From Carallia brachiata (lineage: Eukaryota > Streptophyta > Magnoliopsida > Malpighiales > Rhizophoraceae): a stretch of DNA of 64,000 nucleotides. The stretch is from NCBI GenBank assembly GCA_021464245.1, contig JADCRB010000028.1:1421870-1485869 (forward strand), in the 5' to 3' direction. The notes under the pieces were generated by a model. It did no database searches, was not told the DNA's origin, and saw nothing but the letters and a program-made list of their open reading frames with translations. Made by a program: the position numbers and the translations under genes. Every line of letters begins with the position of its first letter. Within the stretch, counting starts at the first letter, position 1. This document shows positions 1-64,000 of the stretch, in pieces.

Positions 1-3
1 ACA

Positions 4-427
4 GTGGCGGTTTTCTTATTTTATTGTTTACTAAGCAATTTTTTGGCTCTTTCCATCCTAAGGTTCTTGAATTGCTGCCATTCTAGTAGGATTGCAGCAG
101 GTTCAAAAGCTGTCCATAATGAACATTGTAATGGAGTTAGATTGCCTTTCTGCCATACCAGCCATTTGTTCCTATCATCAACTAGCCTCAATTGTTGATT
201 TTCCTGTTGTTGATATTATTGATATGGCCTATAATTTCAACTTTATGTCATTTAGATATGTTAATCGCTGTGCCATCAATGTGGTTCATGCTTTAGCTAA
301 GTTAGCAGTTTTTCGTTCTAGGGAGATCTGTTGGTAGCCAGAAGAAATTTCGAATGTCTATATGCTTCTCAATCGTGATTCCTATTCACTTGAGTAATAG
401 TATTGGTTCTTTCTATGTCTAAAAAAA
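4..427 (+). pseudogene. LINE 3' end: RNase H fragment
   Basis: This is the C-terminal part of the RNase H domain (RVT_3 type) found at the end of ORF2 in plant L1-type LINEs. The frame from 92 to 337 reads MELDCLSAI early on and later RYVNRCAINVVHALAKLAV, which matches the family pattern of a DC motif followed by R-x-x-N-x-x-A-H-x-L-A. The upstream part (about 60-100) continues the domain (GLQQVQKL) only after a frame change, so the copy is broken. The following 80 bases look like a LINE 3' tail ending in a short A-run near 421-428, where gypsy coding sequence begins. The rest of the LINE lies outside the window or is lost. Confidence 0.6.
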
Positions 428-1480
428 CACAGAGACACCTATGGTCCTTCCTTTGTATAAGGAGACCTTTTGTTAACACTAAGAAACTAGGTTTGTCTTT
501 GCCTAGTGTGGTTGGTGTTTTTTTGTAGGAATTTAAAGATGTATTTACTGAGGAGGTACCTAATGACTTGCCACCAATTAGAGGAATTGAACATCAAATT
601 GATTTTATTCTTGGGGCTTCAATCCTAAATTGACTTGCCTATAAGAGTAACCCCGAGGAGACCGAGGAGCTCCAATAGTAAGTTGCTGAGTTGATGAAGA
701 AAGGGTGTATGAGGGAGAGCATGAGCCCATGTGCAGTCCTTTTGCTACTATGCCTAAGAAGGATGGGACGTGGAGAATATGTGTTAATTGTTGAGCAGTT
801 ACCAAAATCATTGTAAAGTATTGCTATCCCATTCCTAGGTTAGATGACATGCTGAATGAGTTGCATGGTTTTTGTGCGTTCTCTAAAATTGATCTTAAGT
901 GTGGGTATCATCAAATACGCATGAAAGAGGGAGATGAGTGGAAAACTACTTTCAAAACATGGATTGTATGAGTAGTTGGTTATGCCATTTGGTTTAACTA
1001 ATGCACCTAGTACATTCATGAGGTTGATGAATCATGTGTTGCATGCATTCATTGGTAGATTTTTTGTTGTTTATTTTGATGATTTTTTGATCTGTAGTAG
1101 AGACTTGTATAAGCATGTTGAGCATTTGATATGTGTGTTGAAGGTGCTAAGGAAAGAAACATTGTGTCCTAACCTTAAGAAGTGTACATTTTGCACAAAT
1201 CAAAATGTTTTCTTAGGTTATGTGGTCTATTCCAAAGGCATTAAAGTGGATGAAGAAAAGGTAAAGGCTATTCGTGATTGGCCTACACCTAAGAGCATTT
1301 CAGAGGTGCGTAGTTTTTATGGCTTGGATAGCTTCTATCGGGGGTTTGTCAAAGATTTTAGTACCATAGCTATACCATTAATGGAGATAGTCGAGAAAAG
1401 TATTGGATTCAAGTGGGGTAGCAAGCAAGAGATTGCTGTAAATTTGATTAAAGAGAAGCTAATTTATGCACCTTTTCTTG
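428..1480 (+). pseudogene. Gypsy-1 reverse transcriptase
   Basis: This is a Ty3/gypsy reverse transcriptase. The N-terminal part (about 530-970) is split by frameshifts and stops but keeps E-F-K-D-V-F, the motif LPPIRGIEHQIDF, and near 895 K-x-G-Y-H-Q-I-R. From 976 an open frame gives MPFGLTNAPSTF and the catalytic box V-V-Y-F-D-D at about 1066-1083. It then continues through the conserved F-L-G-Y-V-V and the RT-connection motifs (about 1290-1345, S-x-x-x-V-R-S-F-Y-G-L). The spelling F-D-D is normal for gypsy elements. The copy cannot encode a working enzyme because of the breaks upstream. Confidence 0.85.
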
Positions 1481-1860
1481 CTTTATCTAATTTTTATAAG
1501 ACTTCGAGGTTGAGTGTTATCCTTCAGGTGTTGGGATATGGGTTGTTTTGATGCAAGAGCAGCGACCCATTGCGTTCTTTAATGAGAAGTTGAGTGGAGC
1601 AACACTTAACTACCCAACATATGATAATGAGATGTATGCGTTGGTGACGGCTTTAGAGACTTGGCAACACTACCTTTTGCCTAAGATGTTCATGATCCAC
1701 ACCGATCATAAGTCTTTGAAATACCTTAAAGGTCAAGGTAAGTTGAATAAGTGACATGCTAAGAGGGTGGAGTTCATACAGATGTTTATGTACATGATCA
1801 AGTACAAGCAAAGAAGGGAAGTGTTGTGGCTAATGCATTGTCGCGTAGGTATACCATAAT
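1481..1860 (+). pseudogene. Gypsy-1 RNase H
   Basis: This is the retroelement RNase H that follows RT. The segment where the first catalytic Asp (C-D-A-S) should lie, about 1500-1540, is scrambled by a frameshift. The next frame (1548-1754) holds the recognisable block [20 protein letters not shown], then [11 protein letters not shown] and [14 protein letters not shown] near 1752 ends the frame. The linker ending V-A-N-A-L-S-R-R (about 1824-1850) is the standard end of the domain, where most relatives read V-A-D-A-L-S-R-R. Confidence 0.85.
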
Positions 1861-2833
1861 CTCTATTTTGAATACTAAGTTGTTGGGATTTGAGTACATT
1901 AAAGATTTATATAATAATGATCTTGACTTTGCTAATGTGTTCGAAGCCTATGGAAAAGGTACATTTGGGAAGTTCTATAGGAATGAGGGTTTCTTTTTTA
2001 GAGAGAATAGATTGTGTGTGTCTAAGAACTTATTGGGGGAGTTGCTAGTGAGAGAAGCTCATAGGGATAGTTTAATGTGATACTTTGGTGTTAGGAAGAG
2101 TTTAGATATATTGAGTGAGCATTTCTTTTGGTCACATATGAAAAGAGACGTCGAGAGGGTGTGTGATAGGTATGCCACATGCAAACAGGCCAAATCTACA
2201 GTCTTACCACATTGTCTTTATGCCTCTTTACCCATACCTAGGTTAATAAAGGGTAGGAATTCTGTTTTTGTGGTTGTTGACAGGTTTTAAAAAATGGCAC
2301 ACTTTATTCTATGTCACAAGAGTGATTATACAGCCAATGTGGTTGATTTGTTCTTTCGGGAGATAATGAGGTTACATGGTATACCGAGGTCCATTGTTTT
2401 AGACTGAGATATCAAGTTCTTAAGTTGGGAACTAAGCTCTTCTTCTCAACTACTTGTCATCTTCAAACTGATAAATAGAGTGAAGTGGTGAACAAAACAT
2501 TGACCAAATTGTTGTGTTTTATTATCCAGAAGAATTGGGAGGAGTGTTAGCCACACGTAGTGTTTGCATGTAACAGGAGTATCCATTCAGCTATCAATTG
2601 CTTTCCATTCTAGGTTGTGTATGACTTCAATCCACTTATACCATTGGATTTGTTGCCTTTTCTAGTAGAGGAGCAAACTAAATTAGATGGAAAGAAGAAG
2701 ACTGAAATGGTCAATCAATTGCATGAGTAGGTGTGACAACACATAGAGAAGAGGACCAAACAATACACCAATCAAGCCAACAAAGGGTGAAAAAAGGTTG
2801 TATTTGAACCTAGTGATTGGGATTGGCTGGATA
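1861..2833 (+). pseudogene. Gypsy-1 integrase, N-terminal and core part
   Basis: This is the DDE integrase of a Ty3/gypsy element. An open stretch (1826-2080) covers the linker and the start of the zinc-binding region (L-L-V-R-E-A-H). The second half of the HHCC finger is visible after a stop as F-F-W-S-H-M and C-x-x-x-x-x-C near 2110-2190. The core begins V-V-V-D-R-F near 2268, with later blocks resembling H-G-I-P-R-S-I-V (2377), K-L-G-T-K-L-F-F-S-T (2425) and F-N-P-L (2630). Stops interrupt every block. Copia-1 cuts the gene at 2833, just after the motif F-E-P-S-D-W-D-W-L. Confidence 0.8.
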
Positions 2834-4457
2834 TGTTAGTTTATACCCTAGTATCCAATATGTTGGTTACCAATGAGAATATAATTTCATGCATATTATT
2901 AATGAATTAAAGACATTTGTTATCTTTAGTATTGTTTATAAATACGATATGATCATTGATAAATTCTAAAGATAAAGTCCATGAAATAAATATACGTTGC
3001 AGAGGTAATTATAATGAAATCACAATTATGAGATACCTATTGAATCAAAGTATTATTCCTAAATATTCTTAGTTGATGCTTTATCGAGACGGGACATTGA
3101 TAGAGCTGTGAGACTGGCATATGTTATGTTTCTTTTTTATAAAGAAAGCAGTCGATCTCATAGATTGAAATATAAAGATACTTGAACAAATATATTAGTG
3201 CTTGTTAGTTGAACAAGTTCACTGAATTGACCCACTATGAGAATTCCCAAATGGAACATTACTTATGTGTATGAGGAATTTCTCATATGAGGGTTGTACA
3301 AGTGGTCCTCAGACTTGAGATCACCAAGGCACCTTATATAGGAATTGATATGTTTTAGTCTTGCTTCTGAGCTATCCCAACTAAGGATCGCTTATAAGAG
3401 TTTCAATTGGGCATATCGTGAGCCATATGAAGATAGTTAAGTGATCAATAAAGGATTCATCTTCCTAAAATAATTATAAGAGAATGTTCCACTGTTCTCA
3501 TTAGGTATTGATTCATGAAATCGTTGCGCTAGGTAGAATGAGAATGATAAGGAGTTGTAATCTGATTCACGGAATCAATGACCTTATTAGTTTTTGAGAA
3601 TGAAAATAATAGGCACTATAGAGTAGATAGTAATTCCATACTCTATGTCTAATTGGAATATTGGCATGACAAAATGATTTAATTACACGAAGAGACTGTG
3701 TACTGAAGGGATTAGTCAAACCACTTTGACAGTCCTGACATTTGGGTGGTCATGATATATTGCTAGATGTCAATCTTAATATACGGGTATAGATTAATTA
3801 ATATAATGATAAATTAAAGGATTTTAATTTATTCAATCCCTTGGGATTATAATATATATTTATTGCTAGCATGCTAGAATTCTAATAGGTCGCACACATT
3901 AGGGAATTTGATGATAAAAGTAAAAGGAGATCAAGTTGGACTTGATTGAAAAGTTTTGGAAACTTTTAGGTCAAAAATATGATATTTGAATTTATATGGA
4001 CTAAGGTGTAATTTATGAGAAATTACACTAGGGCTTATGTAGCCTAAACTCTTTATAAATAGAATCTCATCAGACTTGCTTAACGTACGGTTTTCCTCTA
4101 TTCAAAACTAGCACTCTTCCTTAGGCTCGCCTTCCTGCCTCCCTTATATCCTTAAAAGGTTTAGGTTTAAGAGATCTCTCTTCTTTCCCTAAAAGGTTTA
4201 GGTTTAAGAGAGTTGTTTTTCTCAGTTCTTATGTGGATATTGGTAAAGTCTTAACTTTTGGGCAGTGGTAATTTGCGACAAGATGCCGATAGGCCTAAAA
4301 GAGAAGAAGTATTAAAGACTACTTGAGTAACAATTCTTTCTCCTAAGCTAGATTGTAATTATATTTAACAAGCACTTGATTTGCTTTTAGGAATCAAATT
4401 TTTAAATCTCTATTTCTATTGCATATTATTCAATAAATATATCTATGATTCCTAACA
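2834..4457 (+). repeat. Copia-1 5' LTR
   Basis: This 1624-bp terminal repeat begins tgttagtttataccc and ends gattcctaaca. It pairs with 10317-11910 along its whole length, for example the shared blocks aatataatttcatgca and tgaattgaccc. A TATA-like tataaatag occurs near 4054, about 400 bases before the LTR end, with AT-rich and pyrimidine-rich sequence downstream, as expected for a plant LTR promoter. Confidence 0.9.
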
Positions 4458-4458
4458 G

Positions 4459-4471
4459 TGGTATCAGAGCC
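4459..4471 (+). other. Copia-1 primer-binding site (tRNA-Met initiator)
   Basis: The sequence tggtatcagagcc lies one base after the LTR end. It is complementary to the 3' end of plant initiator tRNA-Met, the usual primer of plant Ty1/copia elements. Confidence 0.9.
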
Positions 4472-7149
4472 AAGTTTGCTTGTTAAATATAATTCAATTA
4501 CATGTTTAATTGTTATTGATAATCAATTCTATTGATTTATGTGTTGATTTGATGTTGGTACTACTTTATAGTTAATTCTTCAATTTGATTTTGTCAAATA
4601 TAAAGAAAAGAAAAAAAAAAAGGGGAAAGCCAAAGGAGTTTGACTTGCCAAGCTTGGGTAAATGGCATTGGTGACATGAGTAATTAATTACCCATGTTGA
4701 AAGTTTCCTTTGAGAAAAGCATAAAGGGGCACGACAACCATGTATGGCTTTTAAAAAAGCCATTATGTGAATGGCTTTGTGAAATGGGTAACTAATTACC
4801 CATGCCAATAGCCTCAACTTGTGAAAGCCGAGAGCAATGGTAATTCTATACTTGAGTATTTAGATACCTAAGCGGCTGATACTAGCTAGTTGGTGCATGA
4901 ACTTGTGCAACCCTTGTTTTGGTTTTGATAAGGCCATGTACCCACAAAACTATGTATGTGAAATTGTTCACATACATATATGGCTTTGACAAAGCCATAG
5001 GATGGAGCTGATAACGTTGGCAGCACTAATGGCCAATTGGCTTTGCTGTCATGTATGGTAATTATTACCATGTTGTGGATAGTAAGGTTTAGCCTTGGTT
5101 TCCATCAGTTGTTGTTGTTAAAAGGTTGACATGCGTGTTGTGAACATGTATTTGTAATATCGAAAACACATTTTTGTGTATTAGCTTGATGTCGTAAAGC
5201 CCCACAAGAATTTCGATATGATGGAAATTCTAAAATTTCTATATTGTTTAGAATTTAAACACTTAATTTGATTGCGCTGTTGAATTAAAAAAATTTTGAT
5301 TCAACTATAATTTAGAAAATTGTTTTCTAAATTATAACTAATATTTGACCAAAATGAAAGGATGCTAATGAGATTAGTATTGAGGAATTGATTATAATTA
5401 GATTTCTTATTTGTTTAGAAAATTGTTTTCTAATGCAATTAAGAGTTTTATTTGGAATAGTAAATCTAATTGGACAAGAAATCTATCTAGATTAGAAACC
5501 TATTCCTATTTAGAATAGGATTTCTAATCTAATAGAAAGTCTTAATCTGATTAGGATATCAATTTGCGATTAAAATTTCAATTGAAGGATCAAATTATAA
5601 TTTGATTAGGGAAAAATGGGAAAAAAGTTGACCATTTGATGGTTAATTTTGATGGCCACAACTTTTAATCCGTAAGGAGTTACAGGGCTAGTAAGATGTT
5701 AACAAAAAGCTCTTTCCAAGCACTTCTAAGATATCTAGGCATGATACCCATTTGGGTATGCATGAACTTGGAATTCAAATGAAAACATTCTGAATGTTTT
5801 GGGCCATTAAAGTTTGCTCAAAATATCTTTCAATAAGAAAGTTTTTTTCTAATTGAATTAGGTATTCTGCTTGGAACATAACTCCTGATTGAAGTTTTGT
5901 CATCAATGTGCAATGTCAAATTAGTTTGATTTAGTATTTTCAATCATTGAAAATATTAATTTAAATTACATATAAGATCAATAACTAGAATTAAACATGT
6001 ATTTATTTTATGCACATAATATGATTATACTGGCATGATGGATGGTTATGGACTCATAGACCAATGTGATTGTGTTTAATAATGGTTTAATGGATGTAAT
6101 TTTTGGAGTATAGGGATTGCGTGTGTTGCCTTTCTCTTACTCTCTGGATATAATTCTCTTCTCTTCTAAACTCCCTTCAAATATAACTCGAGATTTTTAT
6201 TTGAATTATGTAATGGTTATGCAATTAGAGAATGTAGGATTTAGATGGAATATGTATTTGTAACTACTAAGATCGAGACAAAGACGCCAAAGGTAATGTC
6301 AAGAAGAGGTTACAAGCAAGAGGACTTTGGAAGACCTTGTTGTAATCCTTTAGGATTTGACCATCTAACTTCCTGAATGGCTCGAGGAAGTTAGCTTAGT
6401 AGAGTCCATAATTATTCATACTAGAATGGCATGCTAGGATTGTATGATATGTATGTGATATATATTGCAATGGTTGCCAATGCATGAGACTGATATTAAA
6501 TTCAAAATCCCTCATTCACAATAATAAATATATGTTAAGAACATGGTAAGCTGTCTTCCATAATTATAGTATAAATCAGAGTTCTATTTCAGGAAGGTTT
6601 GTTGGGTTACCTCAAGGCCTCTTTAACTCGAATATATTTAATATTACAATTGATGGGTCCTGCTTAACTAAATTTGTGTGATATGGATGGGTTACCTCAT
6701 GATCATATAAATTTAGAGTCAATAATTTGGCAAAAGATATATGATATGTTTAGATAAGGAGTTGTCACCTAACTAATCTGAAAGTCACATGTGATGTGAT
6801 TGATAATTTATGTTATCTACCTAATTTACTTTTTTTGATTTGTTGGGCTACCTCAAGATCAAATAAATTAAATGGGATCCTATCCCACTAGAAAGTCCAA
6901 TGGGATGTTCTAAATTAATAGTGAGGGCTATTAATTAAAGTAAAATAGTGAGAACAACCAAAATAAATGATTGAAGACCTAATCTATTTTGGTACATATG
7001 CATAAAATTGATACTCTCTCTTAACATGTTATTTGTTGTTTGAACAAAAGAAGTAATGACATATCCCTATGATACAAGGCTTACTAGACCAAATTCCTTA
7101 AACTTTTATATTAAATTTGAGAATTGTTCTCAAAGCAAGTTTGTCTAGT
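4472..7149 (+). other. Copia-1 long leader without recognisable genes
   Basis: About 2.7 kb lies between the primer site and the first recognisable gag sequence. No long frame or known domain is visible. It contains several copies of a motif resembling gggttacctca (near 6604, 6690 and 6844) followed by AT-rich sequence. Near 4660-4810 there are related inverted segments around taattacccatg. Two short open frames on the opposite strand (4572-4817, 4886-5071) match nothing I recognise. Confidence 0.6.
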
Positions 7150-7900
7150 TTTTCTTCATAATTTTACGTTGCATATTCCTATGGGGATATTGTTAATAAA
7201 GTTTAGGAGACTAGTCAATATCATGTGATGATAATGATCTAGTAGCATATGTGATACTAGCTAGGAAGTCTCTTGAACTTTGAAAATAACATGGATTATG
7301 AGAACCAATGTCGCTATTGCACATGTCAAGTAGTTGAATGATGTGCATGGTCAGAATGAAAGGTAGGTGACTCAAAAGGAATTGTTCTTCGATAAGATGA
7401 TAAAAGGATCTTCAATGAACAATAAGCGTTTTGAAGATCATTGGTTAATTTGAGAAATTAAGCCAATTAAGTTTCGTTATTGATCAAGAGTCAAATGTTA
7501 ACTTGATCTCATAGTCTCTACTTTAGAGTCATTCTCAGTTTGACGTGAACTTCCATGTGATGGAAGCATTCATTAATCAAGCTATTGAATATACTCATAA
7601 CTGTAGTTGGATACCTTATGGAATATTATCTTCTATTCTTCTCATGGACTCATTCCGACAGTAGAAGAGAACTAGAACAGTAGGCTCACTGAAAATAAAC
7701 TAAGCTAAAGGTCTTGAAAGAATGACAAAAATGGTGCGTGACATTTGAAAAGAGACTACAAGGTATTCTTATCATCCTAAAAGATGGGAAACTCAGAAAA
7801 GTTTCCTTTTAAGAACCTACGAGAAGTAGACCTTTAAAGAAAGATTTGTTTTTAAAGGTATATGACAAAAAACCTAAACTAAATAATCATACTGTTACCC
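7150..7900 (+). pseudogene. Copia-1 gag remnant
   Basis: This is a weakly recognisable capsid (UBN2/Retrotran_gag type) region. Around 7430-7560 broken frames give E-D-H-x-L-I, then I-D-x-E-S-Q-V-x-L-D-L-I and L-E-S-F-S-x-F, which follow the family pattern of a helix ending near I-D-E-x-x-Q and L-P-x-S-F. No zinc knuckle could be read. Assignment rests on these motifs and on position between leader and integrase. Confidence 0.45.
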
Positions 7901-8039
7901 TTTATATAACACTATTGATTAAGTCATGTCAATGAAATAAGAATCATGAAGTTACATAAAGATGTTAACCTGAGTTCATATGATTATGAATTATATTGAA
8001 AAGTGAATCTTTTTCATCAAATAAAAGGACTAGATGACC

Positions 8040-8610
8040 CTTGATGTGAAAGGGTAAATATGCTAGTGAATTTATTGGGCTAATACATTAAAATGTATGT
8101 AGCTTAATAATTATTTATGATAAAGGAGGTTTCTCATATTTCGACCACATTAGATATGGTTATTTTTATTTAGTGAAATACATATCTGAATCCTTTAGAA
8201 TGGTTCAAAGAATTCAAGATTGCAATTAAGAAACCAACTTGTAAAAGTATTATTTCGATTAGATTGAGATAGAAAATACTTCAATCAAGTTTGATAATTA
8301 TTTTAGAGAGAATGAGATTCTCTTACTAAGGACTCTTAAACCCTATAGAGTTTAAAAAAGAAAAAGAGAAACCATACAATATGAGATATTGTTCAGTTTA
8401 AATGAATCATATAGTTTGAATCTTTTCTTTGAAACTACATTGTAGAAAGTGCTATTCACCTTCTATAAGGTACCATCCAAATCTATTGACAAGATTTCAT
8501 ATGATATATGAAATGCTGAGGCCCAACTTGTCATATCTTAAGATTTGGGGATGTGATGCTTTTGTGAAGCATTTATTATTTGATTAGTTTGGAACTAGAT
8601 CAAATAATTA
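8040..8610 (+). pseudogene. Copia-1 integrase remnant
   Basis: Broken frames follow the Ty1/copia integrase core. Near 8044-8100 they read G-K-Y-A-S-E-F-I-G-L-I-H, then N-V-C, then GGFSYFDHIRYGYFYLVKY, the region around the first catalytic Asp. Near 8470-8560 VPSKSIDKISYDIW is the conserved block before the pre-RT linker, followed by a degraded D-L-G-M-x-C-F. The D-G-G-E segment with the second catalytic residue is lost or unreadable. Confidence 0.7.
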
Positions 8611-8939
8611 CATCATTTGTAGGATATCCCTAATAAGTTAATGGACATTGTTTCTACCACTTAATTGAGTAAAAGGGTTTGTCTTAAAGCCCACTATGTT
8701 TCTAAAAGAGAATTTGTTCTCTAATGAACAGTTGTAGCTAGGTAGAATTTGAAATGTTTAAGATCCATAACATGACATCTAGATGGAACTTGAGTCAATG
8801 GTTCTTATATTGGATACAAAACCTAAGACTCAATAACATAAAAAACTTTGTACTTAGTAGGATACATCATGCTATACAGAGAAATTAGTTTCTCTTGGAA
8901 GTATAAGATGATGGTTTGCTCATTTAAGATGAGTCTACT

Positions 8940-9510
8940 AGCTATATAGGAACAATGTGTGACATTGATTCCAATAAATGGCTCAAGGCCATAAAATCTA
9001 TTATAAACTTTATATAGATTTATTGAGTAGAGATTTTAGTTGAATCACCTAGGGGATCAAGCCCGTTAGGTGAGTATGACTTTAAGGAAAGAAAAACATA
9101 GATGGTTATACAAGGCTAAGCAAGTGATCAAAGATTATAAATAAAGCCAAAGAGTTGACTTTAATTAAACCTTTTTACTTGTAGTCGTGTTTAAGTCCAT
9201 AAAAATTTTGTTTGTCGCTCTTGCATATTATGAATATGCATGATTTACAAAGTTCAAACATTTATTTTGATAAAGGGATCAAAATGTTTGACTTTATCAA
9301 AAAGATGGATGAATCTTGTGTTTACACGAAGTTTAGTGGGTGCAAAATACTTTTCTAGGGTTTTATGTGGAAGACATAATGCTAATAGAAAAGGTATACC
9401 ATTATTGAAATCCAATAATGTTTGGTATTCCAAAAATATTCTCCATACAGGAAATGGGAAAAGCAGCCTACATTCTGAAAAGATTTATAGAGAAGAACTA
9501 AATGATTGAG
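8940..9510 (+). pseudogene. Copia-1 reverse transcriptase remnant
   Basis: The domain starts near 8965 with K-W-L-K-A-I-K-S, the typical start of copia RT. Further on are F-D-F-I-K-K-M-D-E-S-C-V-Y and, in the open frame 9240-9509, a corrupted counterpart of the Y-V-D-D box (reading L-C-G-R-H). It is followed by PLLKSNNVWYSKN and E-K-I-Y-R-E-E. Both catalytic Asp of the box are destroyed. The 89-residue open frame is therefore an RT relic, not a gene. Confidence 0.75.
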
Positions 9511-9759
9511 ATTTATAGAGATAAATCTAATACATTGTTTCTGTTTGTCCTAGTATGAGTACAAATTGCTAAATGGTTTAGCATTAGAAAAATTCAATGA
9601 GAGATTCCTGCCCATAGTGCATATCATAATTCTCTCCAAGGATTTTTGTCGTAAGACATAAAATTGAGAGAGACAAGATAGATAAGATCTTTCATGTATG
9701 TATTGTTATGTATAAGACGATATGTATCTAACATGTAGATGCAAGACTGTTCTGAATCA

Positions 9760-10300
9760 TAGTTATTGGACAGTTTGTGAAAGACATTCTTAAACTTGTG
9801 AAGTATTAAGAATGATTCTCTAGTTTATAGAGAAAATGAACTTACAGTTCAATGATATTCAATTAGTAGTTTTCAGTCTATTAAAGAATAATAAAGGTCA
9901 CAGTTTGAAAAGTTTATACTTATAATTATGAGACTGCAGTTTAGAAGAGTGCTAAATTTAACACAGTCCTCATATTTGAGCACATCTTTACATACGATGC
10001 AATGATTTGATCAATAAGTTCATAATTGAATGTAATAAGATTCCATATATTAATTAAACTATTAATTTGTTATTGTGGCAAACAATAAAGCCATTGTATG
10101 AGGAACCTTGGCCTTATGATTGATTCAATTATGTGCTCGAATGATTCTTTCTCATCATAGGATGATGGAAAGAATATGAAAACATAAAAAGAGTTCCCAT
10201 TTAAAAGGATTTAGCAAATCCTTGTGCAAAGTTTTGTTCTAGTAACAACATGATTGCCACTTTGAGGGATATGGTATATGATACCTGGGTGATTGGCTAC
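9760..10300 (+). pseudogene. Copia-1 RNase H remnant
   Basis: Near 10075-10100 the sequence reads A-N-N-K-A-I-V, the counterpart of the copia RNase H block with D-N-x-x-A-I. The end of the polyprotein is visible as H-F-E-G-Y-G-I, stop, Y-L-G-D-W-L just before 10300, after which come the purine tract and the 3' LTR. This C-terminal tail is shared by a large plant Ty1/copia group. Confidence 0.7.
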
Positions 10301-10316
10301 AGTGCAAGTGGGAGAT
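10301..10316 (+). other. Copia-1 polypurine tract
   Basis: The purine-rich sequence gcaagtgggagat directly precedes the 3' LTR and would prime plus-strand DNA synthesis. Confidence 0.8.
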
Positions 10317-11910
10317 TGTTAGTGCATGTGGCAGCCAATGTGTTGGTCACCAATGAAATTATAATTTCATGCAGATAATTAATGAATTAAGACATTCTTT
10401 ATCTTTAGTATTGCTTATATCCACAATATGATCATTGATAAACTCTAAAGATAAAGTCCATAATAAATATACTTTACAGAGGTAATTGTCATGAGATCAT
10501 AATTATGAGATACCTATTGCATCAAAATATTATTCCCAAATATTCCTGGTCAATGCTCTATCGAGACAGGACATGGAGCCATGAGATTACCACATGTTAT
10601 GTTTCTTTACTATGAAGAAAGCAGTCGATCTCATAGATTGAAGTATAGAGATACTTGAATAAATATATGGGCACTTGTTAGTTGAACAAGTTCACTGAAT
10701 TGACCCGCTATAAGAATTCGTAAATGGAACATTACTTGTGTGTCTTAAGAAATTCTCATATTATGGTTGTATAACTGATGTTTAAATTTGAGATCACTAA
10801 CATATCTTATATAAGAATTGATATGTTTTGATCTTACTTCTGGGTTGTCTTCACCAATGATCGCTTGTAGGGATTTATATTGGGCATATCATGAACTATA
10901 TGAAGATAGTTAAGTGATCAATAAAGGATTTTTCTTCCTAAAATAATTATGAGAGAATGTTCTACTGTTTTTATTAAGTATTGATTCATGAAATCCTTGC
11001 ACAAGGTGGAATGAAGATTATAAGGAGTTATAATCTTATTCACAGAATCGATGACCTTATCAATTTTTGAGAACAAATATAATTAGAAAATATAGAATAG
11101 ACACTAATTATATACTTTATGTTTAATTGGAACATTGGCATGATGAAATGATTGAATTATACGGATAGACTGTGCATCGAAGGGATTAGTCAAACCACTT
11201 TGATAGTCCTGAGATTGGATTGTCATGATACATTGCTAGGCTTCAATCTTGATCTATGGATAAAAATTAATTTATTAGAGAATTAATAGTAAATTAGAGG
11301 AGTTTAATTTATCTAATTTTTTGAGATTATAATTTATGTTTATTGCCAACATGTCATGATTCTAATAGGTTAGACACATTAGGGAATTTGTTGGGAAACC
11401 TAAAAGTTTGAGAAATTTTTAGAGTCAAATATGTGATATTTGAATTTATATGGACTAAAGTGTAATTTATGAGAAATTATAATAGGTCGTACATAGCCTA
11501 CGCTCCGTATAACTAGAACCTCATAAGGCATGCCTAACATACGGTTTTACATCATTCAAAACTAACACTCTTTCTTAGGCTTGCCCTCCTCTTTCTCTTC
11601 TCTACCTAAAAGATTTAGGTTTAAGAGATATCTCTTCTCTCCCAAAAAGGTTTAAGTTTAAGAGAGTTGATTCTCTCCGTTCCAGTGTATATTATTAGAG
11701 GCCAGACATTTGGACGGTGGTGGTTTGTGACAAGCCACCGATAGGCCTGAAAGAGAAGAACAATTGAAGATTACTTTGGTGACAATTCTTTCTCTTAGGT
11801 TAGATTGTGATTATATTTAACAAGCAATCGATATGCTTTTAGGGATCAATTTCTTAAATCTTTATTTCCACTTGGTATTTATTCAATAAATATGTATGTG
11901 ATTCCTAACA
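10317..11910 (+). repeat. Copia-1 3' LTR
   Basis: This 1594-bp repeat starts tgttagtgcatgtgg and ends gattcctaaca. It aligns with 2834-4457 throughout, with many substitutions and small gaps, so the insertion is old. Gypsy-1 sequence resumes at 11911. Confidence 0.9.
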
Positions 11911-12252
11911 GCATATGCGCAAGGAGAGGTTTTTTTGTTTAGAGGCACTCTAAGTTACAACTGAGAGGTGATGGACCTTTCAGTAGTTGAGCGCATCAAT
12001 GACAATACTTACAAGCTAGACCTTCTAGGTAAGTATAGTGTGAGTGCTATATTTAATGTTTCTGACCTTTCTCCTTTTGATGTAGGTGACGATTTGAGAA
12101 TAAATCCTTTTGAGGAGAGTGGAAATGACAATAACCAAGGTAGTACTAAGACCAACGCGAGTGATCCATTATGCTTTCTAGATGGAGTAGTCATGAGGAG
12201 TAGAGGTAAGAAGTTGAAAGAGGCTCCAAGTAGTTTGGTTGAGGATGCTTAG
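11911..12252 (+). pseudogene. Gypsy-1 integrase C-terminal end
   Basis: This continues the integrase cut at 2833. After M-R-K-E-R-F, an open frame from 11968 reads V-V-E-R-I-N-D-N-T-Y-K-L-D-L, then A-I-F-N-V-S-D-L-S-P-F and later N-P-F-E-E-S-G-N-D. These are the conserved C-terminal blocks of this gypsy group. A final R-S-R-G-K-K-L-K-E-A segment ends with TAG at 12250. I see no chromodomain. Confidence 0.8.
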
Positions 12253-12854
12253 ACCACAAGCAACGTGCGTGAAGGCCAAAGTAGAGCAAGTGGTGTTAAT
12301 TGGACGTCAAGTAACACATTTGAAGGTCAAGGTAGCTCAGTGGTCTATGTCAACATGATTTGAGTGCAAGAGAGAAAGTTTGGGCCAAAATGAGTAATTG
12401 GGCCTAGTGCATTCATGTCCATGTGTGGACTATTTTGGATTGTTTAATTTAGAGTTCTAATTATTGTTATTGGTTGGACTTTTTAAATAAAGCCCATACC
12501 TATTGTTTAGAATTGATATTTCGAGAAAGAAGAACAACATTCTTTTGGTTCTAAGAGCCAACCTCTGAACTTATCAAAGAACTCCTTCCATGCGGCATTC
12601 ATCTCAGACTTATCACCCTCATTCTTCTTTTTTAAGGGTGCGGCGTCTACTAAATCTTCTTATCCATTTGGTTCACGTCTCTTTATAGATATTAGGTCAA
12701 GGTCCTTCCAAACTTGACTTGACTTCCCTTAGGTTGTGACTCTAATCTTGTTCATGGTTCTTCCAGTGTCACTTGCGGGGTTCGCATCTCTTTATAGAAC
12801 TTGTTGGGTCTTTTGATTGATGTGTGTCGAATACACCAAAAAAAAAACTCTAAC
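12253..12854 (+). other. Probable Gypsy-1 3' UTR and LTR remnant
   Basis: There is no gene here. The region follows the pol stop codon directly and contains phrases such as tgggccaaaatgagtaattg and ggggttcgcatctctttata that look like gypsy 3' sequence. Without the 5' LTR in the window I cannot set LTR borders. Gypsy-2 begins at 12855. Confidence 0.4.
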
Positions 12855-14137
12855 TCACTCAATTAACAAGTTTGTAATTAGGGTAAGCAGAGGTCAAACC
12901 CACGAGATTCATTTCCAATTAATCAGCTGATTTATGATCTTAGTCCTATTAAATCAATGCAAATACAAATACAAGAGAAAAGGGGAGATGAATTCAATTT
13001 TAATTAAACTAATAAAAGTAAAACAAGAAATTAATAACAAGTAAAATCAACAAATGAACGCACCTTCAGAAATAAGGATATTTACATCATTGGATTCACA
13101 CATCGATCATTGACACTAAAGATCATCAATTCTTTAATTGAATATTCAGCCTACAGTAATGATAAGCTCTATTATTCCGAATCTTTCTTTAGTTTGTTGT
13201 TAATTGAGGCAAGTTCTTCAATTCATCTCTCATCAATTAAACTACCTAGGACAAGTTCTCTAGATATAATTTATTGACAATATTAAGATAGGAAAGATAG
13301 CTAAATCTAAAGAATAAATTCACAAGCTAATTTGTTTAATGTAGACCATGACCTCCATAGAAATCAGACAAAAACTTGACCATAATTATCAATTTCTATT
13401 TGCTACTTAGCATTAGAATCATCAACCAATTATGGACTTAAGTTCTAGACTACATTAGATCATAAAGCACAATTGTCTGTTGTGCCCATAGCAATGAAAC
13501 CATATAATCATGAGCAATTATAATAGAAGAACGTGAGAATTGAAAATAAAGAATTAAATTAGATATAGAAACCAATAAATTTCACAATGCTTCCACTAAT
13601 GGCTTCAATCCTTAAAACCAAAAGTTAAAAACACTAGCCTTGCATATTGTAAGTGAGTGCACAAGAATAAGATAAAAGAGAGGCTGCCAACCACTTTTTA
13701 AACAACCTAAAATGTCTATTTATAGCCCCAAGAAATAGCAAATTCGTGCAAACTAGGGTTAGAGACTTCCTCTTTAAGATTGGAGAACAACTCCTAACCA
13801 AACTAGGAAAACTTGACAGCTTTATGAACTGAATTGAGAACATCAGTTGAAGGCCCAATTCTATTCGGATTTCCACAAATAAGCCCATTCTGGAAAGCTC
13901 AATATGTCTACTTTAATTCTCATCAAGAGCTCAAGTCCATCCAGAAACGTTTAGAGGGTTAAATTCTCGAAAAACAATTCGGTGGTCAGATTTCCTCAAT
14001 ACTGCTTCTTTAAGCTTCTTAGTTGCTCCAAGCCATTCAATCTTCTCCTAAAACATAAAATAAACTCCAGTAAGCATATTTAAGATAAAAAAGACACTAA
14101 GAAGGTTAAATATAAGAGAACAAATATAATGCATATA
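12855..14137 (-). repeat. Gypsy-2 3' LTR, main part
   Basis: This part pairs with 34185-35448, for example the shared block caattaacaagtttg at the left edge. The last 15 bases of the LTR lie beyond SIRE-A at 30406-30420. The open frame on the - strand at 13634-13888 has a diverged twin at 34916-35170, so it is LTR sequence and not a gene. Confidence 0.85.
14133..14137. other. SIRE-A target-site duplication, left copy
   Basis: The 5-mer atata is repeated exactly at 30406-30410. In the intact Gypsy-2 LTR at 35434-35440 the target occurs once, within gaatataacatac. Confidence 0.9.
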
Positions 14138-15600
14138 TGTTGGAAAATTCACACCCCATGCATATATTGAGAATTGTTAGAAGTGTGAATTCATGTTTTG
14201 ATGATGAATGTTTTGATGATGAACTATGAACCAATCTAACAAAAGTACAAGTGAATTTCATTTGTATATTCTTCAAATATACAATTGAGGTTCAAGAAGT
14301 CCAAAGAGGTCTACACATGCCATCTCACATGTCCAAGGAAGAGAAAGATCAAATTGGCTTTATTAAGCTACTATCTTAGAAAGACAGCACAAGAGCAAAT
14401 CTGTTTGGGCGAATTCCAAGTATCAAAATGACTCAATTGAGAAATATTTGGGACCTAAAATATATACAGTGTTGCAGGACTATAAGTCTAGTTTCAAATG
14501 AGATTGGTCGTGCAATTTTTGGAGCCATAGAGAAAAACTTATGAATTTTATACCAAGAGGGTGCAAGCTGTCAGGAACCTTTAGTGCACATAGAGTAAAT
14601 TTCAACGGCTGTATAGAAGAACACACAATGAATTTGAATGCAAAAGTTTCTGTGTAGATTCCCTGTTCTATCTACTAATCAACGCAAAAGAAGCACATCA
14701 AAATTCAAAGTCTTCTGCAAGATATTAATGTTCTACTAAAAGTGTGCAGACTGTCTGACGAAACTTTAATGTCTCTATTCCAAAATTTATTTGAATATGG
14801 TATACTCATTAAAAAATAGTCAAATTTGGTGGGTAAGGAGCTCTAACAGTCTACTAAATAACCAAAATGAATCGCAATTTTTCAAGCTGTTTGTACCAAG
14901 TTATAGCCGGTCTACCAGAAGGTGTCAGACAAGAGAATCAATGCAAAGCTGTCAAGAGGAAAACAACAAAACATGTATGTGCAACCCATGGCAACACTCT
15001 AACAAGTTTGTAACCTATCTTGCAGCTACTTAAACATCGCTTGAAGGTGTTTTTACTGATGTGAGAAGTGAAGAAAGTTATATTTAAGCATTGTATAATC
15101 TCTCTCAAGGCAAAAGGCTTTCTTTGCTCTAAGTGCTTTCATTGTAAAATTACTATTTAAGCTAGTAAAGTTCATTTATTGTAATACATTGTGAGAACAG
15201 GTGAGAGCTCTCAAGTGGGACTTGTGAGGATCATCTTGTAAGGAGTTAGGGTTGAACTCTAAGAAGGAAAACCCAAGAGAAAAAGGGAAATTGGTGTTTG
15301 CAAGTGGGACTTGTGCAATAACCGATTTGAAGGCAGGTGCAACGGTGTTTGTGAAGTCTTCTTGTAAACTATACGGTGGTGATTGGTTCGCCAATGGTGC
15401 CCCTATAGTTGAACTCTCAAGAATCTCCATAAGAGGGATTTTGAGAAGACCAAGGACGTAGCCATTTGGTGAACCTTGTAAAATTCGGTATTGTATCTCT
15501 TTCAATCTCTTGTTTACATTCATTTGCAAAAATTTTATTTGAGGATTTCATTTGTGAAGCCTATTCACCCCCACTCTAGGCTTCATCCAAGGGACCAACA
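14138..15600 (+). repeat. SIRE-A 5' LTR
   Basis: This 1463-bp LTR shares its start and end with the other three SIRE LTRs in the window. It differs from its partner at 28944-30405 by roughly 6% in the first ~360 bases (by eye). Open frames inside it (such as 14791-15033 and 15176-15529) recur in the other LTR copies and are not genes. Confidence 0.92.
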
Positions 15601-15602
15601 TT

Positions 15603-15613
15603 TGGTATCAGAG
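15603..15613 (+). other. SIRE-A primer-binding site
   Basis: tggtatcagag follows the LTR after two bases and is complementary to initiator tRNA-Met. Confidence 0.85.
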
Positions 15614-15655
15614 TCTAACCTCACTTGTAAGGCTTAACATCCTTGAGGGATCCCC

Positions 15656-17450
15656 ATAGAATCCTCATCTAATGAAAACAAGAGACCTTTCTTTGATGGT
15701 AGTGATTTTCAATACTATAAACATCATATGGAAAGTTATCTTAAATCGAAGGGAATGAGTGTTTGGTTAAGTGTAGTAAATGAACCATATGTGCCTAAGG
15801 TAGAAGTTGTTGATGATAAGGTAGTGAAAACCTTGAGAGAAAAACCAATAGAAAAATGGGATGAAGAGGACTTTAAGAAAAACCAAATAGATGAAAGAGC
15901 ATATTATTACTTGAAAATGTCCATAGCTAGAAGTGAATATAACACCATCAAACATTGTAAATATGCTAAGGAAATTTGGGATACATTGTGTCTCTCAAAT
16001 GAAGGGACATTAAAAGTTAGAAAAGTTAAACTTGGCATGCTTATGAAAGAATTCGAACTTTTCACTATGAGACTAAATGAATCGGTTAAAAGTGTCTTTG
16101 ATAGACTCATGATTATTGCTAGTAGACTAACTGATCTTGGAAAAGTGTTTGGAAAGGGTGAACTTGTGCAGAAATTAATGAATTCGATTAATGAGGAATA
16201 CAAAATGAAGATTAATGCCATTGAAGAAACTCACAAAGTGGAGGAGCTAACCATGGAAGAGTTGCTTGGGTCCTTGATGACTCATGAGATCAAACTCAAA
16301 AGGAGAAGTGCATTACCACAAGGAGAATCATATTCAAAAAATGTAGCACTCAAAGTTAAAGCCAAGACTCCTTTGAAACCTCAAAAGGATGATGAAAGTG
16401 ATGTTGAAACTAATTCAAACATTGATGATGAAGAACTTGCTCTTTTTGTCAAAAGTTTCAAGAAGATGATGAAATATCCCAGAAGAAGAAAGAACCTCAA
16501 GAAACAAGTGTCCAACAAAAGTGAAGAGGAAGAAGGGCCTCTTTGTTTTGAATGCAACCAACCTGGCCACTTCAAGGTAGATTGTCCCAATCTCAAGAAA
16601 AAGAGAGGTAAGAAAGTATTTCTTGTAGCATGGGGTGAAAATGATGACAAATATGAGAAAGAGCAAGAATCATACATGGCACTCATGACCCTTGATGAAG
16701 ATGATGAAAGTCACAATGAGGTAATAGATCTTTCTTCTTATGAAAAACTTAGAGAAGCTTTTGATGAGTTATTGATCACATTTAAAAGGAAATGTATATA
16801 ATATAAAGAACAAAAGAAAGCACGCGAGAAACTTTTGCTAAAGAAAGTTGAAGTTGTCTTAAAAAAAAGTCTTTTAAAAGAAGAACTAGAAAAGGTTAAA
16901 ATAGCTCATAAATCAACTTGCGGTGAGTTAAATTTAGTTAAACAAGAGCTTGCAACATTCAAAGAGGCCCCTAACATCAAAGAAAATTTACATCTTGCTT
17001 TAGAAAAAGAAGTAGAGGATCTTAAAGAAAAGAATTCAAATATAAAAAAATCATTTTCAAAATCCATATAAAGGAGTGAAAAATTAAATGAGATGTTATC
17101 TTTTCAAAAAATTTTTTTGACAAATTCGGTTTAGACTACCTTGCTAAAAACAGGTCTAATCCCATAAAAGATAAGAAAAATATTGTATCATGTTTTTATT
17201 GTCATAAAGAAGGACACAAATCTCATGATTGTAGACTTAGAAGACCTAATGACCCCAACAAGTCCTACATTAAAAGTTATGTGCCATCTTCTAAAGCTTG
17301 GAAAAAGCCTAGTAAATTCAAACAAGTATGGATGGTAAAAGATTCGCTGAAGAAGAATGATTGTTATAACATTGAAGGACCCAAAAAGAAATGGGTACCA
17401 AAATGTTCTACATCTTGTTTTTTATGTACAAAAGTGCTTGAAGGCAACAT
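15656..17450 (+). pseudogene. SIRE-A gag
   Basis: This is a SIRE-type Gag. SIRE-B begins its gag with ATG-GAA-TCC; here the same codon is ATA (15656), so the start is lost. The body is open from before 15728 to 16801 and holds a UBN2-type capsid region (about 15900-16250), a basic and acidic stretch, and a zinc knuckle CFECNQPGHFKVDC at about 16550-16590. A CAA-to-TAA change at 16799 stops it. Downstream pieces contain a coiled-coil segment (16835-17071) and a second knuckle C-F-Y-C-H-K-E-G-H-K-S-H-D-C (about 17190-17230). Confidence 0.85.
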
Positions 17451-18050
17451 ATTTTAAAGAAGATGTCATTTCGTACCTTGATAGTGGATGTGCTAGGCAT
17501 ATGACTGGAGAAGCATCATTTTTCTCCACACTGAAAAGCAAGGATGGAGGATGTGCTACATTTGGAGACAATGGAAAAAGGCAAAATCATTGGAGTTCGC
17601 ACTATAGGTAACAATGTATCAAGTTTTATTGAGGATGTTGCTTTGGTAAGTGGTTTAAAGCACAACTTAATTAGCATTAGCCAATTGTGTGATAAAGGTT
17701 TTGAGGTATAATTCAAACCCATTACTTGTGAAGTATATGATCCCCATACCAAAGCATTGAGATTTGTAGGAAAAAGAAAAGGAAATATGTATGTGCTTAC
17801 TTTAAATGATTTGTTTTCAAGTGACATACGTTTTGTTTTTTTAAAAGAAGAAGAACCTTGGATTTGGCATAGAAAGCTTAGACATGCTAGCATGAATATC
17901 ATTTCAAAATTATCTAAGCTTGATTTAGTGAGAGGTTTGCCAAAGCTTAATAATGAAAAGAATAAGTTGTGTGATGCATGTGCTAAGGGTAAGCAAATAA
18001 AAACTTTTTTCAAATCAAAAAATTGTGTTTCCACTTCAAAAATTTTGTAA
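17451..18050 (+). pseudogene. SIRE-A protease and pre-integrase region
   Basis: The aspartic protease active site reads Y-L-D-S-G-C-A-R-H-M-T-G at about 17474-17509, where D-S-G is the catalytic motif. A frameshift near 17580 follows. The frame 17757-18050 is the GAG_pre-integrase zinc-binding region: W-H-R-K-L-R-H-A-S (about 17866-17892) and C-D-A-C-A-K-G-K-Q (about 17971-17997). The frame ends at a TAA at 18048. Confidence 0.85.
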
Positions 18051-18681
18051 TTGCTTCATATTGATTTGTTTGGTCCTACTAGAACTAAAAGTTTGGGTGG
18101 AAAGCAATATGGTCTTGTGATTGTTGATGAATATTCTAGATTTACTTAGGTATTTTTTTCTTGTGTGTAAGAATGAAGCTGTGAATGCCTTCATTAATTT
18201 TGGTCAAAAGATTCAAAATGAAAAAGGGATGAAGATCATAAGTATAAGGAGTTTGAAAACCTTGGCTTTTAACAATTTCGTGAAGAAGTTGGGGTATCTC
18301 ACAATTTTTTGGCTCCTAGAACTCCACAACAAAATGGTGTTGTGGAAAGGAAAAATCGGACCTTAGAGGAAATGGTAAGGACTATGCTTTGTAAAAATAC
18401 CTTACCTAACTATTTTTGGGCCAAGGCTATAAATACTTCTTGTTATATTATTAATAGAACTTTAATTCGTCCTATTTTAAACAAAACTCCATATGAATTA
18501 TTTGTAGGAAAAAAGCCTAATATTAGTTATTTTCATCCTTTTGATTGCAAATGTTATCTTTTTAACAATGGAAAAGCCTCTCTTGGAAAATTTGATGCCA
18601 AGAGTGATGAAGGTATTTTCCTAGGTTACTTTCTCACATCTAAGGCTTATAGAGTTTCTAATAAGAGAACTTTGGTAGTTG
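18051..18681 (+). pseudogene. SIRE-A integrase core, interrupted
   Basis: The core starts H-I-D-L-F-G-P-T-R-T (about 18058) with the first catalytic Asp. The block around the second catalytic Asp is damaged: after I-I-S-I-R-S (about 18237) the usual D-H-G-G-E is missing because of a short deletion. The frame 18309-18719 then gives APRTPQQNGVVERKNRTLEE, which includes the catalytic Glu, and later FDAKSDEGIFLGY. SIRE-B cuts the gene at 18686 within V-V-E-E; coding resumes at 26557. Confidence 0.88.
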
Positions 18682-18686
18682 AAGAG
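18682..18686. other. SIRE-B target-site duplication, left copy
   Basis: aagag is repeated exactly at 26552-26556, on the far side of SIRE-B. Confidence 0.92.
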
Positions 18687-20149
18687 TGTTGGAAAATTCA
18701 CACCCCATGCATACATTAAGAAATTGTTACTAAGTGTGAATTCATGTTTTGATGATGAGTGTTTTGATAATGAGCTATGAACCAATCTAACATAAGTACG
18801 AGTGAATTTCATTTGTATGTTCTTCAAGTATACAATTCAGGTTCAAGAAGTCCAAAGAGGTACACATATGCCATCTTACACGTGCATGGAAGTGCATGGA
18901 AGATAAATATCACATTGGGCCTTATTAAGCTACTATCTTATAAAGACAGCATAAGAGCAAATCTGTTTGGACAGATTCCAGGTACTAAACTCACTCACTT
19001 GAGATATATTTTGGGGCTAAAATATATACATTTTGGCAGGACTATAAGTCTAGTTTCAAATGATCTTAGTCGTACAATTTTTGGAGTCCTAGAGAAAAAC
19101 TTATGAATTTTATACCAAGAGGGTGCAAGCTGTCAGAAACCTTCAGTGCACATAGAGTGAATTACAACGGCTGCCTAGAAGAGCACACGACGAATTTGAA
19201 TGTGACATTTTGTGTGTATATTTTTTGTTCTATCTATTAATCAATGCAAAAAGAATCACATCAAAATTCAAAGCCATCTGCAAGATATTACCGTTCTACT
19301 AAAACTGTGCAGACTGCCTAATGGAACTTTAACGTCTGTATTCAAACATTTTTTTGACTATGCTATACTCATTCAAAAATAGTCAAATTTGGTGGGTAGA
19401 GAGATCTGACAGTCTACTAAATAAAACAAAAGGAATCGCAATTTTTCAAGCTATCTGTATCAAGTTATAGCCGTTCAACCAGAAGGTGTCAAACAAGAGA
19501 ATCAATGCAAAGCTGTCAAGAGGGAAACAACAAGGTATGCATGTGCAACCCATGGCAACGGCTCTAACAAGTTGCTAACCTACTTAAACATCACTTGAAG
19601 ATGTTTTACTTGTGAAGAAAAGTTATATTCAACCACCGCACAATCTCTCTCAAGGCAGAAAGGCTTTCTTTACTCTAAGTGCTTTTATTGTAAAACTAGC
19701 ATTCAAGCTAGTAAGTTTCATTTGTATTGTAATACATTGTGAGAATAGGTGAGAGCTCTCAAGTGGGACTTGTGAGGATCATCTTGTAAGGAGTTAGGGT
19801 TGAACTCCAAGAAGGAAAACCTAAAAGAAAAGGGAAAGTGGTGTTGGCAAGTGGGACTTGTGCAACAAGCGTTTTGAAGGCGGACGCAAGGGTGTTTGCG
19901 GAGTCTTCTTGTAAACTGTACGGTGGTGATTGGTGCGTCCAAAGGCACACTATAGTTGAACTCTCAAGAATCTCCAAGAGAGGGATTGTTGAGAAGACCA
20001 AGGACGTAGCCATTTGGTGAACCTTGTAAAAATCAGTATTGTATTTCTTTCAATCTCTTGTTTACATTCATTTGTAGAAATTTTTATTTGAGGATTTCAT
20101 TTGTGAAGCCTATTCACCCCCCCTCTAGGCTTCACCCTAGGGACCAACA
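18687..20149 (+). repeat. SIRE-B 5' LTR
   Basis: This 1463-bp LTR pairs with 25080-26551. Its first 60 bases are identical to those of the 3' LTR. It belongs to the same family as the SIRE-A LTRs but forms a distinct subfamily, with a repeated gtgcatggaa unit near 18886-18901. Confidence 0.92.
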
Positions 20150-20151
20150 TT

Positions 20152-20163
20152 TGGTATCAGAGC
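20152..20163 (+). other. SIRE-B primer-binding site
   Basis: tggtatcagagc lies two bases after the 5' LTR and matches the initiator tRNA-Met 3' end. Confidence 0.88.
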
Positions 20164-20204
20164 TTAACCTCACTTGTAAGGCTTAACATCCTTGAGGGAT
20201 CCCC

Positions 20205-22013
20205 ATGGAATCCTCATCAAATGAAAACAAGAGACCTTTCTTTGATGGTACTGATTTTCAATACTATAAAGATCATATGGAAAGTTATCTTAAATTTAAG
20301 GGGATGAAAGTTTGGCAAAGTGTAGAAGAGGGACCATATGTCCTAGGAAGAAGTTGTTGATGATAAGGGAGTAAAAACCTTGAGCGTAAAACCAATAGAA
20401 AATGGGATGAAGAGGACTATAAGAAAAACCAAATCGATGAAAGAGCATATTATTATTTGAAAACGTCCATAGCTAAAAGTGAATATAACACCATCAAACA
20501 TTGTAAAAATGCTAAGGAAATTTGGAATACATTGTGTCTCTCAAATGAAGGGACATTAAAAGTTAGGAAAGTTAAACTTGGCATGCTTATGAAAGATTTT
20601 GAACTTTTCACTATGAGACCAAATGAATCGGTTAAAAGTGTGTATGATAGACTCATGATTATTGCTAATGGACTAACCGATCTTGGCAAAGTGTTTGGAA
20701 AGGGTGAACTTGTGTAGAAATTAATGAACTCGATGAATGAGGAATACGAAATGAAGATTAATGCCATTGAAGAAACTCACAACGTGGAGGAGCTAACCAT
20801 GGAAGAGTTACTTGGGTCCTTGATGACCCATGAGATCAAACTCAAAAGGAGAAGTGCATTACCACAAGTAGAATCATCCTCAAAAAAAGTAGCACTCAAA
20901 GCTAAAGCCAAGACTCCTTTGAAACATCAAAAGGATGATGAAAGTGATGTTGAAAGTGATTCAAGCATTGATGATGAAGAACTTGCTCTCTTTGTCAAAA
21001 GGTTCAAGAAGATGATGAAATATCCCAAAAGAAGAAGGAACCTCAAGAAACAAGTGTCCAACAAAAGTGAAGAGGAAGAAGGGCCTCTTTGTTTCAAATG
21101 GAATCAACCCGGCCACTTCAAGGTAGATTGTCCCAATCTCAAGAAAAAGAAAGGTAAGAAAGGTAAGAAAGCATTTCTTGTAGGATGGGGTAAAGGTGAT
21201 GATGAAGATGAGAAAGAACAAGAATCTTACATGGCACTCATGGCCCTAGATGATGACGATGAAAGTGACAATGAGGTAATGGATCTTCCCTCTTATGAAG
21301 AACTTAGAGAAGCTTTTGATGATTTATTGGTCACTTTTAAAAGGAAATGTAAACAATATAAAGAGCAAAAGAAAGCATGTGAAAAACTTTTGTTAGAGAA
21401 AGATGAAATTGTATTGGAAAATAGTCTTTTAAAAGAAGAACTTGAAAAGGCTAAATTAGATCATAAATCAACTTGTAGTGAGTTAAATTTTGTTAAACAA
21501 GAGCTTGCAATATCTAAAGAGGCTCCTAACATCAAAGACAATTTACATCATGCTTTGGAAAAAGAAGTTGAGGACCTTAAAGAAAAGAATTCAAATTTAG
21601 AAAAGTCCTTTTCAAAATTCACATTAGGTAGCAATAAGTTAGATGAGATGTTATCTTGTCAAAAGAAATTTTTTAACAAATCCGGTTTGGGATACCTCAC
21701 TAAAAACAAGACTAATCTCATAAAAGAGAAGAAAAATGTTGTATCATGTTTTTATTGTCATAAAAAGGGACACAAATTTCATGATTGTAGACTTAGAAGA
21801 CCTAGTGATCCCAACAAGTCCTACATTAAAGATTATGTGTCATCTTCTAAAGTTTGGACAAAGCCTAATAAATTCAAACAAGTATGGATGGTTAAAGATT
21901 CATTGAAGAAGAATGATTGTTGTAACATTGAAGGACCCAAAAAGATATGGGTACCAAAATATTCTACATCTTGTTTTATAGGTGGAAAAGTGCTTGAAGG
22001 CAGCATATTTTAA
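20205..22013 (+). pseudogene. SIRE-B gag
   Basis: This is a SIRE-type Gag homologous to that of SIRE-A. It starts with an intact ATG at 20205 (M-E-S-S-S-N-E-N-K-R-P-F-F-D-G). A frameshift near 20340 and a CAG-to-TAG change at about 20715 break the front. From 20724 to 22013 it is open for 429 codons: end of the capsid region, basic/acidic stretch, zinc knuckle with its second Cys changed to Trp (C-F-K-W-N-Q-P-G-H-F), a Lys/Glu-rich coiled coil (about 21340-21640), and an intact second knuckle C-F-Y-C-H-K-K-G-H-K-F-H-D-C (about 21746-21790). Confidence 0.88.
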
Positions 22014-22356
22014 AGAAAAATGCCATTTGGTACCTTGATAGTGGATGTGCAAGGCATATGACCGGAGAAGCATCATTTTTGTCCACACTAAAAAGCAAGG
22101 ATGGAAGATGTGTCACGTTTGGAGACAATGGAAAAGGCAAAATCATTGGGGTTGGCACTATAGGTAACAATGTATCAAGTTTTATTGAGGATGTTGCTTT
22201 GGTAAGTGGTTTAAAGCACAACTTAATTAGCATTAGCCTATTGTGTGATAAAGGTTTTGAGGTATTATTCAAACCCATGACTTGTGAAGTATATGATCCT
22301 CATACTAAAGCATTGAGATTTGTAGGAAAAAGAATAAGTTGTGTAATGTATGTGTT
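22014..22356 (+). pseudogene. SIRE-B protease and pre-integrase start
   Basis: The protease motif W-Y-L-D-S-G-C-A-R-H-M-T-G is intact at about 22028-22066, in the -1 frame relative to the end of gag. The frame 22058-22408 continues with F-G-D-N-G-K-G-K-I-I-G-V-G-T and L-K-H-N-L-I-S-I-S. It is cut at 22356, where a foreign LTR fragment begins; the last codons of the open frame belong to that fragment. Confidence 0.85.
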
Positions 22357-23198
22357 TGTTAAGACCCTAAGGTTTCAGTTTTTGGTTTTGATGATTGCTA
22401 AACACTGAGAGTTACTAATATGTTTATTTAAGTGTGTAGTTAAATGATTTAATCAAATAACATCAATTGAAATGGAAGCAATGCTAGCATAAGGCAACTA
22501 TTGATATTGGTCACATTCAGTGTAAGTACTATCCAGCATAGTCAATTTTAAAAGGCTCGTTTGCTCACATGGAGATGAACTAGATAATGTGCGATATACG
22601 GTTAGAAAGATAATTCTGTCTAGTTTCTGAATTCTTAAGAATCATCTCAATTGGATATTTTTGGAGGAAGTTATAGTCTATGAACTGAAAGGTGCTCAAT
22701 CTGTCAAGGCAGACAGGATCAGTCCACTTTAAGAGATGATTGCGACCAAATGGGAAGGAACTAGCTGTTGAGTTTTATATGCATACAAATATAATTCTGT
22801 CTAGTTTCTAAATTGACCAGAATCACGCAAATTGGAGTTCTGTAGAAGGAGATATTGCCAAAATACTAAAGGATGTGCAGCTTGTCCCGTCCAGAAGGAT
22901 CAGTCAACTTCCAGAAGACACAACAACTAGCTAGAGTGGAATCAGACCATGATCTATACATGTATGAAAAGCTCTATGAGTCTACTTTCAAATGGAAGAA
23001 ACGGGATATGATTTGGAGTTACACAGGTAGACTTATGATTGATTCTTTAAGAAGTGTCAGAGCTGTCCAATTGAGAAAGGAAACAAGCTTAAATTGGGTC
23101 TTGGTGATGCTGCTTGAAAGAGAATCCATTTAAATAAGATTATGAGCTAAAAAGGAAACTTTTCAAAGATTGCAAAGCTAATGTTAGCACAAATATGA
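22357..23198 (+). repeat. LTR fragment of another SIRE-like element
   Basis: The segment starts tgttaagaccctaagg, a start typical of SIRE-lineage LTRs, but unlike the tgttggaaaattc LTRs of the host element. It replaces about 95 bp of the integrase region that SIRE-A retains. Three loosely related units of about 180 bp begin near 22610, 22788 and 22973 (around the motif tctgtctagtttct in the first two). No downstream LTR end, primer site or TSD is visible, so it is truncated. The frame 22873-23133 in it has no recognisable domain. Confidence 0.55.
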
Positions 23199-23325
23199 AA
23201 GCTTAGAAATTCTAGCATGAGTATCATTTCATAATCATCTAAAATTGATTTAGTAAGAGGTTTGCCAATGCTTTAGAATTAGTTGTGTGATGCATGCTTA
23301 GATTAAAACAAATACATACTTCATT
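23199..23325 (+). pseudogene. SIRE-B integrase scrap
   Basis: About 127 bases align with SIRE-A 17873-18005, the end of the pre-integrase zinc-binding region (shared blocks gatttagtaagaggtttgcc and ttgtgtgatgcatg), with several changes. Similarity stops near 23325, where foreign DNA begins. Confidence 0.75.
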
Positions 23326-23613
23326 TGTAGGGCAAGATCCCAAGATCAACATCTCACACAATTTCACAAGGTTTTACATTTTCCCCACGTCTTTATCTCA
23401 GCAGTACAAGCAGACTTACCAAAATTGATAAGTACACAATTACAAGACAAATAACACCAACCACTTATTCATACATAGAGTACACCAACCATGACTCATC
23501 CATGTACTATGCACTACAAGACAACATCCCTGCGCATACATACATTCCAATAAAGCTTTGTATGTTGGAATCCATATTCCAACGCCAGAAATTGTCTTCA
23601 GATCTTACCCCTG

Positions 23614-24196
23614 TCAGTCGCTCCTAGGGGGCCTAAGGCATAGCTCTAGATCCATAAAGCCCTTATTGTTCGGCAGGTTGGCAATGTCAATAGTACCAGC
23701 ATTTTCTTGCTGATTGAGATCGCCTAGATGAACAGGAAAGAGACTGAGTGTTTCTCTTTCTCCCTCATGAGAAGAGTTGACCGATCTGCTTCTCACTGGA
23801 GTAATGCTTCCTACTAAGTGAAAATATTCATGGGAGTTTGATCTCTGACCCACATCAAAGATTTCAAATGAAATGGGAAATACCTGGTGGCTGATGTTGG
23901 TTGGGATTTCCTTGAGAAACAATTGTTGTGCTGGTGGAATGAATAACAGGAGGTGCTCTGCCTCTTCTCACACTGCGCCTTCGATTCTGGATCCAGAGTC
24001 TAATGTTACTTGGCTGAATTGGACCATATTGTCTCAACAGTGAGGCAAGTTGAGCAAGTTGGCTTGATGTCGGACGAGCTTCTTCAATGCCATGAAAAAT
24101 ATTTTCCAAGATTTGTAATTGCTCCAGCACCGGTCTCCACCTGGAATTGGAAGAGTCTCCAGTTTCCAGGTTCTAATGGCTTGATGGTGGTCTCAT
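23614..24196 (-). pseudogene. WUSCHEL-related homeobox (WOX) gene, WUS-clade type, inside SIRE-B
   Basis: This is a homeodomain transcription-factor gene of the WUSCHEL family, read on the - strand. Exon 1 (24196-23884) holds a homeodomain starting R-W-R-P-V-L-E-Q-L-Q-I-L-E and ending W-I-Q-N-R-R-R. The 53 residues from R-W to Q-N match the spacing of WUS exactly by hand alignment. Exon 2 (23813-23614) carries the WUS-box E-T-L-S-L-F-P-V-H and ends with an EAR-like D-L-E-L-C-L-R-P. Between them 23883-23814 is a 70-nt sequence with gt and ag ends that joins both exons in frame (phase 1). With the in-frame TAG at codon 8 (24175-24173, perhaps from CAG) ignored, it would encode 170 residues. Unusual: Ile replaces Phe in the W-F-Q-N core. 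The stop before the homeodomain suggests a pseudogene, unless translation starts elsewhere. Confidence 0.75.
23814..23883 (-). other. Predicted 70-nt intron of the WOX-like gene
   Basis: The - strand reads ccaccag/gtatttccc at the donor and ttttcacttag/taggaagc at the acceptor. Splicing joins G to TA as a Val codon and keeps the WUS-box frame. The intron is short but within the plant range. Confidence 0.6.
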
Positions 24197-24695
24197 CTTG
24201 TTGATGTGAAAGGTGAGTGAAAATTTTGAGATTCTGGAAACAACAAAGATGAAAGATGAAAGATAGTTGATCTGAAAAATGAAACTTTGGAAACAAATGA
24301 AAGATAAAAGATGAATGATTCTGGCTTAATGCTTCTCTCCCTCGATTCTCACTTTATGCCTGATGATCCAGAAATTACGCCTGATTCTCTGGCGTAATAA
24401 TTGGCCAACTGTCCTCCACTTTCACCTAACTGTTAGCTACTTTCGTCTGACCGTTCGCGACTTTTCTGACTGTGTGCAACATCTGCACCGTTTCTGATTG
24501 TATACCATGTCAGCTTCCATGTAAGTAATTGACTGTTGAGATGGACTTCCACGTAAGCAATTTGACTGCGGTAATATTTTTGACCTATTCATGAACTATT
24601 ATTAAAGGTAATGATTCACATTGGATTTTTGGTAACATAGTGTCCTAATTTTGAATAGAGACCTTTTGATAGATCATTTTTTTAAAAATAAAATT

Positions 24696-25079
24696 GGGCA
24701 TGTCACACCCCATGCATTAGCATATGCTTGATTGTCTTCATTTCCTCAATTTAATGATTGTATTTGAACTCTACAAGGCCTTCATTTCAAAGTTACGATA
24801 ACTTATATGCCAAATTGTAAATGTGAACTTGTGCTACATGCATACATTAAGGGGGAGTCTTAATCTCTTAACCTAGTTAGTATTCACATTTCTTGTTTCA
24901 ACCATTTTTATTGATGACAAAAAGGGGGAGAAAATTAAGAGAGAGTCATCAAGAAAGAGCATTTCTAGAGGAAGTCTAGATTAAGAAAGAGTCATCAAGA
25001 AAGAGCATTTCTAAAGGAAGCTTAGATTAAGGGGGAGCATCTATTTTAAAGGTTTTGTCATCATCAAAAAGGGGGAGAT
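24696..25079 (+). other. SIRE-B 3' tail with four purine tracts
   Basis: This is the region between the end of pol and the 3' LTR. It has purine tracts of the form aagggggag at 24849-24857, 24919-24934, 25029-25037 and 25066-25078; the last one abuts the LTR and is the likely plus-strand primer. It is shorter than the matching tail of SIRE-A. No env-like frame is present. Confidence 0.8.
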
Positions 25080-26551
25080 TGTTGGAAAATTCACACCCCA
25101 TGCATACATTAAGAAATTGTTACTAAGTGTGAATTCATGTTTTGATGATGAGTGTTTTGATAATGAGCTATGAACCAATCTAACATAAGTACGAGTTAAT
25201 TTCATTTGTATGTTCTTCAAGTATACAATTCAGGTTCAAGACGTCCAAAGAGGTACACATATGCCATCTTACACGTGCATGGAAGTGCATGGAAGATAAA
25301 TATCACATTGGGCCTTATTAAGCTACTATCTTATAAAGACAGCATAAGAGCAAATCTGTTTGGACAGATTCCAGGTACTAAACTCACTCACTTGAGATAT
25401 ATTTTGGGCCTAAAATATATATATTTTGGTAGGACTATAAGTCTAGTTTCAAATGAGCTTGGTCGTGCAATTTTTGGAGTCCTAGAGAAAAACTTATGAA
25501 TTTTATACCAAGAGGGTGCAAGCTGTTAGAAACCTTCAGTGCACATAGAGTGAATTGCAACGGATGCCTAGAAGAGAACACGACGAATTTGAATGTGAAA
25601 TTTTGTGTGTAGATTCTTTTTTCCGTCTATTAATCAATGCAAAAATAATCACATCAAAATTCAAAGCCATCTGCAAGATATTACAGTTCTACTAAAACTG
25701 TGCAGACTGTCTAACGGAACTTTAACGTCTGTATTCAAACATTTATTTGACTATGCTACACTCATTCAAAAATAGTCAAATTTGGTGGGTAGAGAGCTCG
25801 GACAGTCTACTACATAAAAAAAATGGAATCAAAATTTTTCAAGCTCTGTATCAAGTTATAGCTGTTCAACCAGAAGGTGTCAAACAAGAGAATCAATGCA
25901 AAGCTGTCAAGAGGGAAACAACAAGGTATGCATGTGCAACCCATGGCAACGGCTCTAACAAGTTGCTAACCTATCTTGCAGCTACTTAAAAATCACTTGA
26001 AGATGTTTTACTTGTGAAGAAAAGTTATATTCAACCACCGCACAATCTCTCTCAAGGCAAAAAGGCTTTCTTTACTCTAAGTGCTTTTATTGTAAAACTA
26101 GCATTCAAGCTAGTAAGTTTCATTTGTATTGTAATACATTGTGAGAATAGGTGAGAGCTCTCAAGTGGGACTTGTGAGGATCATCTTGTAAGGAGTTAGG
26201 GTTGAACTCCAAGAAGGAAAACCTAAAAGAAAAGGGAAAGTGGTGTTGGAAAGTGGGACTTGTGCAACAAGAGTTTTTAAGGCGGACGAAAGGGTGTTTG
26301 CGGAGTCTTCTTGTAAACTGTACGGTGGTGATTGGTGCGTCCAAAGGCACCCTATAGTTGAACTCTGAAGAATCTCCAAGAGAGGGATTGTTTAGAAGAC
26401 CAAGGACGTAGCCATTTGGTGAACCTTGTAAAAATCAGTATTGTATTTCTTTCAATCTCTTGTTTACATTCGTTTGTAGAAATTTTTATTTGAGGATTTC
26501 ATTTGTGAAGCCTATTCACCCCTCCTCTAGGTTTCACCCTAGGGACCAACA
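25080..26551 (+). repeat. SIRE-B 3' LTR
   Basis: This 1472-bp LTR starts tgttggaaaattcacacccc and ends gggaccaaca. In its first ~400 bases I count about 8 differences from the 5' LTR. Open frames inside it mirror those in the other LTRs. Confidence 0.92.
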
Positions 26552-27736
26552 AAGAGTTAATTCATGTTATTTTTGATGATTCTAATCCCTCTCCAAAGGA
26601 GGAAAAATAATTTGTTAATGATGTAGGTAAACATGAAGGTTACTACTTGGATAAAGAAGATGAAGATATAGAGTTTCTACATTCTAATGAAGAGATATCT
26701 CAAGAGACTTCATATGAGGTGGCTAGAGAAGAAATTCAACAACAAGAACCACCTTGTGAGACAAGGGAACCTCTTGGAAAAAGGGATAGAAGGTATGTGG
26801 AAGGAAATACCATCTTAGGTGATCTTTCCCATGGGGTAAGAACTCGTTCAAGTGTTAACAATATTTGTATGTTTTTATCTTTTATCTCTCAAATCAAACC
26901 TAAAAACATAGATGAAGACCTTCAAGATAGTGATTGGATAATGACCATGCAAGAAGAATTAAATCAACTTGAACGAAGCCAAGTATGGACACTTGTTCTA
27001 AGACCTCTTGATAGATCAATCATAGGGACAAAATGGGTCTTTAGAAATAAAATGGATACGCATGGAACCATAGTGAGAAATAAAGCAAGATTAGTAGCCC
27101 AAGGCTATTGTCAACAAGAAGGCATATAGTATGATGAAACTTATGCTCCAGTTGCCAGACTTGAAGCAATTAGACCTTTGATAGCTTTTACTTGTTACAT
27201 GGACTTTACTTTATATCAAATGGATATCAAAAGTGCTTTCCTAAATGGCTTTATAAATAAAGAAGTTTATGTTGAACAACCTCCCGGTTTTGAGGATGCA
27301 AAATTTCCAAATCATGTTTTCAAAGTTAAAAAGGCTTTATATGGATTCAAACAAGTCCCAAGAGCTTGGTATGAAAGGCTTTCCAATTTTTTTTGGAGAA
27401 AGGCTTTCAAAGAGGTAAGGTTGATACTAATTTATTCATCAAAATTAATGGAAAGGATATATTAGTAGTTCAAATATATGTAGATGATATTATATTTGGT
27501 TTTACTAATGATGACCTTTTTCTAAACTTATGCAAGGTGAATTTGAGATGAGTATGATGGGAGAACTAAACTACTTCCTGGGACTTCAAGTTAAACAAAC
27601 CAAATATAGAACCTTCATCAATCAAGAAAAGTATGTGAAGGACTTGGTTAAGCAGTTTGGAATGAATGAAGTCAAGCCCACCTCAACACCAATGAGCACT
27701 TCCACATGATTAGATAAAGATGAAAAAGGTAAATCC
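26552..27736 (+). pseudogene. SIRE-A end of integrase and reverse transcriptase
   Basis: This continues pol after SIRE-B. 26557 onward gives the C-terminal tail of integrase (I-H-V-I-F-D-D-S-N-P after a frame change) and an acidic linker. The frame 26647-27129 enters RT with D-W-I-M-T-M-Q-E-E-L-N-Q-L-E and KARLVAQGYCQQEGI, then a TAG replaces the Asp codon. It continues Y-D-E-T-Y-A-P-V-A-R-L-E, MDIKSAFLNGFINKEVYVEQ and ALYGFKQVPRAWYERL. A frameshift at an eight-T run near 27390 follows. The catalytic box Y-V-D-D-I-I-F-G is intact at about 27479-27502 in another frame. Confidence 0.9.
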
Positions 27737-28414
27737 GTGAACACTAAATTTTATCGTTCTATGATTGGCTCATTTCTTTATCTAACGGCTAGTAGACTGG
27801 ATATCATGTTTAGTGTGTGTCTTTGTGCTAGATTTCAAGCATCTCCAAAGGAATCTCATCTAGTTGCAGTAAAAAGAATTTTTAGATATTTGAATGACAT
27901 GCCTAATTTAGGATTATGGTATCCTAGAGAATCAAACTTCAAGTTACATGCTTATTCGGATGCTGACTTTGGTTGTTGTAAGATTGATAGAAAAAGCACC
28001 CCCAGGACTTGTCATTTTTTAGGATCAATGCTTATTTCATGGGCAAGCAAAAAGCAAAATAGTGTAGCACTATCTACCACGGAAGCTGAATATGTTGCGA
28101 TAGGTAGTTGTTGTGCCCAAGTTCTATGGATGAGTCAACAACTTATGGATTATGGTCTTAACATGAAAGAGGCTACCATCAAGTGTGACAACACAAGTGC
28201 AATAAACTTGACCAAAAATCCCATCCATCACTCTAGAACAAAGCATATTGATATTAGACATCATTTTATTAGAGACCATATTCAAAGATGTGATATTGTG
28301 CTTGAATTTATAGATAATAAAAATCAAGTGGCAGACATTTTCACTAAGCCACTAGATCAAGATCAATTTTGTCATCTAAGAAGAGAATTAGGCATGTCAC
28401 ACCCCATGCATTAG
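27737..28414 (+). pseudogene. SIRE-A RNase H
   Basis: This is the C-terminal domain of copia pol, open for 225 codons up to its natural stop. It begins Y-R-S-M-I-G-S-F-L-Y-L-T. Catalytic blocks are visible: A-Y-S-D-A-D-F-G (about 27951), ALSTTEAEYVAI (about 28070), C-D-N-T-S-A-I (about 28184), and the end N-Q-V-A-D-I-F-T-K-P-L. The domain itself looks intact, but it depends on a polyprotein that is broken upstream. Confidence 0.88.
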
Positions 28415-28943
28415 CATACGCTTGAATGTCTTTATTTGCTTAATCTTGCATGAATGTTTGTGATTGTGTCTTGCCATCTTATGGCATAACAAAGTGGCCA
28501 AACTTTCAATGAAATTACTTCAAATTAATGAAGCAAATACATTGGAAACCATTTTCTATGAACATTGAACATGACACAAAAACATCAAATCTATTTTTGC
28601 TTTAATGAAACCTTTTGAAATTGAGGCATTATCTTATAAGATCTAGTACATTCTTTGCTCTAGCTTAGTGGCTGCATTTGTACTCTACAAAGTCCACATC
28701 TCAAAGTTGTTATAACTTATATGCCTAGTTGTAAATGCGAACTTGTGCTACATGCATACAATAAGGGGGAGTCTCAATCTCTTAACCAAGTTAGCATTCA
28801 CATTTTTGGTTTCAACCACTTTATTGATGACAAAAAGGGGCAGTAAATTAAGAGAGAGTAAAAGAAAGAGCATTTCTAGTGGTAGCTTAGATTAAGGAGG
28901 AGCATCTATTTAAAGGTTTTGTCATCATAAAAAATGGAGAGAT
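28415..28943 (+). other. SIRE-A 3' tail with eroded purine tracts
   Basis: This 529-bp segment lies between the pol stop codon and the 3' LTR. Four purine tracts sit at 28763-28771, 28832-28845, 28893-28902 and 28929-28943, in the same order as in SIRE-B. Three have base changes that interrupt the G-run. It has no gene. Confidence 0.8.
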
Positions 28944-30405
28944 TGTTGGAAAATTCACACCCCATGCATATATTGAGAAATTGTTAGAAGTGTGAATTCA
29001 TGTTTTGATGATGAATGTTTCGATGATTAGCTATGAACCTCTCTAACAAAAGTACAAGTGAATTTCATTTGTATGTTCTTCAAGTATACAATTGAGGTTC
29101 AAGAAGTCCAAAGACGTCTACACATGCCATCTCACACGTGCAATGAAGAGAAAGATCAAATTGGCCTTACTAAGCTACTATCTTAGAAAGACAGCACAAG
29201 AGCAAATCTGTTTGGGCATATTCCAGGTATTAAACACACTCAATTGAGAAATATTTTGGGCCTAAACTATATGCAGTTTTGTAGGACTATAAGTCTAGTT
29301 TCAAACGAGATTGGTAGTGCAATTTTTTGGAGCCCTAGAGAAGAACTTATGAATTTTATACCAAGAGGGTGCAAGCTGTCAGGAACCTTTAGTGCATATA
29401 GAGTAAATTGCCTAGAAGAGCACACAACGAATTTGAATGACAAATTTTGTGTGTAGATTTCTTGTTCTGTCTACTAATAATGCAAAAAGAAGCACATCAA
29501 AATTCAAAGTCTTCTTCAAGATATTAACATTCTATTAAAAGTGTGCAGACTGTCTGATGGAACTTTAACGTCTCTATTCTAACATTTATTTGACTATGCT
29601 GTACTCATTCAAAAATAGTCAAATTTGGTGGGTAAAGAGCTCTGATAGTTTACTAAATAACCAAAAAGAAATGTCAAATTTTCAAGCTATCTGCACCAAG
29701 TTATAACCGTTCTACTAGAAGGTGTAAGACAAGAGAATCAATGCAAAGCTGTCAAGAGGAAAACAACAAAGCATGCATGTGCAACCCATAACACTGGCTC
29801 TAACAAGTTGCTAACCTATCTTGCAACTATTTAAACATCACTTGAAGGTGTTTTTACTGATGTGAGAAGTGAAGAAAGTTATATTCAAGCATTGTATAAT
29901 CTCTCTCAAGGTAAAAGGCTTTCTTTGCTCTAAATGCTTCCATTGTAAAACTAGCATTCAAGCTAGTAAATTTCATTTTGTATTGTAATACATTGTGAGA
30001 ATAGGTGAGAGCTCCTAAGTGGGACTTGTGAGGATCATCTTGTAAGGAGTTAGGGTTGAACTCCCAGAAGGAAAATCCAAGAGAAAAAGGAAAATTGGTA
30101 TTGGCAAGTGGGACTTGTGCAATAACCGATTTGAAGGCAGGTGCAAAGGTGTCTGTGGAGTCTTCTTGTAAACTGTACGGTGGTGATTGATGCACCCAAA
30201 GGCACCCCTATAGTTGAACTCTCAAGAATCTCCATGAGAGGGATTGTTGAGAAGACCAAGGACATAGCCATTGGTAAACCTTGTAAAATTCGGTATTGTA
30301 TCTCTTTCAATCTCTTGTTTACATTCATTTGCAAAAATTTTATCTGAAGATTTCATTTGTGAAGCCTATTTACCCGCCCTCTAGCCTTCATCCAAGGGAC
30401 CAACA
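28944..30405 (+). repeat. SIRE-A 3' LTR
   Basis: This 1462-bp LTR pairs with 14138-15600 and is followed by the TSD atata at 30406-30410, where Gypsy-2 LTR sequence resumes. Confidence 0.92.
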
Positions 30406-30420
30406 ATATAACATACTTAT

Positions 30421-31731
30421 CATGTTCCCCCACACTTAACTATTGTTAGTCCTTGAGCAAAACAAAATAAAGTAAAACAAATCCTAAATCACTTTCGTAA
30501 GAATCACGATTGCATTTAGCATATGCAATAAGCCTTTAAACCCCTAGGTCACCCCTAGTTGATGAGTTGTGTCTCGTGAGGGTTTTCAGAAGATATACTC
30601 ACAAAATCTTTCATGAATGCAATGCACACAACACACAAAATAAGAGAAAATATTTACTAGCAATCAAGCTAATAACAACCATGAAACATGAATCTTAACT
30701 TAGAACCCAACAAAACCAAACTAGCAAGCAAATCATGCACCCACTATCACTCATATATCTATGCATACTTCTAAAGAAGCTCATGGAAATCCGTAATCAA
30801 CACAATTGCAATAAGCAACATTTAACAAGTAATTGTCCCTTAGCTTATTATAGCAACAACAAAAAAATTGAGATTTTCTCCTCTTTGTTTTTTTTTTTTT
30901 TTTTGTCCAAGATTTTCTCCTTTTTTTTCCCTTTAATTTGGAGGCTCAAATACTTTCTTCTCAAGATATTTACTTTCTTTTTGACACAAATACTAACAAT
31001 GGTAATGCTGGTACCTGGTTACTTCACAAGTTAGAAATTTAGAGTGCTTTGCATACTCATCTTTCAAGTCACCTTTTGATGTGAAGATTAACATTTGTGA
31101 TGCAGACCCCTAGTTACTTAGTAACTTAAAACATTGGAGTAGATTACTTTATCAAACTTTTAGCCTCTTTCTTATTCCTTATTCTCTTGCTTTTTTTATT
31201 TTTCATTCTTCATTCTTTTATTTATTTATTTATTTATTTTGTTTCTTGTTCTTTAAACATTAACCATTTAAAGAGTAGTCACAAGTTAAACATCATAGGG
31301 GCAACCATGCCAAATCATAAACTTACACAAACATCTCTAAAGAGCATACACTTCAATATTCGTAGTAGCTAGAACACTCTCAACTCACTCCATAAGATCT
31401 TGTTAAATTCCAAATCAATTATCAAGTAAAAAGATGTCATTCACTTGCATTACTATGTTGAATGTTTGTTGTTTAAAAAAATTCAAGACAAAAGACCAAA
31501 CAAAATTGAACAGAACACATAAAACACAGTTATCCCCCCCCCCAACACTTAAACCTAACATTGTCCACAATGTAAGAAGTAAATGTAAAGAAGAATAAAG
31601 AAAACAAAAACAAAAAATCACATATAAAAACAAAATAAAAGATGAAAGGGAAGAAAAAAGCAAATCTAATTGTTGAATTGCCTCCCAAGTAATCAATTTG
31701 TTTAACGTCATTAGTCTGACTCCAAAGCTGA
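30421..31731 (-). other. Gypsy-2 3' internal region with purine tract
   Basis: On the - strand the region next to the 3' LTR (30421-30440) reads aagtgtgggggaacatg, a polypurine tract. The rest is low-complexity and AT-rich, with a poly-T run near 30884-30904, a tttattta repeat at 31218-31239 and an 11-C run near 31535. No RT, RNase H or integrase motif is visible. Open frames here (30735-31034 +, 31187-31372 +, 31415-31780 -) are composition artefacts. Confidence 0.65.
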
Positions 31732-32511
31732 TCATAATGTATAAATAGGGTCTTCCAACTCCAACTCCTCTATGGTACACACTTTGTCAAGCTCTTGCAA
31801 CTTCAATTTTCCATGTTCATCCACTTTATCCAACTTATCTTTGCTATTAAACTCAAAAATTTGTTGTGGTGAAGAATCAAGAATATTAATAGCAAAAATA
31901 GAATTCATATCACTAAGATATCTCATATCCTCCTAGATGTTAAATCGATTGATTTCATTGTCAAACTCCATTGTGAGGGTACCCTCATAAACATTTATCT
32001 TTGTCCCTGAAGTCTTAAAAGAAGGTCTCCCTGACAAGATAGGGGGTAGCATTGGGGGAATTCTTATCTTCCATGTTAAGAATGTAAAAATATGTTGGGA
32101 ACACTAACTTATGAACTTGTACAAGAACATCCTCAACAACTCCCTTAGGATAGGCATTAGACCGATCAGCAAGTTGTATAATCCCACCAGTTTCTTTTAA
32201 AAGGCCAATATTTAAAGAATTATAGATAGAGAGTGGCATGACATTAATGATGCTCTTAAATCTAACATAGCACTTTCAAATCTAGTGTTGCCTATTGTAC
32301 AAGGGATAGTGCACGTACTAGGGTCTTTGATTTTAGGGGGAAGTTTTCTTTGAATAATAGCTGAAACATTGTTCCCCATACTCATCTTTGCATCACCTTT
32401 GAGTTTCTTTTTATTGGTGCACAACTCCTTGAGAAACTTTGCATAATGAGGCACTTGTTTGATTGCACCAAAAAGGTGTATGTTCACCTCCACCTTTCGA
32501 AATGCCTCCAA
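31732..32511 (-). pseudogene. Gypsy-2 aspartic protease and short pol residue
   Basis: This is the retropepsin of a Tat/Athila-like Ty3/gypsy element. The frame 32511-32212 reads VPHYAKFLKELCTNKKKL, Q-R-K-L-P-P-K-I-K-D-P, and I-G-N-T-R-F then L-D-L-R-A-S. The last is the active site, with Arg in place of the expected Gly (D-L-G-A-S in relatives). After a frame change, 32239-32015 continues ETGGIIQLADRSNAYPKGVV and F-Y-I-L-N-M-E-D. The frame 31926-31732 (F-E-F-N-S-K-D-K-L) looks like the protease-RT linker. RT should follow but does not. Confidence 0.8.
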
Positions 32512-32519
32512 AATCTCAT

Positions 32520-33949
32520 TTCCTTCTAATCTTTTTTAGATTTTGCAAATCTACTTGGGAAAATAAGGAAGTAAGGTAACATTGGAAGAATTGGAAGATT
32601 GAGGGTTTACCTTAAGTGGTGACATTTGGACAATTGTATGTGTGGTTTCATCCTTCATGGTCTCTTCTTTTGCTATAGGAGGTGCTTTTATTGGTGCCTA
32701 CACTTTCTTCCCACTCCTCAAAGTTATGGCACATGCGCTTTTTTTTTGGATTTGCCACAGTTGGAGAAGGTAGTTTGCCCGATCCTTGTGCCTCTAATCT
32801 ACTCATGGCCGTGGCAAGTTACTCATTTGATTCTCCAAGTTTTGAATACCTGCCCTTGTTTCATGTTGAAATTGTTTTATGTTATTAGCAAGAGTCTTAA
32901 TAATGTCTTTAAGAGACATCCTGAGTTTTGGGGCACATTGAGGATGATGGCATTTGTTGAAATTAAGAGCTAAGCGCATTGTGAACCACTTGTTGATTCC
33001 CATAACTAAAATCAGGATGATATCTCCATCCAAAATTGTAGGTGTTTGAGAAAGGATCATACTTGCATTGTGATTGCCCTTAGAATCCTCCCATGGCATT
33101 GGCTTGCTGTATCAAACCATCTTAAAGTGTTGGACACAAATCAGTTGGATGCCCTTAATTTGAGCATATGTCACATGCTCGAACTTGTTGCATGTTTCCT
33201 ATAGCCATTTGATGCGCAAGTGAATTCAAATTAGAAATTCGTTGTTCAAGGGAAAATATACTTACCTCATAATATTCTTAGATGATGGATCATGTCAAGT
33301 GCTAAATTGTTGGGAATTGACAACCATGTTTGCTATAAAATATACTTACCTTATAATATTCTTAGATGATTTTGTCCACTAATGCTGCTTCGCTTGCAAC
33401 ATCGATCATACTTTTATCCGTGAAAAGAAGTCCTTCGTAAAAGTATTAGATTAAAAGTTGATCATTGATTTGATAATGGGGCCAGCTTGCTCAAAGCTTT
33501 TTAGAATGCTTCCAATATTCATATGGGGCCTCCCCATTGTATTGACGAATGCCACATATCTCCTTTGAATGGTAGCTATCCTAGAAGGTGGAAAGTATTT
33601 CTCCAAGAATAGCCTATTCATCTCATTCCATGTGATGATGGATCATGAAGGTAAGTAATAGAGTCAATCCTTTGCTAGGTTTGCCAAAGAGAATGGAAAA
33701 GCCCTCAATTTAGTTTGTTCTTCAGATATCCTGGTAGGTTTGAAGCTCAAACAAACTACATGGAATTCCTTTAGATCCTTATGTGGACCTTCACCTACAA
33801 GACCACAAACAGTTGGCAAGATGTATTAGACTGGATTCTAACTCAAAAGCAACATCAACATTAGGATAAGCTATACAAAGAGGTTGATGATTTAGATCAG
33901 GCACTGCCAACTCCTTTAGAGTTCGATTGTTGTTGATGTTTGCGGCCAT
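32520..33949 (-). pseudogene. Gypsy-2 gag
   Basis: This is the Gag of a Tat/Athila-like element. A start codon at 33949 gives M-A-A-N-I-N-N-N-R-T-L-K-E-L-A. Broken frames then follow the Retrotrans_gag domain: L-R-A-F-P-F-S-L-A-N-L-A-K-D-W-L-Y-Y-L-P (about 33705-33645), W-N-E-M-N-R-L-F-L-E-K-Y-F-P-P-S-R (about 33635-33585). A zinc knuckle lies near 33180-33130 (C-x-x-C-x-x-x-x-H-P-T-D-L-C-P-T-L, first part damaged). The frame 33099-32803 is the tail after the knuckle. A 34-bp segment (33253-33286) is duplicated at 33337-33370. Confidence 0.75.
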
Positions 33950-34165
33950 GATTTTGGACTCAATGTCACTTGAAGAGCTTGATGATGCAAGGTTGGGTAT
34001 GAGTTCAAGTCCTGATGGAGATAAAAAAAACTATATGCTTGCTAGCTTCAATGTAATCTCTTATTTGATAGAACTTTTGCTTAGATTCTGCATTTGACAT
34101 ACAAGCCTACAACACAAGTTATATAGGACTACAATTAAAAAAAACAGATTAATCAAACAATCAGT

Positions 34166-34183
34166 CCTTAGCAACGGTGCCAA
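34166..34183 (-). other. Gypsy-2 primer-binding site (tRNA-Asp type)
   Basis: The - strand reads tggcaccgttgctaagga next to the LTR end. It resembles tggcgccgttgccgggga, the tRNA-Asp complement used by Athila/Tat-type elements, with four mismatches, mostly of the kind produced by cytosine deamination. The 200 bases up to the gag start (33950-34165) are untranslated leader. Confidence 0.65.
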
Positions 34184-34184
34184 A

Positions 34185-35448
34185 TCACTCAATTAACAAG
34201 TTTGCAATTAGGGTGAGTAGAGGTCAAACCCACAGAGATTGATTTCCAATTAATCAATTGAATTATGATCTTAGTCTTATTGAATCAATGCAAATATAAA
34301 TAAAAGAGAAAGGGGGAATGAATTCAATTTTAATTAAACTAACAAAAACAAAACAACAAATTAATAATAAGTGAAATCAATAGATGAGCACACCTTTGGA
34401 AATAACGATATTTACAATATTAGATTCACACATCGATCATTGAATATTCAGGCTAAAATAATGACAAGCTCTATTATTCCAAATCTTTTTTTAGTTTGTT
34501 GTTAATTAAGACAAGCTCTTCAATTAATCTCTTATCAATTAAACTACTTAGGACAAGCTCTCCATATATAATTCATTGATAGCATTAAGATAAGAAAGAT
34601 AGCCAAATCTAAATAACAAATTCACAAGCTAATTTGTTTAATTTAAACCATGATCTACATAGAAATCGAACATAAACTTGACCATAATTATCGATTTCTA
34701 TTTGTTACTTAGCATTAGAATCATCAAGCAATTCTGGGCTTGAGTTTTAAACTAGCATTAGATCATAATGCACAATTGTCTAGTGTGCACCTTAGCAGTG
34801 AAACTATATAATCATGAGCAATTTTAATAGAAAAACATGAGAATTCAAAATCAAGAATCAAATTAGATACAAAAACCAATAAGTCTCATAATGCTTCTAC
34901 CAATGGCTTCAATCCTTAAAACCGAAAGCTAAAAACACTAGCCTTGTATATTGTAAGAGAGTGCACAAAAAGATGAGAAAAGAGAGGTTTCCAACCACCT
35001 TCTAACAACCTAACTTGTCTATTTATAGCCCTAAGGAATAGAAAATTCGTGCAAACTAGGGTTGGAGACTTCGTCTTTAAGATTGGAGAACAACTCACAA
35101 CCAAACCAGAAAACTTGACAGCTTTATGAACTGAAATGAAAACATTAGTTAAAGGCCCAATTCTATTCAAATTTCCACAAATAAGCCCATTTTAGAAAGC
35201 TCAAGATGTCTACTTTAATTCTCATGAAGACTTCAAATCCATCCAGCAACGTTTAGAGGGTAAAATTTCTGAAATACCCTTCAGTGGCCAAATTTCCTCA
35301 GAATTGCTTTTCTATGCTTCTAAGTTGCTCGAATCAATTCAGTCTTCTCCTAAAACATAAAATAAACTCCAAAAACATATTTAAAATGAAAAGACACTAA
35401 AAAGATTAAATATAAGAAAATAAATATAATGAATATAACATACTTATA
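34185..35448 (-). repeat. Gypsy-2 5' LTR
   Basis: This 1264-bp LTR is uninterrupted and pairs with 12855-14137 plus 30406-30420. Its right end, ataacatacttat, shows the target of SIRE-A in its empty state. Precise ends are uncertain by a few bases, and no target-site duplication outside the LTRs was recognised. Confidence 0.85.
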
Positions 35449-35459
35449 ATCGGTGCTAT

Positions 35460-37795
35460 CCATGACGTTCATATCACCTCCCCTTCTCAATAGAGGAAAA
35501 CCCTAACTGTTTGTTGTTGGATGAAGAAGTGGATTTGCTGAATCGCAGTTAAAAGGAGAAGAATAAAGAGGTATGCAATGAACCTTCTAAAGAACCGAAG
35601 CTAGAAAGCCTTGAGGGCATCCATTCATTAGCGATTCCATCCTTTAAGGACGAAGTCCAAGGATCTATTCCTTTGAACCCCCCACCATTCTATTATAGGA
35701 GTGATCTGCCTAGTGTTATGGCTATGCATAATGCTTCTATGGATGATATTTTTGTATCCTTTGTTAATGATGTTCCACGTATCACCCTATCAAAACAAAA
35801 GAAGCAAACCCTTCATAAGTGTTAGAGGAGCACGTTAATTGTGAAACCATAGGCTAGGCCCATTGGCTCTAATCGTTTATATAATCAGCTAAAATCCTTG
35901 TGGAAGCCAAAAGTATACCTTAGAGTGGTTGAAATAAGGAATGAATATTTTAATATCCAGTTTTCTTGCACAAATGATCTTAATACGGTACTATGTGGTG
36001 GTCTATGGGTGATCTTTGGCCATTACTTAGTTTTCAAAGCATGGGTAAGGAACTTTTGTCATGTCGAAGCTGCTATCAATTTGACTATAGTTTGGGCTTG
36101 TTTCTCAGAGATGTCTATAGAGTACAATAATAATAATCTTCTAAAAGTTAATGGGAGCTTCTCAGCTTGTTTCTCAGTATCTTGAGAAAATTTGTTCGTC
36201 TATATGTAGAAATTGACCTCCAAAAATCTTTATTGTTTAAAGTTTGTTTCGAAGGTTTTTCTTCTACTATTGAATATGACAATCTTCCACTTATTTGTTT
36301 TGAGTGTGGGAATGTTGACTACTCCAAAGAGGCGTGACCCAAGCTAGCTCAACTGGTTCTATATAAAAAAAAAAAAAGGCCTGTTGCTCAAACTAATGTG
36401 AACGTCGAGAAGGTGGTGGATTCAAGGATTAATAAATTCGGGCCATAGATGCAAGCTCAAATGTAGGAAAGAAAAACTAGACAGAAGGGTTTGAACGAGA
36501 AAATAATTAATAAAGAAATAAAATCAATTTCAAATCTTGTAGCTAAAGGATCGCAATTTGTGATTAGGGCTGCAAATGAGCTGAGTCGAATGTTGGCCTA
36601 TTCAAGCCTGTTTGTTTAGCTAACAAGTCCAGCCCAGTCGAGCTTGTCTTTTACCAATCCAAGCTTCGAGTTTTTCATGAACGTATGGTTTAATTTTATA
36701 GTATTAATAACAATAATTAAAATTATAAAAATTATTATTACAAATAATATTAGATTATAAAAAATGTGTACTTTAATAAAATTAACTATTAAAAAATAAA
36801 ATTTTATTTTAACGTATAATTGTAAATATAATAAAGCATCTCAATACACAAGGTATCCATATTTACAAAATTTATAAGGAGTTAAATGTGCAAAATTTTA
36901 TTATTATTCTTGTAACAAAATTATTTGATGACTTAAAAAATATTTCAAATATATTCTAATGGCATACTAAATAAAAGTTTAAATGATATTTAGATGAGCC
37001 CTAAATGATTCTTAAACAATCTTTGTTATCGAGCTTCAAACGAGCTTTTATCGACTCAAGTCATTGAACTTTTAATGAGCGTATTGGTTTGTTAACACCA
37101 TTATTTGTGATTTTTTAATGAAGAGAATGGGATAAAAAGTGAGCTAGCTATTTTGAAGAATAGTCAGCTTGCTGATAAGGGAATATCTCATGGTGATCAA
37201 ATAATTGTAAAAAAGAATAAAACAACACCATTGATTCTTCAAGAACCCCCAATGTGATGGCACTACTTCTCAAACATCTCTCAAGCTGCAGGGTTTTAAG
37301 ACAATTTCTAAAATAAGGAATGGATTGGCGACTAGAAAATTGAAGGCAATTGTTTCAAGGCATACGTTGACCAAGAGTCAGTACCAGATTCTATTATTTG
37401 CTGCCTAAGAAACTAGAGCAAGCGGTTTGAGTAGAGAACTCTTCCCCAAATCATTTACTTTGGGTCATGGGCTAGTCTGCTTCTCCGAAAAAAGCCCCCA
37501 ACCCTCCTAGGCCAACTTCCTGCATTCCAAACATAGTAATGTTGTTCGGGTAGCCTTTTGCTCAAAACAAAAGTGGTGCTTTTTCCTGGCAACCTAAACC
37601 TCCTTATGGACCTTTCTTATCCAAGGAGCATTCTATAGACAAGAATATGAGGAGAACATCTATTAATAAAAGTTCTTGAGACCATCCTTATTCTTTCTCC
37701 AACACTCATGTCCATGATTCAAATATTATGCAAGTTAATGCCTTGGTTAATACTCCAGATATTTCACATTTAAGTCAGGATACCTTGATTTTTTA
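35460..37795 (+). pseudogene. LINE ORF1 remnant (DUF4283 / zinc knuckle)
   Basis: This is the first protein of a plant L1-type LINE, an RNA-binding nucleocapsid-like protein. Broken frames show R-P-I-G-S-N-R-L-Y-N-Q-L-K-S-L-W-K-P-K (about 35858-35912). The open frame 35898-36185 follows with LCGGLWVIFGHYLVFKAW and I-E-Y-N-N-N-N-L-L-K, the DUF4283 signature. Near 36290-36345 C-F-E-C-G-N-V-D-Y-S-K-E-A is a degraded zinc knuckle. The C-terminal tail continues after an insertion at 36566-37102. The frame ends near 37795 against MULE sequence. ORF2 is absent. Confidence 0.65.
36566..37102. mobile_element. 537-bp non-coding insertion with 10-bp target duplication
   Basis: The segment interrupts the LINE ORF1 tail and is flanked by atttgtgatt at 36556-36565 and 37103-37112. 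It starts agggctgcaaatgagctgag and ends ggtttgttaacaccatt. The ends are rich in gagc/gctc motifs in opposite orientations, and the middle is very AT-rich. A 9-10 bp duplication suggests a Mutator-like non-autonomous element, but the terminal inverted repeats are weak, so the class is uncertain. Confidence 0.55.
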
Positions 37796-37803
37796 CACAA
37801 TTC

Positions 37804-39440
37804 CTACATGTTAGTAAATGTCATAGTTGCAATGCCAGTGTAGGTCTTGAAGACATTCTCAATCAACCAGCTACTAGTTGCCCTCTTATTTGTGAACACC
37901 TTACTAAAAGTGTGATCTTCTTCATAAATCCTTGTGACTTTAAATATTTGTTTTGCAAATAGAGCTATAGTGATCCTTTGGGGGCAGTTGGGGGCTTTGT
38001 AGTGGGCCCTCATCAAGTTCCAGCTGTTCATGTCATAACCAATCTTTATATCATCAGTGACTGAGTACTTGACCAGTGCTTCTTTAAAATAGTATCCATC
38101 TGCAAACCTCATCCCAATGACAAATTCTGGCTGCCTATAGTGAATATCATAAATAGATACTCTATTTTTGCTTCCAAGAGCGTCATTAATGTCACTAACT
38201 TTTTCAGAACCAAAATCATAGCTTCCTTTGTCTTCAGAACTGAAATATTCAATCTTATATCCCCATACTTATCCTTATCTCTTGTGAACTTCACCTTAAA
38301 GCCACCAACTTCAACATTAATATTCTGCTATTCACCTTGTCCACCAACATCAGATTCCCTCTCATTGGTGGCATCGGTCTTGCTGCTTTCTACTCTCTGA
38401 CCCTTACCCTTTCCCCTACTACAACCACTACCTTCCCCAACACCATCTAGACCACTAGTATAAAAATTTTGTACATACTTCCTCGCCTCTTGTAATTCCT
38501 CATCATCTTCATCATATAGGCCATGCATTGGAACACTTGCATATTCTGGTTTAGAGTCCTCAGCATCTTCCTCATAATCAGTGGTATGATCTTCATTTGC
38601 TGCAACATGTTGGAGACCCCTATTTAATGTTGTTTCTCTAATAGGAACATCAATAAAGCTAATTTAGTCTTCTTTTGTCCTTACATAACCAGCAGGTCTG
38701 TTGAGTGACACTGAATGTTCCAATGGGACCTCTGACTCTTCAACAGGAACATCAATAAGAATGTCATATCCATCTATTGCTTTTGGATCATTCCCACTTT
38801 CTTCATGTTCATCATGTCCCATATGAACATTATAATAAGGCTCCTGTGCATGTGCTTGTCCCATGTTAGCATTTTCATTATCATTTTGTACATTTTGACT
38901 CTGTTCATCCTCATTTTAATGTTTATATGTCAATAGTCAACATCAGCAACTTGATTCGAAGAACATGGTCTTAGCTCCTTAACAATTACATGTATGTCAA
39001 GGTCATCAATGTCCTCAATGTCATCAAGGGCATCAATGCTAGTTATGTAACGACTTAGCCACCTTGTTCTCACTTGCTCCATATCAATATTGCTAGAGTG
39101 CTCCACATAGCACTCAATTTGTTTCTCCTTACTTTCTAACAGACGCTTCACTATTTCCAGCCAATGTGCATTAGTCTTTATCTCTCTAAGACCATAACCC
39201 AATGTCTTTCCTAGAATTTTATAAGGGATGGCTTTGGTCATTTCCTTCTTTGGCTTCTTTTCCTCTGTGAGTAGCCAATTTGCAGGGCACTTGGCATTAA
39301 ACACACAAAATTTATCTGAATTTATCACATACATTTTATCCCTCACACCCTCCCTTATAGGACATGGATGGGTCATCCACAAACTCCCCACCACAGAAAA
39401 TGACACATACCCCATCAACTTGGTCCATTATGTTATAAAT
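37804..39440 (-). pseudogene. MULE (MuDR-type) transposase, N-terminal half
   Basis: This is a plant Mutator-like transposase broken into several frames. 39418-38930 is the N-terminal domain of plant MULE proteins (V-S-F-S-V-V-G, later L-D-D-I-E-D-I-D-D-L-D acidic stretch). 38864-38328 is an acidic linker (D-E-D-D-E-E-L-Q-E-A-R). 38112-37804 is the DBD_Tnp_Mut domain: M-R-F-A-D-G-Y-Y-F-K-E-A-L, then C-P-Q-R-I and FTNKRATSSWLIENVF. The DDE catalytic domain and SWIM zinc finger are missing: the gene stops at about 37804 against the LINE fragment. No TIR was found. Confidence 0.7.
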
Positions 39441-40734
39441 AAATAAAAGAATAAGCAAATGTCACACACAAATAGACAACTATAAAAAACAAGCAACTTT
39501 TTTGACAAATATACGATAATCCGATCACCAGTTCATTTGTCATTTTCTACGGGCCTACAAACCACTATCTTTGTATTTAACAACTAAAAAATTGCCTTTA
39601 GCGGCTTCAACTACCAAAACAAATAACCATCATTATTGGGATTGTCGTTTTTTAATAATATCATCTGCTTGACTTAATAAATTTAGTGGGTCTCTCCAAA
39701 AAAAGTATAGAAAGCACTTTTTTCATTCAAAACGCGAAAATTGGTTTCTTAGAACACTTACACGAATTCCTCTAAAATAGCAACCTTTGTGTCATTGCAA
39801 TTTGCACAATCGTCTTCTTCATCGTCCTCTTTTAAACACTCAGATCACTTTTTGTCTCTCCCTCTTCCTCTAAAATGTCTTGTTTCAAACAATTTTAGGG
39901 TTTTTTTTTCCTTTTCTAGCTCTCTAATAGTTTACACTACTTGAGGCAAAGAAGAGGGAGGGATCTGTGGGAGAATTTTTGCGGGGTTAGGGTTTCTTTG
40001 TCCACATAAGATAACTTAGACTAAGTCAAAAGGAGAGAGAAACAATGAAATACCACGTATCCAATACTAAATGACCTGACGTGCCATGTAAGAGAACGTT
40101 AGTCATTGGGACCACCACTTATGTGCCCACATTAGCAATTTTTAAAACTACTAACCTAGATTTGCCAAATTAGAAACTTACTAGATGAATAGAGAACTTA
40201 TCCTAACCCATTTGTGAAGCCACTTGAAGCTACTCTTGTTACAAACATCAAGTTTTTTTCAATATTTAAAGTTGAATTGGATTCTGAACGAAATAAAGGT
40301 TTGATTTTCTGAATTGTTAGTTAGTGATCCAATTGGTTGGTCAACCTTTTTTTTTAAAAAAAATAATTAATATTTTTATATTATGTAAAACTAATAAAAT
40401 ATTATTAGAATAAACATTTAGCATATATATAAATAAAAAGTCTTAATATAAAAGAATCGTATATAATTTCTTGCAATAAAAAAAGGCAAAATCTAGTTGA
40501 TTCACTAGTTAAATGATTCGGTCAAACTGTCCTCATCAATCTGAGTTGAATGTTTTTTTTTTCTGTTTCAATATCTACCAAATTTTTTAATTAAATTAGA
40601 TTAGACGTATAATTGATTCACTAATTTCTCATTCTGGTCAATCAATTTGGTCTAATTTTTAAAGCTATGCAGCTATGCGCATATATGAAGAAGGCTTGAT
40701 AATTCGGGATCCCATTATGTAGTTTTCTTTCTTT
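39441..40734. other. Non-coding stretch: probable MULE 5' flank and AT-rich DNA
   Basis: No gene is seen. 39441-40250 is probably the 5' untranslated region of the MULE read on the - strand, with pyrimidine runs near 39900-39920. 40260-40700 is AT-rich with poly-A and poly-T runs near 40350 and 40550. A poly-T run (about 40733-40743) marks the poly-A tail of the adjoining - strand LINE. Confidence 0.5.
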
Positions 40735-40849
40735 TTTTTTTTTTAGAACAACAAAGATGATTACTTTATTCATAAAAAGCATTTTTGTACATTATCTTCA
40801 AGAAGATCATTAACATGATTAATACAAAAACCAGAAGAAAGAGTTTCAT

Positions 40850-43800
40850 TTCGTCTAGCCATTGCAACTTAAGCTAAAGAGTGGGCTACACCATTGAAAT
40901 CTTCAGAAAGGTAATCAAACTGGATACTTTTGGAGCTATCAGAAAGAGCTCAAACATCCTTGGTAATTAAATCCTCTACAGTCTGTCGCTGATCTCTATT
41001 CCTTATAGCTTGTAAAGCCATACAACAATATATTTCAATAGTCATCCGTGGCAAAGACATGAAAATCGCTTACTGCATTGCTTCACGAATGGCCAATAAT
41101 TCTCCAACCACCACTGAAAAATTACCACCAAGTAGCCGAGCAAAACGAAAAATAGGTTGTCCCATTGTATTTCTACACATGCCGCCAATTTCTGTCTTCC
41201 CTCCCCCACAAGTTGCATCAGAATTTATTTTGACCACCCCAGCCTCTGGCACTTGCCACTTGCTTCTTGTCATACATGCTACCAAAGATTGAGGAGGAGA
41301 AAGTGATTGAATCCCCTGATATTCTACAAGTAGAGTTAAAGCTGTTGAAATAACTTTTTCAGGCTACCTCAGACTCTTCTCATGCACAAAACAATTTTGT
41401 GAGTGCCAGGTAGCCCACAAAATCATACAAACCAATTAAGTTGCTTCCCTGTTTTCACATTCTATTGTACTTGAGAAGCATTCAGTAAAACTCTCTCATG
41501 TTCTTATTATCCCCAAAGGGCTAATGAACCATATCTAAACTACTCGATGATAGGTTAGGAGAGCATGACAAACCGATTACTCTTCGACACCATAGAATGG
41601 ATAGACTAGATCCACATTCAACCCTCTAACCACCAATTTAGTATTGACTGACAATAATTCTTTGATACGCCTCTAAATTTGATGTTTTACTTTTGGTGGG
41701 ATTTTTAGAGGCCACAAGTTCTTCCAAACTGCAGGTTGATTCCTAGCAAATGAGCCCACTCGACTATTTTCCTTCATCATTTTGGCCAAAGCATATCCCA
41801 ACTTTACCGTGTACTCCCCCATTCTACTGAAGTGCCAGACAAGCTTATCTAGAGGGGTCTGATAACTTAGCAGGATTTTGAGAATTAGTTCACTCTTTTT
41901 AGGCATGAAGATACTCTGAACTACCCCCGTTCTCTAGCTCTTAGTATTCGAATCTATCAATGAAGCCACATAGGTTGAACAGTTCGGTCCTCTTGATGAG
42001 AGTATCTTGAAATCGTTCTACTATGGGATCTTTGAATCACCCCAAATATGTATAGATTCCCCAATTCTTACTTGCCACCGTACACCCTTCAAGAGCAATG
42101 TGCATGTCTCCAAGATACTACGCCAAGCATAGCTGGGATTCATCCCCAATCTAGCTTCTGTAAAAGTCAACTCATGAAAATAACGTGCCTTATAAATTTT
42201 GGAGATCAAAGTGTTAAGATTTATCAAGATTTGCCAAGCCTGTTTAGCTAGCATGGCAAAGTTGAAGTCCCTAAAATCTTTGATACACAACCAACCTACT
42301 AGCTTAGAGTTCGTCATCCTCTTGCACGCTAGCCAATGAAATTTTTGGGATTTGTCTGAAGAGCCCCTCCAGAACATGTTAACCAGCCTCGTTTTCTCAT
42401 TACACAAATTAACAGGAAACAAAAAGTAACTCATTAGGTAAGTGGGTATCACCTGCAAGACAAATTTAATTAAAACCTCTTTTCTAGTACAAGACCGTCT
42501 CCTTTCCTCCCAACTTGATACTCGTTTCTTAATTCTGTCAAGCACCTGTTTAAAGGCTGTCTTTTTTGAATAACTGATGCTCATCGGGAGTCCCAATTAT
42601 TTGTTATGGGGTTGAACGAATCGGACATTCTCTTTTGACATCCTCTTGGACATTGCAATTGAATGATATTTCTGTTTTTGCTAGATTTACTTGTTGGCCG
42701 AAAGCTTTCTCATAAAGCTGCAAAATATCTTTAAGCCTATTAGCTTCCTGTATTGTAGCACGAGAGAAGAGCAAACTATCATCAACAAAAAATAAATGGG
42801 AGATTTCTGGGGCACGGCAACAAACCTTAACTCCATGAATGTGGCCTCTCCTTTTTGCTTCATTCATTAAAGAAGATAAACCCTTTGCACAAAGAAGAAA
42901 TAGATAAGGAGAGATGGGACCCCCTTGTCTTAGACCTCTTGAAGGGTAAAATACATTCCTTGGCTTCAAATTGACCACCAAAGAGTAAGAAACAAGGTGA
43001 TACACTGCATAACAAGTCGAACCCATACATCTACAAAACCCATCCTCAGCATAATGTCTTCCAAATACTCTCTACCCTATCATAGGCCTTTCTCATATCA
43101 AGTTTTAGTGCCATATACCCTTTCTTTCCTTGATATTTGTGCTTTATGCTATGAAAAATCTCAAAGTCAACAAGAGCATTATTTGTGATGAGTCTACCTA
43201 GGACAAATCACATAAACTTATGGGTCTAAGTTCAGAACATCGAGTAAACTTGGGAATCAAATAAATGTGGGTTCGGTTAAAAGAGGACGAATCATCATTA
43301 GAATTCAAAATGCCTAATACCTTTGTAACTACCACATCCCCAACAATTTTTGGTAAAAGAAAGTAGGCATTCCATCTGGACTGGGTGACTTACTCGGGCG
43401 CATTTGAGTTATGGCCATGAAAACCCTGTCTCTTGTAAAAATTTCGGTAAGTTGCTCATTTATTTGAATTGTGCCCTTTAGCTGAACAGCATGGAGTGCA
43501 TCTTGTTTACCCACGCAACCTTTAACTAGAACAGATTAGCATAGTGTTCCATCGTAACATGACCAATCTCTTGATCTATGGTGCACTCCCTTCTATCTTT
43601 CTCTTTTATTAAACGGATCCAATTCCGCTTCTTCCGTGCTATGGCTTTTAAGTGGAAGAAAGCGGTGTTATGATCCTCTTCTACTAGCCACTAAACCCTT
43701 GAGCGTTGACATCTCATAATCTCTTCTTTTTTTAACAAGTCATCTAGCTGTGTTTGAAGGCCTGAAAGTGTTTGTAAATTCTTCTCTTAGTTCCATTCTT

Positions 43801-44733
43801 GCCTGTTCATTCCTGATCCACTTAATTGCCTCATTAATATGGCCAAAAGAATTCCTCTCCCATTTCCGCAATGCCCCGCTATATTATTCTATATGAGAAC
43901 TAAATTATGTCGGTGGGAACTACAATCTTGCCAAGCTCCACACCGATGCAATGGTCGCTTCACAGGTAGGGTCACAGGCCCACATCCATTTGAAGCGTAA
44001 TAGTTTATAAGCTGGAGTTCTAGAATGTGCGTTTAGTGCAAATGATATTAAGAGAGGATTGCAAGCCAGATGTTAAACACTGAGATGTGGGAAAATATGT
44101 TCAAAATCCTAGTTATCAAAGGCGCTATCCAGTCTCTTCAAAATGTTATCTTTCCCAGCTCTTCTATTCGTCCAAGGAAAACCACTTTCTGTAAAACCCA
44201 GATCCTTCAAACAACAGTAATCAACAACATTGTGAAATTCAGCAAGGCAATTGCTAGCCTTTGGCTGCCCCCTTCCCCCCTTTTTTCTCCTGATCAAATA
44301 GAATCTCGTTGAAATCCTCGCAATATAGCCATGCTTTCATCATAAAACCTTTAATAGATCTCATGATTGATGCTTATCATTATCACATGGCCATTCATAA
44401 AACCCAATGAATCTCCATTTAGCTACCTGTACACTATCAATGATAAAAACATCTATATGACACAGAGAATAAGTTTGGAGGCTTACTGTAATACAATCTT
44501 TCCATTATAGTGCAAGTCCACCATTTTTTTGTCTCCCAAACCCATCGCAATCAACAGTAAGACCATGCGGGTAGTGAAATTGCTGCTTAATTCCATTCAT
44601 CTATGAGGATTTGAGCTTGGTTTCCATTAAGCAAACCATAGTGGGAGCTTTGAGCTGAAGATGTTTCTATTCTATAGTGAGCGAACTATATATGGGTTCC
44701 CAAGCCACAACAGTTCTAACTTAAGCAATTCAT
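40850..44733 (-). pseudogene. LINE ORF2 (endonuclease, reverse transcriptase, RNase H)
   Basis: This encodes the target-primed retrotransposition enzyme. It likely starts at 44733 with M-N-C-L-S, followed by N-C-C-G-L-G-T-P, the start of the AP-like endonuclease; the endonuclease end is at 44297-44109 (F-P-W-T-N-R-R-A-G). RT appears as M-R-P-S-K-S-P-S-P-D-G-M-P (about 43405-43365), LRQGGPISPYLFLLC (about 42930-42885) and the catalytic box F-V-D-D (about 42795-42784). The zf-RVT region is at 41906-41673 (V-W-K-N-L-W-P-L-K-I-P-P-K). RNase H starts at 41285 with I-N-S-D-A and has V-G-E-L-L-A-I-R-E-A. Frameshifts separate the pieces. Confidence 0.8.
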
Positions 44734-44879
44734 GGTGGTAGGCAGGACTACACTGGAGCCTCTACCGATAGTGACATTCCAATTTCAGGAGAGTGAGGAG
44801 AAGCAACATGTTTAGGGCAATTACTTGAGTCAATGAAAGATAACAAAACATCATCATGTGACGTAAATGAAAATTTTTG

Positions 44880-46291
44880 TTTGCCAATAATCAACACATA
44901 CCTTCCAGAATGCAAAACTCCATTATTTTTGGTCCTCGACTTGACTTAGACCCATGTTCTTTGATAGTTTCACCAACATGTTTAGACCCAATATACTCAC
45001 AGCCCATTGAGAAGAGAAAGTTAGAATATTTTGGGGCCTCCTTTTTAACAATTTTGGCTTTCCTTTTGGGTCCAGTTAGGGTCAACCCCTATTCCCCTAT
45101 CGTCAATTCGTTTGCCTTTAACATGTGTGGTAACTTGGATGTTGACTTGGCGATGACTGCCCTACAACTTCCACGCCCAGCTGGCATATCTGCATGATTA
45201 ACTCTATGCAAACCATCAGGCATATCCGGGAAATAATTTTCTTTTAAGGCCAAATCTCAAGATAAGGCAACAAATTTTGACAATCCCTGACTTATAGGCA
45301 TTATCAAGCTGTTATTCCTTGAATCTTGCTTCTAAATCTATAACTCATTGATCTCTACCAAAATTGCCTCCGAAACTTCTGCTTCCTAGAGTTCCACCAT
45401 TTCACCCCTACCCCCAATGCATGTTCCCTCAACAGCTTGCATCAACGTACCATTTGACTCCCTGTCGACTCTGAGGATGCTCCATTGTCATTACACTGCT
45501 TTCCTGACTGAGAGACAGATTGCTCACCTTGTCGTGGAAAGCTAGGGACTGCTTTTAAGGATACTCTTTTCACCAAAGAGGCTCTCAAGTCTTCATTGTA
45601 GCTGCATACTGGCTCCAGCCTCTCTTCATCATCATTGCCTTCACCACAAAGAAGTTCACAGTCCTTTTTGATATGTCCCAAATGGCCACAATAATAACAA
45701 AATTTGGTAGTCTTTCGTATTTGAAAGCTAGTCATAAAATTTTGCCAACTCATTGTTTAATCTTTGCACCCCGTAAGAGAGGCTTGTGGACATTAAAGTG
45801 AATTTTGAACCGTAAAAATCTACCCAGACTCTCCAGACTATCTTCATCAAGGTCATAGAAACGCTCGATACGATTTCCCAATGCCATAGTTGTGCCTTTG
45901 AAAGAGCATTAAGAGGCAAATCATATGCCCTCACCCGCAGGAGGATTTGAAATAACTTAACCTTGACAGTTGTTCATTACCTTCGATCCCGCACAGGATC
46001 AGAACTTGTTTATTAAAGCACCAAGGAGTATTGTCTAACATAGCTTGCTTGTCTCTCACGGAGGCAAATATGAAACTAAAAAGATTAGAATCCGCCTCTT
46101 TAGCATCCATTGGGTGGCGAAACTTCCAAGCTAACTGCAACGTAGACAGAAGGGCTTTTGTGTTGAAAGGCTTTTCTATCCACAACTTGCCAATCAAATA
46201 GGCATTCTGTTTTAGAAGCCCCACCTCGAACAACACTATTCTCAATTTCAATAACATCCTCCTCCATTAATGAAAATAGCACACGAACCAA
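44880..46291 (-). pseudogene. LINE ORF1 (DUF4283 and CCHC zinc knuckle)
   Basis: This is the RNA-binding first protein of the LINE. The DUF4283 domain lies in overlapping frames at 46257-45931 (L-I-G-K-L-W, later FIFASVRDKQAMLDNTPWCF). A zinc knuckle CYYCGHLGHIKKDC lies at about 45700-45655, with all Cys and His present. A basic and Ser-rich tail follows to about 44880 (K-R-K-A-K-I-V-K-K). Reading-frame breaks occur near 45930 and 45440. Confidence 0.75.
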
Positions 46292-46300
46292 GAAACAAAG

Positions 46301-46985
46301 ACACGTGAAGAAATAGAAACAATAACCAACTCTCCAATCAAGAGAGGGGGCTCATAGACATGAGAGAAGACTTAACAAGAAGAGGGATGGCTTGTAGTAG
46401 ACAAGGGAGATACTCCCATAGACCTAGGTTGAGGGGAGGGTTGGGGTCTATTTGGAGAAGCCCCTTATCTTGTTTTCACATCTTTGCCAAAATTTGATTT
46501 CATGGGAATTTAGATGTGTCAAATTTTGATTGAAAAAATTCCGACAAGTTCACTTGAACCCACTCAAAAAGAACCAACCCAAGCATGACCTAAAAATGAC
46601 CTAGACCTAAGTGACCCAAAAAATTTAGGGTCAAATCTGAACCGTCCTACAACCCAAGAGAAAAAAAAGATTATACAATTTGAAATATAATATATATATA
46701 TATATATATATATAGCCACACACACACACAATATTTTAAAACTTATACACACACACAAACATATTATGTGCATGATATAATTATAAATATTTTAAAAAAA
46801 TTATATATAAAAAAGGAAATTATAAATATTAATATATTTTCATGTATTTTAATATATGATTGAATAAAAAAAAAAGAAAATTTTAATTTTTTAAAATTAC
46901 CAGATTTTTTTAATGACTGAATCTGAGTGATTAAATATAAATTATACTGTAAAAATAATAAAAAAATATTTTTTTTATTTTTCAA
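46301..46985. other. LINE 5' flank and low-complexity DNA
   Basis: No gene is seen. 46301-46480 is probably LINE 5' untranslated sequence. 46500-46660 contains repeated gaccta/gaccc words that resemble, in opposite orientation, the ggtcaag-rich block at 55690-56240. Simple repeats follow. Confidence 0.45.
46686..46731. repeat. (TA)n and (CA)n microsatellite
   Basis: A run of about 14 TA units (46686-46714) is followed by about 7 CA units (46717-46731) and a second short CA tract near 46747-46760. Confidence 0.95.
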
Positions 46986-48200
46986 ATAGATTCCCGAATT
47001 ATTTTTCTGTTTATTTTTTGTCCTATATATGTTTCATAAGCTGTCCTATATCAGTCCTACATCAGGAAGTGTTGATTGGACCATGTTGCTGTACTGTTTT
47101 AGTTTGTGAGCTTTGAATCTTAGCGGGAGCAGTTAAGCACTATATCGCTTAGCTGTCACTAAAATAAGCAAGTAGTTTCTTTGGTTTATTTTGCTTGTAA
47201 GTTCAATCTAAGTAATGGAATTCATACTTTATGTAATCATTTCATTGTATGTTTACGGTTGTAAGCAACTGTATTTAAGAGGAGAAAAAGATCATTGAAA
47301 TTTTTTGGATCCTCCATTTTCTGCTGTGCTTGGTTTCTTTGCAATTCTCTCAACTTTCACTTAGAATATTTGCTGTTACTTCAATACATTGTTTTCCCTT
47401 GTTTTTGTGTGCGTTATGTTGTATGACATCTAATGTCCCTTTCTCAAACCCAAGCTGATGACGTTAACTCGACATTTGACAATAAATAGTGAGTTGCAAA
47501 GTGTGGTTGATCATTTTTAATTAAACTACCACGCTAGTGAATAGCGGTGTTTGCAAGAAAGATTTGAAAATTGAAACCTGCAATTACAAGGAACCCATGC
47601 GTGCTTTGTTTGGAGACGGGCTTCGGATCTGATACTCAAAATCCATTAACGCTAGAAACATCTACTATTACAAGCAAACCAGTTAATTAATTAATCTTGA
47701 CTTTAAGAACAAAAACAAATAATGAGATCTCAACACTCTTTGACATTTTAAGAACTTGAGATTGTAGATCAGAGATTGTTATGAATTGACTTAATGACTA
47801 GAGTCTCCCAAAAGGCTAGATAAGCTAATAAACAGTATTAGTTCCCTTCAATCAAATAAATAAGCTTTTTGATTCTTCTTTGAGCTAAGAGTCATCAATC
47901 TATTACGATAGATTACTAGCAGTAAATACAGGATAAATTTGGAAAAGAGAGCTTCAGCCTTTGAATGCCCTTTAACTGTTATGCGGATTTTACATCATTT
48001 GTTCGCAGAAGAAAAGAATGTGGCAGTTAGTTCCTACGGGGTGGTGGATTTTCCTTCCTTTTGCCCTTGCTGTGCAAAAATGGATATGCATTTGAACTGA
48101 AATGGTTTGGGACGGGGGGAGGTACTGCTCCCTCATTCTTTGACTATAAAGAAAAATGTTATTGAAATTTCAATCTGAATCGTTGCGACTATAATTTCTT
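46986..48200. other. Intergenic region with an LTR-like segment
   Basis: No coding sequence is recognised. About 47080-47420 resembles a copia-type LTR: it has a tgttgctgta start, a possible TATA-like gtatttaagagg near 47271 and a pyrimidine-rich stretch (tctgctgtgcttggtttctt). I could not define both ends or a duplication, so a solo LTR is only a possibility. 48000-48200 is the 3' flank of the next gene. Confidence 0.3.
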
Positions 48201-48347
48201 TCTTTCTCAAAGATGTGTAATCAAACGGAAGAACGGGAATTTGGTTCAGCCGTTAACTTGAGAAGCAATACGTTGCACCTGAGGCACTTCATATGTTATG
48301 TTGAACAGATGACAGCTCCTAATAGGATTCGTCACATTAATTTGGAC

Positions 48348-49180
48348 TCACCTAAGATGATAACGTTCCATATCAATTGCAATTTCAGATGTCCGCTGGC
48401 CTACCCTTTTGATCATCTCGCTCCCTGGAGGTTTATACTGATGCAATGGAGTGGAATTGGTGTCAAGGTAATGGAGGACTATCACCGTAACAAGAGAAGA
48501 AATAACCATGGGTATGGGACCAAAGAACCATAACAACAAGTTAAGAGCGAAATAAAGTGCTCTGAGTCCAAGTGACCAAAATTCACTTCCTCTTAGAACG
48601 GCTGCCTCCACATATTTCACAGGTATGTCACTGTCCGGCGTGCTTATCAGATAATTTGCATGGACAAAGTGCCTTGTTGATTGAACAAAGCAGGAAAAAG
48701 CAAGGAGAAAACAGATCAGGAGGATCATGTACTTGATGGACGTAGTAGATGGCCTTGTGTCACCATAGATCAATTCTCTCCCCAATGGATTATTAGAAGA
48801 GCCTCCCAGCCACGCTCCTATGAGAGAGCTGAGGGTCAAGGAAACTGAAGCTAAGAAAGTTGCTGCTGAGATATTGGATGAAATCACAGTTAGAGCCATG
48901 TTAACATCCCTATTATCTGCCTGCAATACCAACACATGTTAAAATAATAATGATAATTAATTTAAACTAGGTTGAGAGTTAAATCATCGAACCAGAGAGA
49001 GAGGTCACTGACCTGCATAATTCTCTCAACCCAAGCTATTTTGTCATTGTTTTCAAAGCCAATAACTGTGGTGTGAGGCTGATTCAGATATCTGTATAGA
49101 AGGTACAGGTGGTAAGCAAACATGACCACCAAGCCGACTGGGACTAACACCAAATCAAGGTACTCCTTCTGAAAGGCCAT
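48348..49180 (-). CDS. DUF599 membrane protein, copy 1 (two exons)
   Basis: This is a predicted integral membrane protein of the plant DUF599 family; its function is unknown. Exon 1 is 49180-49013 (56 codons from ATG), the intron is 49012-48921 (92 nt, gtcagtg to ttgcag), and exon 2 is 48920-48348, giving 246 residues, the usual family length. Hydrophobic segments lie at about residues 8-30, 66-95, 118-138, 174-188 and 190-208. The conserved Y-G-D-T-R-P-S is at 108-114 and W-F-F-G-P at 187-191. The N-terminus starts MAFQKEYLDLVLVPVG, typical of the family. The frame is intact and the splice is in phase 0. A paralogue lies 1.7 kb upstream in the same orientation, so the two arose by tandem duplication. 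Confidence 0.88.
48921..49012 (-). other. Intron of DUF599 copy 1
   Basis: Donor atgcag/gtcagtg and acceptor ggtattgcag/gcagat join codons in phase 0. Confidence 0.85.
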
Positions 49181-50917
49181 GTTTTTCTTGCCTGTTGCGG
49201 TGAGAGATGAATCCTAGTTGGGATAGTCGAGGAGTTCACAGTTGTGTACTACACAAATGTGGCCTATAAAAGCTTCAAGCCACGAGAGGGTTTGCCGATT
49301 TCATGGAATTTTTCAAGGCATCTTTGAGTTGCTTGAATTGAGCTGCTAAGACAACTTGCAAATTTTTATTTTCCAAATTGGTATGGATCTACTGGGGACG
49401 TGGGAAATAAAATATCAAGTCTTACTAGCAAATATTAATGTTATTTGCAGATACTACTCATAATTGATAGGTAAAAGTACTCAAACACTGCTCATAGTTG
49501 GTCACATCCTGATACGCTAATTTTTAATCCTAACCCCCGTTATGGGACGTAGAGCTGGCCTTAGAACTATTGTTACCAATACTACTGGAAACTTGGGCAG
49601 TCACTTCCATATGAGTTTTTCTTTCTTTCTACAATTCTGTTTTCTTGAAAAATGAGGAAATGAATGACTTGCTTTCCTTTCGACATTCATTCTTCAACTC
49701 CGTTAAATAAGGCTTTTGCAACTCAAATCCACCTAAAAAATTAAGCTAGTGGGAGAAAATCAAACCCATGTGTAAAGGGCAAAGAAGATAAATCAAATTC
49801 TCATGCATTGGAACCTCAAATCTACCTAAATACTTAAATCCGTAAGAAAAAAATTCAGATATACATGTCAAGTCTTTATATTTTATCAATATAAAATTTT
49901 ATACTATTTAACAAATTTGGAGTTGGCAAGATGTTGAGGCATTTACTTGCTATCGAGTAGAATGCATCGCGATGATTAAGTTCTGTCAATAGCATATTTT
50001 CTATGTCATATGAATTATTATTTATATTCTTTTTTTTTTTTTTCCAGCAATTGCGTCTCCTGTGAGCCTTGGCTTGTTACGAATATAACAGAGCTTTCAC
50101 ATTGAGCCTTCTTTTGGTTCTGAGAGATACACTACAATATCACCGGCCTCGTTTTTACGGTTTACGCCATCATTCAGTCAATGGACTGTAAAAACTGCAA
50201 TGCTAAGCAACAATCAAGATGGAATGCGTCAATTGCTTTAAAAGTCATTCTCTTGTCGTGGAAGCAATGACAAACTGATAGTTGAGATTTGATGCAATTT
50301 AAGTCAATCATACCAAGTGGCTTATTGGGAATAACCATCGGACATTATATTGCTGTCTAAAGAAGCTACATTGACTTCGATCCACAATTTAGGGATCAAT
50401 ATAACGTTAATACTACTCTTTTCTTTTCTTTTTTTTTTTCTTCCCTTTCCCTCTCAGGTCTCCGGTTTTTCTTCGGGGGAACAAAATAAGGAGTTAGCCT
50501 TCTTGAAATAGAATGATCCGCACATGGTTCAACAACAAACTGCTGATCCAAGGCAAGAACTTTTAAAATTGTTTCACAATTGAGTTGCGGCACGGTGCTG
50601 ATCCAACGCACAGAAAACAAAGTCTGGCAAAAAGTTGGCCTTGGTACTCAATAATTGTAGGTCAGTGTGACAGTGAACCTGGAAATTAATAGTCATGAAC
50701 CACAAAAATTGTTGGCAAAAACAGGGAAAGGGGTAGCTTGAATAATTGTTGAGCATTGATTCACTTTGCCTTCTCTCAATTTGGAACATGTAATTGCATA
50801 ACCAACAAAAAGTGTAGACAAGGGAAAAAAACAAAAAAAAAAGATTTTGCATCTAGAACACGGTTTGGGATGCATGAACTGATTCAGACACGCATCTGGA
50901 CAAACCTCATGAAAAAC
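49181..50917. other. Intergenic DNA between the two DUF599 genes
   Basis: This should contain the promoter of copy 1 (near 49181-49400) and the 3' end of copy 2 (near 50880). A poly-T run sits at about 50030-50043. Short open frames at 50396-50620 and 50574-50875 (- strand) have no recognisable domain. I see no other gene. Confidence 0.55.
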
Positions 50918-51760
50918 TCAATAGCTAAAGCTGCCATCGGAGCTTGCTTTCCTAACCTTGTAACCGTCTGCAAGACAATAGTCGTCATGCAATTTAACAG
51001 TGTAAATGTCATGGTAATAGAGGACTATGACCATTATAACGGAGGAAGCAAGCATAGGCGCCGGACCGAAAAACCAAAGGATAATATTGAGAGCAAAATA
51101 AAGAGCTCTGAGGCCAAATAACCAATAATTGTTCCCCTTTGTTATTGCAAACTGCGCTTGTTTGACAAGCTTTTTGTTGTCTGTGGAGCTAATCAAGTAA
51201 TTTGCATGAATCAAATGCCGCGCAGCGTGGACAAAGCCAGAAAAGGCAAGAAGAAAACAGCAGAGGAGGCATACATTCTTGATGAAAATGGTGGATGGCC
51301 TTGTGTCTCCATAGATTCTTTGGCTTTGAAAGACACTGGCAGATGAAGAACTTGCAAGCCAGGTTCCGATCAAGGAAGTAAGAGTCAAAGAAATTGTAGC
51401 TAAGTAAGTTGCTGCAGTCGTGTTACTTGAGATCACATTGACTGCTCTATCTAAATCCTTCCCCCTGTCACCACCCTGCACCAGCAATCTAAGATCTAAA
51501 GAAAAACTAATGAAACATACACTAACCAATTAACAGAAATTGAGAGCAGAGAACTAAAAAGTATAGAGAGAGGGGGGTTTGACCTCCACAACACTTTGAA
51601 CCCAGTCGCATTTGTCCTTGTTTTCCAGGCCAATAAATGTAGTATATGGATAATTGAGGTACCTATGAAGAATCAAGATGTGATACAGGAACATGATCAG
51701 TAACCCAACGGGGACCAAGACCAAATCGAGGTACTCCTTGTGGAATACCATGTGAGACAT
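50918..51760 (-). CDS. DUF599 membrane protein, copy 2 (two exons)
   Basis: This is the second DUF599-family membrane protein, function unknown. Exon 1 is 51760-51584 (59 codons), the intron is 51583-51476 (108 nt, gtcaaac to ggtgcag), and exon 2 is 51475-50918, giving 244 residues. The first ATG (51760) adds M-S-H before the Met at 51751, which aligns with the start of copy 1, so either may be used. Hydrophobic segments lie at about 11-33, 69-99, 122-143, 178-192 and 194-213. Y-G-D-T-R-P-S and W-F-F-G-P are conserved with copy 1. The C-terminal tail differs completely in sequence from copy 1. Frame and splice sites are intact. Confidence 0.88.
51476..51583 (-). other. Intron of DUF599 copy 2
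   Basis: Donor gtggag/gtcaaacc and acceptor ctggtgcag/ggtggtgac lie at the same codon position as in copy 1, supporting a common origin. Confidence 0.85.
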
Positions 51761-52889
51761 GCCTTCTTCTTCTTCTTATTATTATTATTGTTATTTTCGG
51801 CTACTGGAGTTTAGAGGCTTTGAGTCTTGATGAACTTATTTGTAAGCTGGATTGCAGGCTCCTAACAGATGAGAAGAGAAGAAACTAATTGGGATTGATC
51901 ACTTTTGGTTTGAGGATGCTTCTTTCTGATTCATTTTAGAAAGTTGTGACAGGAACATTTCACATGTTCTAGATGACAGAGAACATTGACTTTACAGCAC
52001 TGTCTACGCACCAATGCCAATGGAACCAAACTAATTATTTTTCTTATCAGTTTTTTTAGAAATTATTATTTTTATTATTGTTGGTGTATATTCGATCCCT
52101 CCGTGTTATCGTATCTTTAGATGGATTAGGTTTAGGTTGGGTCCATCTGTTGATAAACGTCTAACCTACGTGGCATTAAGAATCGTACCGCAGTTACAAA
52201 CCATGTGTGGGTCATTTTGTAGACGATCGGTGGCGCTTGCCAATGTTGTTTCCTTGGAAACCGACCGCTATACATAAGACTTTCGTGTTGAGTGAGCTGC
52301 TATGCATAATACTTTAGTCCGCACCATGCGTGTTCGAACACGCACTGACGTGCATAGTTTAGTTAAAAGGAAATGTGAGCTATAACAAAGACAATAAATT
52401 GAAGCACTTAGAATTTTGTAAATGTTTTACTTTTTTTAATACTAATTCGCATACTGATTAAAGTGCATGTTATTGGTACTCACATAAGATGTAAGTATAG
52501 TAAACTTATCTACAAATAAGTGGGCAACTGGTTTTAAAGGTTAAATGAGAAAGAAAAAAATTTTACCCCCAAAATATTGCAAATTAGTAGACCAAAAAAA
52601 AAAAAACACAACCGTCCCTCAAAATATGTTCTCATCTTCTATGCTGGATTGTCAGACCCTTCAAAATTAAGCCTGACAATTCTAACTTTCTGCCGCCGTT
52701 GTAATTAGCCGGAATATCTCTTTGAAGTTGTAGCGATGGAATATCTCTCTGAAGTTGCAGCAATGTACAACAATGCCCCATTTTGATTTTTAAGTTTGGT
52801 TTTTCAAATTTTTTATAATAATTTATCATAATTAAATAAATAAAATCTATATCGAGAGAACATATACAAACAAATTTATTTTTTGGTAG
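51761..52889. other. Intergenic DNA, no gene recognised
   Basis: The left part should hold the promoter of DUF599 copy 2, with a tct/tta simple repeat at 51763-51796. A short direct duplication (ggaatatctctttgaagttg with small changes) occurs at 52712-52739 and 52738-52765. The rest is AT-rich with no recognisable feature. Confidence 0.5.
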
Positions 52890-53345
52890 TTAGTGATTAA
52901 AATTAAAAATTTCATTAGAAGTACTAAAATTTGAGTCTAGTTATACTCAAATTTTTAGTATTTTTACATAATTTTATATAGTTGAGTAGTTGATACTCAA
53001 AACTAAAAATTTGAGTATAATCATTAAAATTTTTAGTTCTCTTTTACTCAAATTTTGAGTATTTTTACATAATTTTAAAAATTTGAGTAGTTAGGTGGTC
53101 AAAATTAAAAATTTGAGTAAAATTGCCAAAATTTTGAATCTACTTTTACTCAAATTTCAAGCATTTGGACATAATTTTAAAATTTTCAGTAGTTGATGCT
53201 CAAAATTAAAAATTGGAGTGCAAGTACCAAAAATTTGAGTATACTTCTACTCAAATTTTGAGTATTTATACATAATTTTAATAATTTGAGTAGTTTGATA
53301 CTTAATATTAAAAATTTGAATAGAAGTACTAAAACTCAAAACTAA
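52890..53345. repeat. ~101-bp tandem repeat, about 4.5 units
   Basis: The anchor word acataatttta recurs at about 52966, 53067, 53169 and 53270, giving a period of 101-102 bp. Each unit contains the near-palindrome tactcaaattttgagta and a further aaaatttgagtag. Units differ by scattered substitutions. Confidence 0.85.
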
Positions 53346-54415
53346 AAATTTAAGCCTTTCTGTAATCAAATACACATATTAAGTAATTTTTAAAAAATTA
53401 ATTTTGTCTTTTAATATCTACAATAAAATGATTGATTTATTTTTTTTAACTTTTTGATTTTATTTTTTAAAAATCCATATTTCCTGATATAATTTAATTT
53501 TTTTATTTTATAACCAAAGTAAATCCTACATGAATACCTATGTTATGTAACGAAAATATAAATACAAGAAAAAAATTTTTAAAACCAAATACAACACACT
53601 ATTAACTTAGATGAGGAGGAAAAACAAAATAAAGAAAAAGGGTGTGGGCAATCGAGTGTTCACTTAAACAATTGGCTCCCAACCAAAAAGAAAAACGATT
53701 TTGCTCCATTGATTTAGTTTTACTCATATAAATAGGTGAGTTAAAATAGATTCTCAAATTAATAGAAGTTTTAAATTTATAGATAAAATTCAAATTAAAA
53801 AATTGTTTTTTTTTTTTAACAAACAAAAAACATGCTTCGCAGATCATCGCATGTGTGCGTTGAGGCCGTGTGTCACCCGTTAGCATCTTCATTCAACATC
53901 CTTCATAGGGAGGACTCTCCAGTCGAGCACTGGTAGGCTAGCACGAGCTTTTTTTACATCCGGCCTTGGCGTAAATGAGTTTTGAATCCATTACTGTGTC
54001 ATGTCATAAATCCCCGTAAACTTTGCAAGTAGGCATTAGCAATGACATTGAAACTGGGTTAAATGCGGGAAAAAGACAAAGTGAATTATCAATAAGCTAC
54101 CGCCTCGGATGGTAAAAAAAAGTACCTTTTGATGAGTACAAGATTGTGATAAAAGCAACTGCGACAGGGCCGATATAACAAGCATTGTCTTTATTTTTTT
54201 TTTTCACTATCGCCACCCTCCCATCAATCCAAAATCCACAACTTGTGGAGGTGGATGGAGATTATTAGCCATCATCGGAACCTCTTCGAGCACAGTAACA
54301 AAAAGTGAAAATGGTTAATAATTGATCGTCTCTATTTGCTTTGGAACTGTAAAGTCCTAGCTAGCCAATGATAATAGGCCCTCTTTGAGTATGGAAAACG
54401 CTCTCTTATCATGAT
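53346..54415. other. AT-rich intergenic DNA, no gene recognised
   Basis: The segment holds poly-A/T runs (near 53440, 53805 and 54195) but no coding sequence. Only its last part, from about 54300, may be 5' sequence of the LINE fragment that follows. Confidence 0.45.
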
Positions 54416-54615
54416 ATGGTCCTAAATCAACGCTGTGAGGGGAACGCTTTAGCTTTTGAGGATCCTGAACAAGAATATCAGGAAGAGGACTTAATTTTTG
54501 ATGATGAGATTGATTTGGGTATTCCTGGTTGTTCCAATATCTCACTGTTGGTTGCAGAGAAATGTCAGCCTCAGAAACCTTGGAAGAAAACACTGATAAT
54601 CAAGCTTCCGGGTAA

Positions 54616-54922
54616 TCTTAGAAGTTGCAAGTGTGAGTTAGTAAAAAGGGCAAAACATCCACATGAAAAGTGAGAGTAGAGAGCAAATAAAATTTAAATG
54701 AAGTACATGACCCACAATCCTAACCTTAAGGTTTTGCAAAAGAAGTGGAGTTAGCAGCTTATTCTTGTACTCATGAAGTGTGGGAGTCAACCCCGAAACT
54801 TAGAGTCCAAACTTGCAGAATTAGAGCTTGGATATGTAGGAAAAGCAGAATGTCATGTGTGCCTGCATATTCCACACCAAAGTTGCAAGCCTACCTATTT
54901 CACATGCGCCAAATTATCAACA
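54616..54922 (+). repeat. TRIM LTR 1
   Basis: 307 bp, starting tcttagaagttgcaagtgtg (expected tgttag) and ending attatcaaca, directly followed by the primer site. Confidence 0.85.
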
Positions 54923-55071
54923 TGGTATCAGAGTGAAAAATAATCTTAAGAGCCTGTGAATGATGAACGCTGCCATTGATAAGCTAAACCCGCATGGGTA
55001 GCTATTTTAGAGAAAAGTAATACCCGCTATGCAAGGACTCACAAGCAACGAGATTCGCACTCGAAGGGAGG

Positions 55072-55192
55072 TGTTAGAAGTTGCAAGTATAAGTCGGTAA
55101 AAAAGGCAAAACTCTCACATAGAAAGTGAAAGTAGAGAGCAAGCAAAATGCAAACGAGACTCACGATTCATAATTCTAATCTTAAGATTGTT
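55072..55192 (+). repeat. TRIM LTR 2, truncated
   Basis: About 121 bp of the LTR start, breaking off after cttaagattg. Internal sequence (about 55193-55259) follows instead of the LTR's second half. Confidence 0.75.
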
Positions 55193-55259
55193 TTTGAGAA
55201 AAGCAAAGTCTGTTATGGAAAGACTCGCAAACAACGAGACTCAAACTTGAAAGAGAGTG

Positions 55260-55580
55260 TGTTAGAAGTTGCAAGTGTGAGTTGATAAAAAGAGCAAAAC
55301 TCCCACATGGAAAGTGAGAGTAGAAAGCAAGAAAAATTTAAATGAGGCATATGATCTATAATCCTAATCTTAAGGTTTTGGATAAGAAAAGTCAGTGCCT
55401 CATTGTGTTGTTCTATGCTATTGTACTCGTGAAATGTGAGAGGTCAACTCTGAAACCTGAGGTCCACACTTGTTGAATCGGGACCTAGAGTATGGAGGAA
55501 AAATAGAGCGTTGCGTGAACCCGTGTATTTTGCACTGAAGTTATGAGCCCAGGTATTCCATATGCACCAAATTGTTAACA
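55260..55580 (+). repeat. TRIM LTR 3
   Basis: 321 bp, starting tgttagaagttgcaagtgtg and ending attgttaaca, followed by the ggtaa duplication. Confidence 0.85.
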
Positions 55581-55689
55581 GGTAAGCGTATAGGCTACAC
55601 TTTTCTAGTTCGCTAGTTGAATCAAACAAGGTGTCTCAAGGATAGCTTGACAATCATTGATTTGGGCAATGAGATTGCAATTGTAGGTA

Positions 55690-56240
55690 GGGGTGTTAAA
55701 AAGGGTTGCTGAGTCAATTGTGTCATTTTAGGTTCAAGTTATTTCAGGTCTGATTGTTTTTGGGTCAAGTTATTTTTGAATCATTTTGAATTGAGTTATT
55801 TCGGATTCACGTCAACCCATTGGTTGGCTGCATCATCTTTTTTTATGATATGACATTTAAAAAAAATTGAAGATTTAAAAATTTAAAAATTTTATTAAAA
55901 TTCTTTAAAAATAAAAAAAATTATAAAATCAAACAGTAATTCTTGAAGTTTTGAAAAAAAAAATCTAAAAACTCAAAATAAAATATGAAAATTCATAAAA
56001 ATATCAAAAAATTTTAAAAAGAATTTATAATTAAGATTTATAATGAAAATAATAGAATCTATACATATTGTTACGTAAAATATATGAGTCAAATATTTTA
56101 TATTATTTTTTGTGCTCTTTTAAGAAAAAAAAATCAAGTCATTTGTGTTTGGTCGGGTTTGACTCTAAAGTTTTGAGTCATTTCGATTATGGGTCAAGCT
56201 ATTTTAGGTCGGATTTAGGTCGATCCACTGGGTCGCATGG
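55690..56240. repeat. ggtcaag-rich dispersed repeat with AT-rich core
   Basis: The block starts ggggtgttaaaaagg and carries repeated ggtcaag/gggtc words at both ends (55740-55830 and 56150-56232), with a very A-rich core. It interrupts LINE ORF1 similarity, so it may be an insertion. A related block lies near 46500-46660. I could not find a clear duplication or inverted termini. Confidence 0.4.
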
Positions 56241-56418
56241 CATGTTTTTATTTAAAAAAAAAATTTGTGTTACTCAAAGATATACCGTTATTTTTTAATT
56301 AATCATACAAACATGAGATGACATAATAGAAGAAGAGAAAATTATAACTACTAGAGAATTAATCTATTTTCATTTTTTTTTTAACGAAAAGGATAGAAGA
56401 TTATATTAATGGAACATA

Positions 56419-56960
56419 CACTAAAAAAAAAAAAAGGCCATTAGCGACCAAAAAAATAGTCGTTGAAAGTCATTTTTTAGTGGCCAAAAAAATTAGAGAC
56501 TAAAAAAAATAGTCGCTAGCGCAGTCGCCTTGTCACAGTCATAGAATTATTTGGCGACTAAAATTAAGAGTGGTCGCATATAATCAACTGTTTGTGACTA
56601 ATGTCTAAATAGTCGTCTATAGATTGGTTTTTTTGTGACTAAAAAATGATTAGTCACAAAAAATGTGAAACCATTTTTCGACCAAAATATAATTGGTCGC
56701 CAATAATATACCATATTTAGCGACTAAATATAAATAGTCTCTAAAAGTCTAAATGATAAGTTTGGTAATCGTTATCACTGAAAGATGTATTTGTGACCAA
56801 TTATAAGAAGGGGTGCCAAATGTTTCAATATACGCGACTATGTAGTGAATTAGTCGCTAAATTATGTACTTTGTGTGACTGATATAAAATTTAGTCACTA
56901 AAAAAACTATTTTGCGACTAAAATCGCAGATAGTCATAGAAAATATGGATTTTTCTTTTT
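56419..56960. repeat. CACTA left subterminal repeat region
   Basis: Many copies of tagtcgc, gcgacta, agtcac and close variants occur in both orientations, for example near 56437, 56457, 56510, 56560, 56630 and 56917. Confidence 0.88.
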
Positions 56961-57348
56961 CATTTCTTTTTTTTTTTCTGTCTTTTTTTTTGGCATGTTG
57001 TTGCGGGAAACATAGGAAATTAAAAGACTCAATTTGCAAAGGTAAAAACATTAATATTCATTACTAATTGAGTCTCAATACTTAATATTCAAATCTATTG
57101 TCAAACGAAAGAAATAGAATACTAAAGTGCAATGTCATTTTACAAAAGAAAAAGGAAAGCACTCATCAACAACCATTCCAAAGTGCTTCGGGTCATCCAA
57201 ACTTGGCGAAATAATTAAAATTAGTCATTAGTTGCATTCATCACATATTGAAATGTGTAATATATCAGCCAAAAACACAACTATATGCACAAGAATCCCA
57301 CCTCCTAAACAAAGCAATTTGTCAGCTGCATATGGAACTCGGTAGTGC

Positions 57349-59026
57349 CTATGGACGTCTCATCATATACTCTTCAATGCGTGCCAATCTGGACTGAACA
57401 TCATCATAAGCCTTTAAAGCTTCTTGCAATTGCTTGATTTTGGAAGAGGACAAAGTTGGCTTTGGACCATATCCAAGGCCTTTAACATACCCCGACGTTG
57501 TGCCACGTACAATGTCATACACCTCCTCCACATCAACGGGCAATCCTTTTGCCATGGTATTATTTATATCTTGTTCCATCTTATTCTACATATAGCAAAA
57601 ATGAAGATACTAAGAAATTAAAAAAACTATTAAGGAGCAGCACAACTATTCACAAGTCAGAGACTCACATAGGCCTACTTAGCTTCATCCTTTTCATTCT
57701 GTGTAGCGGGTATATTTGAAAAAATCTTTTCTATAGAACTCACCTTCAGTAAGCTGATTTTTCTGTCTCTGATGATTTGATTACCACATATAATTAACTA
57801 AAAAAAATTAAGAAGTTACTGTCATGCAACTATATAAATATGCAATGAAACTCGTAATTATAGAACTAACCATCTCCTCAACTGATACGACAAAAGCTTT
57901 GGATCCTTGGTTATGCAACATTTTATTTTGCTTTCAATTGTTGACATACGTAGCAGCCTTCAACTATAATAGATTGTAGCTGGTACAAAAATAAAAACAT
58001 CATTATACTGTCAGTCCCCTCATTTACAAAAGTAAAAGGCTTAGAAATTAAAGCACGACAAAATGCCTAAGAAGAGGATGAGAACAAGAAATAAACTTAT
58101 TTCTATAGATTAAATAATACCTTTGTGTCTTCTTGCATCCAATAGTCACACAGGTTGCACCAATTTTCTTTAGTGAGGTCTTGAGGCACGTGCTCTTTTG
58201 CCTCCTCAATAGAGCCATATTGCAAAAATTCCTAGACGATTATATGCCACCTCCAATTCTCCATCTGACAACTTTTTATTTGGCAATGGCACAGAAATGA
58301 ACTTCCTCACAGTCACCCCAAGCTCGCTGGACAATTTAGCTGATTGGATTCTATCTGTTGGCCTGTTATGTTTTTTAGAGATGTGTACAGTCAGTCTAGC
58401 CCCAATAGCCTGGTTAATTTTCGTCAAATCTTTTCCCTTGGTGGGACCACGACCTCTCTTTCCTACAAATAATGAGGACAAAATTATTTAGATCAACAAA
58501 TTCATATGAAAAAATAAAAGTTTTCTTCACTTTGACTACATTTACTTTGAGCAGAAGTCCCTGGAGCAAGACTTTGATGCATTTTAGTTGGTGGGACAAC
58601 TGGCTGAGATGATGAAGATGACTCTAAAGGTTGTTCAGGCAATGAAGGATGGACGGCTTGATCCTCATTAGACATCAACAACCATTCCAAAGTGCTTCGA
58701 GTCATTGAAACATGGACTGGTCCACCAAGTAAAATTTCATAAGCTAACAATGAGCAACCCACATCTTTTGTAATTTTGACAATGAAAGCACGTATGATGG
58801 TTAAACCCACTTTACTATAATTTCTAGAAATTGTAAATAGGAGAAATTTCAAGAAAAACAAACAAAAATGGATGAATTCATAGATCCCACAATTTACCAT
58901 AATTTGATATACAAATAGAGACTTTTTTTTGTCCAATTGGTCCCAATAATCTGGGACAATGCGCTTAGAAATAAATTTGGAAGAGCTATGCATTGGCCCA
59001 TTTTTAGATGATGGCTTCCTAATCAC
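57349..59026 (-). pseudogene. Ptta/En-Spm plant transposase-like gene (Transposase_24) of the CACTA element
   Basis: This is a DNA-binding accessory protein of the plant Ptta/En-Spm type. Exon pieces on the - strand, in order: about 58780-58546 (V-H-V-S-M-T-R-S-T-L-E-W-L-L-M, Ser/Pro-rich linker, G-T-S-A-Q); intron 58545-58463 (gtaaatg to tttgtag); 58462 onward (K-R-G-R-G-P-T-K-G-K-D-L, then QSAKLSSELGVTVRKFI), continuing after a frame change near 58225 with E-F-L-Q-Y-G-S-I-E-E-A and E-N-W-C-N-L-C-D-Y-W; a further piece near 57960-57870 (N-Q-G-S-K-A-F-V-V-S); and the last exon 57579-57349 (GLPVDVEEVYDIVRGTTSGY, then a coiled-coil-like end). A stop near 57930 suggests it is dead, but exon borders were not all fixed. 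Confidence 0.65.
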
Positions 59027-60229
59027 ACATTTGATATTTCATTAACACACCAACATTTCGGAGCAATATGTGGAATGCATATGGAGGCTACCACTTCTCA
59101 AATTAAAAAAAAAATGAAGAAGAAAAAAGAAAGAGAGAAAAAAAATAAAGGTAAGGTAAGAAAGAAGGCAAAAAAGCCCCCTAAGATTTGGCTTTTGCGC
59201 ATGGAATTTGTTTTGCAGCAGAGTAATTGGTCACCATCATCACAACACAGATGCCAGTGTGCCAAACCATGAGACAAGGGCAAAGCTGGCCAGGTCACTG
59301 AGATATTATGTCAAAATTTTCAGAATGTACCACTCGATTCTTTATGGTACAAATGTGAAATAGTAGTGAATGTCACCCCACCATGCCTACCACTTACCAC
59401 TCCATATACTTCACATGCTAAAATTTTCTGTCCAATTTCCCTGGCAGTGTCTCAATTTGCACTATTTCCTTACTTGATTTAGAGGAACAACAAATGTGTG
59501 TGTGAGAGAGAGAGAGAGAAAGCAGCGTATATGCTGGCATTTCACATATACTATTGTTACAATCACATGGCAAGACAGATAGAGCTTCGCAAAATATGGA
59601 AAAAGGAAGTAACTTGGAGATTGTTCTAGACCCAAAAAAAAAAAAAGAAATCAATTGAAAGTTTGAAACTACAAGCCAGAAGACGATATAGGAAATCTAA
59701 TCTTTCTTTTATCTAATTAACATGATCAACAACAAATAAATTATATCACTGGCACTCTATGTCATAACAAATAATGATAACGAGATAGAATCCCAAAATT
59801 CAACAGATAAGGTGAAGGGCAAAGGACCCAATTGGCCCAAGTATATGTGAAAATTTCAATCCAAACAAAAACACAAAAACCCACCAATAAAATCATCATC
59901 TAGTATACCGTAGTATAATTTTATTCTCAATACTCATATATGATTAAAGGGAAAAAAAAGGAAAAGAAAATAGATTAGCGTGTGGGGCGAGGCGAAGAAG
60001 AAGACGAGGAGGATACTTGAGGAAGGGAAACAGGTGAAACTGATTTATGATTTGGTGTACAAAGGATTTGTTTTGCAAGAGAGCTTTGCTTGATCAAAAG
60101 GGAAAAAGAAAGGCAGCGGATTGTTGGTCGGAGCTTCGTCTCTATCTGAGGGTTTGGCTTGCGACACAACTACAGACGAAGTGGGAGTGAAAGCCGTGGG
60201 GCGTGGATTATGTTGCATTCTTTTTTTTT

Positions 60230-60731
60230 TTTTTAAATTTTGGGATTCTAATTTGTGACTATTTACAAATTAGTCGTTAAATGACAAATAATTTCCGACT
60301 ACCTTTTCAATTTAGTCAATAAATTTAATATATTTTGCGTCTAATTTCTATTTAGTCGTAAAATTTCTTAATTTTTATTGACTACTAAAATTATTAGTCA
60401 CAAAAAATAAACTATTTTGTGTCTAAATTTTATTTAGTTGCAAAACGTTCACTTTTTATCGACTAATTTCTCAATTAGTCGCAAGAGGCTGAAATATTCC
60501 GCGTCTAATTAATAAATAGTCCCAAAAAAGTTCAATTATTTTCGACTATTGCCTATAATTAGTCCCAAAAAGGTTAAATTTATTGCCGGGAACAAACGAA
60601 AAAATGGCGCCAAAAATTTCATGACATTAGGCGACTATTTTCTCAATTAGTCGTGCAATATTATGATTTAACGACTAATTATTAATTAGTCGCAAAAAAA
60701 ATAGTCGTGCATCCCACCATTTGTTGTAGTG
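60230..60731. repeat. CACTA right subterminal repeat region
   Basis: This is the counterpart of the left end: repeated tagtcg, gactaatt and tagtcgcaa words (for example near 60270, 60355, 60475, 60630, 60688 and 60703), ending at tagtg. Confidence 0.88.
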
Positions 60732-60734
60732 ATA

Positions 60735-63039
60735 TCAGAAATTAACTGGCAAGCAAAAGCATCTGGCAGGTTGCTAACTAAGTCTTTAGGACAATAACCC
60801 AACTTGAACTGTTTAGCAGCTCAGTCAGCTGCCCCTATTAGTGTATAGTTTTTCATTCATTTATGATATTTCAGTACAACAATAACATATACCTTTTCTC
60901 TAAAACGTCCCAATAACTTCACTTTCTAAGTTCTAATTACTTCAACTCAACTACTAACTAAGCAACTAAACACTTCAAGAACTGCTACTGCTGGACCAAA
61001 AACAACTCAATTAGTGATTTCTTTTAGTCTCCAATCAGCCTAGCTTCCTCCCAGTTCACCAAATTTGTGTCCTTTCTCACTTATTTCACCAACTAGGAGT
61101 CCCTCCTTCCTCCTACATGGTATAATGGAGCATTTAAGATAAACATGATTTTGTTTGTTGACCTCCAATATATTGTTACAAAGTTCTTCATTCCAAGAAT
61201 TATAATTTTCTTTACCACAAGAATCAGCTACTACCGTCTTCTTCCTCTATCTGTAAAGAGTAACTATAAAAATTGTTGATGAGCAAGATCTTCTTTAGCG
61301 ATCAGCAATTTTCCTTTAACAAATAATTGAACTGGAAGCCACATAAAGGGTGGTTCAATTCAAATGACATACTTAATATTCAGCTCAAATATCTCATAAT
61401 GCCTACGATCTATCCGACAGAATTGGTCTAACTAACGAGGATGTTCAGCCATCAAAAGTAATACTTAGAAAGAATTGTCTTGCCAAGCAAAACTTGTGCA
61501 CTAATTACAATAGTTACTTCAAAATATATGAGCATGCTTATTTAGAAAATGGCCAAAGTTTATTACCCAGAAAATCAAAAGTCAAATTATGGGCCATTCT
61601 TAAAAATTTTGGGCAATGCACGCCATTTATAGTATAAGACATACAAACATCGCCAACGATATAGGAAAGAAAGAACATATACCTGAATAAAGAATATATT
61701 TGACAGTCAAACGATTCACTGCATATTTTCATCAGGCAAGACAACAATGGCATCTAGCAGACGGCTACGTTTGTCATTGTTTCCAACGTCAGATATGTGC
61801 ATAAGGTTTGCTTATTTATTCATTCATTCAATCAATCAAAAGGATGAGAGGATACAATACAATTCTAAATCAAAAGAAAACAATAAAGTAGTAGCTCATA
61901 GATTTATTTATATCAAATTGCAACATGAGACAATAGCAGAAAATATCAAAAAGTATAAATGCGCGCCTGCCAAGTGAATCATTTGACGGTACAACGATGT
62001 TACGTGAATTTAAAAAAAAAAAAACAGAGACGAATGTAAAAAAGAATGAAGGGGTGGCTCAGTGGGTATGAATCATATTAAAAAAAATGGCAAATAAATT
62101 TGTAATAATTAAATTAATTGCGAAAAATAGTAGAGTAAAGAGTTCAAACACACAAATCTGTAAAGATTGAAGGGTGGATTGCCTAAATCCTGGAGTGGGT
62201 TGTATGAAAATTTTCTATTCTATCAGAAAAAGGTGAATGTAGTTTAAAGAACCCGCCCGACCATGATCGGTGGCGGTGCAGTGGCTTCTGATGAGTTCTG
62301 TCTCCTTTCCCTCAAGTTTCCAGCGTCGATCACTGCCATCCCTATGCGCGTTTTTCTTCTCTTAGATATCGCTTTTGTGTTTTGAGGATTAGGTTGGCCT
62401 GCCCTGTATAATAACTTGCAAAGAATGTTTCCAAAAGTCTATTTACAGTAAAATCAAGGAATTTTCTAGTTGACCACCAAAAATTTTTCAGTGGACTACC
62501 TATATTTCAACATGAAACAAACAACGAAATTTGAGGGAAATTTTTTCATATAAAATATTTTATATGAAATAAATGGACCCTAAATTTGAATTAGTTTGTA
62601 TTTGAATTTGAAAGTTGCAAAACATTGCCAACTTTAACAACTAGTTTGTTTTTTGAAACTTGTAATTTGTTGTTTGAATTTTTATGTGTAGATGATCTCT
62701 ATGTAATAAGAGTTTATGATCGATAAAATAGTGAGAGAGAGGTCAAATTGTACCTCATATGATCTCCTCTCCCTACTACCATGTTCTTTCTTTTTTCCCT
62801 TGCTGCTCTGCTTTTTTCACTGCTATCTTCCCTCAACTGCAATTTTCCTGTACTACAATTATCACCTTAATCTTCATTTCAACCTCCTCATAAACCAAAA
62901 AATGGTATTAGAACATCGCTATGTTTAAGTGGCCTGTGATCATTTTAAAACAAAACAAACAACTTTTCCTAAAAGAAAAACCAAAACATCTTTGCTACTT
63001 TCATGTCTCTAGAGCAACACTTTTCTATAAGTCTCAAAA
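60735..63039. other. Intergenic DNA, no gene recognised
   Basis: I see no coding sequence with a known domain. Open frames at 61538-61753 (-), 61747-61977 (+) and 62716-62928 (+) are short and compositionally biased. There is an att-ca simple repeat near 61815-61837. A short GC-richer patch at 62245-62360 stands out from the AT-rich surroundings but has no clear frame. Confidence 0.5.
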
Positions 63040-64000
63040 TTTCTACTTAGTAGCATAGAACCGTTTATTATATAGATAAAGGGACTAAATCACTTTATTT
63101 CCTGTAAAAAAAAAAGTTGATTTCGTTTTATTTTAATGAGTTATCTAACCCAAATTGAATTTAAACAAAATATCCATGCTTACACAAATAGCAAATTTCG
63201 ATGCAAATTGCATTTTAAACACTTTTTTGAAGAGTTAAATGCATTCAATTCCCCCTAATAAGTGAGTGACAGATCTTAATTAGCATTTATTAGTTGCATA
63301 GAACCGTTTGTTGTATAGATAAAGGAACTAAATCACTTAATTTCTTACAAAAAAAGTGGTTTCCTTTCATTTTAATGAGTCAGTTAACCCAAGTTAAACT
63401 TAAACAAAGCATTCATGCTTACACAAATTGGCAGTTTCAATGCCAATTGCATATCCAACACATTTTGTGGATTTAAATGCATTCAATTCCCTCTAATTAA
63501 TGGGTAATTGAACTTTATTAACATTCATTAGTTACCTAGAACTGTTTATTGCATGAATAAGGAGACTAAATTGATTTATTTCCTACAAATAAGTGAATTT
63601 TTTTCATTTTAATGAGTTATTTAACTCAAATTGAACTTAAACGAAGCATCATTGCTTTCACAAATCGCTAATTTCAATGCAAAATTCATTTCCAATACTT
63701 TTGGAGTTGTTACAGGCTTTCAATTCCCTCTAATAAGTGACTAATTGATCTTGATTAGCATTTATTCCTTGTATAGAAGCATTTATTGCATGAATGAGAC
63801 TAAATCACTTCATTTCTTGCAATCAATGATTTCCTTTCATTTTGATGAGTTATTTAACCCAAATTGAATTTAAACAAAGCATCAATGGTTAAACAAATAG
63901 CTAATTTCCATGAAAAAAGCATTTTCAACGCTTTTTGAGGAGTTAAATACATTCAATTGTAGTTAATAAGTGAGTAATTGATTTTAATTAGTATTTATTA
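63040..64000. repeat. ~240-bp tandem repeat, at least four units, running off the window
   Basis: The anchor agaaccgtttattatatag and its variants recur at about 63057, 63299, 63537 and 63775, a period of 238-242 bp. Other shared blocks are attttaatgagttat, aacccaaattgaatttaaac and gcattcaattcc. The array has not ended at the window edge. Units differ by perhaps 10-20% by eye. No open frame is conserved between units. Confidence 0.9.

What the first reader, a model, noticed from the sequence alone, without database searches (positions are those of the whole stretch)
23326..24695. A WUSCHEL-type homeobox gene sits inside a young SIRE-like retrotransposon
Seen: the - strand of this block encodes, in order, a homeodomain whose residue spacing matches WUS exactly from R-W to Q-N, a canonical WUS-box (T-L-S-L-F-P) and a C-terminal L-E-L-C-L. 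Known: that combination defines WUS-clade WOX regulators of plant stem cells. Inference: a retrotransposon has acquired, or been invaded by, a meristem-regulator gene. If the composite transposed after capture, it could spread WOX copies or antisense RNA.
Basis: partly seen in the sequence, partly recalled or inferred. Interest (0 to 1): 0.88.

Follow-up and report, generated by a model that had tools for sequence, protein, structure and literature searches.

The report
WUSCHEL-like gene carried by jumping genes
In this plant genome a gene resembling the stem-cell master switch WUSCHEL travels inside mobile DNA elements: the copy seen here is a damaged passenger of one such family, about half of the sampled sister copies keep it readable, and a second, different family carries a related and often intact version.

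Summary
Window 24196-23614 (-) encodes a WUS-type homeodomain (61 residues ungapped to WUSCHEL, E 2e-9), a TLSLFP WUS-box and a C-terminal LELCL, antisense inside a pol-less Sirevirus (Ty1/copia) element B (18687-26551, TSD AAGAG, LTRs 97% identical), nested in an older Sirevirus A. The window's own frame is broken (early stop, 2-nt deletion). The composite moved after capture: the integrase/WOX junction occurs at 46 genomic sites including the window (backward control 0), flanks match B at 29 sampled loci, and three further loci have their own target duplications (one with a mismatch). In 15 of 30 loci the WOX frame is an unbroken, intronless 195 codons. A second, Ty3/gypsy family carries a related sense WUS-type gene of 207 residues: intact in 12 of 14 copies picked by integrase DNA, decayed in many divergent copies. 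Both TE-borne versions group apart from five host WOX genes (97/97), on a long branch. WOX amplification by LTR elements is already reported for two Vigna species (meeting report); a homeobox in two retrotransposon superfamilies, one copia and antisense, did not turn up in my searches. Host species unnamed; expression untested.

The parts
14138..30405 (+). Older Sirevirus element A (host of B), with LTRs 14138-15600 and 28944-30405 and TSD ATATA
   Evidence: LTR identity 92.1%, K2P 0.084; TSD; copia gag, SH3-like and RVT_2 domains above cut-off
18687..26551 (+). WOX-bearing, pol-less Sirevirus element B, inserted in A
   Evidence: LTRs 97.0% identical without gaps, K2P 0.031; TSD AAGAG at 18682-18686 and 26552-26556
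18687..20149 (+). 5' LTR of B, followed by TGGTATCAGAGC (primer binding site by recall)
20724..22013 (+). gag reading frame of B (zinc-knuckle part)
   Evidence: zf-CCHC 19.2 bits, below the Pfam cut-off of 20.8; 89% DNA identity to A
22358..23196 (+). 839-nt insert with internal repeats and a weak LTR likeness, shared at least in part with 28 of 29 sister loci
   Evidence: 65-nt stretch 66-70% like the LTRs, E 0.002-0.007; sister loci
23197..23326 (+). Remnant of the pre-integrase/integrase region; left junction of the WOX block at its end
   Evidence: alignment to A 17872-18006, 78.7%; junction at 46 sites
23327..24670 (-). WOX block (antisense to the element)
   Evidence: genome search; junction alignments
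23614..24196 (-). WUS-type reading frame, broken in this copy by an early stop and a 2-nt deletion
23963..24145 (-). Homeodomain (61 residues)
23734..23751 (-). WUS-box TLSLFP
23635..23649 (-). EAR-like LELCL
24671..25079 (+). End of RNase H homology, linker and four AGGGGGAG polypurine tracts, the last followed by AT/TG
25080..26551 (+). 3' LTR of B

Best explanation
The window holds a decayed member of a non-autonomous Sirevirus family (here F1) in which the integrase core, reverse transcriptase and most of RNase H are replaced by an intronless WUS-type homeobox gene in antisense orientation. Shown: the composite structure, recurrence of the composite and its junction across the genome, separate insertions with their own target duplications, an open WOX frame in about half of the sampled copies, and a gypsy family (F2) with a related sense gene. 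Inferred: F1 RNA is packaged and copied in trans by proteins of autonomous Sireviruses; the gene came from a processed WUS transcript (no intron, WUS-length homeodomain, LELxL tail), and F1 and F2 got it from one captured source, perhaps F2 first; its protein, if made, acts as a WUS-like repressor. The window copy can hardly make a full protein; transcription from the LTR would read it as antisense RNA.
For: Composite and TSDs. Recurrence. Intronless 195-codon frame in 15 of 30 loci, one more of 192 codons, one open past the end of the stretch. F2: RT, RNase H, integrase, then sense WOX; homeodomain against WUSCHEL E 2.9e-18; TSD at 2 of 3 copies with both ends seen, LTR-part K2P 0.011-0.014; WOX downstream in 14 of 14 integrase-picked loci, frame intact in 12. 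Kinship of F1 and F2: group of 97/97 against five host WOX genes, AtWUS and MtSTF; tails align beyond the homeodomain, 0 of 5000 shuffles as good, 55 of 5000 with both motifs masked. Constraint in F2: homeodomain pN/pS 0.31 pooled, 0.40 by distinct changes, p about 1e-4.
Against: No RNA, small-RNA or protein data. F1 pN/pS 0.59 allows weak or no selection, and 13 of 30 F1 loci are broken. F2 copies in the selection test were found by their homeodomain score, which lowers pN; the tail, outside that score, gives 0.67, p 0.05. Of 17 divergent F2 loci whose tails were read, by my count 7 keep both TLxLFP and LELxL in an open tail and at least 5 are cut by a stop or frameshift; L040 has a changed WUS-box. 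F1 sits on a branch of 1.89 changes per site, so its place is unsure. One of three F2 copies showed no matching TSD, and at a fourth the 5' end was not found. F1 and F2 lack the FYWFQNH signature of the WUS clade (F1 IRLWIQNR, F2 FYWFQNR). Which autonomous element moves F1 was not tested.
Confidence: 0.85

Rival explanations
1. Two independent captures: F1 took its gene from a host WUS transcript on its own, and likeness to F2 reflects only common WUS descent.
For: Only 26-29 of 61 homeodomain residues shared with F2; nucleotide similarity weak (56% over 170 nt, E 8e-5); long F1 branch.
Against: F1 shares only 18-23 of 60-61 residues with any of five host WOX genes; F1+F2 group 97/97; tails align beyond the motifs.
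Confidence: 0.25
2. Inert passenger: the WOX block is filler in a pol-less element, open only because many sampled copies are recent.
For: F1 pN/pS 0.59; 13 of 30 F1 loci broken; antisense orientation; decay of many divergent F2 copies.
Against: The F1 homeodomain differs from AtWUS at 41 of 61 sites, yet a 195-codon frame survives; neutral drift from WUS to that distance left no stop in the homeodomain in 7% of 3000 simulations, suggestive only. F2 shows constraint, with the bias noted.
Confidence: 0.4
3. Insertion of a gene-carrying DNA transposon (Pack-MULE, Helitron) into one B element, later amplified by LTR transposition.
For: A 6-nt direct repeat TCATTT near both edges of the block, about what chance gives in such windows.
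Against: No inverted repeat longer than 6 nt at the edges; no clear Helitron ends by eye; pol is missing exactly there.
Confidence: 0.06
4. Assembly artefact or one-off chimera.
For: None found; the window has no N.
Against: Same junction at 46 sites on many contigs; TSDs at four loci including the window, one of them 4 of 5.
Confidence: 0.01

Closest known systems
WOX amplification by LTR elements in Vigna marina and V. riukiuensis (PMC10714607, passages read; its source preprint 10.1101/2022.03.28.486085 not seen)
   Same: Many WOX copies (over 1000 in V. riukiuensis) mostly flanked by identical LTRs with target duplications; F2 fits, and the genome could be one of these species.
   Different: The passages name neither superfamily, orientation nor a copia family; F1 is a separate Sirevirus family with a distant WOX version. 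The host of this window is not identified.
Bs1 of maize (from PMC13317346, passages read)
   Same: LTR element carrying host gene pieces.
   Different: Bs1 carries fragments of three other genes, none full-length by that passage; here a transcription-factor frame with all three WUS motifs recurs in many copies.
Additional ORFs of plant LTR elements, e.g. Grande, RIRE2, Retand (PMC7264820 part 1 of 3 read; PMC11963269 passages)
   Same: Extra ORF near the 3' end, often antisense; the Retand TRP28 domain may bind DNA.
   Different: 'homeo' and 'WUS' occur 0 times in PMC11963269; F1 lost pol, F2 is sense. PMC7264820 says transduced genes usually lie in sense, unlike F1.
AlkB-bearing Gypsy elements of orchids and the 121-genome domain screen (PMC9289625, section 12 and passages read)
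   Same: A host-derived domain fixed in a plant gypsy family, as in F2.
   Different: The screen lists 15 extra domains passing its filter, all in gypsy, none in copia; 'homeo' occurs 0 times in its main text.
Sirevirus gene capture in maize (cited in PMC13317346, passage read)
   Same: Sireviruses among elements that carry captured gene sequences.
   Different: No WOX gene mentioned in the passage.

Membership tests
Sirevirus (Ty1/copia) | Several AGGGGGAG tracts before the 3' LTR | tested here: met
   Four in B at 24850, 24923, 25030, 25070, one exact tract in A at 28764; shuffles of the window mean 0.8, largest 4; criterion from PMC2829016 passages
Sirevirus (Ty1/copia) | Last tract followed by AT, then TG of the LTR | tested here: met
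   25070-25077, AT, LTR from 25080
Sirevirus (Ty1/copia) | Copia-type gag and RT | tested here: met
   In A: Retrotran_gag_2 81.9 bits, RVT_2 40.4 bits; B lacks RT and is placed by its likeness to A
Sirevirus (Ty1/copia) | CGG-CCG repeated motifs in the LTR | not tested
   Named in PMC2829016; not examined here
WUS-clade WOX proteins | WOX-type homeodomain | tested here: met
   F1; F2
WUS-clade WOX proteins | WUS-box TLxLFP | tested here: met
   criterion from PMC2584047 and PMC9968055 passages
WUS-clade WOX proteins | Outermost C-terminal LELxL and one extra homeodomain residue (WUS proper) | tested here: met
   LELCL in the window; ungapped to WUS where STENOFOLIA has a one-residue gap; criterion from PMC2584047 passage
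WUS-clade WOX proteins | FYWFQNH signature | tested here: not met
   F1 has IRLWIQNR, F2 FYWFQNR (criterion); so a divergent derivative, not an orthologue
WUS-clade WOX proteins | Stem-cell or repressor function | not testable with these tools
   Needs expression
LTR-amplified WOX of Vigna | Copies bounded by near-identical LTRs with TSDs | tested here: met
   F2: K2P 0.011-0.014 over 648-665 nt of LTR in three copies, TSD in 2 of these 3
LTR-amplified WOX of Vigna | Host is V. marina or V. riukiuensis | tested here: inconclusive
   Genome unnamed; a legume test with a leghaemoglobin query did not complete

The most novel reading that the evidence does not exclude
A WUSCHEL-derived gene has become a working part of retrotransposons: fixed first in a gypsy family, then passed to a copia Sirevirus, so that a stem-cell regulator moved between two retrotransposon superfamilies. 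Its protein could favour the elements, for instance by binding their LTRs in meristem cells or by enlarging the stem-cell pool from which the germ line comes.
Probability: 0.25. Interest if true: 0.93.

Novelty: new variant of a known kind. Interest (0 to 1): 0.72.

Why it matters
Plant LTR elements often pick up gene pieces, but a readable developmental regulator kept in many copies, and in two superfamilies, is unusual: a screen of 121 angiosperm genomes found no extra domain passing its filter in copia elements (PMC9289625, section 12). If the protein is made, dozens or more near-identical WUS-like repressors sit in one genome, and one can ask directly whether elements use a meristem regulator for their own spread. 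If it is not made, the copies are a possible reservoir of antisense and small RNA against WUS-like sequence, and a trap for annotation, since WOX family counts would be inflated.

Tried and rejected
Intron reading: a 70-nt GT-AG intron (23883-23814) fitted the window alone; rejected because in sister copies the stretch is coding and in frame.

Searches that found nothing: WOX protein against 5.8 billion proteins, 96 candidates, none at E 0.01; viral contigs, 67 stretches, and genome contigs, 282 stretches, none confirmed. These collections seem to lack plants, so the negatives say little. Papers: WUSCHEL with Sirevirus, 0 papers; further searches, seen as listings. PMC3726574 held none of six terms such as homeo, intron, antisense. 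Structure of the homeodomain stretch without an alignment: pLDDT 55, three helices; 23 PDB matches at E up to 10, none at 0.001; uninformative.

Conserved-position test on the window homeodomain: 17 of 20 identities with WUS fall on the 43 WUS=STF positions, p 0.07; not used. Pack-MULE and Helitron readings: no inverted repeat longer than 6 nt at the edges. The 22358-23196 insert holds only short frames.

Caveats on counts: genome searches score only the best candidates, so copy numbers are lower bounds. L016/L017, L021/L022 and L026/L027/L028 are 99.9-100% identical over the compared stretch and may each be one locus in different haplotypes; L025/L029 are 99.0% identical. In one search I dropped L017, L022, L027, L028 and L029 before the F1 selection test (25 of 30 kept). 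About 10 of 29 sister loci lack most of 23116-23281, including much of the integrase remnant.

Full report
What is in the window. On the minus strand of 24196-23614 lies a WUS-type reading frame. Its homeodomain (24145-23963) reaches 31.5 bits in Pfam and aligns to Arabidopsis WUSCHEL over 61 residues without a gap, E 2.1e-9, with 20 of 61 residues identical. A WUS-box TLSLFP and a C-terminal LELCL follow in another frame. None of 20,000 dinucleotide shuffles gave both motifs and a stop in order in one frame. As it stands the frame is broken: a stop follows seven codons, and a 2-nt deletion separates the homeodomain from the tail.

Where it lies. Two Sirevirus elements are nested. A (14138-30405) has LTRs of 92.1% identity, K2P 0.084, and TSD ATATA. 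B (18687-26551) sits inside A with LTRs of 97.0% identity, K2P 0.031, and TSD AAGAG. At recalled rates of 1.3e-8 or 7e-9 per site and year B would be about 1.2 or 2.2 million years old; the rate for this plant is unknown. B carries four AGGGGGAG tracts before its 3' LTR, the last followed by AT/TG, the hallmark given for Sireviruses (PMC2829016, passages). B keeps part of gag, an integrase-region remnant and the end of RNase H; between the latter two lies the 1.34-kb WOX block, antisense to the element. Integrase core, reverse transcriptase and most of RNase H are missing.

The composite moved. The genome (337.5 Mb, 164 contigs, unnamed) was first reached. The WOX block gave 114 candidates; of 40 scored loci one is the window, 20 cover the block almost whole at 90-93%, 2 cover a large part, and 17 match its first 912 nt at 95-97% plus all or part of its end at 75-88%. 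Among 29 such loci (L010-L038) all match B on the 3' side and 28 on the 5' side. The 34-nt integrase/WOX junction occurs at 46 places with up to 3 mismatches, the window included, and the backward control at 0. Three further loci have their own flanking duplications: ATTAC on both sides, CTCCT on both sides, and TAAAG/TTAAG with one mismatch. So the family, here F1, transposed after capture. It lacks pol and must be moved in trans (inference).

The gene in F1. Of 30 loci including the window, 15 have an unbroken 195-codon frame without intron, one has 192 codons, one runs open past the end of the stretch, and 13 are broken. Four of the 15 may be haplotype duplicates. The early stop of the window occurs in 2 of 30, the window and L015. 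pN/pS over 25 copies is 0.59. WUS-clade genes have two to four exons in sunflower (PMC9968055, passage), so absence of an intron points to a processed transcript as source (inference).

A second family. The homeodomain search returned 150 scored of 1347 candidates; 81 of these rows lie at 49.4-49.6 bits (my transcription). Four fetched examples (L039-L042) share flanks at 91-98% with each other and, with the window, only one 45-nt match. They are gypsy-type elements (F2): reverse transcriptase, RNase H, integrase, a poly(A)-rich spacer, and then a sense WUS-type frame of 207 residues with homeodomain, WUS-box TLPLFP and LELHL tail; three of the four encode the same frame, while L040 has a changed WUS-box. 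The homeodomain matches WUSCHEL at E 2.9e-18. F2 LTRs differ by K2P 0.011-0.014 over 648-665 nt in three copies; TSDs are perfect in two of the three (GTGGG, TGTCC), absent at C86, and at a fourth copy (C25) the 5' end was not found. An integrase piece of F2 gave 990 candidates, and all 40 scored loci were 99-100% identical. In 14 of 14 loci chosen this way the WOX frame follows, intact in 12. Divergent copies are worse: of 17 whose tails were read, by my count 7 keep both tail motifs in an open tail and at least 5 are cut. Among 21 F2 copies pN/pS is 0.31 in the homeodomain and 0.81 in the linker; by distinct changes 0.40 (p about 1e-4) and 0.64 (p 0.03), and 0.67 in the tail of 19 copies (p 0.05). 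The divergent copies were found by homeodomain score, so the first value is biased low.

Kinship. In a tree of 14 homeodomains F1 and F2 form one group apart from five host WOX genes, AtWUS and MtSTF (97/97); F1 arises on a branch of 1.89 changes per site. F1 shares 26-29 of 61 residues with F2 and 18-23 of 60-61 with host WOX. Their tails also align: 0 of 5000 shuffles as good, 55 of 5000 after masking both motifs. The reading I favour is one captured WUS gene that reached two superfamilies; two captures remain possible.

What is known. A meeting report (PMC10714607, passages) states that Vigna marina and V. riukiuensis hold many WOX genes, over 1000 in the latter, mostly surrounded by identical LTRs with TSDs. 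F2 fits this, and the genome may be one of them, but the test I tried did not complete. The screen in PMC9289625 (section 12 read) reports 15 extra domains in LTR elements of 121 angiosperms, all in gypsy; 'homeo' occurs 0 times in its main text. I found no report of a WOX gene in a Sirevirus, in a library that holds only open-licence papers.

What it does. In the window, probably nothing as a protein. LTR transcription would yield RNA antisense to the WOX frame (inference). Elsewhere the F2 frame, and open F1 frames, could make small WUS-like proteins with both repressor motifs. Whether they are made is the open question.

Noticed in passing
L039-L042, L045, L046, L049-L063, L077-L090 (G000): Gypsy-type family carrying a sense WUS-type gene between integrase and 3' LTR; its integrase piece is 99-100% identical at all 40 scored loci of 990 candidates, suggesting a recent burst.
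   Followed up: yes
window 48348-48935 and 50918-51529, minus strand: Two neighbouring DUF599 frames (159.8 and 135.4 bits; 65.6% similar DNA), probably tandem duplicates of a host gene.
   Followed up: no
window 42604-43026, minus strand, and 976-1551, plus strand: Reverse transcriptase remnants (RVT_1) of other retroelements.
   Followed up: no
window 63047-64000, 54618-55584, 52880-53334: Tandem repeat arrays with about 73-80% identity between units.
   Followed up: no
window 22358-23196: 839-nt insert with internal repeats and faint LTR likeness, carried along at least in part at 28 of 29 F1 loci.
   Followed up: partly
L016 and L021 (G000 C128, 5.7 kb apart); L017 and L022 (C49): Two F1 WOX blocks close together, 99.3% identical, on two contigs that look like haplotypes of one locus.
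   Followed up: partly
L031-L038 against L010-L030: F1 falls into subfamilies differing upstream of the WOX frame (about 24239-24347 in window terms), at several homeodomain residues, and by loss of 23116-23281 in about 10 of 29 loci.
   Followed up: partly
L047 and L048 (G000 C90, C65): Two host WUS-like genes, homeodomains 84% and 80% identical to AtWUS.
   Followed up: no
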